DNA of 64,000 bases from Closterium sp. NIES-65 (taxonomy: Eukaryota > Streptophyta > Zygnematophyceae > Desmidiales > Closteriaceae): contig CANXME010000864.1 of the NCBI GenBank assembly GCA_948144175.1, positions 434,001 to 498,000 of the forward strand, given 5' to 3'. Shown here piece after piece: positions 1 through 64,000 of the stretch (position 1 is the stretch's first letter; each line of letters starts with the position of its first letter). The translations under genes and the position numbers were made by a program. Below the pieces are notes generated by a model. It made no database searches, was not told where the DNA came from, and saw nothing but the letters and a program-made list of their open reading frames with translations.

Positions 1-83
1 GACACAGGGAGCGTCCTGCGTCTAGCGTCTAGACGCTATAACCTCAGTGATACTTATATTTTTGGCATTCTTTTTCCACTCAG

Positions 84-155
84 AGATGTTTCAAGCAACC
101 AACTGTCTGGCAGCATTCCTGCTACCATCAGCACACTCACCCAAGTTTCTCGCCT
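84..155 (+). CDS. LRR exon, type C (first in window)
   Basis: 72-bp exon between CAG and GTCAGT. Starting with one base and ending with two (phase 2), it reads [19 protein letters not shown], a canonical plant LRR of 24 residues. Upstream bases 1-35 do not match the corresponding flank of the other copies, so the array's homology begins near base 36. Confidence 0.6.
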
Positions 156-1289
156 GTCAGTTGCCCTCTTGTCTAGTGCTGTCAATTTCCTCTCACAGGA
201 GAGCTTTTCTCATGATGAGCGCGAGCTAAGAACACAAGGGGTTGACTTTGATACATACGTGTGTCCATGCAATGAAGTCATTCGTGGAGTGCCCCCTTTT
301 TCCATTGTTTTGAATGGATGGGTTGCTGTACTTCAAATGTGGTGCTCAGTTGAATTCTCCTTACTTTGGTTAGCCCCACGATCTCTCTGTTCTTCTTACT
401 GCCCTAGTTTCATGAAACATTTTCCTTCAAAAAGCCCACCAGCAGCATCCCACTTTGCATACTGGTGCATCATCATCCTAGAGTGCTGGTCTGGTTCTTC
501 CTTCTTGCATTCGTACGCAATGGCAGGTCCCTCGGGAGTAATCAGCTCACGGGTTCAATTCCTGTGGAGATTGGCTCTCTACTATCTCTGGCATCCCTGT
601 AAGGCTCCTTTCTGCCACACGAGCACAAGACTGGGCTAAGCTGGCTCGTTTTTGGGCCATGGAAAGCCGGTGGGCTGACAAGCCAAGCCGGAGTCTCCAC
701 TCGACGGGCCGGGCTGACTCGGCCCGTGGCTCGTCCGTCGTAGCAAGCCTTTGATAATGTGTGATCCCTCCCCCCCAACCTACTATCTCGTCTCTCTCGA
801 ATTGGTCACCTTTTTGACCTCTACATTTCCTTCTCGTCACTGGCCCCATTCCCTTCCCTATCGTGTCCTGCAAACACGCCAATGAACTCATATTTTCTTT
901 CCGTGCGTCCACCCGTGACCCGCCACATCATCACCACAGCTCTCTCAACTCCAACTTGCTCTCAGGATCTTTGCCCTCCGCAATCACAAAGCTCACTGCT
1001 CTTACTTTCCTGTAAATAATCCATTGTATTGTTTTTCTTTGTCAGAAACCTTCGCAGAGTGTGCAACAAAAGCTATTGTAGTAGCACAAGTTAGGTACGA
1101 TCAAGGGCTGAGCCAGGGCAGGGCCGGCACAAATCAAGGTGGGCAGCTTTCCAAAGACAGTGATTCTCTGTGTTTGAACCACGCAAGGATCAAAATTAGG
1201 GCTACCGTATTATACGGTCCGTATAATACGGTCGTTTTTTACGGCAAGAAATTCAAAAATACGCCGTATTTTTGATAGACTGTTTTTCT

Positions 1290-1323
<34 letters not shown>

Positions 1324-4300
1324 CCCGTAGCAATGCTCTGAAAGGTACACACTACATTAGCATAGCATAACAACAGAACAGATGGTTTCAACACTACTCG
1401 ACCATTCCCACTACTACCGTACCGTCCATTACTCTTTACTTTACACCTCCTACCCTATCGTATCCTTCTCTATCTCTCTCTGCTCCTCCAACTTGTAACC
1501 TTCTCTCTTCTCTACTCATCCTCCTCCTCCTCTTCATCCTCATCCGCCTCCTCCTCTTCCTCCCCACTAGACCCGTCACTAATGTCCCAAGGATCCGCGC
1601 CATTTCGAGCCTTGGTGGGCACGTCCTCCTCCTCCCCTCCACTGCTATCCGCCGCCTCCTCCTCCTCACCCTCTTCCTCTCGCACGGATGTTGCCTTCCT
1701 CTTTCTCTTGGTAGGCTTCTTGGCCTTCTCGTTTCTCTTCCTTTTAGCGGTCTTTGGCCCCTTCTTCTTCCGCTTCCCAATGTTCCCGAATAGGTCCCAA
1801 TCAATGGTGCATAGCTGCTCATTCCCCTCTCCCTCCTCCTCGTCGTCCCCCACTTCCTCTTCCTCTGCTGCTGCCGGTTCCACGGCACTCCCTTGCTGGA
1901 GGGTGCCGTTGGCCAGATTGGCATAAAGCTTCTCCCTCTGGCGTGATTTCCTATCGAAAGCATCCCTGGCCCTCCTGGCGAACGCCACCTCAGTCACGTC
2001 CATCATCTTGTTGGCACTGAGGCGGTTACGGTCCCGCCTCTGCACCCGTGCAATGGCGGACCAGTAGCGTTCGACCTCAGAAGACGTGACTGGCTGTGAC
2101 AGCACCGTCACAGCCATCCCCATGAGCGCTCGCAATTCCCCCCCATACATCAGCCACCACTCTGCCTCCGTCAAGCGCCCACTCGCCACCAACACCGTTG
2201 CTGCCCAACGGGCATCATCGGACCCTATAAGCCCCTCTCCTTTATGAAACTGCGTCAACTGCACCAACAGCAGCGTGCGTTGTGCGACGTCTTCCCCACG
2301 GGCCTGGATCACCGCTTCCGCCCCAAGCCTTACCTCGGGATCGTTCTTCACCTCTTTGCCGTACTGATTGCGCGGGTTCAGAAGCCACCCCATAGCATGG
2401 AGTGGATTGTGGAGCTGGGAGTCCCACCTCCTTGCTATGATAGCCTTGATGGCGGCCAGAAAGGCCGGCTTGTCTTTGGCCGGCAAGAGAGCGGTGCGTT
2501 TCATCATCATTTTGGCTGCCCAGTGGGGAGAACCGGAGAGCACGAGGTGAGCACAATTGGCGGGAAGGGTATACAATAGCCAGAACGTGCGGCAATTCAC
2601 AGCTTACCTGCCGCCTCTGCCGCATTGTTTGTCTTCACCGTGGCATCTAGCATGAGGCCATAGATCTGGCCCATGACTAGAGCACGGGTGTCAACCACCC
2701 GCAGCACTTCATACACGGGTGTCATGAGGCGGAGGACCGCTGTCGCGCACTCCCAAAAGACCTCATCCAAGAGGAGGTGGCGGACAGCTCGCCCCTCCTC
2801 AGACTGCGCCACCGCCACCAACTCCCACTCCTCACTGATGATCATCTCCTTGAGCGCTTTCTTTACTTCCAGGAAGCGGGCAAGCATGATAACTTGCGTG
2901 CCGAAGCGTGTTGCACCGGGCCGCACCAAGGACAAAGTGCTAAACAACTCGTGGAAGAGCGTGACGGCAGACGCGCTTCCCTTGACGATCATAACCACCC
3001 TATGCACCTGGTTGAGCACTCGCCGCACAGCACGGACCCTCCCGATGTTGTGGAGCATCAGGTCCAGGACGTGCGCCGCACAGTTGTTGAAAAACACTGC
3101 AGGAAAACCGTCCTGGAGGATGTCGGCCGCCCTACGGTTGTTGGACGCATTGTCCATGACCACCTGCACCACCTTCTTGCCTCCAACCTCGGCGATTGAG
3201 GTCCGGATGAGGCCGGCCAAGTACTCCCCCGTCTTCTTCGCGGTCTTGGAGTCCACGGTCTTCACGATGACAGGCCCCGTGTCATTGTGGGCTATGACAC
3301 ACACGAGCCCACGGCTCTTCATGCAGGTCCAGCCGTCCACGGAGATGGTGCAGCCGCTAGTGTTCCAACTCTCCTTCAGGGGCCTTACAAGGTCCTCGGT
3401 ATCCGCTACCAGTTTTTGAAGGAAAACACCAGAAACCCTTAAGGGGGATGGGAGGGTGTATTGTTTCCCGAAGGCAACAGCCGCATCCACGAAGTTCTGC
3501 ACGGCTGGCGACTTGGACGTGTGGAACGCCCAATAGTTATCAGCCACTGCAGCGGCCCATAGGTAGTCCAGTCGAGCGCGTGCAGAGTGATCCACCATGT
3601 CGCAGATGTCCCGCTGTCGAGTGCGGCGAGAGGGCTGGATGTCTAGGGTTGAAGTGGAGCCAAGGATTGACGGAGTGGTGCTTCCAGAAAGCTCATTAGC
3701 AGCTGCTTCCTCGCGAAGTTTGATGGCCACTTTGTGGGTGCACGGCCACACCGGAGACTCCACTGGGTACCAGGAGGGAACGACTCAGTGAAGCCAGGTG
3801 GGCGGCGCAGCCAGATCTCCTCGTGCAGGCTGCCCTGCAAGAAAGCTGTGCTGAAGTCGAGAGAGTGCAGCTCGTAGTCACGGTGAGCAGCAACGTGCAG
3901 CAGAACCCGAAGAGTAGTCATCTTCGGGGTGGGGGAGAAGGTCTGAAAGTAGTCAACCCCCTGCCGCTGACTGAAGCCACGAGCCACGTAACGCGCCTTG
4001 AAGACAGGCGGTGAACCCGGCGGCCGCTTCACCCTGAAAATCCACATGCCACTGATGATGTTCGCCCTAGGAGGGGGAACAGCGTCGACGTAGGTGCCTG
4101 TGGACTTCCAGGAAGCCATCTCTGCATCCATAGCTGCCTGCCACTGAGAGGAGTAGGGACCCTCTATCGCCTCCGCGTAAGAGCGCGGAGTCGGGATGTC
4201 TGGTGCATCCGGGTCTCCCTCAGGGGCTAGCAGTACAGACGCGAGATGAGGTGAAGCGGCTGCCAGACACTGGAACTCCTCCTGCCTGTCCTCAAGGACG

Positions 4301-7300
4301 TCCGTGCCGAGGGCACACTCACCCCCGACGGACGGAGGACAGGCAGACTCAGACTCAGCGACAAGACTGGCAGCGTAGTCTAGACGACAGCGTGCAGCAA
4401 AGTCGACAAGCTCAGTGACAAGGGCAGAAGCAGCGGACGACTCGAAGGAAGGGTCAGTGACAGCAGTAGCAAGAAGACGCGTGACAGTAGGACTGGCAGC
4501 ACGAAGAGAGTCCGACTCCGGGCCGGCAAGAGCAGGAAGAGAGGAAGCAGGAGGAGAAGGCAAAGGGGCACGCAGAGGAGCAGTGGACGGACGCAGTGAC
4601 ATCCGGTGCGTGCCAGGGACAGGAGGAGGACGCTGACGCGACCCGCGACCACTAGCGCGCTCAATACGAACAGGCGACGCAGGACGAGACGCAGGCTCAC
4701 GACGCTCAGTAAGACCTCCAGTCGGACCAGCGTAGGGAGAAGGAGCAGGCAAAGGGGAGGCAGGCTGTAGCTGTGGCTGTGACCAGACAGGCTGCGAACC
4801 CTCTAAGGGAGGAGGAGGTGTAAGACCAAGAACCTGCTGCAGGAGCGGAACGAAGTACGGTCGGGGCCGCGCGGCGACGCCAGAAACAGCAGGAACAGCA
4901 CCAGTACCCCCAGCAGGAGCACCCACTACAGTAGCACCTCCAGCAGCACCAGAACCTCCAGCAGCAGCACCAGGAGCACTGTCAGTCGGACCGCCACCGG
5001 CAGGCACAGCACCAACACCCTCAGCAGCACCAGCTCCAGGAGAATCCTCAGACCCAGCAGCTCCAGCACCCACAGTACGAGCACCACCGGGACGCGCGGC
5101 AGCAGTACCCTCTGCAGCCGAAGAACCACCAGCACCAGCAGCACGCCTCCAGCGCCTGGCAAACCACTCACGCAGCTCCTGTGGGGAGAGTGGCTCCCGG
5201 CGAGACGAAGCACCCCCAGGCACAGCACCCCCAGGCTCAGCACCCCCAGGCTCAGCACCCTCAGGCTCAGCACCCCCAGGCGCAGCACCCCCAGGCTCAG
5301 CACCCCCAGGCTCGGCACCTCCAGGCTCAGCACCCCCAGGCTCAGCACCCCCAGTCTCCGCACCCCCAGGCTCCGCACCCCCCGGCACAGAACCCCCAGG
5401 CACAGCACCCCCAGGCTCCGCACCCCCAGGCTCCGCACCCCCAGGCTCAGCTCCCGCAGCAGCACCAGAGTCACCAGTGACCTCGACAGGCTCGACCGCG
5501 TCTACCTGGGACACACATGAAGGGGCAGGACCCTGAGGGGGGAGGGGGTCTACCGGGGGGGGACCTGGTACCAAGAAGAGCGGGGGTGGGGGGAGGGACG
5601 GAGTGCGGTAGGGGAAGAGGCGGTAGTAGGGTACCGACTCGTCGAACGTGACGTCCTGGGAGGACAGAACAGGTCGAGAGGTGGGGTGGTAGAACTGCCA
5701 CCCAGGGGCGTCGGGGGGGAACCCCAGGAAGACGTAGGGAGCAGCGCGAGGGGACAGCTTGTCCGCAGACAAGTCGCGGACAAACGCCCGAGATCCCCAG
5801 ACCCGGAACGCCGACGCATCACCAACCTTCCCCGTCCACAGCAGGGCTGGGGAGGTCTCCGGCCTGGAGACTCTGGGGTGGAGGTTGATCTGATGCGCGG
5901 CGTACCTGACCGCAAACGGCCACAGAAAATGGGGGGCAGCCGCATGCATCATGGACGTACGGGCGACGTCCATGACCATGCCAATGCGGCGCTCAGCAAT
6001 CCCATTTTGCTGCGGGGAGTCCGGAAGCGTGAAGGACTAGCGGATGCCTCGCGCACGACAGTAGGCACGCAGAAGGCCAGAGGAGAACTCTCCGCCTCTG
6101 TCCGAGTGCAGACGCAACACAGGAAAGTCGGAGCCAAAGCTCTGCCTGAGCTGAAGACGAGCTGCGCGGATCCAGTCGATTAGCACCTCAGTGACCTCAC
6201 CCTTGCTGCGCAAGGGGAAGACCGTGGTGTAACGCGAGTAGTCATCAACAACGAGCAGGAAGTAGCGCTCCCGACCCTGTCCACGGACGCGGGCTGGGCC
6301 CCACACGTCCATGTGAAGCGTCTGCAACGGGGCCTCTGTCGGAGGAAACTGGGAGGAGTGAGGGGCAGCACGCTGGCGCCCCTCGACACAGTGGACACAG
6401 GCAGGGCCAGGGCCCTGAGGAAGGGGAGGTAGAGACCGGGGGAGACCAGACACAAGAAGACGGGAGGCCATGCCTCTGAGCCGAAGCAGAGAGGGGTGGC
6501 CAAGGCGGCGGTGCCAGAGGAGGGTCTCGTGAGACAGACGACGACACGAACAGGGGGCAGACTCAGGACCAGACCTGGACGCTGCGGCAAACACCTGACC
6601 AGACGAAGGGACCCTACCAGACTCAGCACCTGGAGGAAAAGCAGTGGTCAGTGTGTACAGGCTCGACCCTGGCCGACGTGTAAATGTAGCCAGGTGGCCT
6701 CCCGTGCTAGCCTCCGTGCAATGGGTCACTCGCTGACGAGCAGGAGTGAACTGGTGGACACCCGCATCCCGTAGGTCAGCACCACTCACCAGGTTCGTCG
6801 AGAACGAGGGGAGGTAGAGACCAGACAGGGTGCCAGAGGGGGCCGCAGGACACGGAAGGACCGTGGAGAAGCGAGACAGGACAGGCCCCCCAGAGGGGTC
6901 AGCCAGGGACACCGCAACCGGCCGACTCAGCGGCGTGAGAGTGGTGCGGTCCCTAAAGAAGGAGCGAGACGCTCCAGAGTCAAGGGTGAAGGTGTGAGAG
7001 GCCGAAGCCGACACAGTACCTGAGAGGGCAAACTCACCAGTACTTGAGAGCACAGACGCACTGGCACCTAGAGCAGCAGCCTCACTAGCACCTGACGCAG
7101 CAGTACCAATGCCCGGGTCGGGCGGGAAACACCGGTAACAGTCATCCTCATCACTACCAGTCACAACATACATAGCAGAAAGAATAGCATCAAAGTCAAG
7201 ATCATAAATGGCTACACCAGCCCTAGACAGCTCCCCCCAGCGGGGGATCTCAGCGGCCTCCGGAAACTGCTGACGCCAGGCGTCGGTCAGGCGGCCAAAG

Positions 7301-7447
7301 CAGCGGCGGGCTGCGTGGGTGCCTCCACACCTCTCCCCCGCACGGTCACCGGTGCGAAGAACGTAGGGGCAGGGACCAAACGCACCACCACGCTGACGCT
7401 GCAAGTACCACTCACGGAGCTCCTGAGGGGCGGGGACGGTGCGAGAG

Positions 7448-7479
<32 letters not shown>

Positions 7480-10400
7480 CTGGCCACCCCCAGAGCTGCT
7501 CCGCTGGGACGAGCCACTCCGACCCCCGCCGCCACCGCCACTCCCGCCTCCAACGCCACCCCCGTCTCCACCGCCACCGCCCCCACCGGTACCCTCGCCC
7601 CCGCCTCCTCCGCCACCGCCTCCGCCGCCACCTCCGCCTCCACCGCCTCCACCATTACCTCCACTCCCGCCACCACCTCCACCGCCACCCCCACTCCCTC
7701 CGCCACCCCCACCTCCTCCGCCTCCACTGCCCCCTCTAGCTCCACCCGCTCCCTTGCCCCCCTTGCCCTTGCCAGAGCGGCGTCTACCGCTGGGGGCAGA
7801 CGCCGCACCGACCGACTCAAAACCAGCGAGGTCGGCCGCGGCAGCAGAGGCGACAGAGGGCAGCAGGGGGGAAGGAGAACACCCCTCAAAGATGGGGGTG
7901 CGAGGGTCACCCCGAGAGGCCCCTACAGCGACGATGCTCTTCTCAGCCGCTAGCAGAGACTCCTCAAGGAGGTCGACAGTGAGGGTGGTGGGACAGACAG
8001 AGAGAAACTGGTCCCTAACGACACGAAGGGACTCAGGGAGACGGGTGACGAGAAAGTAGAGAGTGATGTACATGGGAGGAGGGTTTGCGGCGCGGAACTC
8101 AGCAGGAAGGGCAGCGCGGTAGCGAGCGTCACTAGCGCGGAGGTGGGTAACGAGGTCAGCGACAGTGGGAAAGGCAGCGAGGTCAGGGAAGAGAAACGGT
8201 AGCATGAGGCGGCTCAGCGTAGCGGAGGAAGGGGAGGAGTAGCGTGCAACTACAGCGTCGTACAAGGCCTGAGCGGTCTTGCACTGACTAAAGTGGGCAC
8301 GCTCGGAGGAAGGGAGGTGGCGACGCACAGCAAGACGTGCAGCAGCATCGCGTGTGGCCCACTTGGAGCGAACAGCAGGGTCAGCATCAGCAGGAGGGGC
8401 AGGGACAGCTCCAGAGACAAAGTCAAAGAGAGAAACCTCATCGATCGCATCGCACAGTAAGTACAGCTGCAGGTCCTCAATCCAGACTGGGAAGTCAATG
8501 GCGCGACCCTCAGCGTCAAAAGACAGGACACTGGGGGTGGCTATTGCAGCAGCTGATTGTCTCACCGGGCACGAAGAGTCGGGTAGCACAGCGGCTCAGC
8601 ATCTCGGCAGAACAGCAGCTGCGCACGCCTCGGAGCAGCAGCAGCCACGCAGGAGCAGGAGCTCGGCTCCTCAGGTTGCCCGGGCGGCTCGGGTTGCTGG
8701 GGCGGCGCGGGCGGCTCGGGCGGCTCGGGCGGCTCGGGCGGCTCGGGTTGCTGGGGCGGCGCGGGCGGCTCGGGCGGCTCGGGCGGCTCGGCTGTACGGG
8801 CGGCTCGTGCGGCGCGGGCGTCGCGACGGGCGGCTCGCTGGCAGCTCGCGGGCGGCTGCACAGGCGGCTCAGGGACGGCGGCGCGGGCGGCTCAGGGACG
8901 GCGGGTGCACGGGAGGCTCGGCGGGCAGCGTACAAGCAGCTCACGGGCGGCTGCGACGGGCGGCGCTCAGGCGTCAGGGCGGGCGGCCGTAAGGGCGAAA
9001 GGGCGGGCGGCGCTCGGGCGCTAGGGCGAGCGGCGCACGGGTGCTAGGGCGGGCGGCCGGCCGTCAGGGCGCTAGGGCGGGCGGCCGTCAGGGCACTAGG
9101 GCGGGCTGCGCTCGGGCGCTAGGGCGGGCGGCCGTCAGGGCGCTAGGGCGAGCGGCGCACGGGCGCTAGGGCGGGCGGCCGTCAGGGCGCTAGGGCGGGC
9201 GGCGCTCGGGCGCTAGGGCGGGCGGCGCTCGGGCGCTAGGGCGGGCGGCGCTCGGGCGCTAGGGCGGGCGGCCGTCAGGGCGCTAGGGCGGGCGGCCGTC
9301 TGGGCGCTAGGGCGGGCGGCGCTCGGGCGCTAGGGCGGGCGGCCGTCAGGGCGCTAGGGCGGGCGGCCGTCAGGGCGCTAGGGCGGGCGACGTTCGGGCG
9401 CTAGAGCAGGCGGCCGTCAGGGCACTAGGGCGGGCGGCCGTCAGGGCGCAAGGGCGGCGGCGCTCGGGCGCTAGGGCGGGCGGCAGTCAGAGGAGGGAGC
9501 GGCGGGAGCGCGACGGTAGGGGCGACACGCAGGGTCGCTAAAAAAAAAAGAACGCGCGCCTCGGGGCGCGCTTCGGTGGGCCCTAGGAACAGTCCCTAGG
9601 AGGGGACCTGCTCCGATTCCATGAGAAGAATTGAACGAGAATGGAATGACTATGAACGAAGTGAGTACAAATAGGAAACCCTGATTGGGTTGTACCCCTT
9701 ATGGGATACCCCACTATAGCCTACGGAAACAAGTAAGCTATATGTTCTGACAACACGAAACTTGCCTTCGCAGGTGTCCACCCCCCACCACACCACACCA
9801 CCAACAGCTCTCTCAACTCCAACTTGCTGTCAGGATCTGTGCCCTCCTCGATCACAAAACTCACTGCTCTTACATTTTTGTAATTGGGTGCCAGGTTCCC
9901 AGAGGTCCTAATAAAGATCCGTTGTATTGTTTTTCTCTTTTTTTCTTTTGAATATTTTTTGCAGCTTGTGCCACAAAGATTTTTGTAGTACTACTAGTTA
10001 GGCAGCACGAGCAAGGCCCGAGACAGGGCAGGGCCGGCACAAAACATGCTGGGAAATCTTTCTACAGACAGTGATCCTCTGTGTTTGTAGCACATCTTTA
10101 TTCCAATTCGGTACTAAAACATTCGTTGAGAACAAAACGCACTGGAAAATGTGACTACAGCGATAGTGATTCAGGCCTAACTCGGGCAACCCTGTGACGA
10201 ACCACCAATGACTGACTGGAACGCAATTCTAAAATCATGCTGGCGAGGTTTGAACTGGGCCAACCTGTTTGATTCTTCCTCATTTATAGTCTCATGCTAA
10301 TACCACCGTCCTACCTTTCTTCTCACCAATTTGTCCATCTCCCTTGCACGCCTCCCACGTGTCCCTCATAGGGATGAGCAAAGGGCGAACACGAACATGT

Positions 10401-13400
10401 TCGTCTTCGCCCCTTGTCGAACACCCTCTTTTGCCGAACCGAACACTGTTCCGTTCAGCGAACAGTTTAGGAAAAAACAGGTGTTCGCTGTTCGCCTGTG
10501 GAGGCGTGTTCGGGCGAACCCCTAACACTGTTCGTGTTCGTCGCGGGCAAATTTCAGCAGCGGCCCAAACACGAACGTGTTCGGGCGAACATCGAACAGT
10601 GTTCGGCGAACGATTTGAGCTAAAAAACAAAACCTGTTCGGATCGCCTCGAACGTGTTCGAGGCGAGCCGAACAGGTGTTCCCCACCTTGCTCATCCCTA
10701 GTCCCTCATCTCTCTGTCTCGGACAGCTCCCTTGCTAACAACCAGCTCACCAGCTCCATCCCTGCTGGCATTGGCTTGCTGACAAAGCTGGTAACCATGT
10801 AAGGATCCATTGTAGGTGCTTCGGTCACATTCCTAGGCATGAGCAATAACCGAACCAAAACTACTTGCGCACCAGATGGGGGTGGAGAGTTTCAGAACTG
10901 CACTCTTCAAGCCTTCAAGTCTTAAGGCACACGGGTTTTGCTCATGCCTTGATTGAACACCCTGATTGGGACAGGAGAGCTTGCCTGTCCCAAGTTTCTC
11001 GCCTGTCAGTTGCCCTCTTGTCTCGTGCTGTCAATTTCCTCTCACAGGAGAGCTTACTCATGATGAGCGCGAGCTAAGAACACAAGGGGGTGACTTTGAT
11101 ACATACGTGTGTCCATGCAATGAAGTCATTCGTGGAGTGCACCCTTTTTCCATTGTTTTGAATGGATGGGTTGCTGTACTTCAAATGTGGTGCTCAGTTG
11201 AATTCTCCTTACTTTGGTTAGCCCCACGATCTCTCTGTTCATCTTACTGCCCTAGTTTCATGAAACATTTTCCTTCAAAAAGCCCACCAGCAGCATCCCA
11301 CTTCGCATACTGGTGCATCATCATCCTAGAGTGCTGGTCTGGTTCTTCCTTCTTGCATTCGTACGCAATGGCAGGTGCCTCGAGAGTAATCAGCTCACGG
11401 GTTCAATTCCTGTGGAGATTGGCTCTCTACTATCTCTGGCATCCCTGTAAGGCTCCTTTCTACCACACGAGCATAAGACTGGGCTAAGCTGGCTCGTTTT
11501 TGGGCCATGGAAAGCCAGTGGGCTGACAAGCCAAGCCGGAGTCTCCACTCGACGGGCCGGGCTGACTCGGCCCGTGGCTCGTCCGTCGTAGCAAGCCTTT
11601 GATAATGTGTGATCCCTCCCCCCCAACCTACTATCTCGTCTCTCTCGAATTGGTCACCTTTTTGACCTCTACATTTCCTTCTCGTCACTGGCCCCATTCC
11701 CTTCCCTATCGTGTCCTGCAAACACGCCAATGAACTCATATTTTCTTTCCGTGCGTCCACCCACCACATCATCACCACAGCTCTCTCAACTCCAACTTGC
11801 TCTCAGGATCTTTGCCATCTGCAATCATAAAGCTCACTGCTCTTACATTCCTATAAATAATCCATTGTATTGTTTTTCTTTGTCCGAAACCTTTGCAGAG
11901 TGTGCAATAAAGGCTTTTGTAGTAGCACAATTTAGGTACGATCAAGGGCTGAGCCAGGGCAGGGCCGGCACAAATCAAGGTGGGCAGCTTTCCAAAGACA
12001 GTGATTCTTTGTGCTTGAACCACGTCGTTTTATTCCATTTATGTGCTCAAACATTCGTTCACAGAACAGTTAAGCCTTGGAAAGTCCGTTTACAGCATTT
12101 GTGATTCAGGCCAAACTCGGGCAACCCTGTGACAAACCGCCCATGGCTGATTGGAACCCCACCTGGCCATCAGGCTGGTGAGGTTCAAAATGGGCCAACC
12201 CGATTGATCCTTCCTCATGTCCAGTCTCATGCTAATAATCACCGTCCCACCTTCCTTCTCACCAATTTGTCCATCGCCCTTGCACGCCTCCCACGTGTCC
12301 CTCGTCTCCCTGTCTCGGACAGCTCCCTCGCTAACAACCGGCTCACCAGCTCCATCCCCGCTGGCATTGGCTTGCTGACAAAGCTGGTAGCCATGTAAGG
12401 ATCCATTGTAGGTGCTTCGCCCACATTCCTAGGCATGAGCAATAACTAAACCAAAACCACTTGCGCACCAGATGGGGGTGGAGAGTTTCAGAACCGCGCT
12501 CTTCAAGCCTTCAAGTCTTAAGGCACACGACACGGATTTTGCTCATGCCTTGATTGAACACCCTGATTAGGACAGGTCGCTTGCCTCCAACCAGCTCAAC
12601 GGCTCCATTCCGGCAGACATTGGCGCCCTCACCAAGTTGACAATTATGTAAGAAGATACGCTTTTGTTGTTCTTCTCACATCTCCTGTGCTCTCCCAGGA
12701 CTCTTTCCCCCCCTTTTCAGTATAGCACGACCTCTTTGATCTCCCTCAGTTCTCCCCTATATCCCTTCACTTCCCTGTTTCGATTGCTCACTTCCTTTTC
12801 CCTTCATTCAGATCTTCTCTTCTTTCTTGTGATCAAATTCTCACAATATATTTTCTGCAAGTGGATGTCGTAATATCATAATTCCAATATTCGTGTTGCC
12901 TCACATTCTTCTAGCATTTTGCCTCGTCTCGTCTTCTCCAAAGGACGACCATCTTCATATGCTAATCACCCTTTGTATGGTCTTACCCAACCTCATCGCT
13001 GTCCTCCCTCGCTTCAGTCTGGTCTTCTCTTGTATGCTACAACGTCACTGTAACCCCAGTGGTATTTTATAATCTGGCTTCATTTCAGAGCCGTTTCAAG
13101 CAACCAGTTGTCTGGCAGCATTCCTGCTGCCATCAGCACACTCGCCCAACTTCTTTGCCTGTTTGTGACTCTCTACTCTAGTCTAGTGCTGTCAGTTTCC
13201 TCTCACAGGGGAGCTTCTTTTTTATGTTAAGCGTGAGCTAACAACATTAGGGGCGTACATGCATGCATTAAAGTATTTTGCGAAGCACCCATTTAGATCC
13301 CATGATCAGAGTTGTGACTGGATGGGGTGTGGTGAAAAGTGGTGCTCAGATAAAATCTTCCTGGTGTAGTAGCCCCATTCTATTTCCCATCACAATATCA

Positions 13401-16400
13401 CTGGTTTTTACTTACTCCCCTACTTTCATAGATACACCAAATCCCGCGAGACTATCATCAGCCTTCTTCTCATCCTAGTGCTTGATCGGATCAACACGAT
13501 TTGGTTCTGTGCAGTTTGGTTTGTTTTTTTCTGAATTGAGCCATTGTCCTTGAGCCACAAGTTTAGTACGGACCAGTTTGGGTGTGAATATAACCTTGAA
13601 ACCAGAGAGTGTTGTAGCTTTATTTCAAGCTCTAATTTTCTCATAGTCTACGACGCCCCCTTCCACCTAGTCATGACCATGTGGCCCGACCTGACCCGAC
13701 CCGACCCGACTTGGCTGGGCCAGATGGGTTCCCGGGTCGGGCCAGCTTCGAGCCAAGCTTGTGGAGGGTCTGACCCGACCCGAGTTTTGAAATTCGGGTC
13801 AGAACTGACCCGACCCCGGGTCGGGTCGGGTCGGGCCAGGCTGACCCGCCCTGTTACGGGGTACGGGTGTGTATTAGCTGTAGTGAAAAGTGCTGTGCAT
13901 GCGGCGCCCGTCAATCAGTACGAATTGGTACTAGTTTATGTGCTGGGCCCACTTATGAACGGTGGTTGTTTTAAGACATGGCGCGTGCAGCCTCGAAGGT
14001 GAAATCGCACTAGTAAAACGTGAACTCGTGAGTATACTATCCCACCAGTGCGGTCTCCTTTAATAGCAGAGTATCATCTTCATAGTAAATAGAAATGTCG
14101 GAAAACATGGTTCTGTAGGCTTTAAAATAGCTACTAGCTTAGCTTAGGTAACATTAGTGGCTGAAGTTTGGCTACTTTGGCGTGGCGCGTGCTCATGTTC
14201 TGATGACCGTTCAATCCTCGACATCAAATTTATGTAGGGTTTCGAACCCTACAGAGTTGGCCCGGCCCGAATTCCCCGACCAAGACCCGATATCGGGTCG
14301 GGTCAATCCTGGCTCGAAACCCGTCCCGACTCAGCCCAAGTTCTGATGTCGAGGGACTTCTTAATCCTCGTCATCAAATTTGTCTAGGGTTTCGAGCCCT
14401 ACAGAGTTGAAATCGGGTTGGGTCAATCCTGGCCCAAAACCCAGCCCTGACTCGGCCCAAGTTCTGTACTTGGGTCGGGTTTTAGCTCAAGTTCGATCGG
14501 GCCAACCCGCGCGGGGCACATTTCTGAAATCCCTGACCCGACCAGCCCTAAACCACAGGTCGGGTTGATTAGGTTTTCCCAACTTCCTTGCTCAAATGTA
14601 TCTTAACAGTCTAATCAATAGAACTGCTGCTCTCACAACCACGGCCTCCATGTTTCTCTCCTTGAACATTTCACTATCGTTACACTGGCTGAAACAGAAA
14701 AAGGAGCTCTTATCTAAAAAGAACCATGGGAAACACACCAATGTTAGGCTATGAGGGAGCTGGAGCTTCGGCGTGGCTCGGATAGTTGTTGAAAACAAAC
14801 CGGCCGAACAGAAGAACTGGTTCAATTTGTTGAAAGAAAAAAACGGCCACAAAAAAGAAAAACGGTATAGTTTGGGTAAAAAACGAACCGAACCGCGGTT
14901 ATTTTTTGTGCTCATGCGTACTTTTATCATTTCACCTCACTACAACCTCAGTGGTGTTTATAATTTGGCATTCTTTTTCCACTCAGAGAGTTTTCAAGCA
15001 ACCAACTGTCTGGCAGCATTCCTGCTACCATCAGCACACTCACCCAAGTTTCTCGCCTATGAGTTGCCCTCTTGTCTAGTGCTGTCAGTTTCCTCTCGCG
15101 AGCTAAGGACACCAGGGTGTGAGTTTGATACATACGTGTGTCCATGCAATGAAGTCATTCGTGGAGTGCCCCCTTTTTCCATTGTTTTGAATGGATGGGT
15201 TGCTGTACTTCAAATGTGGTGCTCAGTTGAATTCTCCTTACTTTGGTTAGCCCCACGATCTCTCTGTTCTTCTTACTGCCCTAGTTTCGTGAAACATTTT
15301 CCTTCAAAAAGCCCACCAGCAGCATCCCACTTCGCATGCTGGTGCATCATGACTCGCCCTGTTACGGGGTACGGGTGTGTATTAGCTGTAGTGAAAAGTG
15401 CTGTGCATGCGGCGCACGTCAATCAGTACGAATTGGTACTAGTTTATGTGCTGGGCCCACTTATGAACGGTGGTTGTTTTAAGACATGGCGCGTGCAGCC
15501 TCGAAGGTGAAATTGCACTAGTAAAACGTGAACTCGTGAGTATACTATCCCACCAGTGCGGTCTCCTTTAATAGCAGAGTAACATCTTCATAGTAAATAG
15601 AAATGTCGGAAAACATGGTTCTGTAGGCTTTAAAATAGCTACTAGCTTAGCTTAGGTAACATTAGTGGCTGAAGTTTGGCTACTTGGCGTGGCGCGTGCT
15701 CATGTTCTGATGACCGTTCAATCCTCGACATCAAATTTATGTAGGGTTTCGAACCCTACAGAGTTGGCCCGGCCCGAATTCCCCGACCAAGACCCGATAT
15801 CGGGTCAGGTCAATCCTGGCTCGAAACCCGTCCCGACTCAGCCCAAGTTCTGATGTCGAGGGACTTCTTAATCCTCGTCATCAAATTTGTCTAGAGTTTC
15901 GAACCCTACAGAGTTGAAATCGGGTTGGGTCAATCCTGGCCCAAAACCCGGCCCTGACTCGGCCCAAGTTCCGTACTTGGGTCGGGTTTTAGCTCGGGTT
16001 CGGTCGGGCAAACCCGCGCAGGGCACATTTCTGAAATCCCTGACCCGACCAGCCCTAAACCACGGGTCGGGTTGGTTAGGTTTTCCCAACTTCCTTGCTC
16101 AAATGTATCTTAGGGATGAGCAAAGGACGAACACGAACATGTTCGTCTTCGCCCCTTGTCGAACACCCTCTTTTGCCGAACCGAACACTGTTCGGTTCGG
16201 CGAACAGTTTAGGAAAAAACAGGTGTTCGCTGTTCGCCTGTGGGGGCGTGTTCGGGCGAACCTCGAACACTGTTCGTGTTCGTCGCGGGCAAATTTCAGC
16301 AGCAGCCCGAACACGAACGTGTTCGGGCGAACATCGAACACTGTTCGGCGAACGATTTGAGCTAAAAAGCAAAACCAGTTCGGTTTGCCTCGAACACGTT

Positions 16401-18050
16401 CCAGGCGAACCGAATAGGTGTTCGCCACATTGCTCATCCCTAATGTATCTTAACAGTCTAATCAATAGAACTGCTGCTCTCACAACCACGGCCTCCAAGT
16501 TTCTCTCCTTGAACATTCCACTATCGTTACACTGGCTGAAACATAAAAAGGAGCTGTTATCTTAAAAGAACCGTGGGAAACACACCAATGTTAGGCTATG
16601 AGGGAGCTGGAGCTTCGGCGTGGCTCGGATAGTTGTTGAAAACAAACCAGCCGAACAGAGGAACTGGTTCAATTTGTTGAAAAAAACGGCCGCAAAAAAG
16701 AAAAACGGTATAGTTTGGGTAAAAAACGAACCGAACCGCCCTGAACCGAACCGCGGTTATTTTTTGTGCTCATGCGTACTTTAATCATTTCACCTCACTA
16801 TAACCTCAGTGGTGTTTATAATTTAGCATTCTTTTTCCACTCAGAGATTTTTCAAGCAACCAACTGTCTGGCAGCATTCCTGCTACCATCAGCACACTCA
16901 CCCAAGTTTCTCTCCTGTGAGTTGCCCTCTTGTCTAGTGCTGTCAATTTCCTCTCACACGAGAGCTTTTCTCATGATGAGCGCGAGCTAAGAACACAAGG
17001 GGGTGACTTTGATACATACGTGTGTCCATGCAATAAAGTCATTCGTGGAGTGCACCCTTTTTCCATTGTTTTGAATGGATGGGTTGCTGTACTTCAAATG
17101 TGGTGCTCAGTTGAATTCTCCTTACTTTGGTTAGCCCCACGATCTCTCTGTTCTTCTTACTGCCCTAGTTTCATGAAACATTTTCCTTCAAAAAGCCCAC
17201 CAGCAGCATCCCACTTCGCATACTGGTGCATCATCATCCTAGAGTGCTGGTCTGGTTCTTCCTTCTTGCATTCGTACGCAATGGCAGGTCCCTCGAGAGT
17301 AATCAGCTCACGGGTTCAATTCCTGTGGAGATTGGCTCTCTACTATCTCTGGCATCCCTGTAAGGCTCCTTTCTGCCACACGAGCATAAGACTGGGCTAA
17401 GCTGGCTCGTTTTTGGGCCATGGAAAGCCGGTGGGCTGACAAGCCAAGCCGGAGTCTCCACTCGACGGGCCGGGCTGACTCGGCCCGTGGCTCGTCCGTC
17501 GTAGCAAGCCTTTGATAATGTGTGATCCCTCCCCCCCAACCTACTATCTCGTCTCTCTCGAATTGGTCACCTTTTTGACCTCTACATTTCCTTCTCGTCA
17601 CTGGCCCCATTCCCTTCCCTATCGTGTCCTGCAAACACGCCAATGAACTCATATTTTCTTTCCGTGCGTCCACCCGTGACCCGCCACATCATCACCACAG
17701 CTCTCTCAACTCCAACTTGCTCTCAGGATCTTTGCCCTCCGCAATCACAAAGCTCACTGCTCTTACTTTCCTGTAAATAATCCATTGTATTGTTTTTCTT
17801 TGTCAGAAACCTTCGCAGAGTGTGCAACAAAAGCTATTGTAGTAGCACAAGTTAGGTACGATCAAGGGCTGAGCCAGGGCAGGGCCGGCACAAATCAAGG
17901 TGGGCAGCTTTCCAAAGACAGTGATTCTCTGTGTTTGAACCACGCAAGGATCAAAATTAGGGCTACCGTATTATACGGTCCGTATAATACGGTCGTTTTT
18001 TACGGCAAGAAATTCAAAAATACGCCGTATTTTTGATAGACTGTTTTTCT

Positions 18051-18099
<49 letters not shown>

Positions 18100-21000
18100 G
18101 TAGCAATGCTCTGAAAGGTACACACTACATTAGCATAGCATAACAACAGAACAGATGGTTTCAACACTACTCGACCATTCCCACTACTACCGTACCGTCC
18201 ATTACTCTTTACTTTACACCTCCTACCCTATCGTATCCTTCTCTATCTCTCTCTGCTCCTCCAACTTGTAACCTTCTCTCTTCTCTACTCATCCTCCTCC
18301 TCCTCTTCATCCTCATCCGCCTCCTCCTCTTCCTCCCCACTAGACCCGTCACTAATGTCCCAAGGATCCGCGCCATTTCGAGCCTTGGTGGGCACGTCCT
18401 CCTCCTCCCCTCCACTGCTATCCGCCGCCTCCTCCTCCTCACCCTCTTCCTCTCGCACGGATGTTGCCTTCCTCTTTCTCTTGGTAGGCTTCTTGGCCTT
18501 CTCGTTTCTCTTCCTTTTAGCGGTCTTTGGCCCCTTCTTCTTCCGCTTCCCAATGTTCCCGAATAGGTCCCAATCAATGGTGCATAGCTGCTCATTCCCC
18601 TCTCCCTCCTCCTCGTCGTCCCCCACTTCCTCTTCCTCTGCTGCTGCCGGTTCCACGGCACTCCCTTGCTGGAGGGTGCCGTTGGCCAGATTGGCATAAA
18701 GCTTCTCCCTCTGGCGTGATTTCCTATCGAAAGCATCCCTGGCCCTCCTGGCGAACGCCACCTCAGTCACGTCCATCATCTTGTTGGCACTGAGGCGGTT
18801 ACGGTCCCGCCTCTGCACCCGTGCAATGGCGGACCAGTAGCGTTCGACCTCAGAAGACGTGACTGGCTGTGACAGCACCGTCACAGCCATCCCCATGAGC
18901 GCTCGCAATTCCCCCCCATACATCAGCCACCACTCTGCCTCCGTCAAGCGCCCACTCGCCACCAACACCGTTGCTGCCCAACGGGCATCATCGGACCCTA
19001 TAAGCCCCTCTCCTTTATGAAACTGCGTCAACTGCACCAACAGCAGCGTGCGTTGTGCGACGTCTTCCCCACGGGCCTGGATCACCGCTTCCGCCCCAAG
19101 CCTTACCTCGGGATCGTTCTTCACCTCTTTGCCGTACTGATTGCGCGGGTTCAGAAGCCACCCCATAGCATGGAGTGGATTGTGGAGCTGGGAGTCCCAC
19201 CTCCTTGCTATGATAGCCTTGATGGCGGCCAGAAAGGCCGGCTTGTCTTTGGCCGGCAAGAGAGCGGTGCGTTTCATCATCATTTTGGCTGCCCAGTGGG
19301 GAGAACCGGAGAGCACGAGGTGAGCACAATTGGCGGGAAGGGTATACAATAGCCAGAACGTGCGGCAATTCACAGCTTACCTGCCGCCTCTGCCGCATTG
19401 TTTGTCTTCACCGTGGCATCTAGCATGAGGCCATAGATCTGGCCCATGACTAGAGCACGGGTGTCAACCACCCGCAGCACTTCATACACGGGTGTCATGA
19501 GGCGGAGGACCGCTGTCGCGCACTCCCAAAAGACCTCATCCAAGAGGAGGTGGCGGACAGCTCGCCCCTCCTCAGACTGCGCCACCGCCACCAACTCCCA
19601 CTCCTCACTGATGATCATCTCCTTGAGCGCTTTCTTTACTTCCAGGAAGCGGGCAAGCATGATAACTTGCGTGCCGAAGCGTGTTGCACCGGGCCGCACC
19701 AAGGACAAAGTGCTAAACAACTCGTGGAAGAGCGTGACGGCAGACGCGCTTCCCTTGACGATCATAACCACCCTATGCACCTGGTTGAGCACTCGCCGCA
19801 CAGCACGGACCCTCCCGATGTTGTGGAGCATCAGGTCCAGGACGTGCGCCGCACAGTTGTTGAAAAACACTGCAGGAAAACCGTCCTGGAGGATGTCGGC
19901 CGCCCTACGGTTGTTGGACGCATTGTCCATGACCACCTGCACCACCTTCTTGCCTCCAACCTCGGCGATTGAGGTCCGGATGAGGCCGGCCAAGTACTCC
20001 CCCGTCTTCTTCGCGGTCTTGGAGTCCACGGTCTTCACGATGACAGGCCCCGTGTCATTGTGGGCTATGACACACACGAGCCCACGGCTCTTCATGCAGG
20101 TCCAGCCGTCCACGGAGATGGTGCAGCCGCTAGTGTTCCAACTCTCCTTCAGGGGCCTTACAAGGTCCTCGGTATCCGCTACCAGTTTTTGAAGGAAAAC
20201 ACCAGAAACCCTTAAGGGGGATGGGAGGGTGTATTGTTTCCCGAAGGCAACAGCCGCATCCACGAAGTTCTGCACGGCTGGCGACTTGGACGTGTGGAAC
20301 GCCCAATAGTTATCAGCCACTGCAGCGGCCCATAGGTAGTCCAGTCGAGCGCGTGCAGAGTGATCCACCATGTCGCAGATGTCCCGCTGTCGAGTGCGGC
20401 GAGAGGGCTGGATGTCTAGGGTTGAAGTGGAGCCAAGGATTGACGGAGTGGTGCTTCCAGAAAGCTCATTAGCAGCTGCTTCCTCGCGAAGTTTGATGGC
20501 CACTTTGTGGGTGCACGGCCACACCGGAGACTCCACTGGGTACCAGGAGGGAACGACTCAGTGAAGCCAGGTGGGCGGCGCAGCCAGATCTCCTCGTGCA
20601 GGCTGCCCTGCAAGAAAGCTGTGCTGAAGTCGAGAGAGTGCAGCTCGTAGTCACGGTGAGCAGCAACGTGCAGCAGAACCCGAAGAGTAGTCATCTTCGG
20701 GGTGGGGGAGAAGGTCTGAAAGTAGTCAACCCCCTGCCGCTGACTGAAGCCACGAGCCACGTAACGCGCCTTGAAGACAGGCGGTGAACCCGGCGGCCGC
20801 TTCACCCTGAAAATCCACATGCCACTGATGATGTTCGCCCTAGGAGGGGGAACAGCGTCGACGTAGGTGCCTGTGGACTTCCAGGAAGCCATCTCTGCAT
20901 CCATAGCTGCCTGCCACTGAGAGGAGTAGGGACCCTCTATCGCCTCCGCGTAAGAGCGCGGAGTCGGGATGTCTGGTGCATCCGGGTCTCCCTCAGGGGC

Positions 21001-24000
21001 TAGCAGTACAGACGCGAGATGAGGTGAAGCGGCTGCCAGACACTGGAACTCCTCCTGCCTGTCCTCAAGGACGTCCGTGCCGAGGGCACACTCACCCCCG
21101 ACGGACGGAGGACAGGCAGACTCAGACTCAGCGACAAGACTGGCAGCGTAGTCTAGACGACAGCGTGCAGCAAAGTCGACAAGCTCAGTGACAAGGGCAG
21201 AAGCAGCGGACGACTCGAAGGAAGGGTCAGTGACAGCAGTAGCAAGAAGACGCGTGACAGTAGGACTGGCAGCACGAAGAGAGTCCGACTCCGGGCCGGC
21301 AAGAGCAGGAAGAGAGGAAGCAGGAGGAGAAGGCAAAGGGGCACGCAGAGGAGCAGTGGACGGACGCAGTGACATCCGGTGCGTGCCAGGGACAGGAGGA
21401 GGACGCTGACGCGACCCGCGACCACTAGCGCGCTCAATACGAACAGGCGACGCAGGACGAGACGCAGGCTCACGACGCTCAGTAAGACCTCCAGTCGGAC
21501 CAGCGTAGGGAGAAGGAGCAGGCAAAGGGGAGGCAGGCTGTAGCTGTGGCTGTGACCAGACAGGCTGCGAACCCTCTAAGGGAGGAGGAGGTGTAAGACC
21601 AAGAACCTGCTGCAGGAGCGGAACGAAGTACGGTCGGGGCCGCGCGGCGACGCCAGAAACAGCAGGAACAGCACCAGTACCCCCAGCAGGAGCACCCACT
21701 ACAGTAGCACCTCCAGCAGCACCAGAACCTCCAGCAGCAGCACCAGGAGCACTGTCAGTCGGACCGCCACCGGCAGGCACAGCACCAACACCCTCAGCAG
21801 CACCAGCTCCAGGAGAATCCTCAGACCCAGCAGCTCCAGCACCCACAGTACGAGCACCACCGGGACGCGCGGCAGCAGTACCCTCTGCAGCCGAAGAACC
21901 ACCAGCACCAGCAGCACGCCTCCAGCGCCTGGCAAACCACTCACGCAGCTCCTGTGGGGAGAGTGGCTCCCGGCGAGACGAAGCACCCCCAGGCACAGCA
22001 CCCCCAGGCTCAGCACCCCCAGGCTCAGCACCCTCAGGCTCAGCACCCCCAGGCGCAGCACCCCCAGGCTCAGCACCCCCAGGCTCGGCACCTCCAGGCT
22101 CAGCACCCCCAGGCTCAGCACCCCCAGTCTCCGCACCCCCAGGCTCCGCACCCCCCGGCACAGAACCCCCAGGCACAGCACCCCCAGGCTCCGCACCCCC
22201 AGGCTCCGCACCCCCAGGCTCAGCTCCCGCAGCAGCACCAGAGTCACCAGTGACCTCGACAGGCTCGACCGCGTCTACCTGGGACACACATGAAGGGGCA
22301 GGACCCTGAGGGGGGAGGGGGTCTACCGGGGGGGGACCTGGTACCAAGAAGAGCGGGGGTGGGGGGAGGGACGGAGTGCGGTAGGGGAAGAGGCGGTAGT
22401 AGGGTACCGACTCGTCGAACGTGACGTCCTGGGAGGACAGAACAGGTCGAGAGGTGGGGTGGTAGAACTGCCACCCAGGGGCGTCGGGGGGGAACCCCAG
22501 GAAGACGTAGGGAGCAGCGCGAGGGGACAGCTTGTCCGCAGACAAGTCGCGGACAAACGCCCGAGATCCCCAGACCCGGAACGCCGACGCATCACCAACC
22601 TTCCCCGTCCACAGCAGGGCTGGGGAGGTCTCCGGCCTGGAGACTCTGGGGTGGAGGTTGATCTGATGCGCGGCGTACCTGACCGCAAACGGCCACAGAA
22701 AATGGGGGGCAGCCGCATGCATCATGGACGTACGGGCGACGTCCATGACCATGCCAATGCGGCGCTCAGCAATCCCATTTTGCTGCGGGGAGTCCGGAAG
22801 CGTGAAGGACTAGCGGATGCCTCGCGCACGACAGTAGGCACGCAGAAGGCCAGAGGAGAACTCTCCGCCTCTGTCCGAGTGCAGACGCAACACAGGAAAG
22901 TCGGAGCCAAAGCTCTGCCTGAGCTGAAGACGAGCTGCGCGGATCCAGTCGATTAGCACCTCAGTGACCTCACCCTTGCTGCGCAAGGGGAAGACCGTGG
23001 TGTAACGCGAGTAGTCATCAACAACGAGCAGGAAGTAGCGCTCCCGACCCTGTCCACGGACGCGGGCTGGGCCCCACACGTCCATGTGAAGCGTCTGCAA
23101 CGGGGCCTCTGTCGGAGGAAACTGGGAGGAGTGAGGGGCAGCACGCTGGCGCCCCTCGACACAGTGGACACAGGCAGGGCCAGGGCCCTGAGGAAGGGGA
23201 GGTAGAGACCGGGGGAGACCAGACACAAGAAGACGGGAGGCCATGCCTCTGAGCCGAAGCAGAGAGGGGTGGCCAAGGCGGCGGTGCCAGAGGAGGGTCT
23301 CGTGAGACAGACGACGACACGAACAGGGGGCAGACTCAGGACCAGACCTGGACGCTGCGGCAAACACCTGACCAGACGAAGGGACCCTACCAGACTCAGC
23401 ACCTGGAGGAAAAGCAGTGGTCAGTGTGTACAGGCTCGACCCTGGCCGACGTGTAAATGTAGCCAGGTGGCCTCCCGTGCTAGCCTCCGTGCAATGGGTC
23501 ACTCGCTGACGAGCAGGAGTGAACTGGTGGACACCCGCATCCTGTAGGTCAGCACCACTCACCAGGTTCGTCGAGAACGAGGGGAGGTAGAGACCAGACA
23601 GGGTGCCAGAGGGGGCCGCAGGACACGGAAGGACCGTGGAGAAGCGAGACAGGACAGGCCCCCCAGAGGGGTCAGCCAGGGACACCGCAACCGGCCGACT
23701 CAGCGGCGTGAGAGTGGTGCGGTCCCTAAAGAAGGAGCGAGACGCTCCAGAGTCAAGGGTGAAGGTGTGAGAGGCCGAAGCCGACACAGTACCTGAGAGG
23801 GCAAACTCACCAGTACTTGAGAGCACAGACGCACTGGCACCTAGAGCAGCAGCCTCACTAGCACCTGACGCAGCAGTACCAATGCCCGGGTCGGGCGGGA
23901 AACACCGGTAACAGTCATCCTCATCACTACCAGTCACAACATACATAGCAGAAAGAATAGCATCAAAGTCAAGATCATAAATGGCTACACCAGCCCTAGA

Positions 24001-24220
24001 CAGCTCCCCCCAGCGGGGGATCTCAGCGGCCTCCGGAAACTGCTGACGCCAGGCGTCGGTCAGGCGGCCAAAGCAGCGGCGGGCTGCGTGGGTGCCTCCA
24101 CACCTCTCCCCCGCACGGTCACCGGTGCGAAGAACGTAGGGGCAGGGACCAAACGCACCACCACGCTGACGCTGCAAGTACCACTCACGGAGCTCCTGAG
24201 GGGCGGGGACGGTGCGAGAG

Positions 24221-24252
<32 letters not shown>

Positions 24253-27200
24253 CTGGCCACCCCCAGAGCTGCTCCGCTGGGACGAGCCACTCCGACCCCC
24301 GCCGCCACCGCCACTCCCGCCTCCAACGCCACCCCCGTCTCCACCGCCACCGCCCCCACCGGTACCCTCGCCCCCGCCTCCTCCGCCACCGCCTCCGCCG
24401 CCACCTCCGCCTCCACCGCCTCCACCATTACCTCCACTCCCGCCACCACCTCCACCGCCACCCCCACTCCCTCCGCCACCCCCACCTCCTCCGCCTCCAC
24501 TGCCCCCTCTAGCTCCACCCGCTCCCTTGCCCCCCTTGCCCTTGCCAGAGCGGCGTCTACCGCTGGGGGCAGACGCCGCACCGACCGACTCAAAACCAGC
24601 GAGGTCGGCCGCGGCAGCAGAGGCGACAGAGGGCAGCAGGGGGGAAGGAGAACACCCCTCAAAGATGGGGGTGCGAGGGTCACCCCGAGAGGCCCCTACA
24701 GCGACGATGCTCTTCTCAGCCGCTAGCAGAGACTCCTCAAGGAGGTCGACAGTGAGGGTGGTGGGACAGACAGAGAGAAACTGGTCCCTAACGACACGAA
24801 GGGACTCAGGGAGACGGGTGACGAGAAAGTAGAGAGTGATGTACATGGGAGGAGGGTTTGCGGCGCGGAACTCAGCAGGAAGGGCAGCGCGGTAGCGAGC
24901 GTCACTAGCGCGGAGGTGGGTAACGAGGTCAGCGACAGTGGGAAAGGCAGCGAGGTCAGGGAAGAGAAACGGTAGCATGAGGCGGCTCAGCGTAGCGGAG
25001 GAAGGGGAGGAGTAGCGTGCAACTACAGCGTCGTACAAGGCCTGAGCGGTCTTGCACTGACTAAAGTGGGCACGCTCGGAGGAAGGGAGGTGGCGACGCA
25101 CAGCAAGACGTGCAGCAGCATCGCGTGTGGCCCACTTGGAGCGAACAGCAGGGTCAGCATCAGCAGGAGGGGCAGGGACAGCTCCAGAGACAAAGTCAAA
25201 GAGAGAAACCTCATCGATCGCATCGCACAGTAAGTACAGCTGCAGGTCCTCAATCCAGACTGGGAAGTCAATGGCGCGACCCTCAGCGTCAAAAGACAGG
25301 ACACTGGGGGTGGCCATTGCAGCAGCTGATTGTCTCACCGGGCACGAAGAGTCGGGTAGCACAGCGGCTCAGCATCTCGGCAGAACAGCAGCTGCGCACG
25401 CCTCGGAGCAGCAGCAGCCACGCAGGAGCAGGAGCTCGGCTCCTCAGGTTGCCCGGGCGGCTCGGGTTGCTGGGGCGGCGCGGGCGGCTCGGGCGGCTCG
25501 GGCGGCTCGGGCGGCTCGGGTTGCTGGGGCGGCGCGGGCGGCTCGGGCGGCTCGGGCGGCTCGGCTGTACGGGCGGCTCGTGCGGCGCGGGCGTCGCGAC
25601 GGGCGGCTCGCTGGCAGCTCGCGGGCGGCTGCACAGGCGGCTCAGGGACGGCGGCGCGGGCGGCTCAGGGACGGCGGGTGCACGGGAGGCTCGGCGGGCA
25701 GCGTACAAGCAGCTCACGGGCGGCTGCGACGGGCGGCGCTCAGGCGTCAGGGCGGGCGGCCGTAAGGGCGAAAGGGCGGGCGGCGCTCGGGCGCTAGGGC
25801 GAGCGGCGCACGGGTGCTAGGGCGGGCGGCCGGCCGTCAGGGCGCTAGGGCGGGCGGCCGTCAGGGCACTAGGGCGGGCTGCGCTCGGGCGCTAGGGCGG
25901 GCGGCCGTCAGGGCGCTAGGGCGGGCGGCCGTCAGGGCGCTAGGGCGAGCGGCGCACGGGCGCTAGGGCGGGCGGCCGTCAGGGCGCTAGGGCGGGCGGC
26001 GCTCGGGCGCTAGGGCGGGCGGCGCTCGGGCGCTAGGGCGGGCGGCGCTCGGGCGCTAGGGCGGGCGGCCGTCAGGGCGCTAGGGCGGGCGGCCGTCTGG
26101 GCGCTAGGGCGGGCGGCGCTCGGGCGCTAGGGCGGGCGGCCGTCAGGGCGCTAGGGCGGGCGGCCGTCAGGGCGCTAGGGCGGGCGACGTTCGGGCGCTA
26201 GAGCAGGCGGCCGTCAGGGCACTAGGGCGGGCGGCCGTCAGGGCGCAAGGGCGGCGGCGCTCGGGCGCTAGGGCGGGCGGCAGTCAGAGGAGGGAGCGGC
26301 GGGAGCGCGACGGTAGGGGCGACACGCAGGGTCGCTAAAAAAAAAAGAACGCGCGCCTCGGGGCGCGCTTCGGTGGGCCCTAGGAACAGTCCCTAGGAGG
26401 GGACCTGCTCCGATTCCATGAGAAGAATTGAACGAGAATGGAATGACTATGAACGAAGTGAGTACAAATAGGAAACCCTGATTGGGTTGTACCCCTTATG
26501 GGATACCCCACTATAGCCTACGGAAACAAGTAAGCTATATGTTCTGACAACACGAAACTTGCCTTCGCAGGTGTCCACCCCCCACCACACCACACCACCA
26601 ACAGCTCTCTCAACTCCAACTTGCTGTCAGGATCTGTGCCCTCCTCGATCACAAAACTCACTGCTCTTACATTTTTGTAATTGGGTGCCAGGTTCCCAGA
26701 GGTCCTAATAAAGATCCGTTGTATTGTTTTTCTCTTTTTTTCTTTTGAATATTTTTTGCAGCTTGTGCCACAAAGATTTTTGTAGTACTACTAGTTAGGC
26801 AGCACGAGCAAGGCCCGAGACAGGGCAGGGCCGGCACAAAACATGCTGGGAAATCTTTCTACAGACAGTGATCCTCTGTGTTTGTAGCACATCTTTATTC
26901 CAATTCGGTACTAAAACATTCGTTGAGAACAAAACGCACTGGAAAATGTGACTACAGCGATAGTGATTCAGGCCTAACTCGGGCAACCCTGTGACGAACC
27001 ACCAATGACTGACTGGAACGCAATTCTAAAATCATGCTGGCGAGGTTTGAACTGGGCCAACCTGTTTGATTCTTCCTCATTTATAGTCTCATGCTAATAC
27101 CACCGTCCTACCTTTCTTCTCACCAATTTGTCCATCTCCCTTGCACGCCTCCCACGTGTCCCTCATAGGGATGAGCAAAGGGCGAACACGAACATGTTCG

Positions 27201-30200
27201 TCTTCGCCCCTTGTCGAACACCCTCTTTTGCCGAACCGAACACTGTTCCGTTCAGCGAACAGTTTAGGAAAAAACAGGTGTTCGCTGTTCGCCTGTGGAG
27301 GCGTGTTCGGGCGAACCCCTAACACTGTTCGTGTTCGTCGCGGGCAAATTTCAGCAGCGGCCCAAACACGAACGTGTTCGGGCGAACATCGAACAGTGTT
27401 CGGCGAACGATTTGAGCTAAAAAACAAAACCTGTTCGGATCGCCTCGAACGTGTTCGAGGCGAGCCGAACAGGTGTTCCCCACCTTGCTCATCCCTAGTC
27501 CCTCATCTCTCTGTCTCGGACAGCTCCCTTGCTAACAACCAGCTCACCAGCTCCATCCTTGCTGGCATTGGCTTGCTGACAAAGCTGGTAACCATGTAAG
27601 GATCCATTGTAGGTGCTTCGGTCACATTCCTAGGCATGAGCAATAACCGAACCAAAACTACTTGCGCACCAGATGGGGGTGGAGAGTTTCAGAACTGCAC
27701 TCTTCAAGCCTTCAAGTCTTAAGGCACACGGGTTTTGCTCATGCCTTGATTGAACACCCTGATTGGGACAAGAGAGCTTGCCTGTCCCAAGTTTCTCGCC
27801 TGTCAGTTGCCCTCTTGTCTCGTGCTGTCAATTTCCTCTCACAGGAGAGCTTACTCATGATGAGCGCGAGCTAAGAACACAAGGGGGTGACTTTGATACA
27901 TACGTGTGTCCATGCAATGAAGTCATTCGTGGAGTGCACCCTTTTTCCATTGTTTTGAATGGATGGGTTGCTGTACTTCAAATGTGGTGCTCAGTTGAAT
28001 TCTCCTTACTTTGGTTAGCCCCACGATCTCTCTGTTCATCTTACTGCCCTAGTTTCATGAAACATTTTCCTTCAAAAAGCCCACCAGCAGCATCCCACTT
28101 CGCATACTGGTGCATCATCATCCTAGAGTGCTGGTCTGGTTCTTCCTTCTTGCATTCGTACGCAATGGCAGGTGCCTCGAGAGTAATCAGCTCACGGGTT
28201 CAATTCCTGTGGAGATTGGCTCTCTACTATCTCTGGCATCCCTGTAAGGCTCCTTTCTACCACACGAGCATAAGACTGGGCTAAGCTGGCTCGTTTTTGG
28301 GCCATGGAAAGCCAGTGGGCTGACAAGCCAAGCCGGAGTCTCCACTCGACGGGCCGGGCTGACTCGGCCCGTGGCTCGTCCGTCGTAGCAAGCCTTTGAT
28401 AATGTGTGATCCCTCCCCCCCAACCTACTATCTCGTCTCTCTCGAATTGGTCACCTTTTTGACCTCTACATTTCCTTCTCGTCACTGGCCCCATTCCCTT
28501 CCCTATCGTGTCCTGCAAACACGCCAATGAACTCATATTTTCTTTCCGTGCGTCCACCCACCACATCATCACCACAGCTCTCTCAACTCCAACTTGCTCT
28601 CAGGATCTTTGCCATCTGCAATCATAAAGCTCACTGCTCTTACATTCCTATAAATAATCCATTGTATTGTTTTTCTTTGTCAGAAACCTTTGCAGAGTGT
28701 GCAATAAAGGCTTTTGTAGTAGCACAAGTTAGGTACGATCAAGGGCTGAGCCAGGGCAGGGCCGGCACAAATCAAGGTGGGCAGCTTTCCAAAGACAGTG
28801 ATTCTTTGTGCTTGAACCACGTCGTTTTATTCCATTTATGTGCTCAAACATTCGTTCACAGAACAGTTAAGCCTTGGAAAGTCCGTTTACAGCATTTGTG
28901 ATTCAGGCCAAACTCGGGCAACCCTGTGACAAACCGCCCATGGCTGATTGGAACCCCACCTGGCCATCAGGCTGGTGAGGTTCAAAATGGGCCAACCCGA
29001 TTGATCCTTCCTCATGTCCAGTCTCATGCTAATAATCACCGTCCCACCTTCCTTCTCACCAATTTGTCCATCGCCCTTGCACGCCTCCCACGTGTCCCTC
29101 GTCTCCCTGTCTCGGACAGCTCCCTCGCTAACAACCGGCTCACCAGCTCCATCCCCGCTGGCATTGGCTTGCTGACAAAGCTGGTAGCCATGTAAGGATC
29201 CATTGTAGGTGCTTCGCCCACATTCCTAGGCATGAGCAATAACTAAACCAAAACCACTTGCGCACCAGATGGGGGTGGAGAGTTTCAGAACCGCGCTCTT
29301 CAAGCCTTCAAGTCTTAAGGCACACGACACGGATTTTGCTCATGCCTTGATTGAACACCCTGATTAGGACAGGTCGCTTGCCTCCAACCAGCTCAACGGC
29401 TCCATTCCGGCAGACATTGGCGCCCTCACCAAGTTGACAATTATGTAAGAAGATACGCTTTTGTTGTTCTTCTCACATCTCCTGTGCTCTCCCAGGACTC
29501 TTTCCCCCCCTTTTCAGTATAGCACGACCTCTTTGATCTCCCTCAGTTCTCCCCTATATCCCTTCACTTCCCTGTTTCGATTGCTCACTTCCTTTTCCCT
29601 TCATTCAGATCTTCTCTTCTTTCTTGTGATCAAATTCTCACAATATATTTTCTGCAAGTGGATGTCGTAATATCATAATTCCAATATTCGTGTTGCCTCA
29701 CATTCTTCTAGCATTTTGCCTCGTCTCGTCTTCTCCAAAGGACGACCATCTTCATATGCTAATCACCCTTTGTATGGTCTTACCCAACCTCATCGCTGTC
29801 CTCCCTCGCTTCAGTCTGGTCTTCTCTTGTATGCTACAACGTCACTGTAACCCCAGTGGTATTTTATAATCTGGCTTCATTTCAGAGCCGTTTCAAGCAA
29901 CCAGTTGTCTGGCAGCATTCCTGCTGCCATCAGCACACTCGCCCAACTTCTTTGCCTGTTTGTGACTCTCTACTCTAGTCTAGTGCTGTCAGTTTCCTCT
30001 CACAGGGGAGCTTCTTTTTTATGTTAAGCGTGAGCTAACAACATTAGGGGCGTACATGCATGCATTAAAGTATTTTGCGAAGCACCCATTTAGATCCCAT
30101 GATCAGAGTTGTGACTGGATGGGGTGTGGTGAAAAGTGGTGCTCAGATAAAATCTTCCTGGTGTAGTAGCCCCATTCTATTTCCCATCACAATATCACTG

Positions 30201-33200
30201 GTTTTTACTTACTCCCCTACTTTCATACATACACCAAATCCCGCGAGACTATCATCAGCCTTCTTCTCATCCTAGTGCTTGATCGGATCAACACGATTTG
30301 GTTCTGTGCAGTTTGGTTTGTTTTTTTCTGAATTGAGCCATTGTCCTTGAGCCACAAGTTTAGTACGGACCAGTTTGGGTGTGAATATAACCTTGAAACC
30401 AGAGAGTGTTGTAGCTTTATTTCAAGCTCTAATTTTCTCATAGTCTACGACGCCCCCTTCCACCTAGTCATGACCATGTGGCCCGACCTGACCCGACCCG
30501 ACCCGACTTGGCTGGGCCAGATGGGTTCCCGGGTCGGGCCAGCTTCGAGCCAAGCTTGTGGAGGGTCTGACCCGACCCGAGTTTTGAAATTCGGGTCAGA
30601 ACTGACCCGACCCCGGGTCGGGTCGGGTCGGGCCAGGCTGACCCGCCCTGTTACGGGGTACGGGTGTGTATTAGCTGTAGTGAAAAGTGCTGTGCATGCG
30701 GCGCCCGTCAATCAGTACGAATTGGTACTAGTTTATGTGCTGGGCCCACTTATGAACGGTGGTTGTTTTAAGACATGGCGCGTGCAGCCTCGAAGGTGAA
30801 ATCGCACTAGTAAAACGTGAACTCGTGAGTATACTATCCCACCAGTGCGGTCTCCTTTAATAGCAGAGTATCATCTTCATAGTAAATAGAAATGTCGGAA
30901 AACATGGTTCTGTAGGCTTTAAAATAGCTACTAGCTTAGCTTAGGTAACATTAGTGGCTGAAGTTTGGCTACTTTGGCGTGGCGCGTGCTCATGTTCTGA
31001 TGACCGTTCAATCCTCGACATCAAATTTATGTAGGGTTTCGAACCCTACAGAGTTGGCCCGGCCCGAATTCCCCGACCAAGACCCGATATCGGGTCGGGT
31101 CAATCCTGGCTCGAAACCCGTCCCGACTCAGCCCAAGTTCTGATGTCGAGGGACTTCTTAATCCTCGTCATCAAATTTGTCTAGGGTTTCGAGCCCTACA
31201 GAGTTGAAATCGGGTTGGGTCAATCCTGGCCCAAAACCCAGCCCTGACTCGGCCCAAGTTCTGTACTTGGGTCGGGTTTTAGCTCAAGTTCGATCGGGCC
31301 AACCCGCGCGGGGCACATTTCTGAAATCCCTGACCCGACCAGCCCTAAACCACAGGTCGGGTTGATTAGGTTTTCCCAACTTCCTTGCTCAAATGTATCT
31401 TAACAGTCTAATCAATAGAACTGCTGCTCTCACAACCACGGCCTCCATGTTTCTCTCCTTGAACATTTCACTATCGTTACACTGGCTGAAACAGAAAAAG
31501 GAGCTCTTATCTAAAAAGAACCATGGGAAACACACCAATGTTAGGCTATGAGGGAGCTGGAGCTTCGGCGTGGCTCGGATAGTTGTTGAAAACAAACCGG
31601 CCGAACAGAAGAACTGGTTCAATTTGTTGAAAGAAAAAAACGGCCACAAAAAAGAAAAACGGTATAGTTTGGGTAAAAAACGAACCGAACCGCGGTTATT
31701 TTTTGTGCTCATGCGTACTTTTATCATTTCACCTCACTACAACCTCAGTGGTGTTTATAATTTGGCATTCTTTTTCCACTCAGAGAGTTTTCAAGCAACC
31801 AACTGTCTGGCAGCATTCCTGCTACCATCAGCACACTCACCCAAGTTTCTCGCCTGTGAGTTGCCCTCTTGTCTAGTGCTGTCAGTTTCCTCTCGCGAGC
31901 TAAGGACACCAGGGTGTGAGTTTGATACATACGTGTGTCCATGCAATGAAGTCATTCGTGGAGTGCCCCCTTTTTCCATTGTTTTGAATGGATGGGTTGC
32001 TGTACTTCAAATGTGGTGCTCAGTTGAATTCTCCTTACTTTGGTTAGCCCCACGATCTCTCTGTTCTTCTTACTGCCCTAGTTTCGTGAAACATTTTCCT
32101 TCAAAAAGCCCACCAGCAGCATCCCACTTCGCATGCTGGTGCATCATGACTCGCCCTGTTACGGGGTACGGGTGTGTATTAGCTGTAGTGAAAAGTGCTG
32201 TGCATGCGGCGCACGTCAATCAGTACGAATTGGTACTAGTTTATGTGCTGGGCCCACTTATGAACGGTGGTTGTTTTAAGACATGGCGCGTGCAGCCTCG
32301 AAGGTGAAATTGCACTAGTAAAACGTGAACTCGTGAGTATACTATCCCACCAGTGCGGTCTCCTTTAATAGCAGAGTAACATCTTCATAGTAAATAGAAA
32401 TGTCGGAAAACATGGTTCTGTAGGCTTTAAAATAGCTACTAGCTTAGCTTAGGTAACATTAGTGGCTGAAGTTTGGCTACTTGGCGTGGCGCGTGCTCAT
32501 GTTCTGATGACCGTTCAATCCTCGACATCAAATTTATGTAGGGTTTCGAACCCTACAGAGTTGGCCCGGCCCGAATTCCCCGACCAAGACCCGATATCGG
32601 GTCAGGTCAATCCTGGCTCGAAACCCGTCCCGACTCAGCCCAAGTTCTGATGTCGAGGGACTTCTTAATCCTCGTCATCAAATTTGTCTAGAGTTTCGAA
32701 CCCTACAGAGTTGAAATCGGGTTGGGTCAATCCTGGCCCAAAACCCGGCCCTGACTCGGCCCAAGTTCCGTACTTGGGTCGGGTTTTAGCTCGGGTTCGG
32801 TCGGGCAAACCCGCGCAGGGCACATTTCTGAAATCCCTGACCCGACCAGCCCTAAACCACGGGTCGGGTTGGTTAGGTTTTCCCAACTTCCTTGCTCAAA
32901 TGTATCTTAGGGATGAGCAAAGGACGAACACGAACATGTTCGTCTTCGCCCCTTGTCGAACACCCTCTTTTGCCGAACCGAACACTGTTCGGTTCGGCGA
33001 ACAGTTTAGGAAAAAACAGGTGTTCGCTGTTCGCCTGTGGGGGCGTGTTCGGGCGAACCTCGAACACTGTTCGTGTTCGTCGCGGGCAAATTTCAGCAGC
33101 AGCCCGAACACGAACGTGTTCGGGCGAACATCGAACACTGTTCGGCGAACGATTTGAGCTAAAAAGCAAAACCAGTTCGGTTTGCCTCGAACACGTTCCA

Positions 33201-36200
33201 GGCGAACCGAATAGGTGTTCGCCACATTGCTCATCCCTAATGTATCTTAACAGTCTAATCAATAGAACTGCTGCTCTCACAACCACGGCCTCCAAGTTTC
33301 TCTCCTTGAACATTCCACTATCGTTACACTGGCTGAAACATAAAAAGGAGCTGTTATCTTAAAAGAACCGTGGGAAACACACCAATGTTAGGCTATGAGG
33401 GAGCTGGAGCTTCGGCGTGGCTCGGATAGTTGTTGAAAACAAACCAGCCGAACAGAAGAACTGGTTCAATTTGTTGAAAAAACGGCCGCAAAAAAGAAAA
33501 ACGGTATAGTTTGGGTAAAAAACGAACCGAACCGCCCTAAACCGAACCGCGGTTATTTTTTGTGCTCATGCGTACTTTAATCATTTCACCTCACTATAAC
33601 CTCAGTGGTGTTTATAATTTAGCATTCTTTTTCCACTCAGAGATTTTTCAAGCAACCAACTGTCTGGCAGCATTCCTGCTACCATCAGCACACTCACCCA
33701 AGTTTCTCTCCTGTGAGTTGCCCTCTTGTCTAGTGCTGTCAATTTCCTCTCACACGAGAGCTTTTCTCATGATGAGCGCGAGCTAAGAACACAAGGGGGT
33801 GACTTTGATACATACGTGTGTCCATGCAATAAAGTCATTCGTGGAGTGCACCCTTTTTCCATTGTTTTGAATGGATGGGTTGCTGTACTTCAAATGTGGT
33901 GCTCAGTTGAATTCTCCTTACTTTGGTTAGCCCCACGATCTCTCTGTTCTTCTTACTGCCCTAGTTTCATGAAACATTTTCCTTCAAAAAGCCCACCAGC
34001 AGCATCCCACTTCGCATACTGGTGCATCATCATCCTAGAGTGCTGGTCTGGTTCTTCCTTCTTGCATTCGTACGCAATGGCAGGTCCCTCGAGAGTAATC
34101 AGCTCACGGGTTCAATTCCTGTGGAGATTGGCTCTCTACTATCTCTGGCATCCCTGTAAGGCTCCTTTCTGCCACACGAGCATAAGACTGGGCTAAGCTG
34201 GCTCGTTTTTGGGCCATGGAAAGCCGGTGGGCTGACAAGCCAAGCCGGAGTCTCCACTCGACGGGCCGGGCTGACTCGGCCCGTGGCTCGTCCGTCGTAG
34301 CAAGCCTTTGATAATGTGTGATCCCTCCCCCCCAACCTACTATCTCGTCTCTCTCGAATTGGTCACCTTTTTGACCTCTACATTTCCTTCTCGTCACTGG
34401 CCCCATTCCCTTCCCTATCGTGTCCTGCAAACACGCCAATGAACTCATATTTTCTTTCCGTGCGTCCACCCGTGACCCGCCACATCATCACCACAGCTCT
34501 CTCAACTCCAACTTGCTCTCAGGATCTTTGCCCTCCGCAATCACAAAGCTCACTGCTCTTACTTTCCTGTAAATAATCCATTGTATTGTTTTTCTTTGTC
34601 AGAAACCTTTGCAGAGTGTGCAACAAAAGCTATTGTAGTAGCACAAGTTAGGTACAATCAAGGGCTGAGCCAGGGCAGGGCTGGCACAAATCAAGGTGGG
34701 CAGCTTTCCAAAGACAGTGATTCTCTGTGTTTGAACCACATCGTTTTATTCCATTTATGTGCTCAAACATTCGTTCACAGAACAGTTAAGCCTTGGAAAG
34801 TCCGTTTACAGCATTTGTGATTCAGGCCAAACTCGGGCAACCCTGTGACGAACCGCCCATGGCTGATTGGGACCCCACCTGGCCATCAGGCTGGTGAGGT
34901 TCAAAATGGGCCAACCCGATTGATCCTTCCTCATGTCCAGTCTCATGCTAATAATCACCGTCCCACCTTCCTTCTCACCAATTTGTCCATCGCCCTTGCA
35001 CGCCTCCCACGTGTCCCTCGTCTCCCTGTCTCGGACAGCTCCCTCGCTAACAACCGGCTCACCAGCTCCATCCCCGCTGGCATTGGCTTGCTGACAAAGC
35101 TGGTAGCCATGTAAGGATCCATTGTAGGTGCTTCGCCCACATTCCTAGGCATGAGCAATAACCGAACCAAAACCACTTGCGCACCAGATGGGGGTGGAGA
35201 GTTTCAGAACCGCGCTCTTCAAGCCTTCAAGTCTTAAGGCACACGACACGGATTTTGCTCATGCCTTGATTGAACACCCTGATTGGGACAGGTCGCTGGT
35301 CTCCAACCAGCTCAACGGCTCCATTCCGGCAGACATTGGCGCCCTCACCAAGTTGACAATTATGTAAGAAGATACGCTTTTGTTGTTCTTCTCATATCTC
35401 CTGTGCTCTCCCAGGACTCTTTCCCCCCCTTTTCAGTATAGCACGACCTCTTTTATCTCCCTCAGTTCTCCCCTATATCCCTTCACTTCCCTGTTTCGAT
35501 TGTTCACTTCCTTTTCCCTTCATTGAGATCTTCTCTTCTTTCTTGTGATCAAATTCTCACAATATATTTTCTGCAAGTGGATGTCGTAATATCATAATTC
35601 CAATATTCGTGTTGCCTCACATTCTTCTAGCATTTTGCCTCGTCTCGTCTTCTCCAAAGGACGACCATCTTCATATGCTAATCACCCTTTGTATGGTCTT
35701 ACCCAACCTCATCGCTGTCCTCCCTCGCTTCAGTCTGGTCTTCTCTTGTATGCTACAACGTCACTATAACCCCAGTGGTATTTTATAATCTGGCTTCATT
35801 TCAGAGCCGTTTCAAGCAACCAGTTGTCTGGCAGCATTCCTGCTGCCATCAGCACACTCGCCCAACTTCTTTGCCTGTTAGTGACTCTCTACTCTAGTCT
35901 AGTGCTGTCAGTTTCCTCTCACAGGGGAGCTTCTTTTTTATGTTAAGCGTGAGCTAACAACATTAGGGGCGTACATGCATGCATTAAAGTCTTTTGCGAA
36001 GCACCCATTTAGATCCCATGATCAGAGTTGTGACTGGATGGGGTGTGGTGAAAAGTGTCAGATAAAATCTTCCTGGTGTAGTAGCCCCATTCTATTTCCC
36101 ATCACAATATCACTGGTTTCTACTTACTCCCCTACTTTCATACATACACCAAATCCCGCGAGACTATCATCAGCCTTCTTCTCATCCTAGTGCTTGATCG

Positions 36201-39200
36201 GATCAACACGATTTGGTTCTGTGCAGTTTGGTTTGTTTTTTTCTGAATTGAGCCATTGTCCTTGAGCCACAAGTTTAGTACAGACCAGTTTGGGTGTGAA
36301 TATAACCTTGAAACCAGAGAGTGTTGTAGCTTTATTTCAAGCTCTAATTTTCTCATAGTCTACGATGCCCCCTTCCACCTAGTCATGACCATGTGGCCCG
36401 GCCTGACCCGACCCGACCCGACTTGGCTGGGCCAGATGGGTTCCCGGGTCGGGCCAGCTTCGAGCCAAGCTTGTGGAGGGTCTGACCCGACCCGAGTTTT
36501 GAAATTCGGGTCAGAACTGACACGACCCTGGGTCGGGTCGGGTCGGACCAGGCTGACCCGCCCTGTTACGGGGTACGGGTGTGTATTAGCTGTAGTGAAA
36601 AGTGCTGTGCATGCGGCGCCCGTCAATCAGTACGAATTGGTACTAGTTTATGTGCTGGGCCCACTTATGAACGGTGGTTGTTTTAAGACATGGCGCGTGC
36701 AGCCTCGAAGGTGAAATCGCACTAGTAAAACGTGAACTCGTGAGTATACTATCCCACCAGTGCGGTCTCCTTTAATAGCAGAGTATCATCTTCATAGTAA
36801 ATAGAAATGTCGGAAAACATGGTTCTGTAGGCTTTAAAATAGCTACTAACTTAGCTTAGGTAACATTAGTGGCTGAAGTTTGGCTACTTTGGCGTGGCGC
36901 GTGCTCATGTTCTGATGACCGTTCAATCCTCGACATCAAATTTATGTAGGGTTTCGAACCCTACAGAGTTGGCCCGGCCCGAATTCCCCGACCAAGACCC
37001 GATATCGGGTCGGGTCAATCCTGGCTCGAAACCCGTCCCGACTCAGCCCAAGTTCTGATGTCGAGGGACTTCTTAATCCTCGTCATCAAATTTGTCTAGG
37101 GTTTCGAACCCTACAGAGTTGAAATCGGGTTGGGTCAATCCTGGCCCAAAACCCGGCCCTGACTCGGCCCAAGTTCTGTACTTGGGTCGGGTTTTAGCTC
37201 GGGTTCGATCGGGCCAACCCGCGCGGGGCACATTTCTGAAATCCTTGACCCGACCAGCCCTAAACCACGGGTCGGGTTGATTAGGTTTTCCCAACTTCCT
37301 TGCTCAAATGTATCTTAACAGTCTAATCAATAGAACTGCTGCTCTCACAACCACGGCCTCCAAGTTTCTCTCCTTGAACATTTCACTATCGTTACACTGG
37401 CTGAAACATAAAAAGGAGCTGTTATCTAAAAAGAACCGTGGGAAACACACCAATGTTAGGCTATGAGGAGCTTCGGCGTGGCTCGGATAGTTGTTGAAAA
37501 CAAACCGGCCGAACAGAAGAACTGGTTCAATTTGTTGAAGAAAAAAATAACGGCCGCAAAAAAGAAAAACGGTATAGTTTGGGTAAAAAACGAACTGAAC
37601 CGCCCTGAACCGAACCGCGGTAATTTGTTGTGCTCATGCGTACTTTTATCATTTCACCTCACTATAACCTCAGTGGTGTTTATAATTTGGCATTCTTTTT
37701 CCACTCAGAGATTTTTCGAGCAACCAACTGTCTGGCAGCATTCCTGCTACCATCAGCACACTCACCCAAGTTTCTCATCTGTCAGTTGCCCTCTTGTCTA
37801 GTGCTGTCAATTTCCTCTCACACGAGAGCTTTTCTCATGATGAGCGCGAGCTAAGAACACAAGGGGGTGACTTTGATACATACGTGTGTCCATGCAATGA
37901 AGTCATTCGTGGAGTGCACCCTTTTTCCATTGTTTTGAATGGATGGGTTGCTGTACTTCAAATGTGGTGCTCAGTTGAATTCTCCTTACTTTGGTTAGCC
38001 CCACGATCTCTCTGTTCTTCTTCCTGCCCTAGTTTCATGAAAAATTTTCCTTCAAAAAGCCCACCAGCAGCATCCCACTTCGCATACTGGTGCATCATCA
38101 TCCTAGAGTGCTGGTCTATAACATTGAACACTACCCAGTACCACTTAAGAGTCAATCCAGTCAATAGAAAACCACATGAATGCCCGTGGTTGCTGTGCCA
38201 GTGCCCTGTATACCCATCTTCACATTCCTCGGATTGCTTCCTCGTTTCTCTCTTCCTCATATCTTGGATTTCTCTCTTCCCTGGTCTCAATCAACCAACC
38301 ATCCTCGTACGCCTCTTCTTCCTCTCCCTCTTCTGTATCCTTCTCTTCCACCTCACCTTCCCCTTCTGCTCCCCTTCTCGTTGACTCCTTATTCTTCTCC
38401 TCCGCCAGCCCGTGTCTATCCCCTTCTGCTCCCCCATCCGTATACCCATTCTTCTCAACAACCCCTCACATCTTCGCTCAGTGCACTCCACTTTTTTCTA
38501 TCCAGGTGCAGTGAGGTGATCCCCACCCATCCTTCTTCCGCCAGTTGCACCTCCTTCCTGCAGAGACCTCTCTCACAACTACCTCACAGGCCGCGCACTG
38601 AAGCTCCTTGCTGCGCGAACCCTATATCTCTCCAGCAACTTCCTCTCGGGCCCTCTGCCCGACGGGGCATGCCAGCCTCACTCTTTTGATGCCAACTGCT
38701 TCACGTTGCCGCTTGGCTGTGCCTTGGTGCCCCAGCGACAGGAGGCAGCATGCAATGCATTCTGTGGCGTCTCCTCTGCTGCTGGTGCTGCTGCTGGTGC
38801 TGCGTGTGGAGGACATGGGGTGTGCTATCCAGAGGGGGCTAGCTTGGCACCCACATGTCTGTGTGATGCGGGATTCGTGCAATTTGGAGGGATCACCTGT
38901 GTTGCTCAAGGTAGGGGACACCACTTGAAATCTATGAAACATGACCACATACTGATTTACAGAATGGTGGGACGTCCAACTCACATGAACTCCAGTCGCT
39001 TGTTGATCGGAATTCTTAGGTATCACCCTGTCATACCTCCATATTGTTAGCGATAGACTTCCACCTCACGTCTTTTACTTGCACTTTTAATGTCCTACTT
39101 TAGTGTAGTAGTTTTTGTGGTTGGGTGTTACACCAATATCCCAACCCAACCCAAATGTGATGTGGTCAACTGAAACCTTCAACTCCAACACCAGTTGAAG

Positions 39201-42200
39201 ATTTCAGTCGATCTTATTGGGAATTGCCCCCAATCCCCTGCCCATCTGTTCCCACCCATTTTCTAATGTACTTAGAATTCTTGAGCTCCTTTATTAAATC
39301 AATCAAGTCTCGCTCAAGTTCTTACACATATCCCACTTCTGTCCATCCGTCTGGTATGTTTGTGCAGGCCAGAACAAAAACTACTCAAGCAGTCAAGCGG
39401 TTCTCCCACCAGCATCTATACTCACCAGGGGGGGGCAGCGCGAGACGAAGGGGAACTTCACCGCAGAGCCGGTGAAGTTGTTTGTGTACGAGGCAAACCA
39501 GGGACTGTCGCGGTGTGGGCTGCAGCTCGCCTTTCACGCCAACTTTACCTTCTCCCTCTTGCCTCGATCTGGCCACGTGGGCTTCAACGGCTTAGCGTTT
39601 GTCATCTCGGCAACGGACCAGGTGGGGAGTGGCGCTGGGGTGGGGTATGGTGGAATGGACACACGGAGCATGGCGGTGGAGTTTGACACTATACAGAACA
39701 AGGAGCATGGCGACATGAGCAGCCACCATGTCGGGCTGAACGTTCGAGGCGAAGACAGATCGCTAGTCGCTGTGAGGTCACCCTTCCGTCTGAGCAACAG
39801 GAAGGCGTACACGGCGTGGGTGGACTATGAGCCAGGAGACCCCGGCACCATCCAGGTCTTCCTGGCTGACTCGCAGGAGAAGCCGCAGCAAGCGGTGCTG
39901 GAGTGGAGGCTGGCGCTGTGTGAGGTGCTGCAGGGTGCAGTTGATCAGCCCGCCTTCTTCTTTGGCTTCGTAGCGTCCACCACTGTGAAGCCGTTTCAGC
40001 GGCACGTCATTCTTGAATCGACAGTGGATACAGGTAAGCAGTGTGTGCTTTCAGGTGGATGGGCTTGGCATGGTGGTTAACAACATGGGAGGTCCAGTCC
40101 GGAGGATGTAAAGGAGGTGGCAACGAGACTGAGGGAGTGGATGGTGATGTAAGGAATTGTGACGATGGGGGTAGTGCTGGTGAAGATGAGGTTAGCTCTG
40201 GCGCTGATGAGGTTACCGATGGAGGTCAATTTGAAAGTGACTGCAATTTGATATGAGTCACACATTTTCTGAATCTTACATGGTGTCTTCTATCTTCGCT
40301 CTGATTGCTTTGTCTTTGTGCAGGCCTTCCTGCTTCTCCCCGAACAGTCACACGTAATCCAGGTGAGACATCGTCTCCCATGCTTCTGTTGCGACTCTCG
40401 CAACTACCTCCGTTAGAAGGACAAAAGAGGCAAGCATTGTGACAGTGTGATGTTGGTGTTAGGCCCCAATCTCACATTTTGTACTTGTACTTTTATATCC
40501 TAGTTTAGTGTAGTTTGCACTTTGTGTTTGGTTGGGTGTACACCCACATCCCAACCAGACCCAAATGTAATCTCCAAGCAATCTCCAACCCACCAATTGG
40601 AGATTGCCTTGGGATTACCCTTGATTCCCTAGGATTGCCTCCTGATTCCCTCCTCATCCCTACCTTGCTCATTCCGGATGTACTAAAAGAGCTTTGAGCT
40701 CACTACTATAGTATCGATTCTAAGCTCAAGTTCTGACATGGTATCAGAGCAGCTCAACCGCATACGCGGATCGTGATCCTCTCATCTCTACGGATACTTG
40801 TCCTGCAAACCTCGGGGAAGCCATCGCCAATCTCGTCGCCGTTGATTCGCGACATTCATCGGCGGAATTCCTCCCGCCACATCTTCCCGTCACCATCGAC
40901 GGAAACTTCTCTGGTAAGCGCATCGTCGGCGCTCTAACCTAACACTCGTTTTCATCAATTCGTCACTCTCGTCACTTCTTCTCCTCGTCGGGCTGCCGCC
41001 CGTCGCCCTGCAGCTTCTCGTCGGGCCGCCGCTCGTCGCCCTGCAGCTTCTCTTCGGGCTGCCGCCCGTCGCTCTGCTGCTTCTCGTCGGGCCGCCGCCC
41101 GTCGCCCCGCAGCGTCATCTTCGGGCTGCCGCCCGTCGCCCCGCATCTGCACTCCTACCCCCATCCCCCCTCTTTCCCGCAGCTGAACTGGTGCAGCAAC
41201 GCAGCCGAGCAGCAGCGTAGCCGCGAAGCCGAGCAGCCGTGTAGCCGCGAAGCCGAGCAGCAGCGTAGCCGCGAAGCTGAGGGTGGTGTGTGGGGGGGTG
41301 TGTGGGAATAGGATTAGTAGGTAGTAGACACTAAATTGGCGTCTCAGTCAAATTCTCCTTCAGAAACCCTAAACCTCAATATTCTCTTTCGTAAACCCTA
41401 AACCTCCGGTTCTTCAAAATTTCCTTTGGAAACCCCAAACCTCAAGTTCCTATCGGTGACTTAAGAGCGGCGCTCCGCGTGAGAAGTTAAGGGGTCTCCA
41501 CCATGGCTTTCTCGTCTTCCACCATGGCGAACCCCATCACCCCGCTCCGCCTTGAAGCCGATGGCTCTAGCTCCAACTTCAAGGCGTGGAGCTACGGAGT
41601 TGACAAGCACCTCCTGAGCCGTGACGTGCAGGGCCTTGACCTCAAGGACGTCTTCCTCAACCGTGGCAAGGGGAAACAGCCCACTCTTCCCCGTGAACCG
41701 ACCGAATCTTCAAGTGATGCTGACGTGATGGCGTACGAAGAAGCTGTTGAGAAGTACCGGAAGTGGGAGAAGGCCGATGCTGCCATCATCAGCGTCTTCA
41801 TTGCCTCCACCCCTCCCGAACTTGTCAACACGTTCCACAACTACCCTACCTCCAACGCCATCTGGAAGTATCTCCAGGATCGGTTCATGAACAAGACGGC
41901 GGTCGGAGTGGCGATTCTCATCCCCAGCATGTTTCAAGTCCGTCTTGAGGACTGCTCAGGAATGGCTGACTACATCGCCAAGGTGCAGACCATTCATGGT
42001 GAACTCAAGGAGCTGGGTATAGTCTTCCCCGAACAAGCCCCTGCAGCCGCCCTTCTTGTTGGTCTCTCCTCGGCATATGAAGTCACGAGGAAGATGCTCC
42101 TCGCGCTCTCAGCGGAAGACCTCACCTTTGCTAAGGTCTCCACCGCACTCCTCTCTGCCGAGAAAGACTCCATGGCTCAGGCCAAGGCATACGCCATCCG

Positions 42201-45200
42201 TGCTCCCATGCCCTCAGCAAGTGTTGCAGCGGCCCTTGCCTCGGCGCCTTTCCAGCGCAACCGCTTTCCTCCGTGCACCTACGTCGTCAAGTATGGCAAC
42301 CGCAAGGGACAAGTGTGTGGTGGCACTAACCACCCCCTTGCCACGTGCTTCAAGAAGAAAGACGACGAGTGGTATGCCATCCACGGGGTTGACAAGAAGC
42401 CGCCAAACTGGATGCGCGCTCGTAAGGCCAATCTCGTTGAGGTCCAGGACCCCTCTTCGGCTAGTGCTAGTGATAGTGCTCCTGTTGATGTGCGTATCAA
42501 CCTGTTGTTTCCTGGCACTGCCATGATTAATGAAGCCACTTCCCAGTACATCGACTCATCACAGGCACCACAGTACATAGAGTTCACACTCGACAGCGGG
42601 GCCACTCACACTGTGCTCAAGGAGACACTCTCCTTCAAACCCTATCCAGCACCTATCCCTCTCTTGGGAGCTGACTCCAGCTTCACCACCCTAGCCAAGG
42701 GCACCTCCACAGTCCCATGCCCAGCCTTCCCTTCCGGCACCGTCACTGGAATGTGCGTGCCTTCACTACGCCACAATCTAGTGGCTCAAACAGAAATTCA
42801 GAAAGCAGGGCTACGCACCATCTTCTCGGAGAATGAGGACCACTGCGACATCATTGACCCACTCACCAACAAGGTCTTGGCCCGCTTCACCCTCAATAGC
42901 AGCGGCCTCTACACGCTACGCGTTCCTCTCCCACAGGTTTCAACCACCCAAGCACAGGCTCCCATCACACCATGCACATGTCGCAGCCTTTCCAACCCGA
43001 CCATCCTCTATCATCATCGGTTAGGGCACCCAAACTTCCGCACGCTTGCTGACATGGCCTCCAAGAAACTTCTTCTCGGCCTGCCAGCCACACTTCCTCC
43101 ACCACCTGACTCACCCGCTCCCACGTGCCTTGATTGCACCAAGAGCAAACTGCGCCAACAGCCCCACACTGCCTCACCCACAATCGCAGCGGCACCACTG
43201 GACCTAGTGCACATGGACGTCTGGGGCCCTGCCCCTGTTCTTGCACGAGGTGGATATCGCTACTTCCTAGTTATCGTGGATGACCACTCACGATACGTCT
43301 CTGTTCACCTCCTCCACACTAAGGCTGAGGCTCCAAAGGTCATCATGGCGTGGGTCAAGCAGGCACAGACCACCTTTGACCGCAAGGTCAAGCGCCTTCA
43401 CTCGGATGGGGGGGGTGAATTTTGCAACGACAAGCTCAAAGCCTTCTGCTCCTCCGAAGGCATCCAGCAAAACTTCACCCTCCCTGACAGCCCTCAACAG
43501 AACGGCATAGCTGAGAGCCGCAACCACACCCTAGTGCAGATCACTCGGTGCCTCCTCAGCCACTCCAACGCTCCACACTCTCTCTGGGGATACGCTCTCT
43601 ACCACGCCGCCCTCCTCTACAACCTTTACCCCCATCCGCACCTTCCCGACACCACTCCAACCACACTCTGGCTCGGGAAAACGCCCACTGCTCGCTCTCT
43701 TCGCGTTTGGGGATGCACCGCCTATGTCCTCCTCAACCCTCAGGCTCGACGCCAGAACGGTGGCAAGCTCGGTCCCAAGACTCAAACGTGCATCTACCTT
43801 GGGCACAACGCCGACTCACCTGACTACCTCTTCCTCAATCCCTCCACTCAACAGTTGGTCAGGAGCCGCGACGTTGTCTTTGATGAGACCCGCCCATTCT
43901 ACTCCCCTTCGGGACGGGACCCTCTCCCTGATCCACCCTCCCTCGTGTGGGCAGACTTTGACGCGCCTCCCGACCTCCCGCCTGCTCCTGCCCCCTCACC
44001 TCCTCCCTCTACTGCCATCCCACCATCTCCCTCTGAGGTCTCTGACCCGGCCTCACCGGTGTCTTCGGCAGCTGCTCCGCCCCCCCCCTCACCTTCCTCA
44101 CTTCCCGCTGCGCCGCCCCCTCCGAGCGCACCTATCACCTACCATCGGCGGTCCCACCCTCCGGCCCCACCTCCTCCCCCAGTTCCCCCCACCACAGAGG
44201 AACCCGCTCTCCCACAGTCGCCCGAGCTGATCACGTACCGCCGGCGGCCCATTCCCCCACCCAAGCCTCCTAAGTCACCCTCTCCGACACCGCCTGCCCC
44301 ACCCTCCTCACCGGTGGCTCATGGCACCCGCTCCCATCGCGCTGCTCTTCCACTCGCAATGGTTCTTCGATACACAATGATCACACCGCCTCCTCCTGCT
44401 GGGGGGGATGTGCCCTCTACCCTTCTAGAAGACAGGCATGAGGAGCTGTGTGATCTCCATGCAGTCATTCCTCAGCTCTCACACATCTTCCCCGATATCA
44501 CTGGCTCACCCTCCCTCAACCTCGCGGAGAACCCGACCATCCCTATCCCTCTCACCGTCCAAGAGGCTCTCTCAGGCCCTCATGCTGCCGAATGGCGTGC
44601 TGCCATGGACGCGGAGATTGCAGCATTCACTCGCAACCACTCCTTCGACGACGAGACTCCACCTCCAGGAGTCAACATCGTCGGGGGCAAGTGGTTGTTC
44701 CGTGTAAAATAGCTCCCAGACGAGGCACCGGTGTTCAAAGCGCGTTACGTAGCCAAGGGCTTCACCCAGCAGCGGTACCGCCACTTTGACCTAATCTTCT
44801 CCCCCACATCCAAACCTCCCACCATTCGAACGCTCATGGATGTTGCAGCTCGAGAAGACTTTGAGATCAAATCCATGGATGCCTCCTCCGCCTTCCTACA
44901 AGGACGTCTCAAGGAGACAGTGTTCATGGACAGACCAGAAGGCTTCCCAGGAGAATTCCCTCCCAACACTGTCTGGAAGCTGAATCGCCCCATCTACGGC
45001 TTTAAACAAGCCCCTCGCGAATGGCACAACAAGGTGAAAGAAGTCCTCCTCTCCCTGCACTTCCACCCCTCAACTGCTGACCCGACTCTCTTCATCCGTC
45101 GTCATTCTGAGCCATTCTACATCCTAGTCTACGTGGATGATTTTATCCTCGTTGCCAAGGACTCGGCCCAAATGACCTCAGTCCAGGCAGCCCTGAGCAA

Positions 45201-48200
45201 GGCCCTCCAGATGAAAGACCTCGGTGACCTCAAGCACTACCTGAGAATGGAGATCACTCGTGATCGCAAGGCTCGCACCATCTCACTCTCCCAGGAGTTC
45301 TACATCGACAATGTGCTCAAGCGGTTTGAGATGGAGCTGTGCACACCTGTTGCCACCCCGCTGCCGCTGCAACACCTCCTTACAGCTCCTGCTGTACCCA
45401 CACCAGAGGCCTGCTCTGAGCCATACCCGGAACTTGTTGGGTCCCTCATGTACGCCATGATGTGCACCCGACCGGACTTGGCCAACCCAGTCAGTGTTCT
45501 CTCTCGTTACGTGGCCCCGGGTCGCTTCACTAATCTTCATTGGAAGGCAACAAAGCGGGTGCTGCGCTATCGTAAGGGCACAAAGTCCCACGTTCTCACA
45601 CTCGGTGGGCTCTCCCCTCCTCGCCTGGAAGGTTACACTGACTCCTCCTGGGCTGATGACCAGACCGACCGACGCTCCTCTCAGGGGTACTGCTTCACCC
45701 TCGGGAGCGGAACTGTCAGTTGGCGCTCCACCAGGTCGTCTGCAGTCTCCCTCTCCTCCTGTGAGGCGGAGCTCTACGCAGGCACCATGGCTGCTCAGGA
45801 GGCCCGTTGGCTCACCTTCCTACTCCAGGAGCTTGGCTTCCCTCAGTCAGCCCCCACCCTCTGGTGTGACAACCAGAGTACCATCCACATCTCTCAAGAC
45901 CCTGTGTATCACACCCGCACCAAGCATATTGAACTTCGGCACTTCTTCATTCGTCACCTTGTGCAACAAGAGCAGCTGAAGGTGGAATACGTGGCATCTG
46001 ACTGCAACCTGGCTGACCTGTTCACCAAGCCCCTTGGGAAGGTTCCCCACCATCGTCTCCTTGGTGCCATGGGGCTCTGCGCTCCTCCTTCTCCGCCATG
46101 AGTTCGATTGACGCCTCAGGGGGGGTGTTGGTGTTAGGCCCCAATCTCACATTTTGTACTTGTACTTTTATATCCTAGTTTAGTGTAGTTTGCACTTTGT
46201 GTTTGGTTGGGTGTACACCCACATCCCAACCAAACCCAAATGTAATCTCCAAGCAATCTCCAACCCACCAATTGGAGATTGCCTTGGGATTACCCTTGAT
46301 TCCCTAGGATTGCCTCCTGATTCCCTCCTCATCCCTACCTTGCTCATTCCGGATGTACTAAAAGAGCTTTGAGCTCACTACTATAGTATCGATTCTAAGC
46401 TCAAGTTCTGACATGTGATTGTTATTATCATCTTATAATGTGTACAGACGTTTCCCCTCGCGTTTGTTTATCTTTCCACATGTATCCTTCACTCTCCGTC
46501 TTACCATGTTTTTCTTTTCTTCTGGAGGTTCTTTGTACTAAATACTCATGCATTCAGTACATTGGGTGTAAGAAAGAAGAATAACCTAGACAGTGTGGTT
46601 GATGGTGCACAGCACGGTGGTTGATGGTGCACAGCACGGTGCGCATAAATCTGAAGCAAACTGGAAAATGGAGAAGCTGAGCAACTTCGTTCATGGAATT
46701 AGGGAAGCGAATTTTTTATGAGAGACATGCATGAACCACGCTTGAACGGAGTGCTTGTTTGGTGGATGTTGTAATGACCACTTGAGGTGCAGATGTTATT
46801 GGATAAGGGTTGCAGTTCAGCAACGTTAGGGCAATGCACCCCAGACCATTGTACTCATTATCCCCCTTCAAGTTCTATCTTGTAACAACTTGTCACTTTC
46901 ACATCTCATTCCTTTCTCTATAATTCAACTTCTGAGCATATCACAGCCTATGGCCTGCAGCTATCAACGAACACATACATGCCAGAACGGGCCAGCCCCT
47001 TCCCGCGCTATGTGAGTGCGGACTACCGTGTTGCGACCAGCAAGCAGGACTCGTGGGTCATCAGCGACTTCCACTCCTGGGACTCCGTGCCCTTCCTCGG
47101 CTGGCCCGTCAAGGACCAAAGAGACTGCAGTGAGTGAAACCAATGGGAACCTGTAGAAGCATATTGGAGCTGATAGCTGGGCTGGTGTCTTGGTTAGTTG
47201 CTACAATCTGCGTCTTTCCATTTGCTGTTCTGCTGCTGGTCACTATCATGTTTCAACTATCGCACAATAATCAGGGCAATATGAGTCTTCATCATTTTTC
47301 AGCCGTCATCGCATGAGCTTCAATTTTTCACGAACCAATTTTCATCATACGCAGGTGCTTGTTGGGCGTTTGCGCTGGTGGCGAGTGTGGAAGCGGCATA
47401 CGGCATTGCCTTGAATGCACAGGCACCGCAGCTGTCAGTGGAGTCACTCTTTGCAGCCATGGGGCTCACCTCCGAAGCTGACAAGTGCAGCACGGGGGGC
47501 TCCCCCACCGAGGCGTTGGAAAGGCTTCTCATGCTGCCTCGCGGTGGAGTCACAGAGGTTGGAGCGCCTGTGAGTAGTGTGGTGAAGTGTGATTCTAAAG
47601 ATTTGAAGTGGTGTGCCCGACGTTGAGAGAGTTGCGACTATACTTCAACTAGTGATATGAGGACTGTCTCTAAGTTGGAATATACGCGTACAGCGTATAT
47701 TCGCGTATCGTATATACGCTAACGTACATACGCTATCCGCTTAGGGGTTCGTTTTGGAGATACGCCTTTTCGGGCAGAGAAAAAACTTTCCGGGCAGGGT
47801 GAAATAAAAGTACTCCCTATTCTCACTAAGGCTTGGCCTTGCATAATCCTGAATCCGAATGATGAATGCAATGGGAGGTGGAGTAGACGTAATAGCTAGA
47901 AAGCGAAGTAGCGTGAGTGAACTCTAGTGAAAGCGGGAACCAAATGACGAGTTAGGGTTAGCCAACAGGGCTTGCAGGTAAGTACCGCGAGATTTGTTGG
48001 GGGGTTAATTTTGACAGGTTGGAGTTCGTAGATAAAGTGGGGTTCAATGCGGTAGAAGGGATGGATTTCAATGCCTAGATGGGATCTGAAATTCAACATT
48101 TGCCTGACGACTTTGTCAGATCCCCGTTTCCCTGGACCGCGGATTTGAATTTCGACTACGGCGAAATGCTCACCTAGGAAATCCGCATATTTTTTGCGAT

Positions 48201-51200
48201 TTTGTTTTCGGGCAGCCCTAAAAAGAGCGTATAGCGTATTCGCTATCGTATAGCGTATAGCGTGTGTACGCTAGCATACATACGCTGTACGCTTAAGGTG
48301 TTAAGCGTATATTCCAACTTAGGACTGTCTCCGAGTCGTTGAAGCCACTGGCATTGGTTGCAACTTATAACCGAGTTGAACTAATTTTCCATTGGCATAC
48401 GAGTGGCCCTGCAGTCTGATACGCAATGATAGATTGGCCGGATCGGGGCCAAGAGACCGAGTTATGGCAGTAAGAGGCAAACAGCTTCTACCAAGCATGA
48501 TCAACGGTCAGCTAAGGTCGGCTTGCCACGAGCCGGAAGGGGCCGAGCCAGACTTAAGAGTTCCATAACATTCAGAAGGCAACGTATAGAGTACAAAATG
48601 AATATTCTAATCATTTTGTAATGCACCCAACATTCTGCTGCTTTCTATGATTGGCCGCCATCATTTTCCGCAAGCAAACTTTTGTTTTCCATTGTGACCT
48701 CCTTTTATGTTTCTTTCTCTTCCTTCCTATCCGTAATTAAATCCCCTATGAAATGTTCATCTTCAGAAAAAGGAGTACCCTATTCATGGCTTTGAGCGCA
48801 CAAGGTTCAAGGGGTTTGTGGGGCTCATGCTGGCAGTGGGTCGACAGCCAGTGGTGGTTCACATTGAGGCTTCTGCTCTGAGTTTTGCACAATATGACGG
48901 GGTGGGTGTTTCTTGCGTTGACCCTTCATTCTGTGCACAAGTTGTCAAGAGTTGTACAGAAGTTGTTGTTCGCATTACCTGTATGCCAAAAACCAACCCA
49001 GGGTTGTACACAAGCTGTTACCAGCATTAACCTGTATGCTTGAAGTGGTACTTTGTTGTTTGTTGTTTCATCCCTCCATAACTGTTGTGGTGCCCCCTTT
49101 CTCTTCAGACCTTCAAGTACCAGGATCCTAGTTGCTACACCGGCAGACTGAACCATGTTGTACTCGTTATCGGATACTTCATCTTGAGAAATGACGGCAG
49201 CCAAAATCGCATAGCGCCTCCATTTTGGATCATCCGCAACTCGTGGGGAGTGGAGTGGGGTGACCGGGGCCACATGCGCATGGACATTCAGGGAGGGGAT
49301 GGCGTGTGTGGCATCAACGTGCTGCCTGGCATCTACCCCATTGTCAAGAGTGAGGCATTTATCTCGAGGTGTTGAGTGGGGCATCTACCTCGAGGTGTTG
49401 AGTGAGGCATCTACCTCGAGGTGTTGAGTGGGGCATCTACCTCGAGGTGTTGAGTGAGGCATCTACCTCGAGGTGTTGAGTGAGGCATCTACCTCGAGGT
49501 GTTGAGTGAGGCATCTACCTCGAGGTGTTGAGTGAGGCATCTACCTCATTGTCTCAAATGGGGCACCTTCCCCCATCGCTCTCTCCATATCTCAGTCCCC
49601 CCCTTCCAGTCCATCACAGGGTGTTTGGGGCAGGGTGAAATTCACAGAAGAATTATGTAATTAGCCTTTAGTCTAGGGGATGGCCTCAAATTTGGTATAT
49701 GGAACACAGTGGAATGGAGGCATTGTCAACAGAGAGAAGAGAGTGTGAGCCAGTCACCAATCGCCAACTCACGGTTTCCAGATTTCACACCTGCCATTTG
49801 CCTAAGGCTTGCCTTTTCCTGCCCATGGTCGTTTTCAATGAGTTTGCACTCGCGCCTGTTTCTACACCTCCTGCTCCTATCTGTACCCCCCTCCAGTCCC
49901 CAAGGACCCTTGCGGCCAGAGGAGCTTCAAGGGTGATGGTGACCTGCAGCCCAGCATGAATCCGTGTGGGCGGTTCACATGCCACGCTAACTTACGGAGC
50001 AACAGCAATTCGTGTGACTGTTCCATTCCAAACGAATCTAATCAGCCATTTGTTCAAGTTGCAAACGGATATGGCTCTCAAACGTGTGCTTACTGTAAGT
50101 TGTTTGGTTCAAGTTCTCAAATGATAACTTTTATTCATGGCCCTTGTCAAAACAATGGCCGTTTTTGGAACAATGGGCTTGTTTGATCTTCAGATATTCT
50201 TTCAACCAAGTCCCTGTCTATATCTTTTCGTAGTTTTATCTCTCCTTCCCCCTACTCTTCCCATTGCTCCCAACACATGTATCTCTCTCACCACTGTGCT
50301 CCACAATTGTGTTTATGTCGCTTGGCAGTGGATGTGTGTGGGTCTGACTTGAAAAACCCATGCTACGTGGGCGCTTGCATCAACGACGGCAAGGGCTCCT
50401 ACTCCTGCATCTGCCCCCCCAACTACGTTGAAAGCACAATCATTGATAGCTTCCCCACCTGCGACCCAGGTGCTGCTGGCTTGGCATCGTTTGTAAGAGG
50501 GTCGCTACTTCTTTCAGTTCTTCTTGAATCATATGTTGGGGTCATTACAACCCGTGCACACTTCTTCTACTGTCAATTCATGTGATGCACACACAACTAG
50601 TAGTTTTGTTTTCTTGATTACTTTCTTATGCGTGTGTGTTCTCCTGCTTTCACATTCATCGCTTTCCAGCCAACGTCACAGCCAGCACCCTGGCCGTGAG
50701 TGGGAGCAACTGGTGGTGCCCCGCTGTCCTCTCTATTGTGGGCCTCTCACTTCCCCAACACAGCAGAATCAGGTAACCAATGGAGATGGGGGGCCTCGAA
50801 GAGTGGATTGGCAGGCAAGGCTAGTGGTTGATTCCTCACAATGGAATTCTAAGTCCCATAGCTGCTTATCTACAGTTTATGAAATCGTCAATGTGTGAAA
50901 TGAAAACAATCACAAAAGCAATATTGCTACACCTTCACTTCATAGCTTTGTCTTCCTGTGTCCATTTACTTCCTGATTCGTCATGCAAACGATGTGCCAT
51001 CCCCTGAAGTGGTGACTAAAGAATCGTGTGTGCTCCTCATTGCAGGGCATTGACTGCAATCAGGCTTTGCCTCGTAACATGGTGCTTCAGCTGGGAAATC
51101 CTCTCCTCGTTCCCTGCACTGCGTTCTTCTACACCCTTAGTGTGAGAGTTAGCCCTTTTTGTTTTTATTCGTTGAATGGAATCTCATCAAATTATTTTTC

Positions 51201-52108
51201 TATGTTTCCCCACTCTGCTTTGCTTAGCTCCGCAAGACTGTCGCATAGTAAAGCTGCGCTTCATTCACCTCAAGCATCTGTGCCTTCTCTCCCGTTGTTC
51301 AACCCTCCAGGGCGACACATGCTGGTCCATCAGTGCACAGCTGTTCCTCACCACCAGCAACCTCACGGCACTCAATCTCGGCCTTGACTACTCTGAGCCC
51401 ATCAAGGCGGGCCGCTCTCTGTGCGTCGAGCGCAACGCCACCTTCGCCTTCACTGTGCCTCGGTGCCTACGTTACGGCGTGCTTACAGCACAAGACACGT
51501 GTGAACGCCTGCTGCTGGAGGCGGGGAGTGAGGACGACCCAACGGGGGCTGGGAACGTGAACGCTGTGCGCTGGGCTGAGCTGTACCGCAACAATCCCGG
51601 CCTCATCTGCTCGAGTGTCATCCCGGTCTCCGCCTCTGCTGTTGGCAGCAACACTGGCGTGCAGGTGAGAGGTGGAGGTGAACTGGGTTGGGGGCGCAAG
51701 AGATGGGAGGGAAATGGAGGGAAGATTGGTGGATGGACTAAACGTATACTTGATGGATGTTGGGGCAAGGAGTCATTTCTCATATGCCAGCGTGGTGTTT
51801 TTTCCAACTATTTGCCCTTGATTGCCCGTTGAGTGTGTGCCTATCTCTTTCTCTCAATACATGTTTTTTTTTCATTTCTTGTGTTTGTAAATGTCGCCCT
51901 TCAGATTTGCCTAAGGGCAGAGTATTGGTCATTCGTCGTTGGCATATGCAAGAAGGGCAGGCAAAAGCCAGTGTCACCATCATTGACATGCTCAGGTGCT
52001 TACAGTTTTTATGGTGGAGCTGCCAATGGAGCAATTTCAAAATATTACGTGTACGATGAGAAGAAGTGTGTTGGGAGTGTAGGGTCCAAGTTCATTTGTG
52101 TGCCATGA
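84..52108 (+). CDS. Mosaic LRR - EGF - legume lectin - papain protease - EGF - LysM gene (multi-exon, 5' end outside window)
   Basis: Inferred gene model assembled from exon phases. At least 17 LRR exons of 72 bp (all phase 2) lead to a last LRR/EGF exon at 38,564-38,910. Then come the lectin exon (39,368-40,033), a 39-bp exon (40,324-40,362), four papain exons (46,947-49,349), two EGF-like exons (49,897-50,469), LysM exons (50,670-51,664) and a terminal exon ending in TGA at 52,106-52,108. Each junction has GT and AG and keeps phase, except one -1 break near 50,750-50,760. Known families suggest polysaccharide recognition (lectin, LysM) combined with proteolysis outside the cell. No transmembrane segment or kinase is seen in the window. 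The large introns contain the transposons described below. It could instead be two genes (LRR array and lectin-protease), but the last LRR lies in the same exon as the EGF-like part, which favours one gene. The frame break may make it a pseudogene or be a one-base assembly error. Confidence 0.6.
156..1183. repeat. Conserved intron segment repeated throughout the array
   Basis: About 1 kb of intronic sequence after a type-C LRR exon, found again at 11,037-12,020, 16,917-17,944, 27,834-28,817 and 33,713-34,740, and in part at 15,059-15,350 and 37,781-38,116. Open frames in it have no domain and are not credible genes. Confidence 0.7.
1197..1274. repeat. Candidate hAT terminal end with two hairpins (copy 1)
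   Basis: TAGGGCTACCGTA at 1,197 resembles a hAT terminal inverted repeat. It overlaps a perfect 12-bp inverted repeat ACCGTATTATAC/GTATAATACGGT (1,204-1,215 and 1,221-1,232, loop GGTCC). A second follows, CAAAAATACG/CGTATTTTTG (1,254-1,263 and 1,265-1,274). A long poly-T run comes next. The partner end is not seen because the other side of the transposon is truncated. Confidence 0.45.
1512..3763 (-). CDS. hAT-family transposase, two exons, N-terminus truncated (copy 1)
   Basis: Exon 1 is 3,763-2,608 and exon 2 is 2,515-1,512. The intron has GTAAGC and GGGCAG and keeps frame. DUF659-like catalytic core: [12 protein letters not shown], then [32 protein letters not shown] (CxxH) and ATRFGTQV. 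Exon 2 has [20 protein letters not shown]. The C-terminal dimerisation motif follows ([20 protein letters not shown] then NRLSANKM), and a very acidic and lysine-rich tail. The BED zinc finger expected at the N-terminus is missing. Sequence upstream of about 3,755 is copia reverse transcriptase, and the first ATG lies at the fusion. It is probably inactive on its own in this form. Confidence 0.8.
3755..8589 (-). pseudogene. copia gag-pol, truncated and with one internal TAG (copy 1)
   Basis: An 850-codon open frame runs from 8,589 to a TAG at 6,039-6,037, and the same frame continues to the hAT junction. Order: gag domain (about residues 15-215); a run of about 100 Gly-rich residues; a Gln run; a Cys/His knuckle starting CPYVLRTGD; protease TLDSGAS; GAG-pre-integrase H-H-C-C; then integrase with D (VVDDYSR) and D (LHSDRGGEF). 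The TAG falls just before LPDSPQQNG, which carries the catalytic E. A proline/glycine-rich spacer with AEPGG repeats follows. RT starts at IFRVKR and stops at PPGTQWS. Base 8,542 changes the probable start MATPS to IATPS. Truncated, hence not autonomous. Confidence 0.8.
8640..9490. repeat. GC-rich minisatellite in the copia leader (copy 1)
   Basis: Between gag start and primer site. First a 9-bp GGGCGGCTC repeat (about 8,680-8,830), then a 20-24-bp family built on GGGCGCTAGGGCGGGCGGCCG with alternating CGTCA and CGCTC ends. Open frames across it are compositional artefacts. Confidence 0.8.
9622..9755 (-). repeat. 5' LTR of truncated copia and primer-binding site (copy 1)
   Basis: Read on the minus strand, it starts TGTTGTCAG and ends TTCTCA (134 bp, TG...CA). 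It is followed at once by TGGAATCGGAGC (9,621-9,610), which matches 10 of 12 bases of the usual initiator-Met tRNA primer site TGGTATCAGAGC. Confidence 0.65.
10369..10700. mobile_element. 332-bp non-autonomous hAT element, GTTCG-rich (copy 1, first)
   Basis: Ends TAGGGATGAGCAA and TTGCTCATCCCTA are inverted. Perfect 8-bp target duplication GTCCCTCA at 10,361-10,368 and 10,701-10,708. The uninterrupted site is seen at about 12,296. The interior is full of CGAACA/TGTTCG palindromes. It has no coding capacity. Confidence 0.9.
10727..10798 (+). CDS. LRR exon, type A, copy 1
   Basis: 72-bp phase-2 exon (after GGACAG, before GTAAGG) reading [16 protein letters not shown]. It lies just downstream of a 332-bp hAT-type insertion. 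Copy 2 (27,524-27,595) has C to T at 27,559, which changes the conserved P of SIPAG to L. Confidence 0.6.
10975..11004 (+). CDS. 30-bp hybrid remnant of LRR exons B and C, copy 1
   Basis: The acceptor of a type-B exon (GGGACAG) joins directly to the last part of a type-C exon (CAAGTTTCTCGCCT, then GTCAGT). The product is 30 bp, still phase 2 at both ends, so it could be spliced in without breaking frame. It looks like an internal deletion between two LRR exons. Whether it is used is unknown. Confidence 0.35.
12323..12394 (+). CDS. LRR exon, type A, second instance in copy 1
   Basis: 72-bp phase-2 exon, [16 protein letters not shown], donor GTAAGG. Its upstream intron is the empty-site version of the 332-bp hAT insertion seen before the exon at 10,727. 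Confidence 0.6.
12576..12647 (+). CDS. LRR exon, type B, copy 1
   Basis: 72-bp phase-2 exon after GGACAG and before GTAAGA, reading [18 protein letters not shown], a complete LRR consensus. Confidence 0.65.
13089..13160 (+). CDS. LRR exon, type C', copy 1
   Basis: 72-bp phase-2 exon after TTTCAG and before GTTTGT (weak donor), reading [19 protein letters not shown]. Confidence 0.55.
13682..13850. repeat. GGGTC/GACCC foldback island (copy 1)
   Basis: Left side GGCCCGACCTGACCCGACCC and right side GGGTCGGGTCGGGCCAGG are inverted, giving a strong potential hairpin. It resembles a small foldback element, but I could not find a target duplication. Similar islands lie at 30,479-30,647 and 36,394-36,562. 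Confidence 0.6.
14257..14570. repeat. GGGTCGGGT-rich island with 145-bp near-duplicate halves (copy 1)
   Basis: Preceded by the near-palindrome GTAGGGTTTCGAACCCTAC. Two halves each begin AATCCTCG(A/T)CATCAAATTT and carry inverted GGGTCGGG/CCCGACCC words. Related copies at 15,765-16,077, 31,054-31,367, 32,562-32,874 and 36,970-37,282. Confidence 0.55.
14987..15058 (+). CDS. LRR exon, type C, copy 1, splice donor mutated
   Basis: 72-bp exon after CACTCAG reading [19 protein letters not shown]. The following dinucleotide is AT (15,059-15,060). The near-identical copy at 31,784-31,855 has GTGAGT, so a single G-to-A change has destroyed the donor here. This exon is probably skipped or read through in copy 1. 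Confidence 0.5.
16111..16442. mobile_element. 332-bp non-autonomous hAT element (copy 1, second)
   Basis: Same family and length as 10,369-10,700. Target duplication ATGTATCT at 16,103-16,110 and 16,443-16,450; empty site at about 14,595-14,602. Confidence 0.9.
16845..16916 (+). CDS. LRR exon, type C, at the copy 1/copy 2 junction
   Basis: 72-bp phase-2 exon, [19 protein letters not shown], with consensus donor GTGAGT. Its sequence is nearly identical to 33,641-33,712 and more different from 84-155, which helps place the duplication breakpoint. Confidence 0.6.
17958..18035. repeat. Candidate hAT terminal end with two hairpins (copy 2)
   Basis: Same hairpins as 1,197-1,274; the poly-T run after it is 12 bases longer. 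Confidence 0.45.
18285..20536 (-). CDS. hAT-family transposase, two exons, N-terminus truncated (copy 2)
   Basis: Exon 1 20,536-19,381, exon 2 19,288-18,285. The predicted protein is identical to copy 1, so no selection or decay can be inferred since the duplication. Same missing BED finger and same fusion to copia at about 20,528. Confidence 0.8.
20528..25362 (-). pseudogene. copia gag-pol, truncated and with one internal TAG (copy 2)
   Basis: As copy 1, with the TAG at 22,812-22,810. Two coding differences were seen: M instead of I at the presumed gag start (25,315 C) and Q instead of R at 23,543. Because the TAG is in both copies, it predates the segmental duplication. Confidence 0.8.
25413..26287. 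repeat. GC-rich minisatellite in the copia leader (copy 2)
   Basis: As 8,640-9,490 with one extra 24-bp unit, which accounts for the change of offset between the copies from 16,773 to 16,797. Confidence 0.8.
26419..26552 (-). repeat. 5' LTR of truncated copia (copy 2)
   Basis: Same 134-bp sequence as 9,622-9,755, followed by the same primer-binding site at 26,418-26,407. Confidence 0.65.
27166..27497. mobile_element. 332-bp non-autonomous hAT element (copy 2, first)
   Basis: Counterpart of 10,369-10,700, with target duplication GTCCCTCA at 27,158-27,165 and 27,498-27,505. Confidence 0.9.
27524..27595 (+). CDS. LRR exon, type A, copy 2
   Basis: Counterpart of 10,727-10,798. Base 27,559 is T rather than C, giving L for P in the SIPAG turn. 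Confidence 0.55.
27772..27801 (+). CDS. 30-bp hybrid LRR remnant, copy 2
   Basis: Counterpart of 10,975-11,004, again 30 bp and phase 2. The acceptor context here is GGGACAAG after one base change, so the AG shifts by one base and use is less likely. Confidence 0.3.
29120..29191 (+). CDS. LRR exon, type A, second instance in copy 2
   Basis: 72-bp phase-2 exon identical to 12,323-12,394; donor GTAAGG. Confidence 0.6.
29373..29444 (+). CDS. LRR exon, type B, copy 2
   Basis: 72-bp phase-2 exon, same sequence as 12,576-12,647; donor GTAAGA. Confidence 0.6.
29886..29957 (+). CDS. LRR exon, type C', copy 2
   Basis: 72-bp phase-2 exon matching 13,089-13,160; donor GTTTGT. Confidence 0.55.
30479..30647. 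repeat. GGGTC/GACCC foldback island (copy 2)
   Basis: Same as 13,682-13,850. Confidence 0.6.
31054..32874. repeat. Pair of GGGTCGGGT-rich islands in copy 2
   Basis: Islands at 31,054-31,367 and 32,562-32,874, equivalent to 14,257-14,570 and 15,765-16,077, separated by the type-C LRR exon at 31,784-31,855. Confidence 0.5.
31784..31855 (+). CDS. LRR exon, type C, copy 2, donor intact
   Basis: Matches 14,987-15,058 but is followed by GTGAGT, so it keeps the splice donor that copy 1 has lost. Confidence 0.6.
32908..33239. mobile_element. 332-bp non-autonomous hAT element (copy 2, second)
   Basis: Counterpart of 16,111-16,442, with target duplication ATGTATCT at 32,900-32,907 and 33,240-33,247. 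Confidence 0.9.
33641..33712 (+). CDS. LRR exon, type C, end of copy 2
   Basis: 72-bp phase-2 exon matching 16,845-16,916, donor GTGAGT. Confidence 0.6.
35039..35110 (+). CDS. LRR exon, type A, third partial repeat
   Basis: 72-bp phase-2 exon [16 protein letters not shown] in the repeat unit that has no hAT/copia composite. Confidence 0.6.
35292..35363 (+). CDS. LRR exon, type B, third partial repeat
   Basis: 72-bp phase-2 exon with [18 protein letters not shown]. The start reads SLVSNQL instead of SLASNQL of the other copies. Confidence 0.6.
35805..35876 (+). CDS. LRR exon, type C', third partial repeat
   Basis: 72-bp phase-2 exon [19 protein letters not shown], donor GTTAGT (a better match to consensus than GTTTGT in copies 1 and 2). 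Confidence 0.6.
36394..36562. repeat. GGGTC/GACCC foldback island (third repeat)
   Basis: Diverged version of 13,682-13,850 with several substitutions, for example GGCCTGACCC for GACCTGACCC. Confidence 0.6.
37709..37780 (+). CDS. LRR exon, type C, last of the array
   Basis: 72-bp phase-2 exon; S is encoded by TCG AGC here where the others have TCA AGC. Array homology continues into the intron and stops abruptly at 38,116. Confidence 0.6.
38117..38563. other. Pyrimidine-rich intron before the last LRR exon
   Basis: Unique sequence after the end of array homology, strongly CT-rich from 38,230 to 38,520. Open frames on either strand are compositional. It serves as the intron leading to acceptor CTGCAG at 38,563. 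Confidence 0.5.
38564..38910 (+). CDS. Exon with final LRR and EGF-like cysteine module
   Basis: Acceptor CTGCAG, donor GTAGGG. It begins with one base completing the codon left by a phase-2 LRR exon, then reads [14 protein letters not shown] and [18 protein letters not shown] cysteine-rich stretch follows ([35 protein letters not shown]) whose spacing resembles an EGF-like fold. This exon links the LRR array to the lectin part of the gene. It leaves phase 1 for the lectin exon. Confidence 0.6.
39045..39326 (+). mobile_element. Solo LTR of a copia family
   Basis: 282 bp from TGTTAG to TTCTTACA with a perfect 5-bp target duplication CATAT (39,040-39,044 and 39,327-39,331). It is diverged from, but clearly related to, the LTRs at 40,451 and 46,126 (shared words such as TTTAGTGTAGT, GGTTGGGTGT, ATCCCAACC, GCTCAAGTTCT). 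It was left by LTR-LTR recombination in the intron before the lectin exon. Confidence 0.85.
39368..40033 (+). CDS. Legume-type lectin exon
   Basis: One 666-bp exon, acceptor TGTGCAG, donor GTAAGC, phase 1 at both ends. The start [20 protein letters not shown] is followed by [13 protein letters not shown] and AVEFDTIQN. These match the beta-sandwich core of L-type lectins, in which the EFDT acidic residue and a nearby N bind metal. Later come HVGLNV and a C-terminal FFFGFVAST strand. The length (about 222 residues) suits a complete domain. L-type lectins bind glycans, usually in the apoplast or secretory pathway. The solo LTR at 39,045-39,326 lies in the intron just before it. Confidence 0.75.
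40324..40362 (+). CDS. 39-bp linker exon after the lectin
   Basis: Bounded by TGTGCAG and GTGAGA, phase 1 on both sides, encoding the short linker [14 protein letters not shown]. The following intron (40,363-46,946) contains the complete copia element. Confidence 0.5.
40451..40738 (+). repeat. 5' LTR
   Basis: TGTTGG...TCTGACA, 288 bp. It contains an inverted pair around CAATCTCCAA/TTGGAGATTG. Confidence 0.95.
40739..40750 (+). promoter_or_regulatory. Primer-binding site (initiator Met tRNA type)
   Basis: TGGTATCAGAGC directly after the LTR, the standard plant copia primer site. Confidence 0.9.
40976..41285. repeat. GC-rich tandem repeats in the copia leader
   Basis: Two families: TCGGGC(T/C)GCCGCCCGTCGCC units with CTGCAGCTTCTCG spacers (40,980-41,150), then GCCGAGCAGCAGCGTAGCCGC units (41,200-41,280). 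They sit in the same place, between primer site and gag, as the minisatellite of the other copia family. Confidence 0.7.
41503..46101 (+). CDS. copia gag-pol polyprotein, one internal TAG
   Basis: The 1,069-codon frame from ATG 41,503 stops at TAG 44,710-44,712 and continues in the same frame to TGA 46,099-46,101. Gag occupies about residues 1-330. Protease has FTLDSGATH (about 366), and GAG-pre-integrase has HRLGHPNF...CLDC. Integrase catalytic acids are HMDVWG (about 570), LHSDGGGEF (about 635) and PQQNGIAES (about 670). A proline-rich spacer follows. RT starts [24 protein letters not shown] and carries LVYVDDFIL. RNase H has [20 protein letters not shown] and ADLFTKPLG. All catalytic motifs are intact. 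The TAG replaces one residue early in RT and would block RT-RNase H unless read through. Confidence 0.9.
46115..46125 (+). promoter_or_regulatory. Polypurine tract
   Basis: CTCAGGGGGGG immediately upstream of the 3' LTR, the usual plus-strand priming site. Confidence 0.7.
46126..46413 (+). repeat. 3' LTR
   Basis: 288 bp, one base different from the 5' LTR. Confidence 0.95.
46419..46946. other. Intron remainder after the copia element
   Basis: No gene seen. It contains a 22-bp tandem duplication (GGTTGATGGTGCACAGCACGGT twice, about 46,589-46,640) and ends with the acceptor of the first protease exon. Confidence 0.6.
46947..47129 (+). CDS. Papain-like protease exon 1
   Basis: Acceptor ATCACAG, phase 1. 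It encodes the mature N-terminus of a C1A cysteine protease: [15 protein letters not shown], then WPVKDQRDC up to donor GTGAGT. The Q of KDQ is the oxyanion-hole glutamine of this family. No inhibitory propeptide (ERFNIN/GNFD) is visible before it, so the domain is preceded directly by the lectin and linker. Confidence 0.65.
47355..47569 (+). CDS. Papain-like protease exon 2 (catalytic Cys)
   Basis: Acceptor ATACGCAG, donor GTGAGT. It reads [17 protein letters not shown], equivalent to GSCWAF of papain, with the catalytic Cys. [11 protein letters not shown] corresponds to the LSEQxLVDC region, but the usual D-C is changed. Splicing with exon 1 gives KDQRDCSACWAF. Confidence 0.7.
47671..48321. 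mobile_element. 651-bp MULE-like non-autonomous transposon
   Basis: 17-bp perfect terminal inverted repeats TAAGTTGGAATATACGC / GCGTATATTCCAACTTA and a perfect 10-bp target duplication GGACTGTCTC (47,661-47,670; 48,322-48,331). Subterminal regions are dense in GCGTAT/ATACGC words. The target-site length fits Mutator-like elements (9-11 bp). No transposase is encoded. It lies in the protease intron 2. Confidence 0.85.
48332..48766. other. Rest of protease intron 2
   Basis: Nothing recognised apart from a pyrimidine stretch before acceptor TCTTCAG at 48,766. Confidence 0.5.
48767..48901 (+). CDS. Papain-like protease exon 3
   Basis: 135 bp, phase 0 both sides, acceptor TCTTCAG, donor GTGGGT. 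It reads [17 protein letters not shown] then [20 protein letters not shown] and YDG. These correspond to the YPY / QPVSVAIEA / FQxYxxG segment of papain-family enzymes. Confidence 0.7.
49109..49349 (+). CDS. Papain-like protease exon 4 (catalytic His and Asn)
   Basis: Acceptor CTCTTCAG. It reads [11 protein letters not shown] (catalytic His) and [20 protein letters not shown] (catalytic Asn), with [14 protein letters not shown] at the end. The C-H-N triad and Q are therefore all present, and the protease domain appears competent apart from the missing propeptide. The donor GTGAGG at 49,350 is the first base of a 26-bp minisatellite unit. Confidence 0.75.
49350..49555 (+). repeat. 26-bp minisatellite that begins with a splice donor
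   Basis: Eight units starting at 49,350, 49,376, 49,402, 49,428, 49,454, 49,480, 49,506 and 49,532 (the last incomplete), each GTG(A/G)GGCATCTACCTCGAGG plus TGTTGA. The exon 4 donor GTGAGG is the start of unit 1, and each following unit repeats GA|GTGAGG or GA|GTGGGG. Confidence 0.9.
49556..49896. other. Intron between protease and EGF-like exons
   Basis: No further feature; pyrimidine-rich before the acceptor CTCCAG at 49,896. Confidence 0.5.
49897..50094 (+). CDS. EGF-like exon 1
   Basis: Acceptor CTCCAG, donor GTAAGT, phase 1 both ends. Cysteine pattern: [30 protein letters not shown]. An EGF-like or similar small disulfide module. Confidence 0.55.
50329..50469 (+). CDS. EGF-like exon 2
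   Basis: Acceptor TTGGCAG, donor GTGCTG, phase 1. [20 protein letters not shown] then [12 protein letters not shown] is a clear EGF pattern (CxxGxCxNxxGSYxCxCPPxY). Confidence 0.7.
50670..50772 (+). CDS. LysM-like module 1, exon with frame break
   Basis: Acceptor TTTCCAG, donor GTAACC. The first part ([20 protein letters not shown], then [10 protein letters not shown]) and the last part (TQQNQ, leading into GIDCNQAL of the next exon) are both LysM-like but lie in frames one base apart. The shift falls near 50,750-50,760 (TTCCCCAACA). It is either a 1-bp deletion in the gene or a sequencing error in the C-run. Confidence 0.5.
51046..51141 (+). CDS. LysM region exon
   Basis: 96 bp, phase 0, acceptor TTGCAG, donor [25 protein letters not shown], then [11 protein letters not shown]. 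This is the end of one LysM and the start of the next (PLxxGxxLxL...C). Confidence 0.6.
51311..51664 (+). CDS. LysM modules 2 and 3
   Basis: 354 bp, phase 0. [20 protein letters not shown], then [19 protein letters not shown], is a textbook extracellular plant LysM (DTCWSIA...L.ALNPGL.CS.PL..GQ..CV). A second follows: [37 protein letters not shown]. LysM modules bind N-acetylglucosamine-containing glycans such as chitin or peptidoglycan. Donor GTGAGA. Confidence 0.75.
51905..52108 (+). CDS. Terminal exon of the mosaic gene
   Basis: Acceptor CCCTTCAG; 204 bp in phase 0 ending in TGA. It encodes about 67 residues with four Cys ([40 protein letters not shown]) and no recognised domain. No hydrophobic anchor or GPI-like tail is evident, so a secreted product is likely. 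Confidence 0.5.
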   Translation: MCLRAEYWSFVVGICKKGRQKPVSPSLTCSGAYSFYGGAANGAISKYYVYDEKKCVGSVGSKFICVP

Positions 52109-52361
52109 TTAGGAGCTCAGACGGGTATGGAACGGGGACTACATTTGGATTTCGACTTCTCTGATTAGCAGTGTAGCCTTTTCAGAAACCCTGATTATCA
52201 GCCTACGTTGTTGAGGTTACTTTTAATCATGTGCAACCACTGCTAAATATATATATATATAAATATTTAATAAAAATCGAATGTGGTTCAATGCGATTCA
52301 ATGCGATCGGATGTTATTATGCGCGTCAACTCCCTGCCGCTGACTGAAGCCAGGGTCAGGG
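52109..52361. other. 3' flank of the mosaic gene and breakpoint region
   Basis: AT-rich with (AT)n at 52,247-52,262 and AATAAA at 52,268-52,273, a possible poly(A) signal. 52,325-52,352 matches 27 of 28 bases of copia RT sequence at 3,952-3,979. CAGGGT repeats lead into the truncated RDR. Confidence 0.5.
52325..52352 (-). mobile_element. 28-bp copia RT scrap
   Basis: Starts GTCAACTCCCTGCCGCTGAC and matches 3,952-3,979 (copy 2 20,725-20,752) except one base. In copia this encodes FSQRQGVD of RT. Nothing else of the element is present here, so it looks like filler at a deletion or repair junction beside the truncated RDR. Confidence 0.5.
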
Positions 52362-55075
52362 TCAGGGTGACAGGGTCTTTAGGCCCTCGTCCGTGAAGGT
52401 GACGCGCAGGAAGTGGTGCGCGTGGGGGCGGTAGTGCGTGAGCACGCGGTTGGTCAGCTCCACGCCCGGCAAGCAGCACTGCGCGCCCAGCGGTGTGATG
52501 AGCAGCCGGAACACCACCACGTGGTTCGCTGGTAGCCTCCACGGCCACGTGCTGCTCTCCCCTTCGCTCGCTTCCCCTGCCTTCTCCTCCGTGTCTCGTT
52601 GTTCCTGCTGCGACTGCGGCTGCAGTTCCAACTCTCCCATAACTGACCCTTGCTGCTCTGCTCCCCTCTCACTCTGGTGCTCACGCGTCCCTTCTGGTTC
52701 CTTGGCTCGCCCCGTATCGGTGCCTCCTCGCGTCTGCAGCCTGCCGTGGTGGCGCATGGCGCGGACGATCTGGCAGAACTTCCTGGCGGGGTCGAATTCA
52801 GGGCGGGAGAAGCGGAGGAACTCCATCAGCACCGCCACGGCAGCGGGCACAGGCTCGTACGCCGGAGTGCGGTACAAGGAGGCAGTCACGGCAGTGGGGG
52901 GGATTGTGCCTTGCTGTACCAGCGCTGTGAGCAGGTACAGCACTGGAAAGGCCAGCACAGCTGGCACTGCAGACCCCTTGCTGCCGCCACTGCTGCTGGT
53001 GGTAGTTTTGGTGTTGGTGCTGTCAGCTGGGGTGGTGACGGCACGGTGGTATTGGGGAGCGAGGACGGGTCGAGAGAGATGAAAAGGATGAGGTTGATGG
53101 GCGGGGCGGCAGCATAGTGGGCGGTGATGGCGACGCGCGGTGGGTTGCCCAGGTAGCGTGCTCTGAGGTGCAGCAATGCAGTGCGCATGTGCTCTGCTAT
53201 GCGCCTCACATGGATGCCATGCCGCACCGACACTGACACCTGCATCACCGACGCCGCTCCCAACACCCCTCCACTCCACACCCGCCCCTTCCACCCACTC
53301 ACGCCACGGCCTCCACTGCTACCAGGCCCACTGTCCCACCGCCTCGCACCAGCACCTCCCCTTCCATCATCCCCAACGCCCACACACGCGCCTGCTGCTG
53401 CGCTTGTACAAGCGCCCGCCCTCGCCCCCGCGGGGAGGAAGTGCTCGTCAGTGGTTCGGGTCCACGGGTCGCCATCATCAGGGAACCATCTGTCGGGCTC
53501 CAGCTGCCACACGTCGTCGTCACATGCACGTGAGAACACGGCAGGCGGCACAAAGAGCAGCAGCAGCAGCAAGGAGGTGAGGCCGGGCCCGTCTGTGTCG
53601 CGGGGGGTGCCGTCCTTGGTGCCCCACAGGCGCACGTCCCGCATGCGCCACTCCAGCTTGTACTCCACTCGCTGGAACGCCAGGGGGATGGACGTCAGGG
53701 AGCCACCACAGAGCGCTGCACCTGCATCCTCCCTTGCACCCCCCTCTCCTGCCGCGCGGCCTCCCCACCCTACACCACCCCTCCCCCGCTCACCCGCCTT
53801 TGCCTGCACCACCACACGCACGCGCCTCTTCAGAAAGTCAAACTCCACGCAGCAGCTCTCGGGCTTGGAGCGTCACGTCAGCGCCAGCTGGCCGGGCTGG
53901 TGGATGAAGCCGAGGTGCACATTGGCGTGGGAGAGCAGCCCCTCAGGCTCGCGGCGCTGCTCCATGGTGCACTGCAGTGCCAGCTGCTGCCCTTTCAGCA
54001 CCAGCGCCTCCTCCCTCGCCATCAAAAACTCCGCCACCTCTGCTGTGAGGAAGTCTGCGTACCCATACCCTGCCGACACCCACTCCTCCCGGTACCGCGT
54101 CCCCCCCACCACTGCTCTCTCCCCTGCGCCTGCTGCCCCCCCTGTGCTGGCTGCGCTTGCTGTGGCTCTGCCAGCGGGCAGGGCGCGGATGCGGGTGTAC
54201 CCCTTGATCTTCACGCGGTCCACAATCACGCCCAGTGTGTCTCGCACAAACGTCGCCACTGTCTCCGCGGAGGTGTCCGATGGAATGCGGTCGATGCGGA
54301 TCTGAGCCTTCGGCCTGCGACTGCTGGGCCTTTGACCGCCGCCCTTGCCACTGCTGCCTCTGTTGCGAACCCCGCTGTTAACAGCAGCACTGCTGTTACT
54401 CTTGCTGCCACTTGCGGTGGTGGGTCCAGTGGTGTTGGAGGGTAGCTAGGCAGCAGAAGCAGCAGCAATAGACGAGCCAGCATCGCTCTTCCCGCCCTCC
54501 CCCTCACCAGCACCAGCGCCACCATGCACAGCAAGCCCGGGGTTGCGCAGGGCAGCAGGCCCGGCCATGGCGTGAACATCAGCAGTGAACGCCGCAGCAG
54601 CACTGGGGCCAATGAGAGCGGCGTCCAGGTGGCTCACATGCGCGCTGCTGCCCCTGCCCGTGTTCGTGCTCGTGCTAGCAGAGCTGCTGCCCCGCGGGGA
54701 AATCATGGCGCCCACATGAGGGCCACCCGCGAACTCCACACTCGCGCTGCTCTCACTCCCTCTCCGCCACCTCCCGCTGCCGCCCTCCCTACCCCTGGAG
54801 TCATGCCTATGCTCATATCTATCCTCGTGCCTATTCTCATGCCTATTTTCATAACTATTCCCATGCCTATTCACGTACCTATTCTCGTGTCGACGCTCGT
54901 GCCCCTGCCTCTCCCGCTCTCTCGGCGCAAGCGACTCCCCGGGACCACGCCCATGGACGCTGCTGCTGGGCTCGCGGAGAAGGGCGGAGCTGGTATTTGC
55001 GCCAGTAGGACCTGCGACAGCGGGCGCCGCGCGTTGGGAAGGAAACGCGCAATCCATGCTCTCTGTGGCCGGCAC
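52362..55075 (-). pseudogene. RNA-dependent RNA polymerase (RDR) remnant, N-terminal half only
   Basis: The minus-strand frame from ATG 55,075 begins with a low-complexity Arg/His/Glu/Asn-rich region. An RRM-like start RIDRIPSDTSAETVATFVRD follows. Then come SCCVEFDFLKRRVRV, YKLEWRMRDVRLW, DGDPWTRTTDEHFLP, FPVLYLLTALVQQGTIPP and LTNRVLTHYRPHAHHFLRVT, which resemble successive segments of plant RDRs (post-transcriptional silencing). Lesions: TAG at 54,448-54,446, TGA at 53,875-53,873, a frame change near 53.0 kb and loss of everything after FTDEGL, including the catalytic DxDGD. One GT-AG intron (GTGAGC...ATGCAG, near 53.78-53.70 kb) is plausible. Family assignment is from remembered motifs only. 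Confidence 0.55.
54780..54960. repeat. Degenerate 12-18-bp repeats in the RDR N-terminal region
   Basis: CCTATTCTCATG-like units on the plus strand encode the minus-strand HENRHEDRYEHRHD pattern. Confidence 0.5.
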
Positions 55076-55485
55076 GGTTGCAGCCAGGTGATGGAAGATA
55101 CAGAGGAGAGGTGGGAGGAGTGGAAAGGGAAGAAGCGCTCGGGTTCTGTTGACATGGTCGCGATGGGTGCACGTGAGCAGTCACAGAGAGGCGACGAAAA
55201 AAAGTTGGGGTGGCATGGGGGAAGAGGAGGCGAGGATGGAGCGAGGAGCAGGGAGAGGAATGTGGCAGGCAAGCCAGTGAATCAGTTCAAAGGGGAATTT
55301 GCTGGTCAGCAGTTGCAGCAGCAGGATGATTAGGAGAAAGAGAGCTTGACGAACGAGGCACACCAGTAGCACATTTAGCACTGGTATCTTCCCCGAACTG
55401 CTCACTTTCTCCAAGGAAGCCACCTTGATGGTTGTACCCGCCCTTAGCTCAGCTTGCTCAACGGTCACGTCGGAAAAAAAAAAAA

Positions 55486-55526
<41 letters not shown>

Positions 55527-55660
55527 TGACCAGCAGCCATGAAACGAACTTGCTGCTTCCGATTTGGCAATTCTTGCTCCACCACCTTAACCCATCTTGA
55601 CCTCTCTATGGACAACGTGCCGCACACAGCAGACAGCAGTTGGGCAGGTGGGACTGAAAC
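55076..55660. other. Region with a CA microsatellite
   Basis: A16 then (AC)17 at 55,474-55,522. No supported gene; open frames lack recognisable domains. Confidence 0.5.
55474..55522. repeat. Poly-A plus (AC)n microsatellite
   Basis: Simple repeat read directly. Confidence 0.95.
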
Positions 55661-57104
55661 AAACGGTTGAAAACAGATAAGAGAAGCTCGTCAGGAGCAA
55701 GAGTGAGAGATATGTCCATGTGTGATGCAATCCGCTCAATCCCGAAGCTATTGTTATTCAAACGACCGTCATCTGTGACGCACCCTGCGGTCTCGCCACA
55801 TTCGTACGACCGTCAGATCCACAGCTCGTCGGACCAACTGGGATTCGAGAGTATTCCGGTAATTGATGTCGGTTGCTGCAAAAATCTTCTCGAATTCGCT
55901 AAAGCCAGCCAATAGTACCTTCACTCATTTTCATATTCGCGAGGCGGAAAGGCTGGTCGGAACACTCTCCCGATAGATTACTTGACTCTAACAAGACTGT
56001 GATCGCTAAGTAAGCTGTGATCGTGATCAATGAAATATTATCAGGCCAAACATGCGACGCTTTCCGATTCATACGACGCTATGCGACGTGTTCCCAATGC
56101 CCGTGCCATGCGAGGCTTCTGCAATTGTGACCATCGTTCTCTACATCCAATCATGCTCAGTCGTATGGGATAGATAGAGTGCTTGACGAACATGCTTATC
56201 GCATAAGACGCTGCCCGCCATCCTAGGACCGCCGATGCGTCGCCTGAAGACATTGAATGCTACCATGGAATCGGTGACCATGTCCAATCAGAAATGTGAC
56301 TGGACAAGCACAATCAGACCGTCCGTTTCTGATGAAGTCTAATCGGGTGTACAGTAATACTCGACGATGTGTCTGTTGATGTAAACTGTCGTCTCGCGAC
56401 GACCTAGAGTCGATGTTGCCATGGCCGAAAAGCGAATGCCTGATGAGATTTGTCCCCTCCTCGCTCTTTCATTCGGTGGCAGCCCCAAAACAACCCAATT
56501 ATATACACACGGGTGACGTCATCACATGCCGCCCCGCCCCGCCTGGCACAAAGGGAATTGAGGCAAAACGAAAAACCCTACGAATCCCTCCGGGCCCCCA
56601 GAAATTCCCGGCTGACCAGGCCAAAAAACCCTCCGAAACCCGCGGGTTCAATGTCGTATTCTTATTCTCATATATATGTCGGCTGAACTGTTGCAATTTC
56701 GGGGACATTTGTCGAACAGTGCTCGACGGACATTGGCCAATCGCCGTCGAGCACCGTGCACCCCCGACAACACTTTTTACACCCGGTGGCATGTCGCCCA
56801 CACGGTGGCGCTGACGGTCGACGGTTGCGAAATACCAACTGTCACAATCAACAGAGACGTCAACTGCGGCCGACCTGTCGCCTCGTCGGTCGACCGAACT
56901 GTCGCTGTCGGATGGGCGACGGGTTACGTCTGTCGGAGTCAAACGTTCACGTCAACTGCTGACTGCCACGTCAAATGTCTCAGTCTCCACCGGGAGCAAC
57001 ATCAGCCCAAGGTCACTGTATAAACCTGAATTCATAGTAGAAGCACCACACTTTCCTCAGCAGGCCAGGATTTAGGGAGAACTGCTAGCCTTCGGTGGGC
57101 ATTG
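55661..57104. other. Upstream flank of the recombinase gene
   Basis: No recognised gene. From about 56.3 kb the words TCGAC/GTCGA become very frequent and remain so to about 60.6 kb, suggesting that this composition belongs to the element. AATCCCTCCG at 56,583 is the left member of a motif found inverted at 61.5 kb. TATATATG lies at 56,671. Confidence 0.4.
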
Positions 57105-59745
57105 ATGGAGACCGATCCGTCGACGACAGCGCCTTCCCGGCAGGCGGACGTAGGACGGATACCTGTCGAATTGGAGTCCATCTCGACACCACCCCCTTCG
57201 TCGTCTGGAGCCACGCCGGTTTCTTCCGCGCCCCCTTCGACGACGCGTGCCATACCGGAGGTGGCAGCGCCCACCTCGACATCGCGAGCCATACCGGTAG
57301 TAATACAGCCGGTTGTTACGGACCAGCGTTCGACGGGTATTCCGGTCACTGTTGAAGTGGGTGGTGCACAGACCGAATTCCCTTCGACAGGTCAATCCAT
57401 ACCTGTTGTCGTAGAACCCATCTCGACAACAAATGCCTCCTTTACACACGAGGCTCCTGCTCACCGTGCACCATCGTCGACAGCCCACCGCTCGACGGAA
57501 CCTTCAGCTGGTGCACCGACCTCGACAGGTGGGCGACGTAGGAGAGCGAGGGCTGTTCCGCCTGAGGTTCGCCAACCACCCCCTGCCGGACACATCCGCT
57601 TCTCGAGCCGGCCCCGCCGCTCCTAGGCGCACTTCGACGAGACCAAGCAGAGAGGACTTAGCCAGGAACGTCCCTGAAGCGACGGACGATGACGATGTTT
57701 GGACGGGAGAACAGCAGGAGGCGGACGATGTCGAACCGCCAGACCCTCTGCGGCCTGCTGCGGCAAATATCTCAGAGGAGGATGCCGCGCACATTCTCGG
57801 CGACCAACTGGGCGCAGACAATCCGTACTTGGCGACCGGAACACTTAAAAGCAGGATTCTCCGGTGTGAGGTTCCGCTGCTGGGAGTTGACCAGGATTCC
57901 ACACGGCCGAACTATGTCTCTGGAAGCATGCACTACAAAGCTTGGGCCTGTAAAATTCTGGCACCCGAGGGAAGCAACGGAGTGCCTAAAGAGGAGCAGG
58001 TGATCTACGAGGACGAGATCGGTAGGGAGATCGGCGACGATATGGGGCCGAGATGGAGGGAGGCGCTGCGTAACGAGGAGCACCTGCATGGGCCGAAAAT
58101 AACAAAGTGGCGCTTGCGCGCGTACGTCGAATACATGTCGAGTGAAACCGACCAACAGGTGGCTTCGTTGGACACAGGCCGGACCAGAGTCGCTGGAAGG
58201 AAGGCGAAAAAAAGCACCCCTCCGATGATGCTGGCGCGCCTTACTGCCCTGACGTGCTTCTGCAGAGTAGAGGCCATACTCTTCGACGAGCCACTAACGA
58301 AACCCTTGGACGACATCACCGAGGCCCGGCAGCTTCTTGCGGTCAAGCTGTGGTAGCTGCACGACTTTCAGTTCGAGTAAGTAGGCTGCCATACACCGGA
58401 CTCTAAAACTTTTCACTCAAATTCTCACCCAACTACTCGCTGTATCTGCCCACTCAATGCAGGCAGTGCGTCGATCCACACTGGGGCTCGCTCGACGATG
58501 TTTACATGGAGGAGCAGTTCCGCATTCTCGTTTCAGACATCTTGCCGTACTAGGCCAAGGAGTACTTTCGGGAGTCGATGAGTTACCCCAGTCAGTCGCT
58601 GTGGAGGGCCTTGGCCGTGAGGGTGATGATCCTGATGGCGCATCACATGCTGGGCAGGGGGATAAGCATCCGCGAGATCCGCTACTGCAATATGTTCACT
58701 CACGTCCTTCCGCCCATCACGAACAGCAAGGGGGAATCGTCTATCCACGTTCTCGTGGTCGCCTATCGCAACTCGAAGACCATCAAAGACAACAAGCTCG
58801 GCCACCTATACCTGACTCGACACATGGACTTCCGGCAGTGCGACTTCGGAGCAGTGTTCATGTGGATACATTTCATTTTCGACCTTGTGCCGCTCTACTA
58901 CAACAACGATAAGATCGTGCCCCCCTTGGATTTCACCAACCCGGAAAATTGGTCAAAGAAGCACCTGTTCTTCGCCCTCTTCGACAAAGACAAGACCGAG
59001 TTGCCGTACGCGACTCATGCCAAATGGGTTACCTGGGCGATGAAAAGCGCGGAGTGGATCCTGTCGAAAGTCACACATATCTTTCGACGGTCTGCGGCAC
59101 AGATCCTCGCCGACAAAAACTGTGAACTCGACAACATCGCGCAGCTGGGTCAATGGGACATGAACGAGATGCGCAGGTCATACGTCACAGGCATCCCGCG
59201 CGGGGCCATCCAGCTGCAAGCGGGTTTCACGACGGAACCGGGTGACTATTACCTTGGAAGATCGAAGAGCGAAGTACCCGCGAAGGTCTTGAAGGCTATC
59301 GAGGAGCACATATTTCCAGAGGCGGAGCAGTGGCTCGACGAGGTATGGATGCGTCGAGCGCATAGCGTGATCATCGAATGCAAGTTTTGCCCATCTATCT
59401 CTCAATGTCACCACGTTTGTTCTTGTTCAGGCGATGGAATGGAACAACGAGCAGGACAAGGAGCATATGTTCTTCGCAGCGAAAAGTTTCTTGAAGGCCC
59501 TGCAAGCCGTCCGAATGCCCATCGCCGAGGATCTTGCGATGTACTACGTCCATTGTGACGACCACCCCTTCGACGGAGTGACTGTTTGCGACTGCGAGCG
59601 TCACCCTTATGTACAGATGTCCGGTTTGTGCAAGGACATGGATTTCCAAAAATGGGCGCTTGACGTGTACCCACTCGACAAATACGTCATCGAGATGCGG
59701 ACCAACCCCACGCTGTCGAAAGCTTCGGTAAGATGGCCCTTCTAA
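57105..59745 (+). CDS. Crypton-like tyrosine recombinase, 3-4 exons, one TAG
   Basis: The N-terminal part from ATG 57,105 is Ser/Thr/Pro-rich with IPV-type repeats. A change of frame (intron or frameshift) occurs before about 57,626. Exon to 58,352 then exon 58,463-59,342 (GTAGCT...TGCAG) and exon 59,431-59,745 (GTATGG...TTCAG), phases matching, stop TAA. The catalytic arginine is in HHMLGRGISIREIR (58,656-58,658). Next is a basic strand, NSKTIKDNKLG. Catalytic H and R are in THIFRRSAAQIL, W in QLGQWDMNEM, and the nucleophile Y in RRSYVTGIPR (59,181-59,183). The order, spacing and the PRGAIQLQAGF tail match fungal Crypton recombinases (also GCR1-related domains). One in-frame TAG at 58,551-58,553 lies before the catalytic region. 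Confidence 0.7.
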
Positions 59746-60797
59746 GAAGGCTGTAGGATGAAGTCGTCCCATTTCGACAGAATCCGGCGCACCCCATGCA
59801 CGACACGAGCTGCCGCGCCGTTTTGATAGGGGCTTGACAAGGCCGTCGTCGTCTGCAATGGGTACAAAACATACGTAAGCGACAAAACACATGCTCGACG
59901 AAAACGCTGTTGGTCTAAGGAGAGCTTACCAGATGGTCGAAATCCTCGTTCAACTCCAGACGAAGGTCCATCACCTTCAACACTTCTTGGTCGTCCTCGG
60001 TCAGAGCCTGGTGGGTCATCGCGTACTCGGTGCGAAGCTGCTTCTTCATCCACCTGCGACGCAGAGGACAGAAGAGTAAGATTGTCGAGAACAGCAGCTC
60101 GACAGCAGGGTTGCAAAGCTGTCACTCACACGAAAACTTCTTGCGCCAGAGAAGATTGGTGGTTCATATCGGGAAACTTGTCTTTCGAATCGAAGTGCAT
60201 CATTCCAGTTCGACTGCCACGGTGCCTCGGAGCCAGCAGATCATCGGGGCGCGATACCACAAACAGGCTCGAGTGGGAGAACGGAGGCACACTCAGTCTG
60301 CATGCACAGCCAATGCACGTGAGAACGGGTTCAGGGCTAAAGACGGAGCACGCAAGGCGACGGGAGAGTGTCGAACTCATGGTGTTCGCAGCAGAACGAA
60401 AACCACTTGCTTGCCGAGGAGGCCGTCGAGGTGGTTGTTCGCAAAAGCGACCGGGGTGGGACGGGCCATCTCTTCAAGCGCACGCGGCGGAGTCACGATC
60501 GACACCTTGGGGAACTGCTCGACGGAGAGCAGCTCATGACAGAACAGGCTGCATGGAAAGCTAAGTCAACATCAGCGATTGGTAAACCGAAACATGGCAA
60601 ACCGAAAATGTTCGACAGGACACGTACACGATGCCCGCGACCATCATGCTCTCGTTGAACTCCCCTTTCGGCGCCTCTCTAATCGCATTCAGCTGGTCCT
60701 CGAACACCTCCACCTCGACCCCGCCTGCACTAAGGATGAGGCCGCGTCGAACCGTGGCCTCGTTCATGACGGGTACGGAGGCGGGGCCCGTAGCCAT
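59742..60797 (-). CDS. Second gene of the Crypton-like locus, possible Ulp1/C48-like protein
   Basis: Exon 1 60,797-60,628 (ATG, 170 bp, donor GTGTAC variant), exon 2 from 60,548 to about 60,417, a middle exon around 60,340-60,130, exon 60,054-59,930 and last exon 59,852-59,742 (TAG). GEFNESMMVAGIV joined to LFCHELLSVEQFPKVSIV, then VPPFSHSSLFVV...GMMHFDS and SPYQNGAAARVVHGVRRIL, follow the order of the Ulp1 fold (start helix, H...L.VV...F/YDS, Q-NG...). The position expected to hold the catalytic Cys reads A. Assignment is weak and the middle junctions are unresolved. Confidence 0.35.
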
Positions 60798-62350
60798 GTC
60801 TGTTCTAGCAGTGGAGAGGGCGGACGCGCAGGGGAGTTGGGAACTAGCAAGGACTAGGAAGTAGGGAAGCAAAAATCGGAAACAGCAACAAAATGAGACC
60901 GGACGCAGGGTATTAGCTGTTTGCCATCTCTCCCACAGCGACGGACCAGGGGGGTTCAAGGGCGAGGAGGCAGGGCGCGTTCCGAGACGTGGGAGGAGGA
61001 GGGAGGCCGGCGGGGCCCCATTGGCCTCGACGTGAAACCTTGTCGTTGGGGTGGGCAGCCTTGCATGCAGCCGAAAGGCCCCTTCCAAGGTTCGGGAGGG
61101 GGCCTTCGACACGTCGCCAAGATCAAGCGGCTTGAACAAAACGGGCCCGTCTAGGGCGAGAGCGGTGGAGCGCAGCGCAGATGGGCGTCGCTTTCGTCTG
61201 GCCGGCGAAATATCGCGGACTGGTTCCGTCGGCGAGGCGTCGCTCGGGGAGGGACGGGTGGGTTACCTGACGGAACCCGTCGACGAACTGAGCGGGGGGT
61301 TGGGCTCGGTTTGGGAGGGGGACCACTGCCAGCTCGAGGGCGCAGGCTGCTGGCGCCAGCTGGGGGTGCCGGTTTTCGGGCGGGAGGGGGGGGGTGGCTC
61401 CCGCCCCTCGCGTGCCCCGCTAGGCGACTGCGGGAAAACGAAAATCCCTCCGAGGAAAACCCGCAGGGGCGAACGGGTTTTCGCGGAGGGATTCGGGCGA
61501 TGTCTTCCCAGATTCACCCCCAGTTACAAACCAGCAACTTCCGCCTCCAATCAAATTCGATCTTTCGCTGCTTCCGAGATGTAACCGCAAGCATTCTCAC
61601 ACTGTCGTTACCTGCTGTTACGTTTCGCCAGGCTCGCCAAGTTCCCTGGAGAAAGTTCTTTTGATGCAGAGCAGCAGCAGGCTAGCTAGCTGTCCTGTCA
61701 CGTCAGCAATAACAGAAATCCGTTAGGCGAGACTGCCTGGCACAGAATTCGCGTAGACTTCCAGCTAGTCTCACGCATACATCAGCGATACGTCAGACAT
61801 CCTCCTAACTAAACTCTTCTGGCGTTCCAAAGAGCAGCACATCTGCTGCCTTGATCCTGATTGCGTTTCCAAATATCCCCAGCTATGAGTGCGGCGGCTA
61901 GTATGGCTAGACTGGCAGCGCACCGACGGCCGGAAAGCTTTCCGAGTCGTCACCGAAATCCGCCTTTGAATTTTGAATAATAATGAATTGGAACATTCGA
62001 GGCTTACAGAGCCACACTGGAAAGACGGGCCGCGGATTTCAAAGGTGGATGGTTCTTAGCTCGTGGTGCTTCCGCGACCGATAGTGAAGCCTTAGGTTCC
62101 GCAGAAATTGGAAAACCACGCGATGCTGGCGAGAGCAGCGGCCTTGTGCAAGCAGAGAGGAGAGGGAAAAGGATCGGCGGGGGCACCATGCGTTGCGGCA
62201 GGCGGCGAGACGGGCGGGGACACATCAACATCGGCGGCGTTGGTGGTAGCAGTGGCGGCACCGGGGAGCCGGGGGAGGAGGGCGAGGGGCCGGTGAAGGG
62301 GGGTTGCTGGTGGGGCTGGCGGGCGATTGACATACTCGAAGTCTCCAAGT
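60798..62350. other. Region right of the Crypton-like locus
   Basis: GC-rich to about 61.5 kb, then ordinary. Open frames on both strands overlap and have no recognised domain. No RNA gene seen. Confidence 0.4.
61440..61496. repeat. Near-perfect hairpin at the right side of the Crypton-like locus
   Basis: AATCCCTCCGAGGAAAACCC (61,443-61,462) pairs with GGGTTTTCGCGGAGGGATT (61,476-61,494) with one or two mismatches and a short loop. The same words occur once near 56,583 and at 56,630-56,647. Confidence 0.6.
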
Positions 62351-62762
62351 GAGACACTAGGGGTGGATACGCGAGCGAGATTCACTCAAAGGTCTGGTGG
62401 GGCGAAAGGCGCCGAGAGGTGTGGAAGACATTTACACTTTCGGTGACGCAGTGAATTCTACGAGCGATGACTCTGCTCCGTACCCTGCGCCAGTGGTGCC
62501 TACGACGACAACACAATTAGAAATGAAGCGGAAGAGCTTAGATGAAGGGTACGGGAATAAAACGGAGTCTCACACAGTCCTTCATTCACACAGTCCTTTC
62601 TCACACGGTCTCACACCCCTAAACTGGCGGTGAAGAGGGGGTGGAGAGGGGTTGAGCGAAGGGAGGGTGAGGCAAGGGGGACCGAGAGGAAAGGGAGTTG
62701 AAAAGGGGGCCGATGTGAAAGGTTGTGTGCGAGAGGATGGGGCAGAGAGGATGCGCGGGGAA

Positions 62763-62850
62763 GGATGCACGCCAGGGGATGCGCAGGGGGGGGATGCGCA
62801 GGGGGGGAATGCGCGGGGGGGGGAATGCGCGGGGGGGGATGCACGTGGGG
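62763..62850. repeat. G-run minisatellite
   Basis: About five units of GGATGCGC(A/G)GGGGGG. Runs of eight or more G could form G-quadruplex structures. Confidence 0.8.
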
Positions 62851-63179
62851 GCCATGAGCAGTCGCTGTGGCGCGAGGATTGTGTGAGAGTCACTCGAAGG
62901 TCTTTGAGGGGCTGCTGATGGGGTTTGCAGAGGCTAAGAAGTGCTTTGGAGCTCCGAGGGCATTCTCTAAAATCCTCTAAAACACCCTGCAAATCTCCCT
63001 TCCCACCCATGTCCGATTCCGTTGTTCCCGCTCCTTCCCCACTCTCTCTTCCCACGCTCCCATCATCCATGACCCCTCCCGGCTCCAGATTTTCTCCGCT
63101 CCTGCTTATTTCTCACATCACACCCACTCAATCCCACTCGTACAGCCACACTCCTCGCAAAGGCACCACCTGAGGACCA

Positions 63180-63560
63180 TCTCGAACTCTCCCCTTACAC
63201 ACACTCTTTGCCACTACCCGCTCCCCTTACACTTACTCCCTCCACCTTTTTTACCCACTCCCCCCCCCCTCTTACCCTTACTCCCTCTCCTTTCCCTTAC
63301 TATCCCTCCCCCTTCCCCTTACTCCCTTCCCCATCCGTTAACCCTATCCCTTTCCCTTATCCTCTCCCTCTTTCCTTAACTCCCTCCCTTTCCCCTTGCC
63401 TCCTTCCCCTTCCTTTACATCGTCTCCTCCCCTGACTTACTCCCCTTCCCCTTAAGCCCTATCTTTCTCCTTACCCACTCCCCCTCCCCTTCTCCTTACC
63501 CACCCCCCGTCCCTTCATCTCCTTCCCCTCCCCTACCCCTCCCCTGACCCCAATCGCCTA
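63180..63560. repeat. Long pyrimidine tract
   Basis: Nearly uninterrupted C/T on the plus strand built from CCCTTACTCCCT-like words; further CT-rich sequence continues to the window end. No gene is supported in 62.35-64.0 kb. Confidence 0.8.
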
Positions 63561-64000
63561 CCACGACGCTAGGCTCTCTGCCATGGCCCGTCTCACCACT
63601 CGTCCCTACTAAACATTGCAAGGGTTGGGCCTCCGATGTGCGTGTGCAGCCATCACCACACCGCGCCTTGCTGGGGTGATGCCTCCCACGCGCCTCTGAA
63701 GCTTCGCCAGCGGTTCTGCTGCCAAAAACGTGATTATTTCTCTCTCCCCCCCCTCCCCCGGGGCTGTGCGCCTGCGTCTCATGCAACCCCACTTGTCGCT
63801 AGCCTGCCGGAATCCTCATGCTACCCTTCAACACCATAGCGTTGCTCCCTCCCCTCCTTCCCTGCTCGCTCCCTCTTCCAACTCCCTCCTTTCCCACTCC
63901 TCCCCAACTCTCCAACCATACTTTCGTTAGATGTCTCAAAAGTGATACACACATCGCACTACTCCTTTCCCCTTCTTTTCCCTCCTTTCTCCCCTACCAT

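Follow-up and report, generated by a model that had tools for sequence, protein, structure and literature searches.

A decayed, internally deleted copy of a probable two-gene Crypton-type DNA transposon in the streptophyte alga Closterium

Results

The recombinase gene

The window, by which we mean the whole 64,000-nucleotide stretch analysed (C863:434001-498000 in the genome searched for copies), comes from Closterium sp. NIES-65, a zygnematophyte and thus a single-celled streptophyte green alga close to land plants; the first-pass annotation, which had spoken of a plant-type genome, was right as to the plant lineage, but the host is not a land plant. Two genes that face each other lie in the segment whose features are collected in Table 1. 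The plus-strand frame at 58554-59558 scores 46.5 bits against Pfam NDC10_II, above the cut-off of 26.3, which bears out the earlier reading of a Crypton-like recombinase, and the catalytic R, H, R, W and Y as well as the PRG...AGF tail are found in the order and at the places at which they had been read (codons R 58656, K 58776, H 59076, R 59085, W 59154 and Y 59181). Among 19 sequences, R116, K156, W282 and Y291 (P0002 numbering) are invariant and H256 and R259 nearly so. NDC10_II was matched at E<=0.1 by 29 of the 35 aligned family members, and Phage_integrase, weakly, by 11 of the 35 (best E 0.013). The NDC10_II match together with the catalytic residues supports the identification of the product as a tyrosine recombinase.

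In the complete copy L009 four exons make up the recombinase gene, whose product of 1,171 aa begins with a low-complexity part that contains the 105-bp tandem repeat; the catalytic domain follows, and after it come a Cys/His-rich stretch, a coiled coil and a helical, conserved C-terminal region. The introns are plausible because the annotated protein P0002 aligns to the complete copy exon by exon and because the splice sites of the window, when applied to L009, yield one open frame. AlphaFold gave a mean pLDDT of 52.2 for P0002 and 35.6 for the window frame, with no confident recombinase domain in either model; in P0002, most of the catalytic domain falls within residues 1-319, where values were <50, and ten-residue means of 79-92 were obtained in most of 561-690 and 711-740, corresponding to much of the C-terminal region and part of the coiled coil. 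Foldseek with the P0002 model returned nothing at E<=0.001. The structure prediction that the first-pass annotation had named as a refuting test thus weighs neither for nor against the recombinase.

The C-terminal region resembles GCR1_C by eye; this identification was rejected for lack of a Pfam match, as none was obtained at E<=1 in the L009 tail exon or at E<=10 in five C-terminal regions from five members, in a search in which HMMER filters drop most weak matches. The captain of Starship elements is a DUF3435 recombinase, and DUF3435 was absent among the Pfam matches listed (for family members, 25 of 32 families). By sequence the PDB held no relative of the window frame, the family profile drew 17 weak PDB matches that fell mostly in the coiled-coil part, NCBIfam gave weak matches only, far under their cut-offs, and none of seven pattern matches to viral relatives was confirmed. 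Every homologue, whether of the spliced recombinase (44) or of the family profile (55, from scoring the 7,994 candidates with most words in common), bears the name Closterium; no homologue outside this genus was found at the thresholds used among the candidates scored. Three annotated Closterium proteins that match the recombinase (P0028, P0050 and P0066) also have the retroelement domains PF00665/PF25597 or PF07727, and are probably nested insertions or merged gene models.

Table 1. Features of the element copy in the window (positions in the window)
Feature	Position	Strand	Basis or remark
Whole element, internally deleted copy	56495..61509	+	Ends placed by comparing 11 copies (9 other insertions) from other contigs
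Left terminus, CCN then ATTATATACACACGGG	56495..56513	+	CC in 14/14 insertions; ATTATATACACACGGG in 12/14, L014 and L026 each differing by one base
Recombinase exon 1, broken here	57105..58376	+	One-base insertion near 57590, TAG at 58354; open in L009 (window against L009)
Unit of ~105 bp in exon 1, tandem in other copies	57229..57336	+	About 1 to 7 units by copy; comparison of copies
Recombinase exon 2, catalytic domain	58463..59342	+	TAG at 58551 here; Pfam NDC10_II; R-K-H-R-W-Y
Recombinase exon 3, Cys/His-rich stretch	59431..59727	+	
Junction of 4.4 kb internal deletion	59745..59748	.	Last recombinase exon and partner 3' part missing
Partner exon 5, cut off by deletion	59748..59852	-	
Partner exon 4	59930..60053	-	
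Partner exon 3	60130..60297	-	Present in homologue P0047, absent from annotated P0045
Partner exon 2	60381..60548	-	Following donor AT here, GT in L009; comparison with L009
Partner exon 1	60628..60797	-	Homologue P0045
Right terminus, GTCTTCCC	61502..61509	+	Identical in 10/10 insertions with right end read

An internal deletion and other lesions

The window matches complete copies over about 56,495-59,745 and 59,748-61,509, and the 4.4 kb between these parts is missing; the junction reads CTTCTAA-GA-AGGCTG in the window, against CTTCTAATTTTT... and ...TCGAGGCTG in L009. The TAA that ends the recombinase frame in the window is intron sequence of the complete copy, and the TAG of the partner was created by the deletion junction. 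The two-base overlap of TAG and TAA, which had been given as a property of the gene pair, is therefore a scar of the deletion and not a compact gene arrangement: complete copies continue past 59745, and in L009 the stop codons are about 200 bp apart, the recombinase stop ending at element position 4378 and the partner stop at 4577. The window copy is further damaged by the one-base insertion and the two TAG codons of Table 1, which interrupt the plus-strand gene as first read, and by AT in place of GT at the partner donor (60380-60379). A reading of TAG as glutamine was ruled out, as the corresponding codons of L009 specify Gln and Trp.

The partner gene

The partner gene of L009 has six exons and encodes 1,258 aa. 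Five homologues were found at E<=0.1, all from Closterium; in strain Yama58-4 the partner homologue P0045 and the recombinase P0006 are each on a contig of 733,423 bases. With these homologues, and with a facing counterpart in a recombinase family only 43-48% identical (see below), the convergent gene proposed earlier proves to be a real opposite-strand gene, but one that is truncated here by the deletion. When the whole protein was scanned with Pfam, the middle part included, no family reached its cut-off. An Ulp1/C48 protease, suggested by HSSLF...HFDS...NGAAAC, was rejected: there was no Pfam match, and the presumed catalytic Cys is not kept, the residue being R in the window, L009 and P0048 and C only in P0045. 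An AP2-like fold for the conserved partner segment was seen by eye only and was likewise discarded, as Pfam gave no AP2 match; by sequence, this segment matched PDB chains named Scone and Cake, plus unrelated proteins. For the partner the likeliest role is that of an accessory protein that binds DNA and would act in the control of synapsis, target choice or silencing, a guess that we place well short of an even chance.

These data bear on whether the locus might be a CryptonF element derived from fungi or oomycetes, with a C48 (Ulp1) peptidase as its second gene. The yeast protein Cbf2/Ndc10, the namesake of NDC10_II, is described as CryptonF-derived, and, according to the same source, CryptonF carries GCR1_C and the CryptonF and CryptonS of oomycetes can add a C48 peptidase (PMC3212892). 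Against such an origin stand the lack of a GCR1_C match in the five C-terminal regions (subject to the HMMER filters mentioned), the lack of a C48 match for the partner, whose presumed Cys is an arginine in three sequences, and the lack of matches outside Closterium among the candidates scored. We consider this origin unlikely; as neither GCR1_C nor C48 was detected, the element fits neither CryptonF nor the C48-bearing oomycete forms.

Base composition and other features of the window

The locus had been described as TCGAC-rich, and a count over both strands gives 56 such sites in 5 kb, whereas 16.3 would be expected according to dinucleotide shuffles. All 11 complete loci have 10.5-11.9 TCGAC per kb, about eight times denser than the 1.41 per kb in 29.7 kb of flanks. 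Selection on individual sites was rejected as an explanation, since 707 of 747 TCGAC sites are kept (94.7%) vs 1592 of 1696 (93.9%) for CG-containing permutations. A locus of the distant family described below, L042, is not similarly rich (about 3.4 per kb from summed bins), and we treat the richness as a subfamily trait. L040 and L041, of a family 75% identical, have TCGAC very dense in the 5' region, up to 15 per 500 bp. Near the left element end, 56716-56757 forms a palindrome with 21-bp arms that are 86% complementary and has TCGAC on both sides.

Elsewhere the window contains a tandem duplication of about 16.8 kb (36-17943 and 16798-34739, 99.6% identity). According to Pfam, the first unit has a DUF659 frame and a frame of the Copia type (gag, rve); the frames of the second unit are equal in length. 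A frame with a legume-lectin domain (79.4 bits) is located at 39298-40080, and a Copia-type retroelement at 41491-46101 is open save for one in-frame stop just before 44713 (Pfam on the first frame only). Rfam gave no match within the window.

Copies of the element in the genome

The genome searched for copies comprises 874,075,685 bases in 2,400 contigs and contains at least 120 matching places (120 of 598 candidates were scored). Sixty-nine of the 120 scored matches are >=90% identical to the window frame, a count that includes the window and some pieces of one copy, and 39 constitute a distant set with 43-49% identity. We compared 21 loci, the window and L009-L028, and obtained right ends for 11 of them. 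The window and L022-L025 represent one insertion with flanks in common, and L014/L015, L018/L021 and L027/L028 are twin pairs, the last with 400 bases of flank in common. By left flank the 21 loci comprise 14 different insertions, which rules out segmental duplication as the sole source of the copies. Many genes of NIES-65 are reported to be duplicated though the cells are haploid, and aneuploidy or segmental duplication was suggested (PMC10407611); this fits the several loci that occur as twins and explains the existence of an empty twin site.

Complete copies are about 9.56 kb long (9,455-9,608 bp; 11 loci covered end to end, 9 insertions) and encode, according to the L009 models, the recombinase of 1,171 aa and the facing partner of 1,258 aa. 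Pairwise differences among the 11 complete loci are 0.06-5.0%, the lowest value being that of a twin pair, and 0.7-5% between insertions. Ten copies were examined for gene state, L015 being left out as the twin of L014, and both genes were without stops or frame-breaking gaps in two of them (L009 and L010). Among young copies the recombinase has a mean dN/dS of 0.60 and the partner one of 0.55, only mildly below 1; these values were computed with partner exon 2 starting 12 bases further upstream than in the final model.

Element ends and the target site

The alignment of copies, which the first-pass annotation had proposed as a way to find ends and target sites, gave sharp ends, with CC at the left of every insertion. 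In the ten insertions read at both ends, the left end is xCCN followed by ATTATATACACA (ATTATTTACACA in L014); on the right the element ends in GTCTTCCC, immediately followed by flank. The base preceding the left CC is C in six insertions, A in two and T in two, and is always C on the right; therefore the right CCC is element-borne. The N is identical to the first right-flank base in six of the ten. The sequence common to both ends is thus 2-4 bp long: CC in 10/10 insertions, CCC in 6/10 and CCCN in 4/10. The terminus table of the ten insertions holds no terminal inverted repeats, and in the outer 300 bp of L009 the sole inverted match of at least nine bases is GAATCCCTCCG, 88 and 16 bp inside the ends. 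Neither the ten insertions nor one empty site revealed a consistent target duplication, which is ruled out by the 4/10 insertions that have ACC or TCC in the left flank and nonetheless CCC at the right end.

The single empty site, a twin of the L009 site, is at C2059:51623-51938 (97% over a 320-base query). It reads CATTTCAACCCCTACTTCC, against CATTTCAACCCA followed by ATTATA and GTCTTCCC followed by CTACATCC in the filled site. Removal of the element and one CCC from the filled L009 site gives the empty sequence, save for one base and a 6-base gap (121 bases of flank); the insertion at this site is clean and within CCCC. At the position of the A in the filled left end the twin has C, and the A therefore arrived with the element or arose later. 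The comparison, made at one site, fits a short-overlap strand exchange. The recombinase would cut out the element as a circle, with CCC/CCN at the joint, and an exchange of strands with CC in a target would insert this circle; the base N that follows the left CC would lie in the exchanged overlap and be retained from the old or the new site. The element appears to be mobilised by its tyrosine recombinase in a Crypton-like mode.

Elements of the DIRS/Ngaro type likewise depend on a tyrosine recombinase and leave no target duplication, and a retroelement of this type could be considered for these reasons. The recombinase and partner frames, however, fill most of the 9.56 kb and gave no reverse transcriptase match, and we hold such an assignment to be extremely improbable. 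We give as little credit to a recombinase gene that has been domesticated and stays at one place. The domesticated relatives described in PMC3212892 likewise have spliced genes and an NDC10-like domain, but the many copies with different flanks, the empty site and the decayed copies refute domestication for this element family. A fixed, single-copy syntenic place, which the first-pass annotation had named as evidence for domestication, is excluded by the many flanks and the empty site, and the multicopy history of a mobile element is borne out by the matches and the 14 insertions described above.

A distant family with a facing gene

In L042 and L043, which belong to the distant family, a relative of the partner detected by tblastn (E 1e-23, 46% over 102 aa) lies downstream of the recombinase and runs on the opposite strand. 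For this family the partner (96 codons) shows differences of 0.44/0.33/0.58 at codon positions 1/2/3 and the recombinase (90 codons) of 0.37/0.36/0.60, which, judged from the sequences compared, is a protein-coding pattern in both genes. The two-gene layout is considered old because the recombinase family of 43-48% identity also has the facing partner gene. The middle part of the partner differs between the families, and no partner match was found in the 10 kb fetched of each of L040 and L041, the loci of the 75% family; this counts against universality of the partner, unless the gene lies beyond the fetched stretch. L042 and L043 have a sharp left boundary at about position 1430, starting GGGACTCTTACC. 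P0053, of the distant family, belongs to a 90% cluster of 46 member sequences whose representative is named NIES-65, so that this family is numerous too.

The missing match in the 75% family, the divergent middle part and the absence of a known domain would each agree with a facing gene that was captured from the host, or is a neighbouring host gene, and rides along in one subfamily. Such a gene would not be expected to have a relative in the same facing place next to so distant a recombinase, nor to lie inside the sharp element ends in 11/11 complete loci, and we regard this explanation as quite unlikely.

Discussion

We conclude that Closterium very probably has a two-gene DNA transposon of the Crypton type and that the locus in the window is a decayed copy of it with an internal deletion. 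The best reading of the element is that of a new Crypton-type lineage with a streptophyte alga as its host. A bolder version, which we hold to be unlikely, is that this is a deep new Crypton-type lineage of the plant line in which the facing partner is obligatory, the conserved C-terminal module of the partner being a DNA-binding protein for sites scattered along its own element (perhaps TCGAC in this subfamily) that would assemble the recombinase or keep the element unsilenced. A high-copy, young two-gene family in an alga near land plants would widen the range of the Crypton class. With copies in which both genes are open, and with an empty site, direct tests can be made of how the element transposes and of what the second gene does. 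No report of a streptophyte Crypton was found among the literature matches listed; Repbase and most subscription papers lay outside the search, and absence from print is not established thereby.

The Crypton superfamily in general is reportedly the subject of Goodwin 2003. Cryptons were characterised by Kojima and Jurka in 2011 as tyrosine-recombinase elements with no terminal inverted repeats and with 4-6 bp direct repeats (PMC3212892). Fungi, animals, oomycetes and a diatom are given as their hosts in Table 1 of that paper, and the legend of the Crypton tree also names Chlamydomonas sequences (PMC3212892). Like the members of this superfamily so described, the Closterium element lacks terminal inverted repeats and target duplications, its two ends share a very short sequence, and an R-H-R-Y tyrosine recombinase is the only transposase recognised in it. 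It differs from them in its streptophyte host, in its length of 9.56 kb and in having two facing genes kept over a deep split. The likeness to NDC10_II is shared with CryptonF, Cbf2/Ndc10 and Gcr1; the Closterium recombinase retains all the catalytic residues, whereas the yeast proteins are described as having lost them (PMC3212892).

Unlike CryptonF as presented there, the Closterium recombinase has no detectable C-terminal GCR1_C. It resembles CryptonS in having a conserved C terminus other than GCR1_C, and the element resembles both CryptonS and a C48-bearing oomycete CryptonF (CryptonF-2_PS) in having an extra gene besides the recombinase, although its partner, in contrast to that of the C48-bearing oomycete Cryptons, is without a C48 signature. 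The ends also differ from those published: CC, at times CCCN (2-4 bp), is shared in Closterium vs 4-6 bp in the Cryptons described, and the termini are CCN-ATTATA and TTCCC vs TATGG in the majority of CryptonS. Bacterial elements of the Tn916 type carry a coupling sequence from their former site, and the base that the Closterium element would have carried from its own former site would resemble such a sequence, reduced here to a single base.
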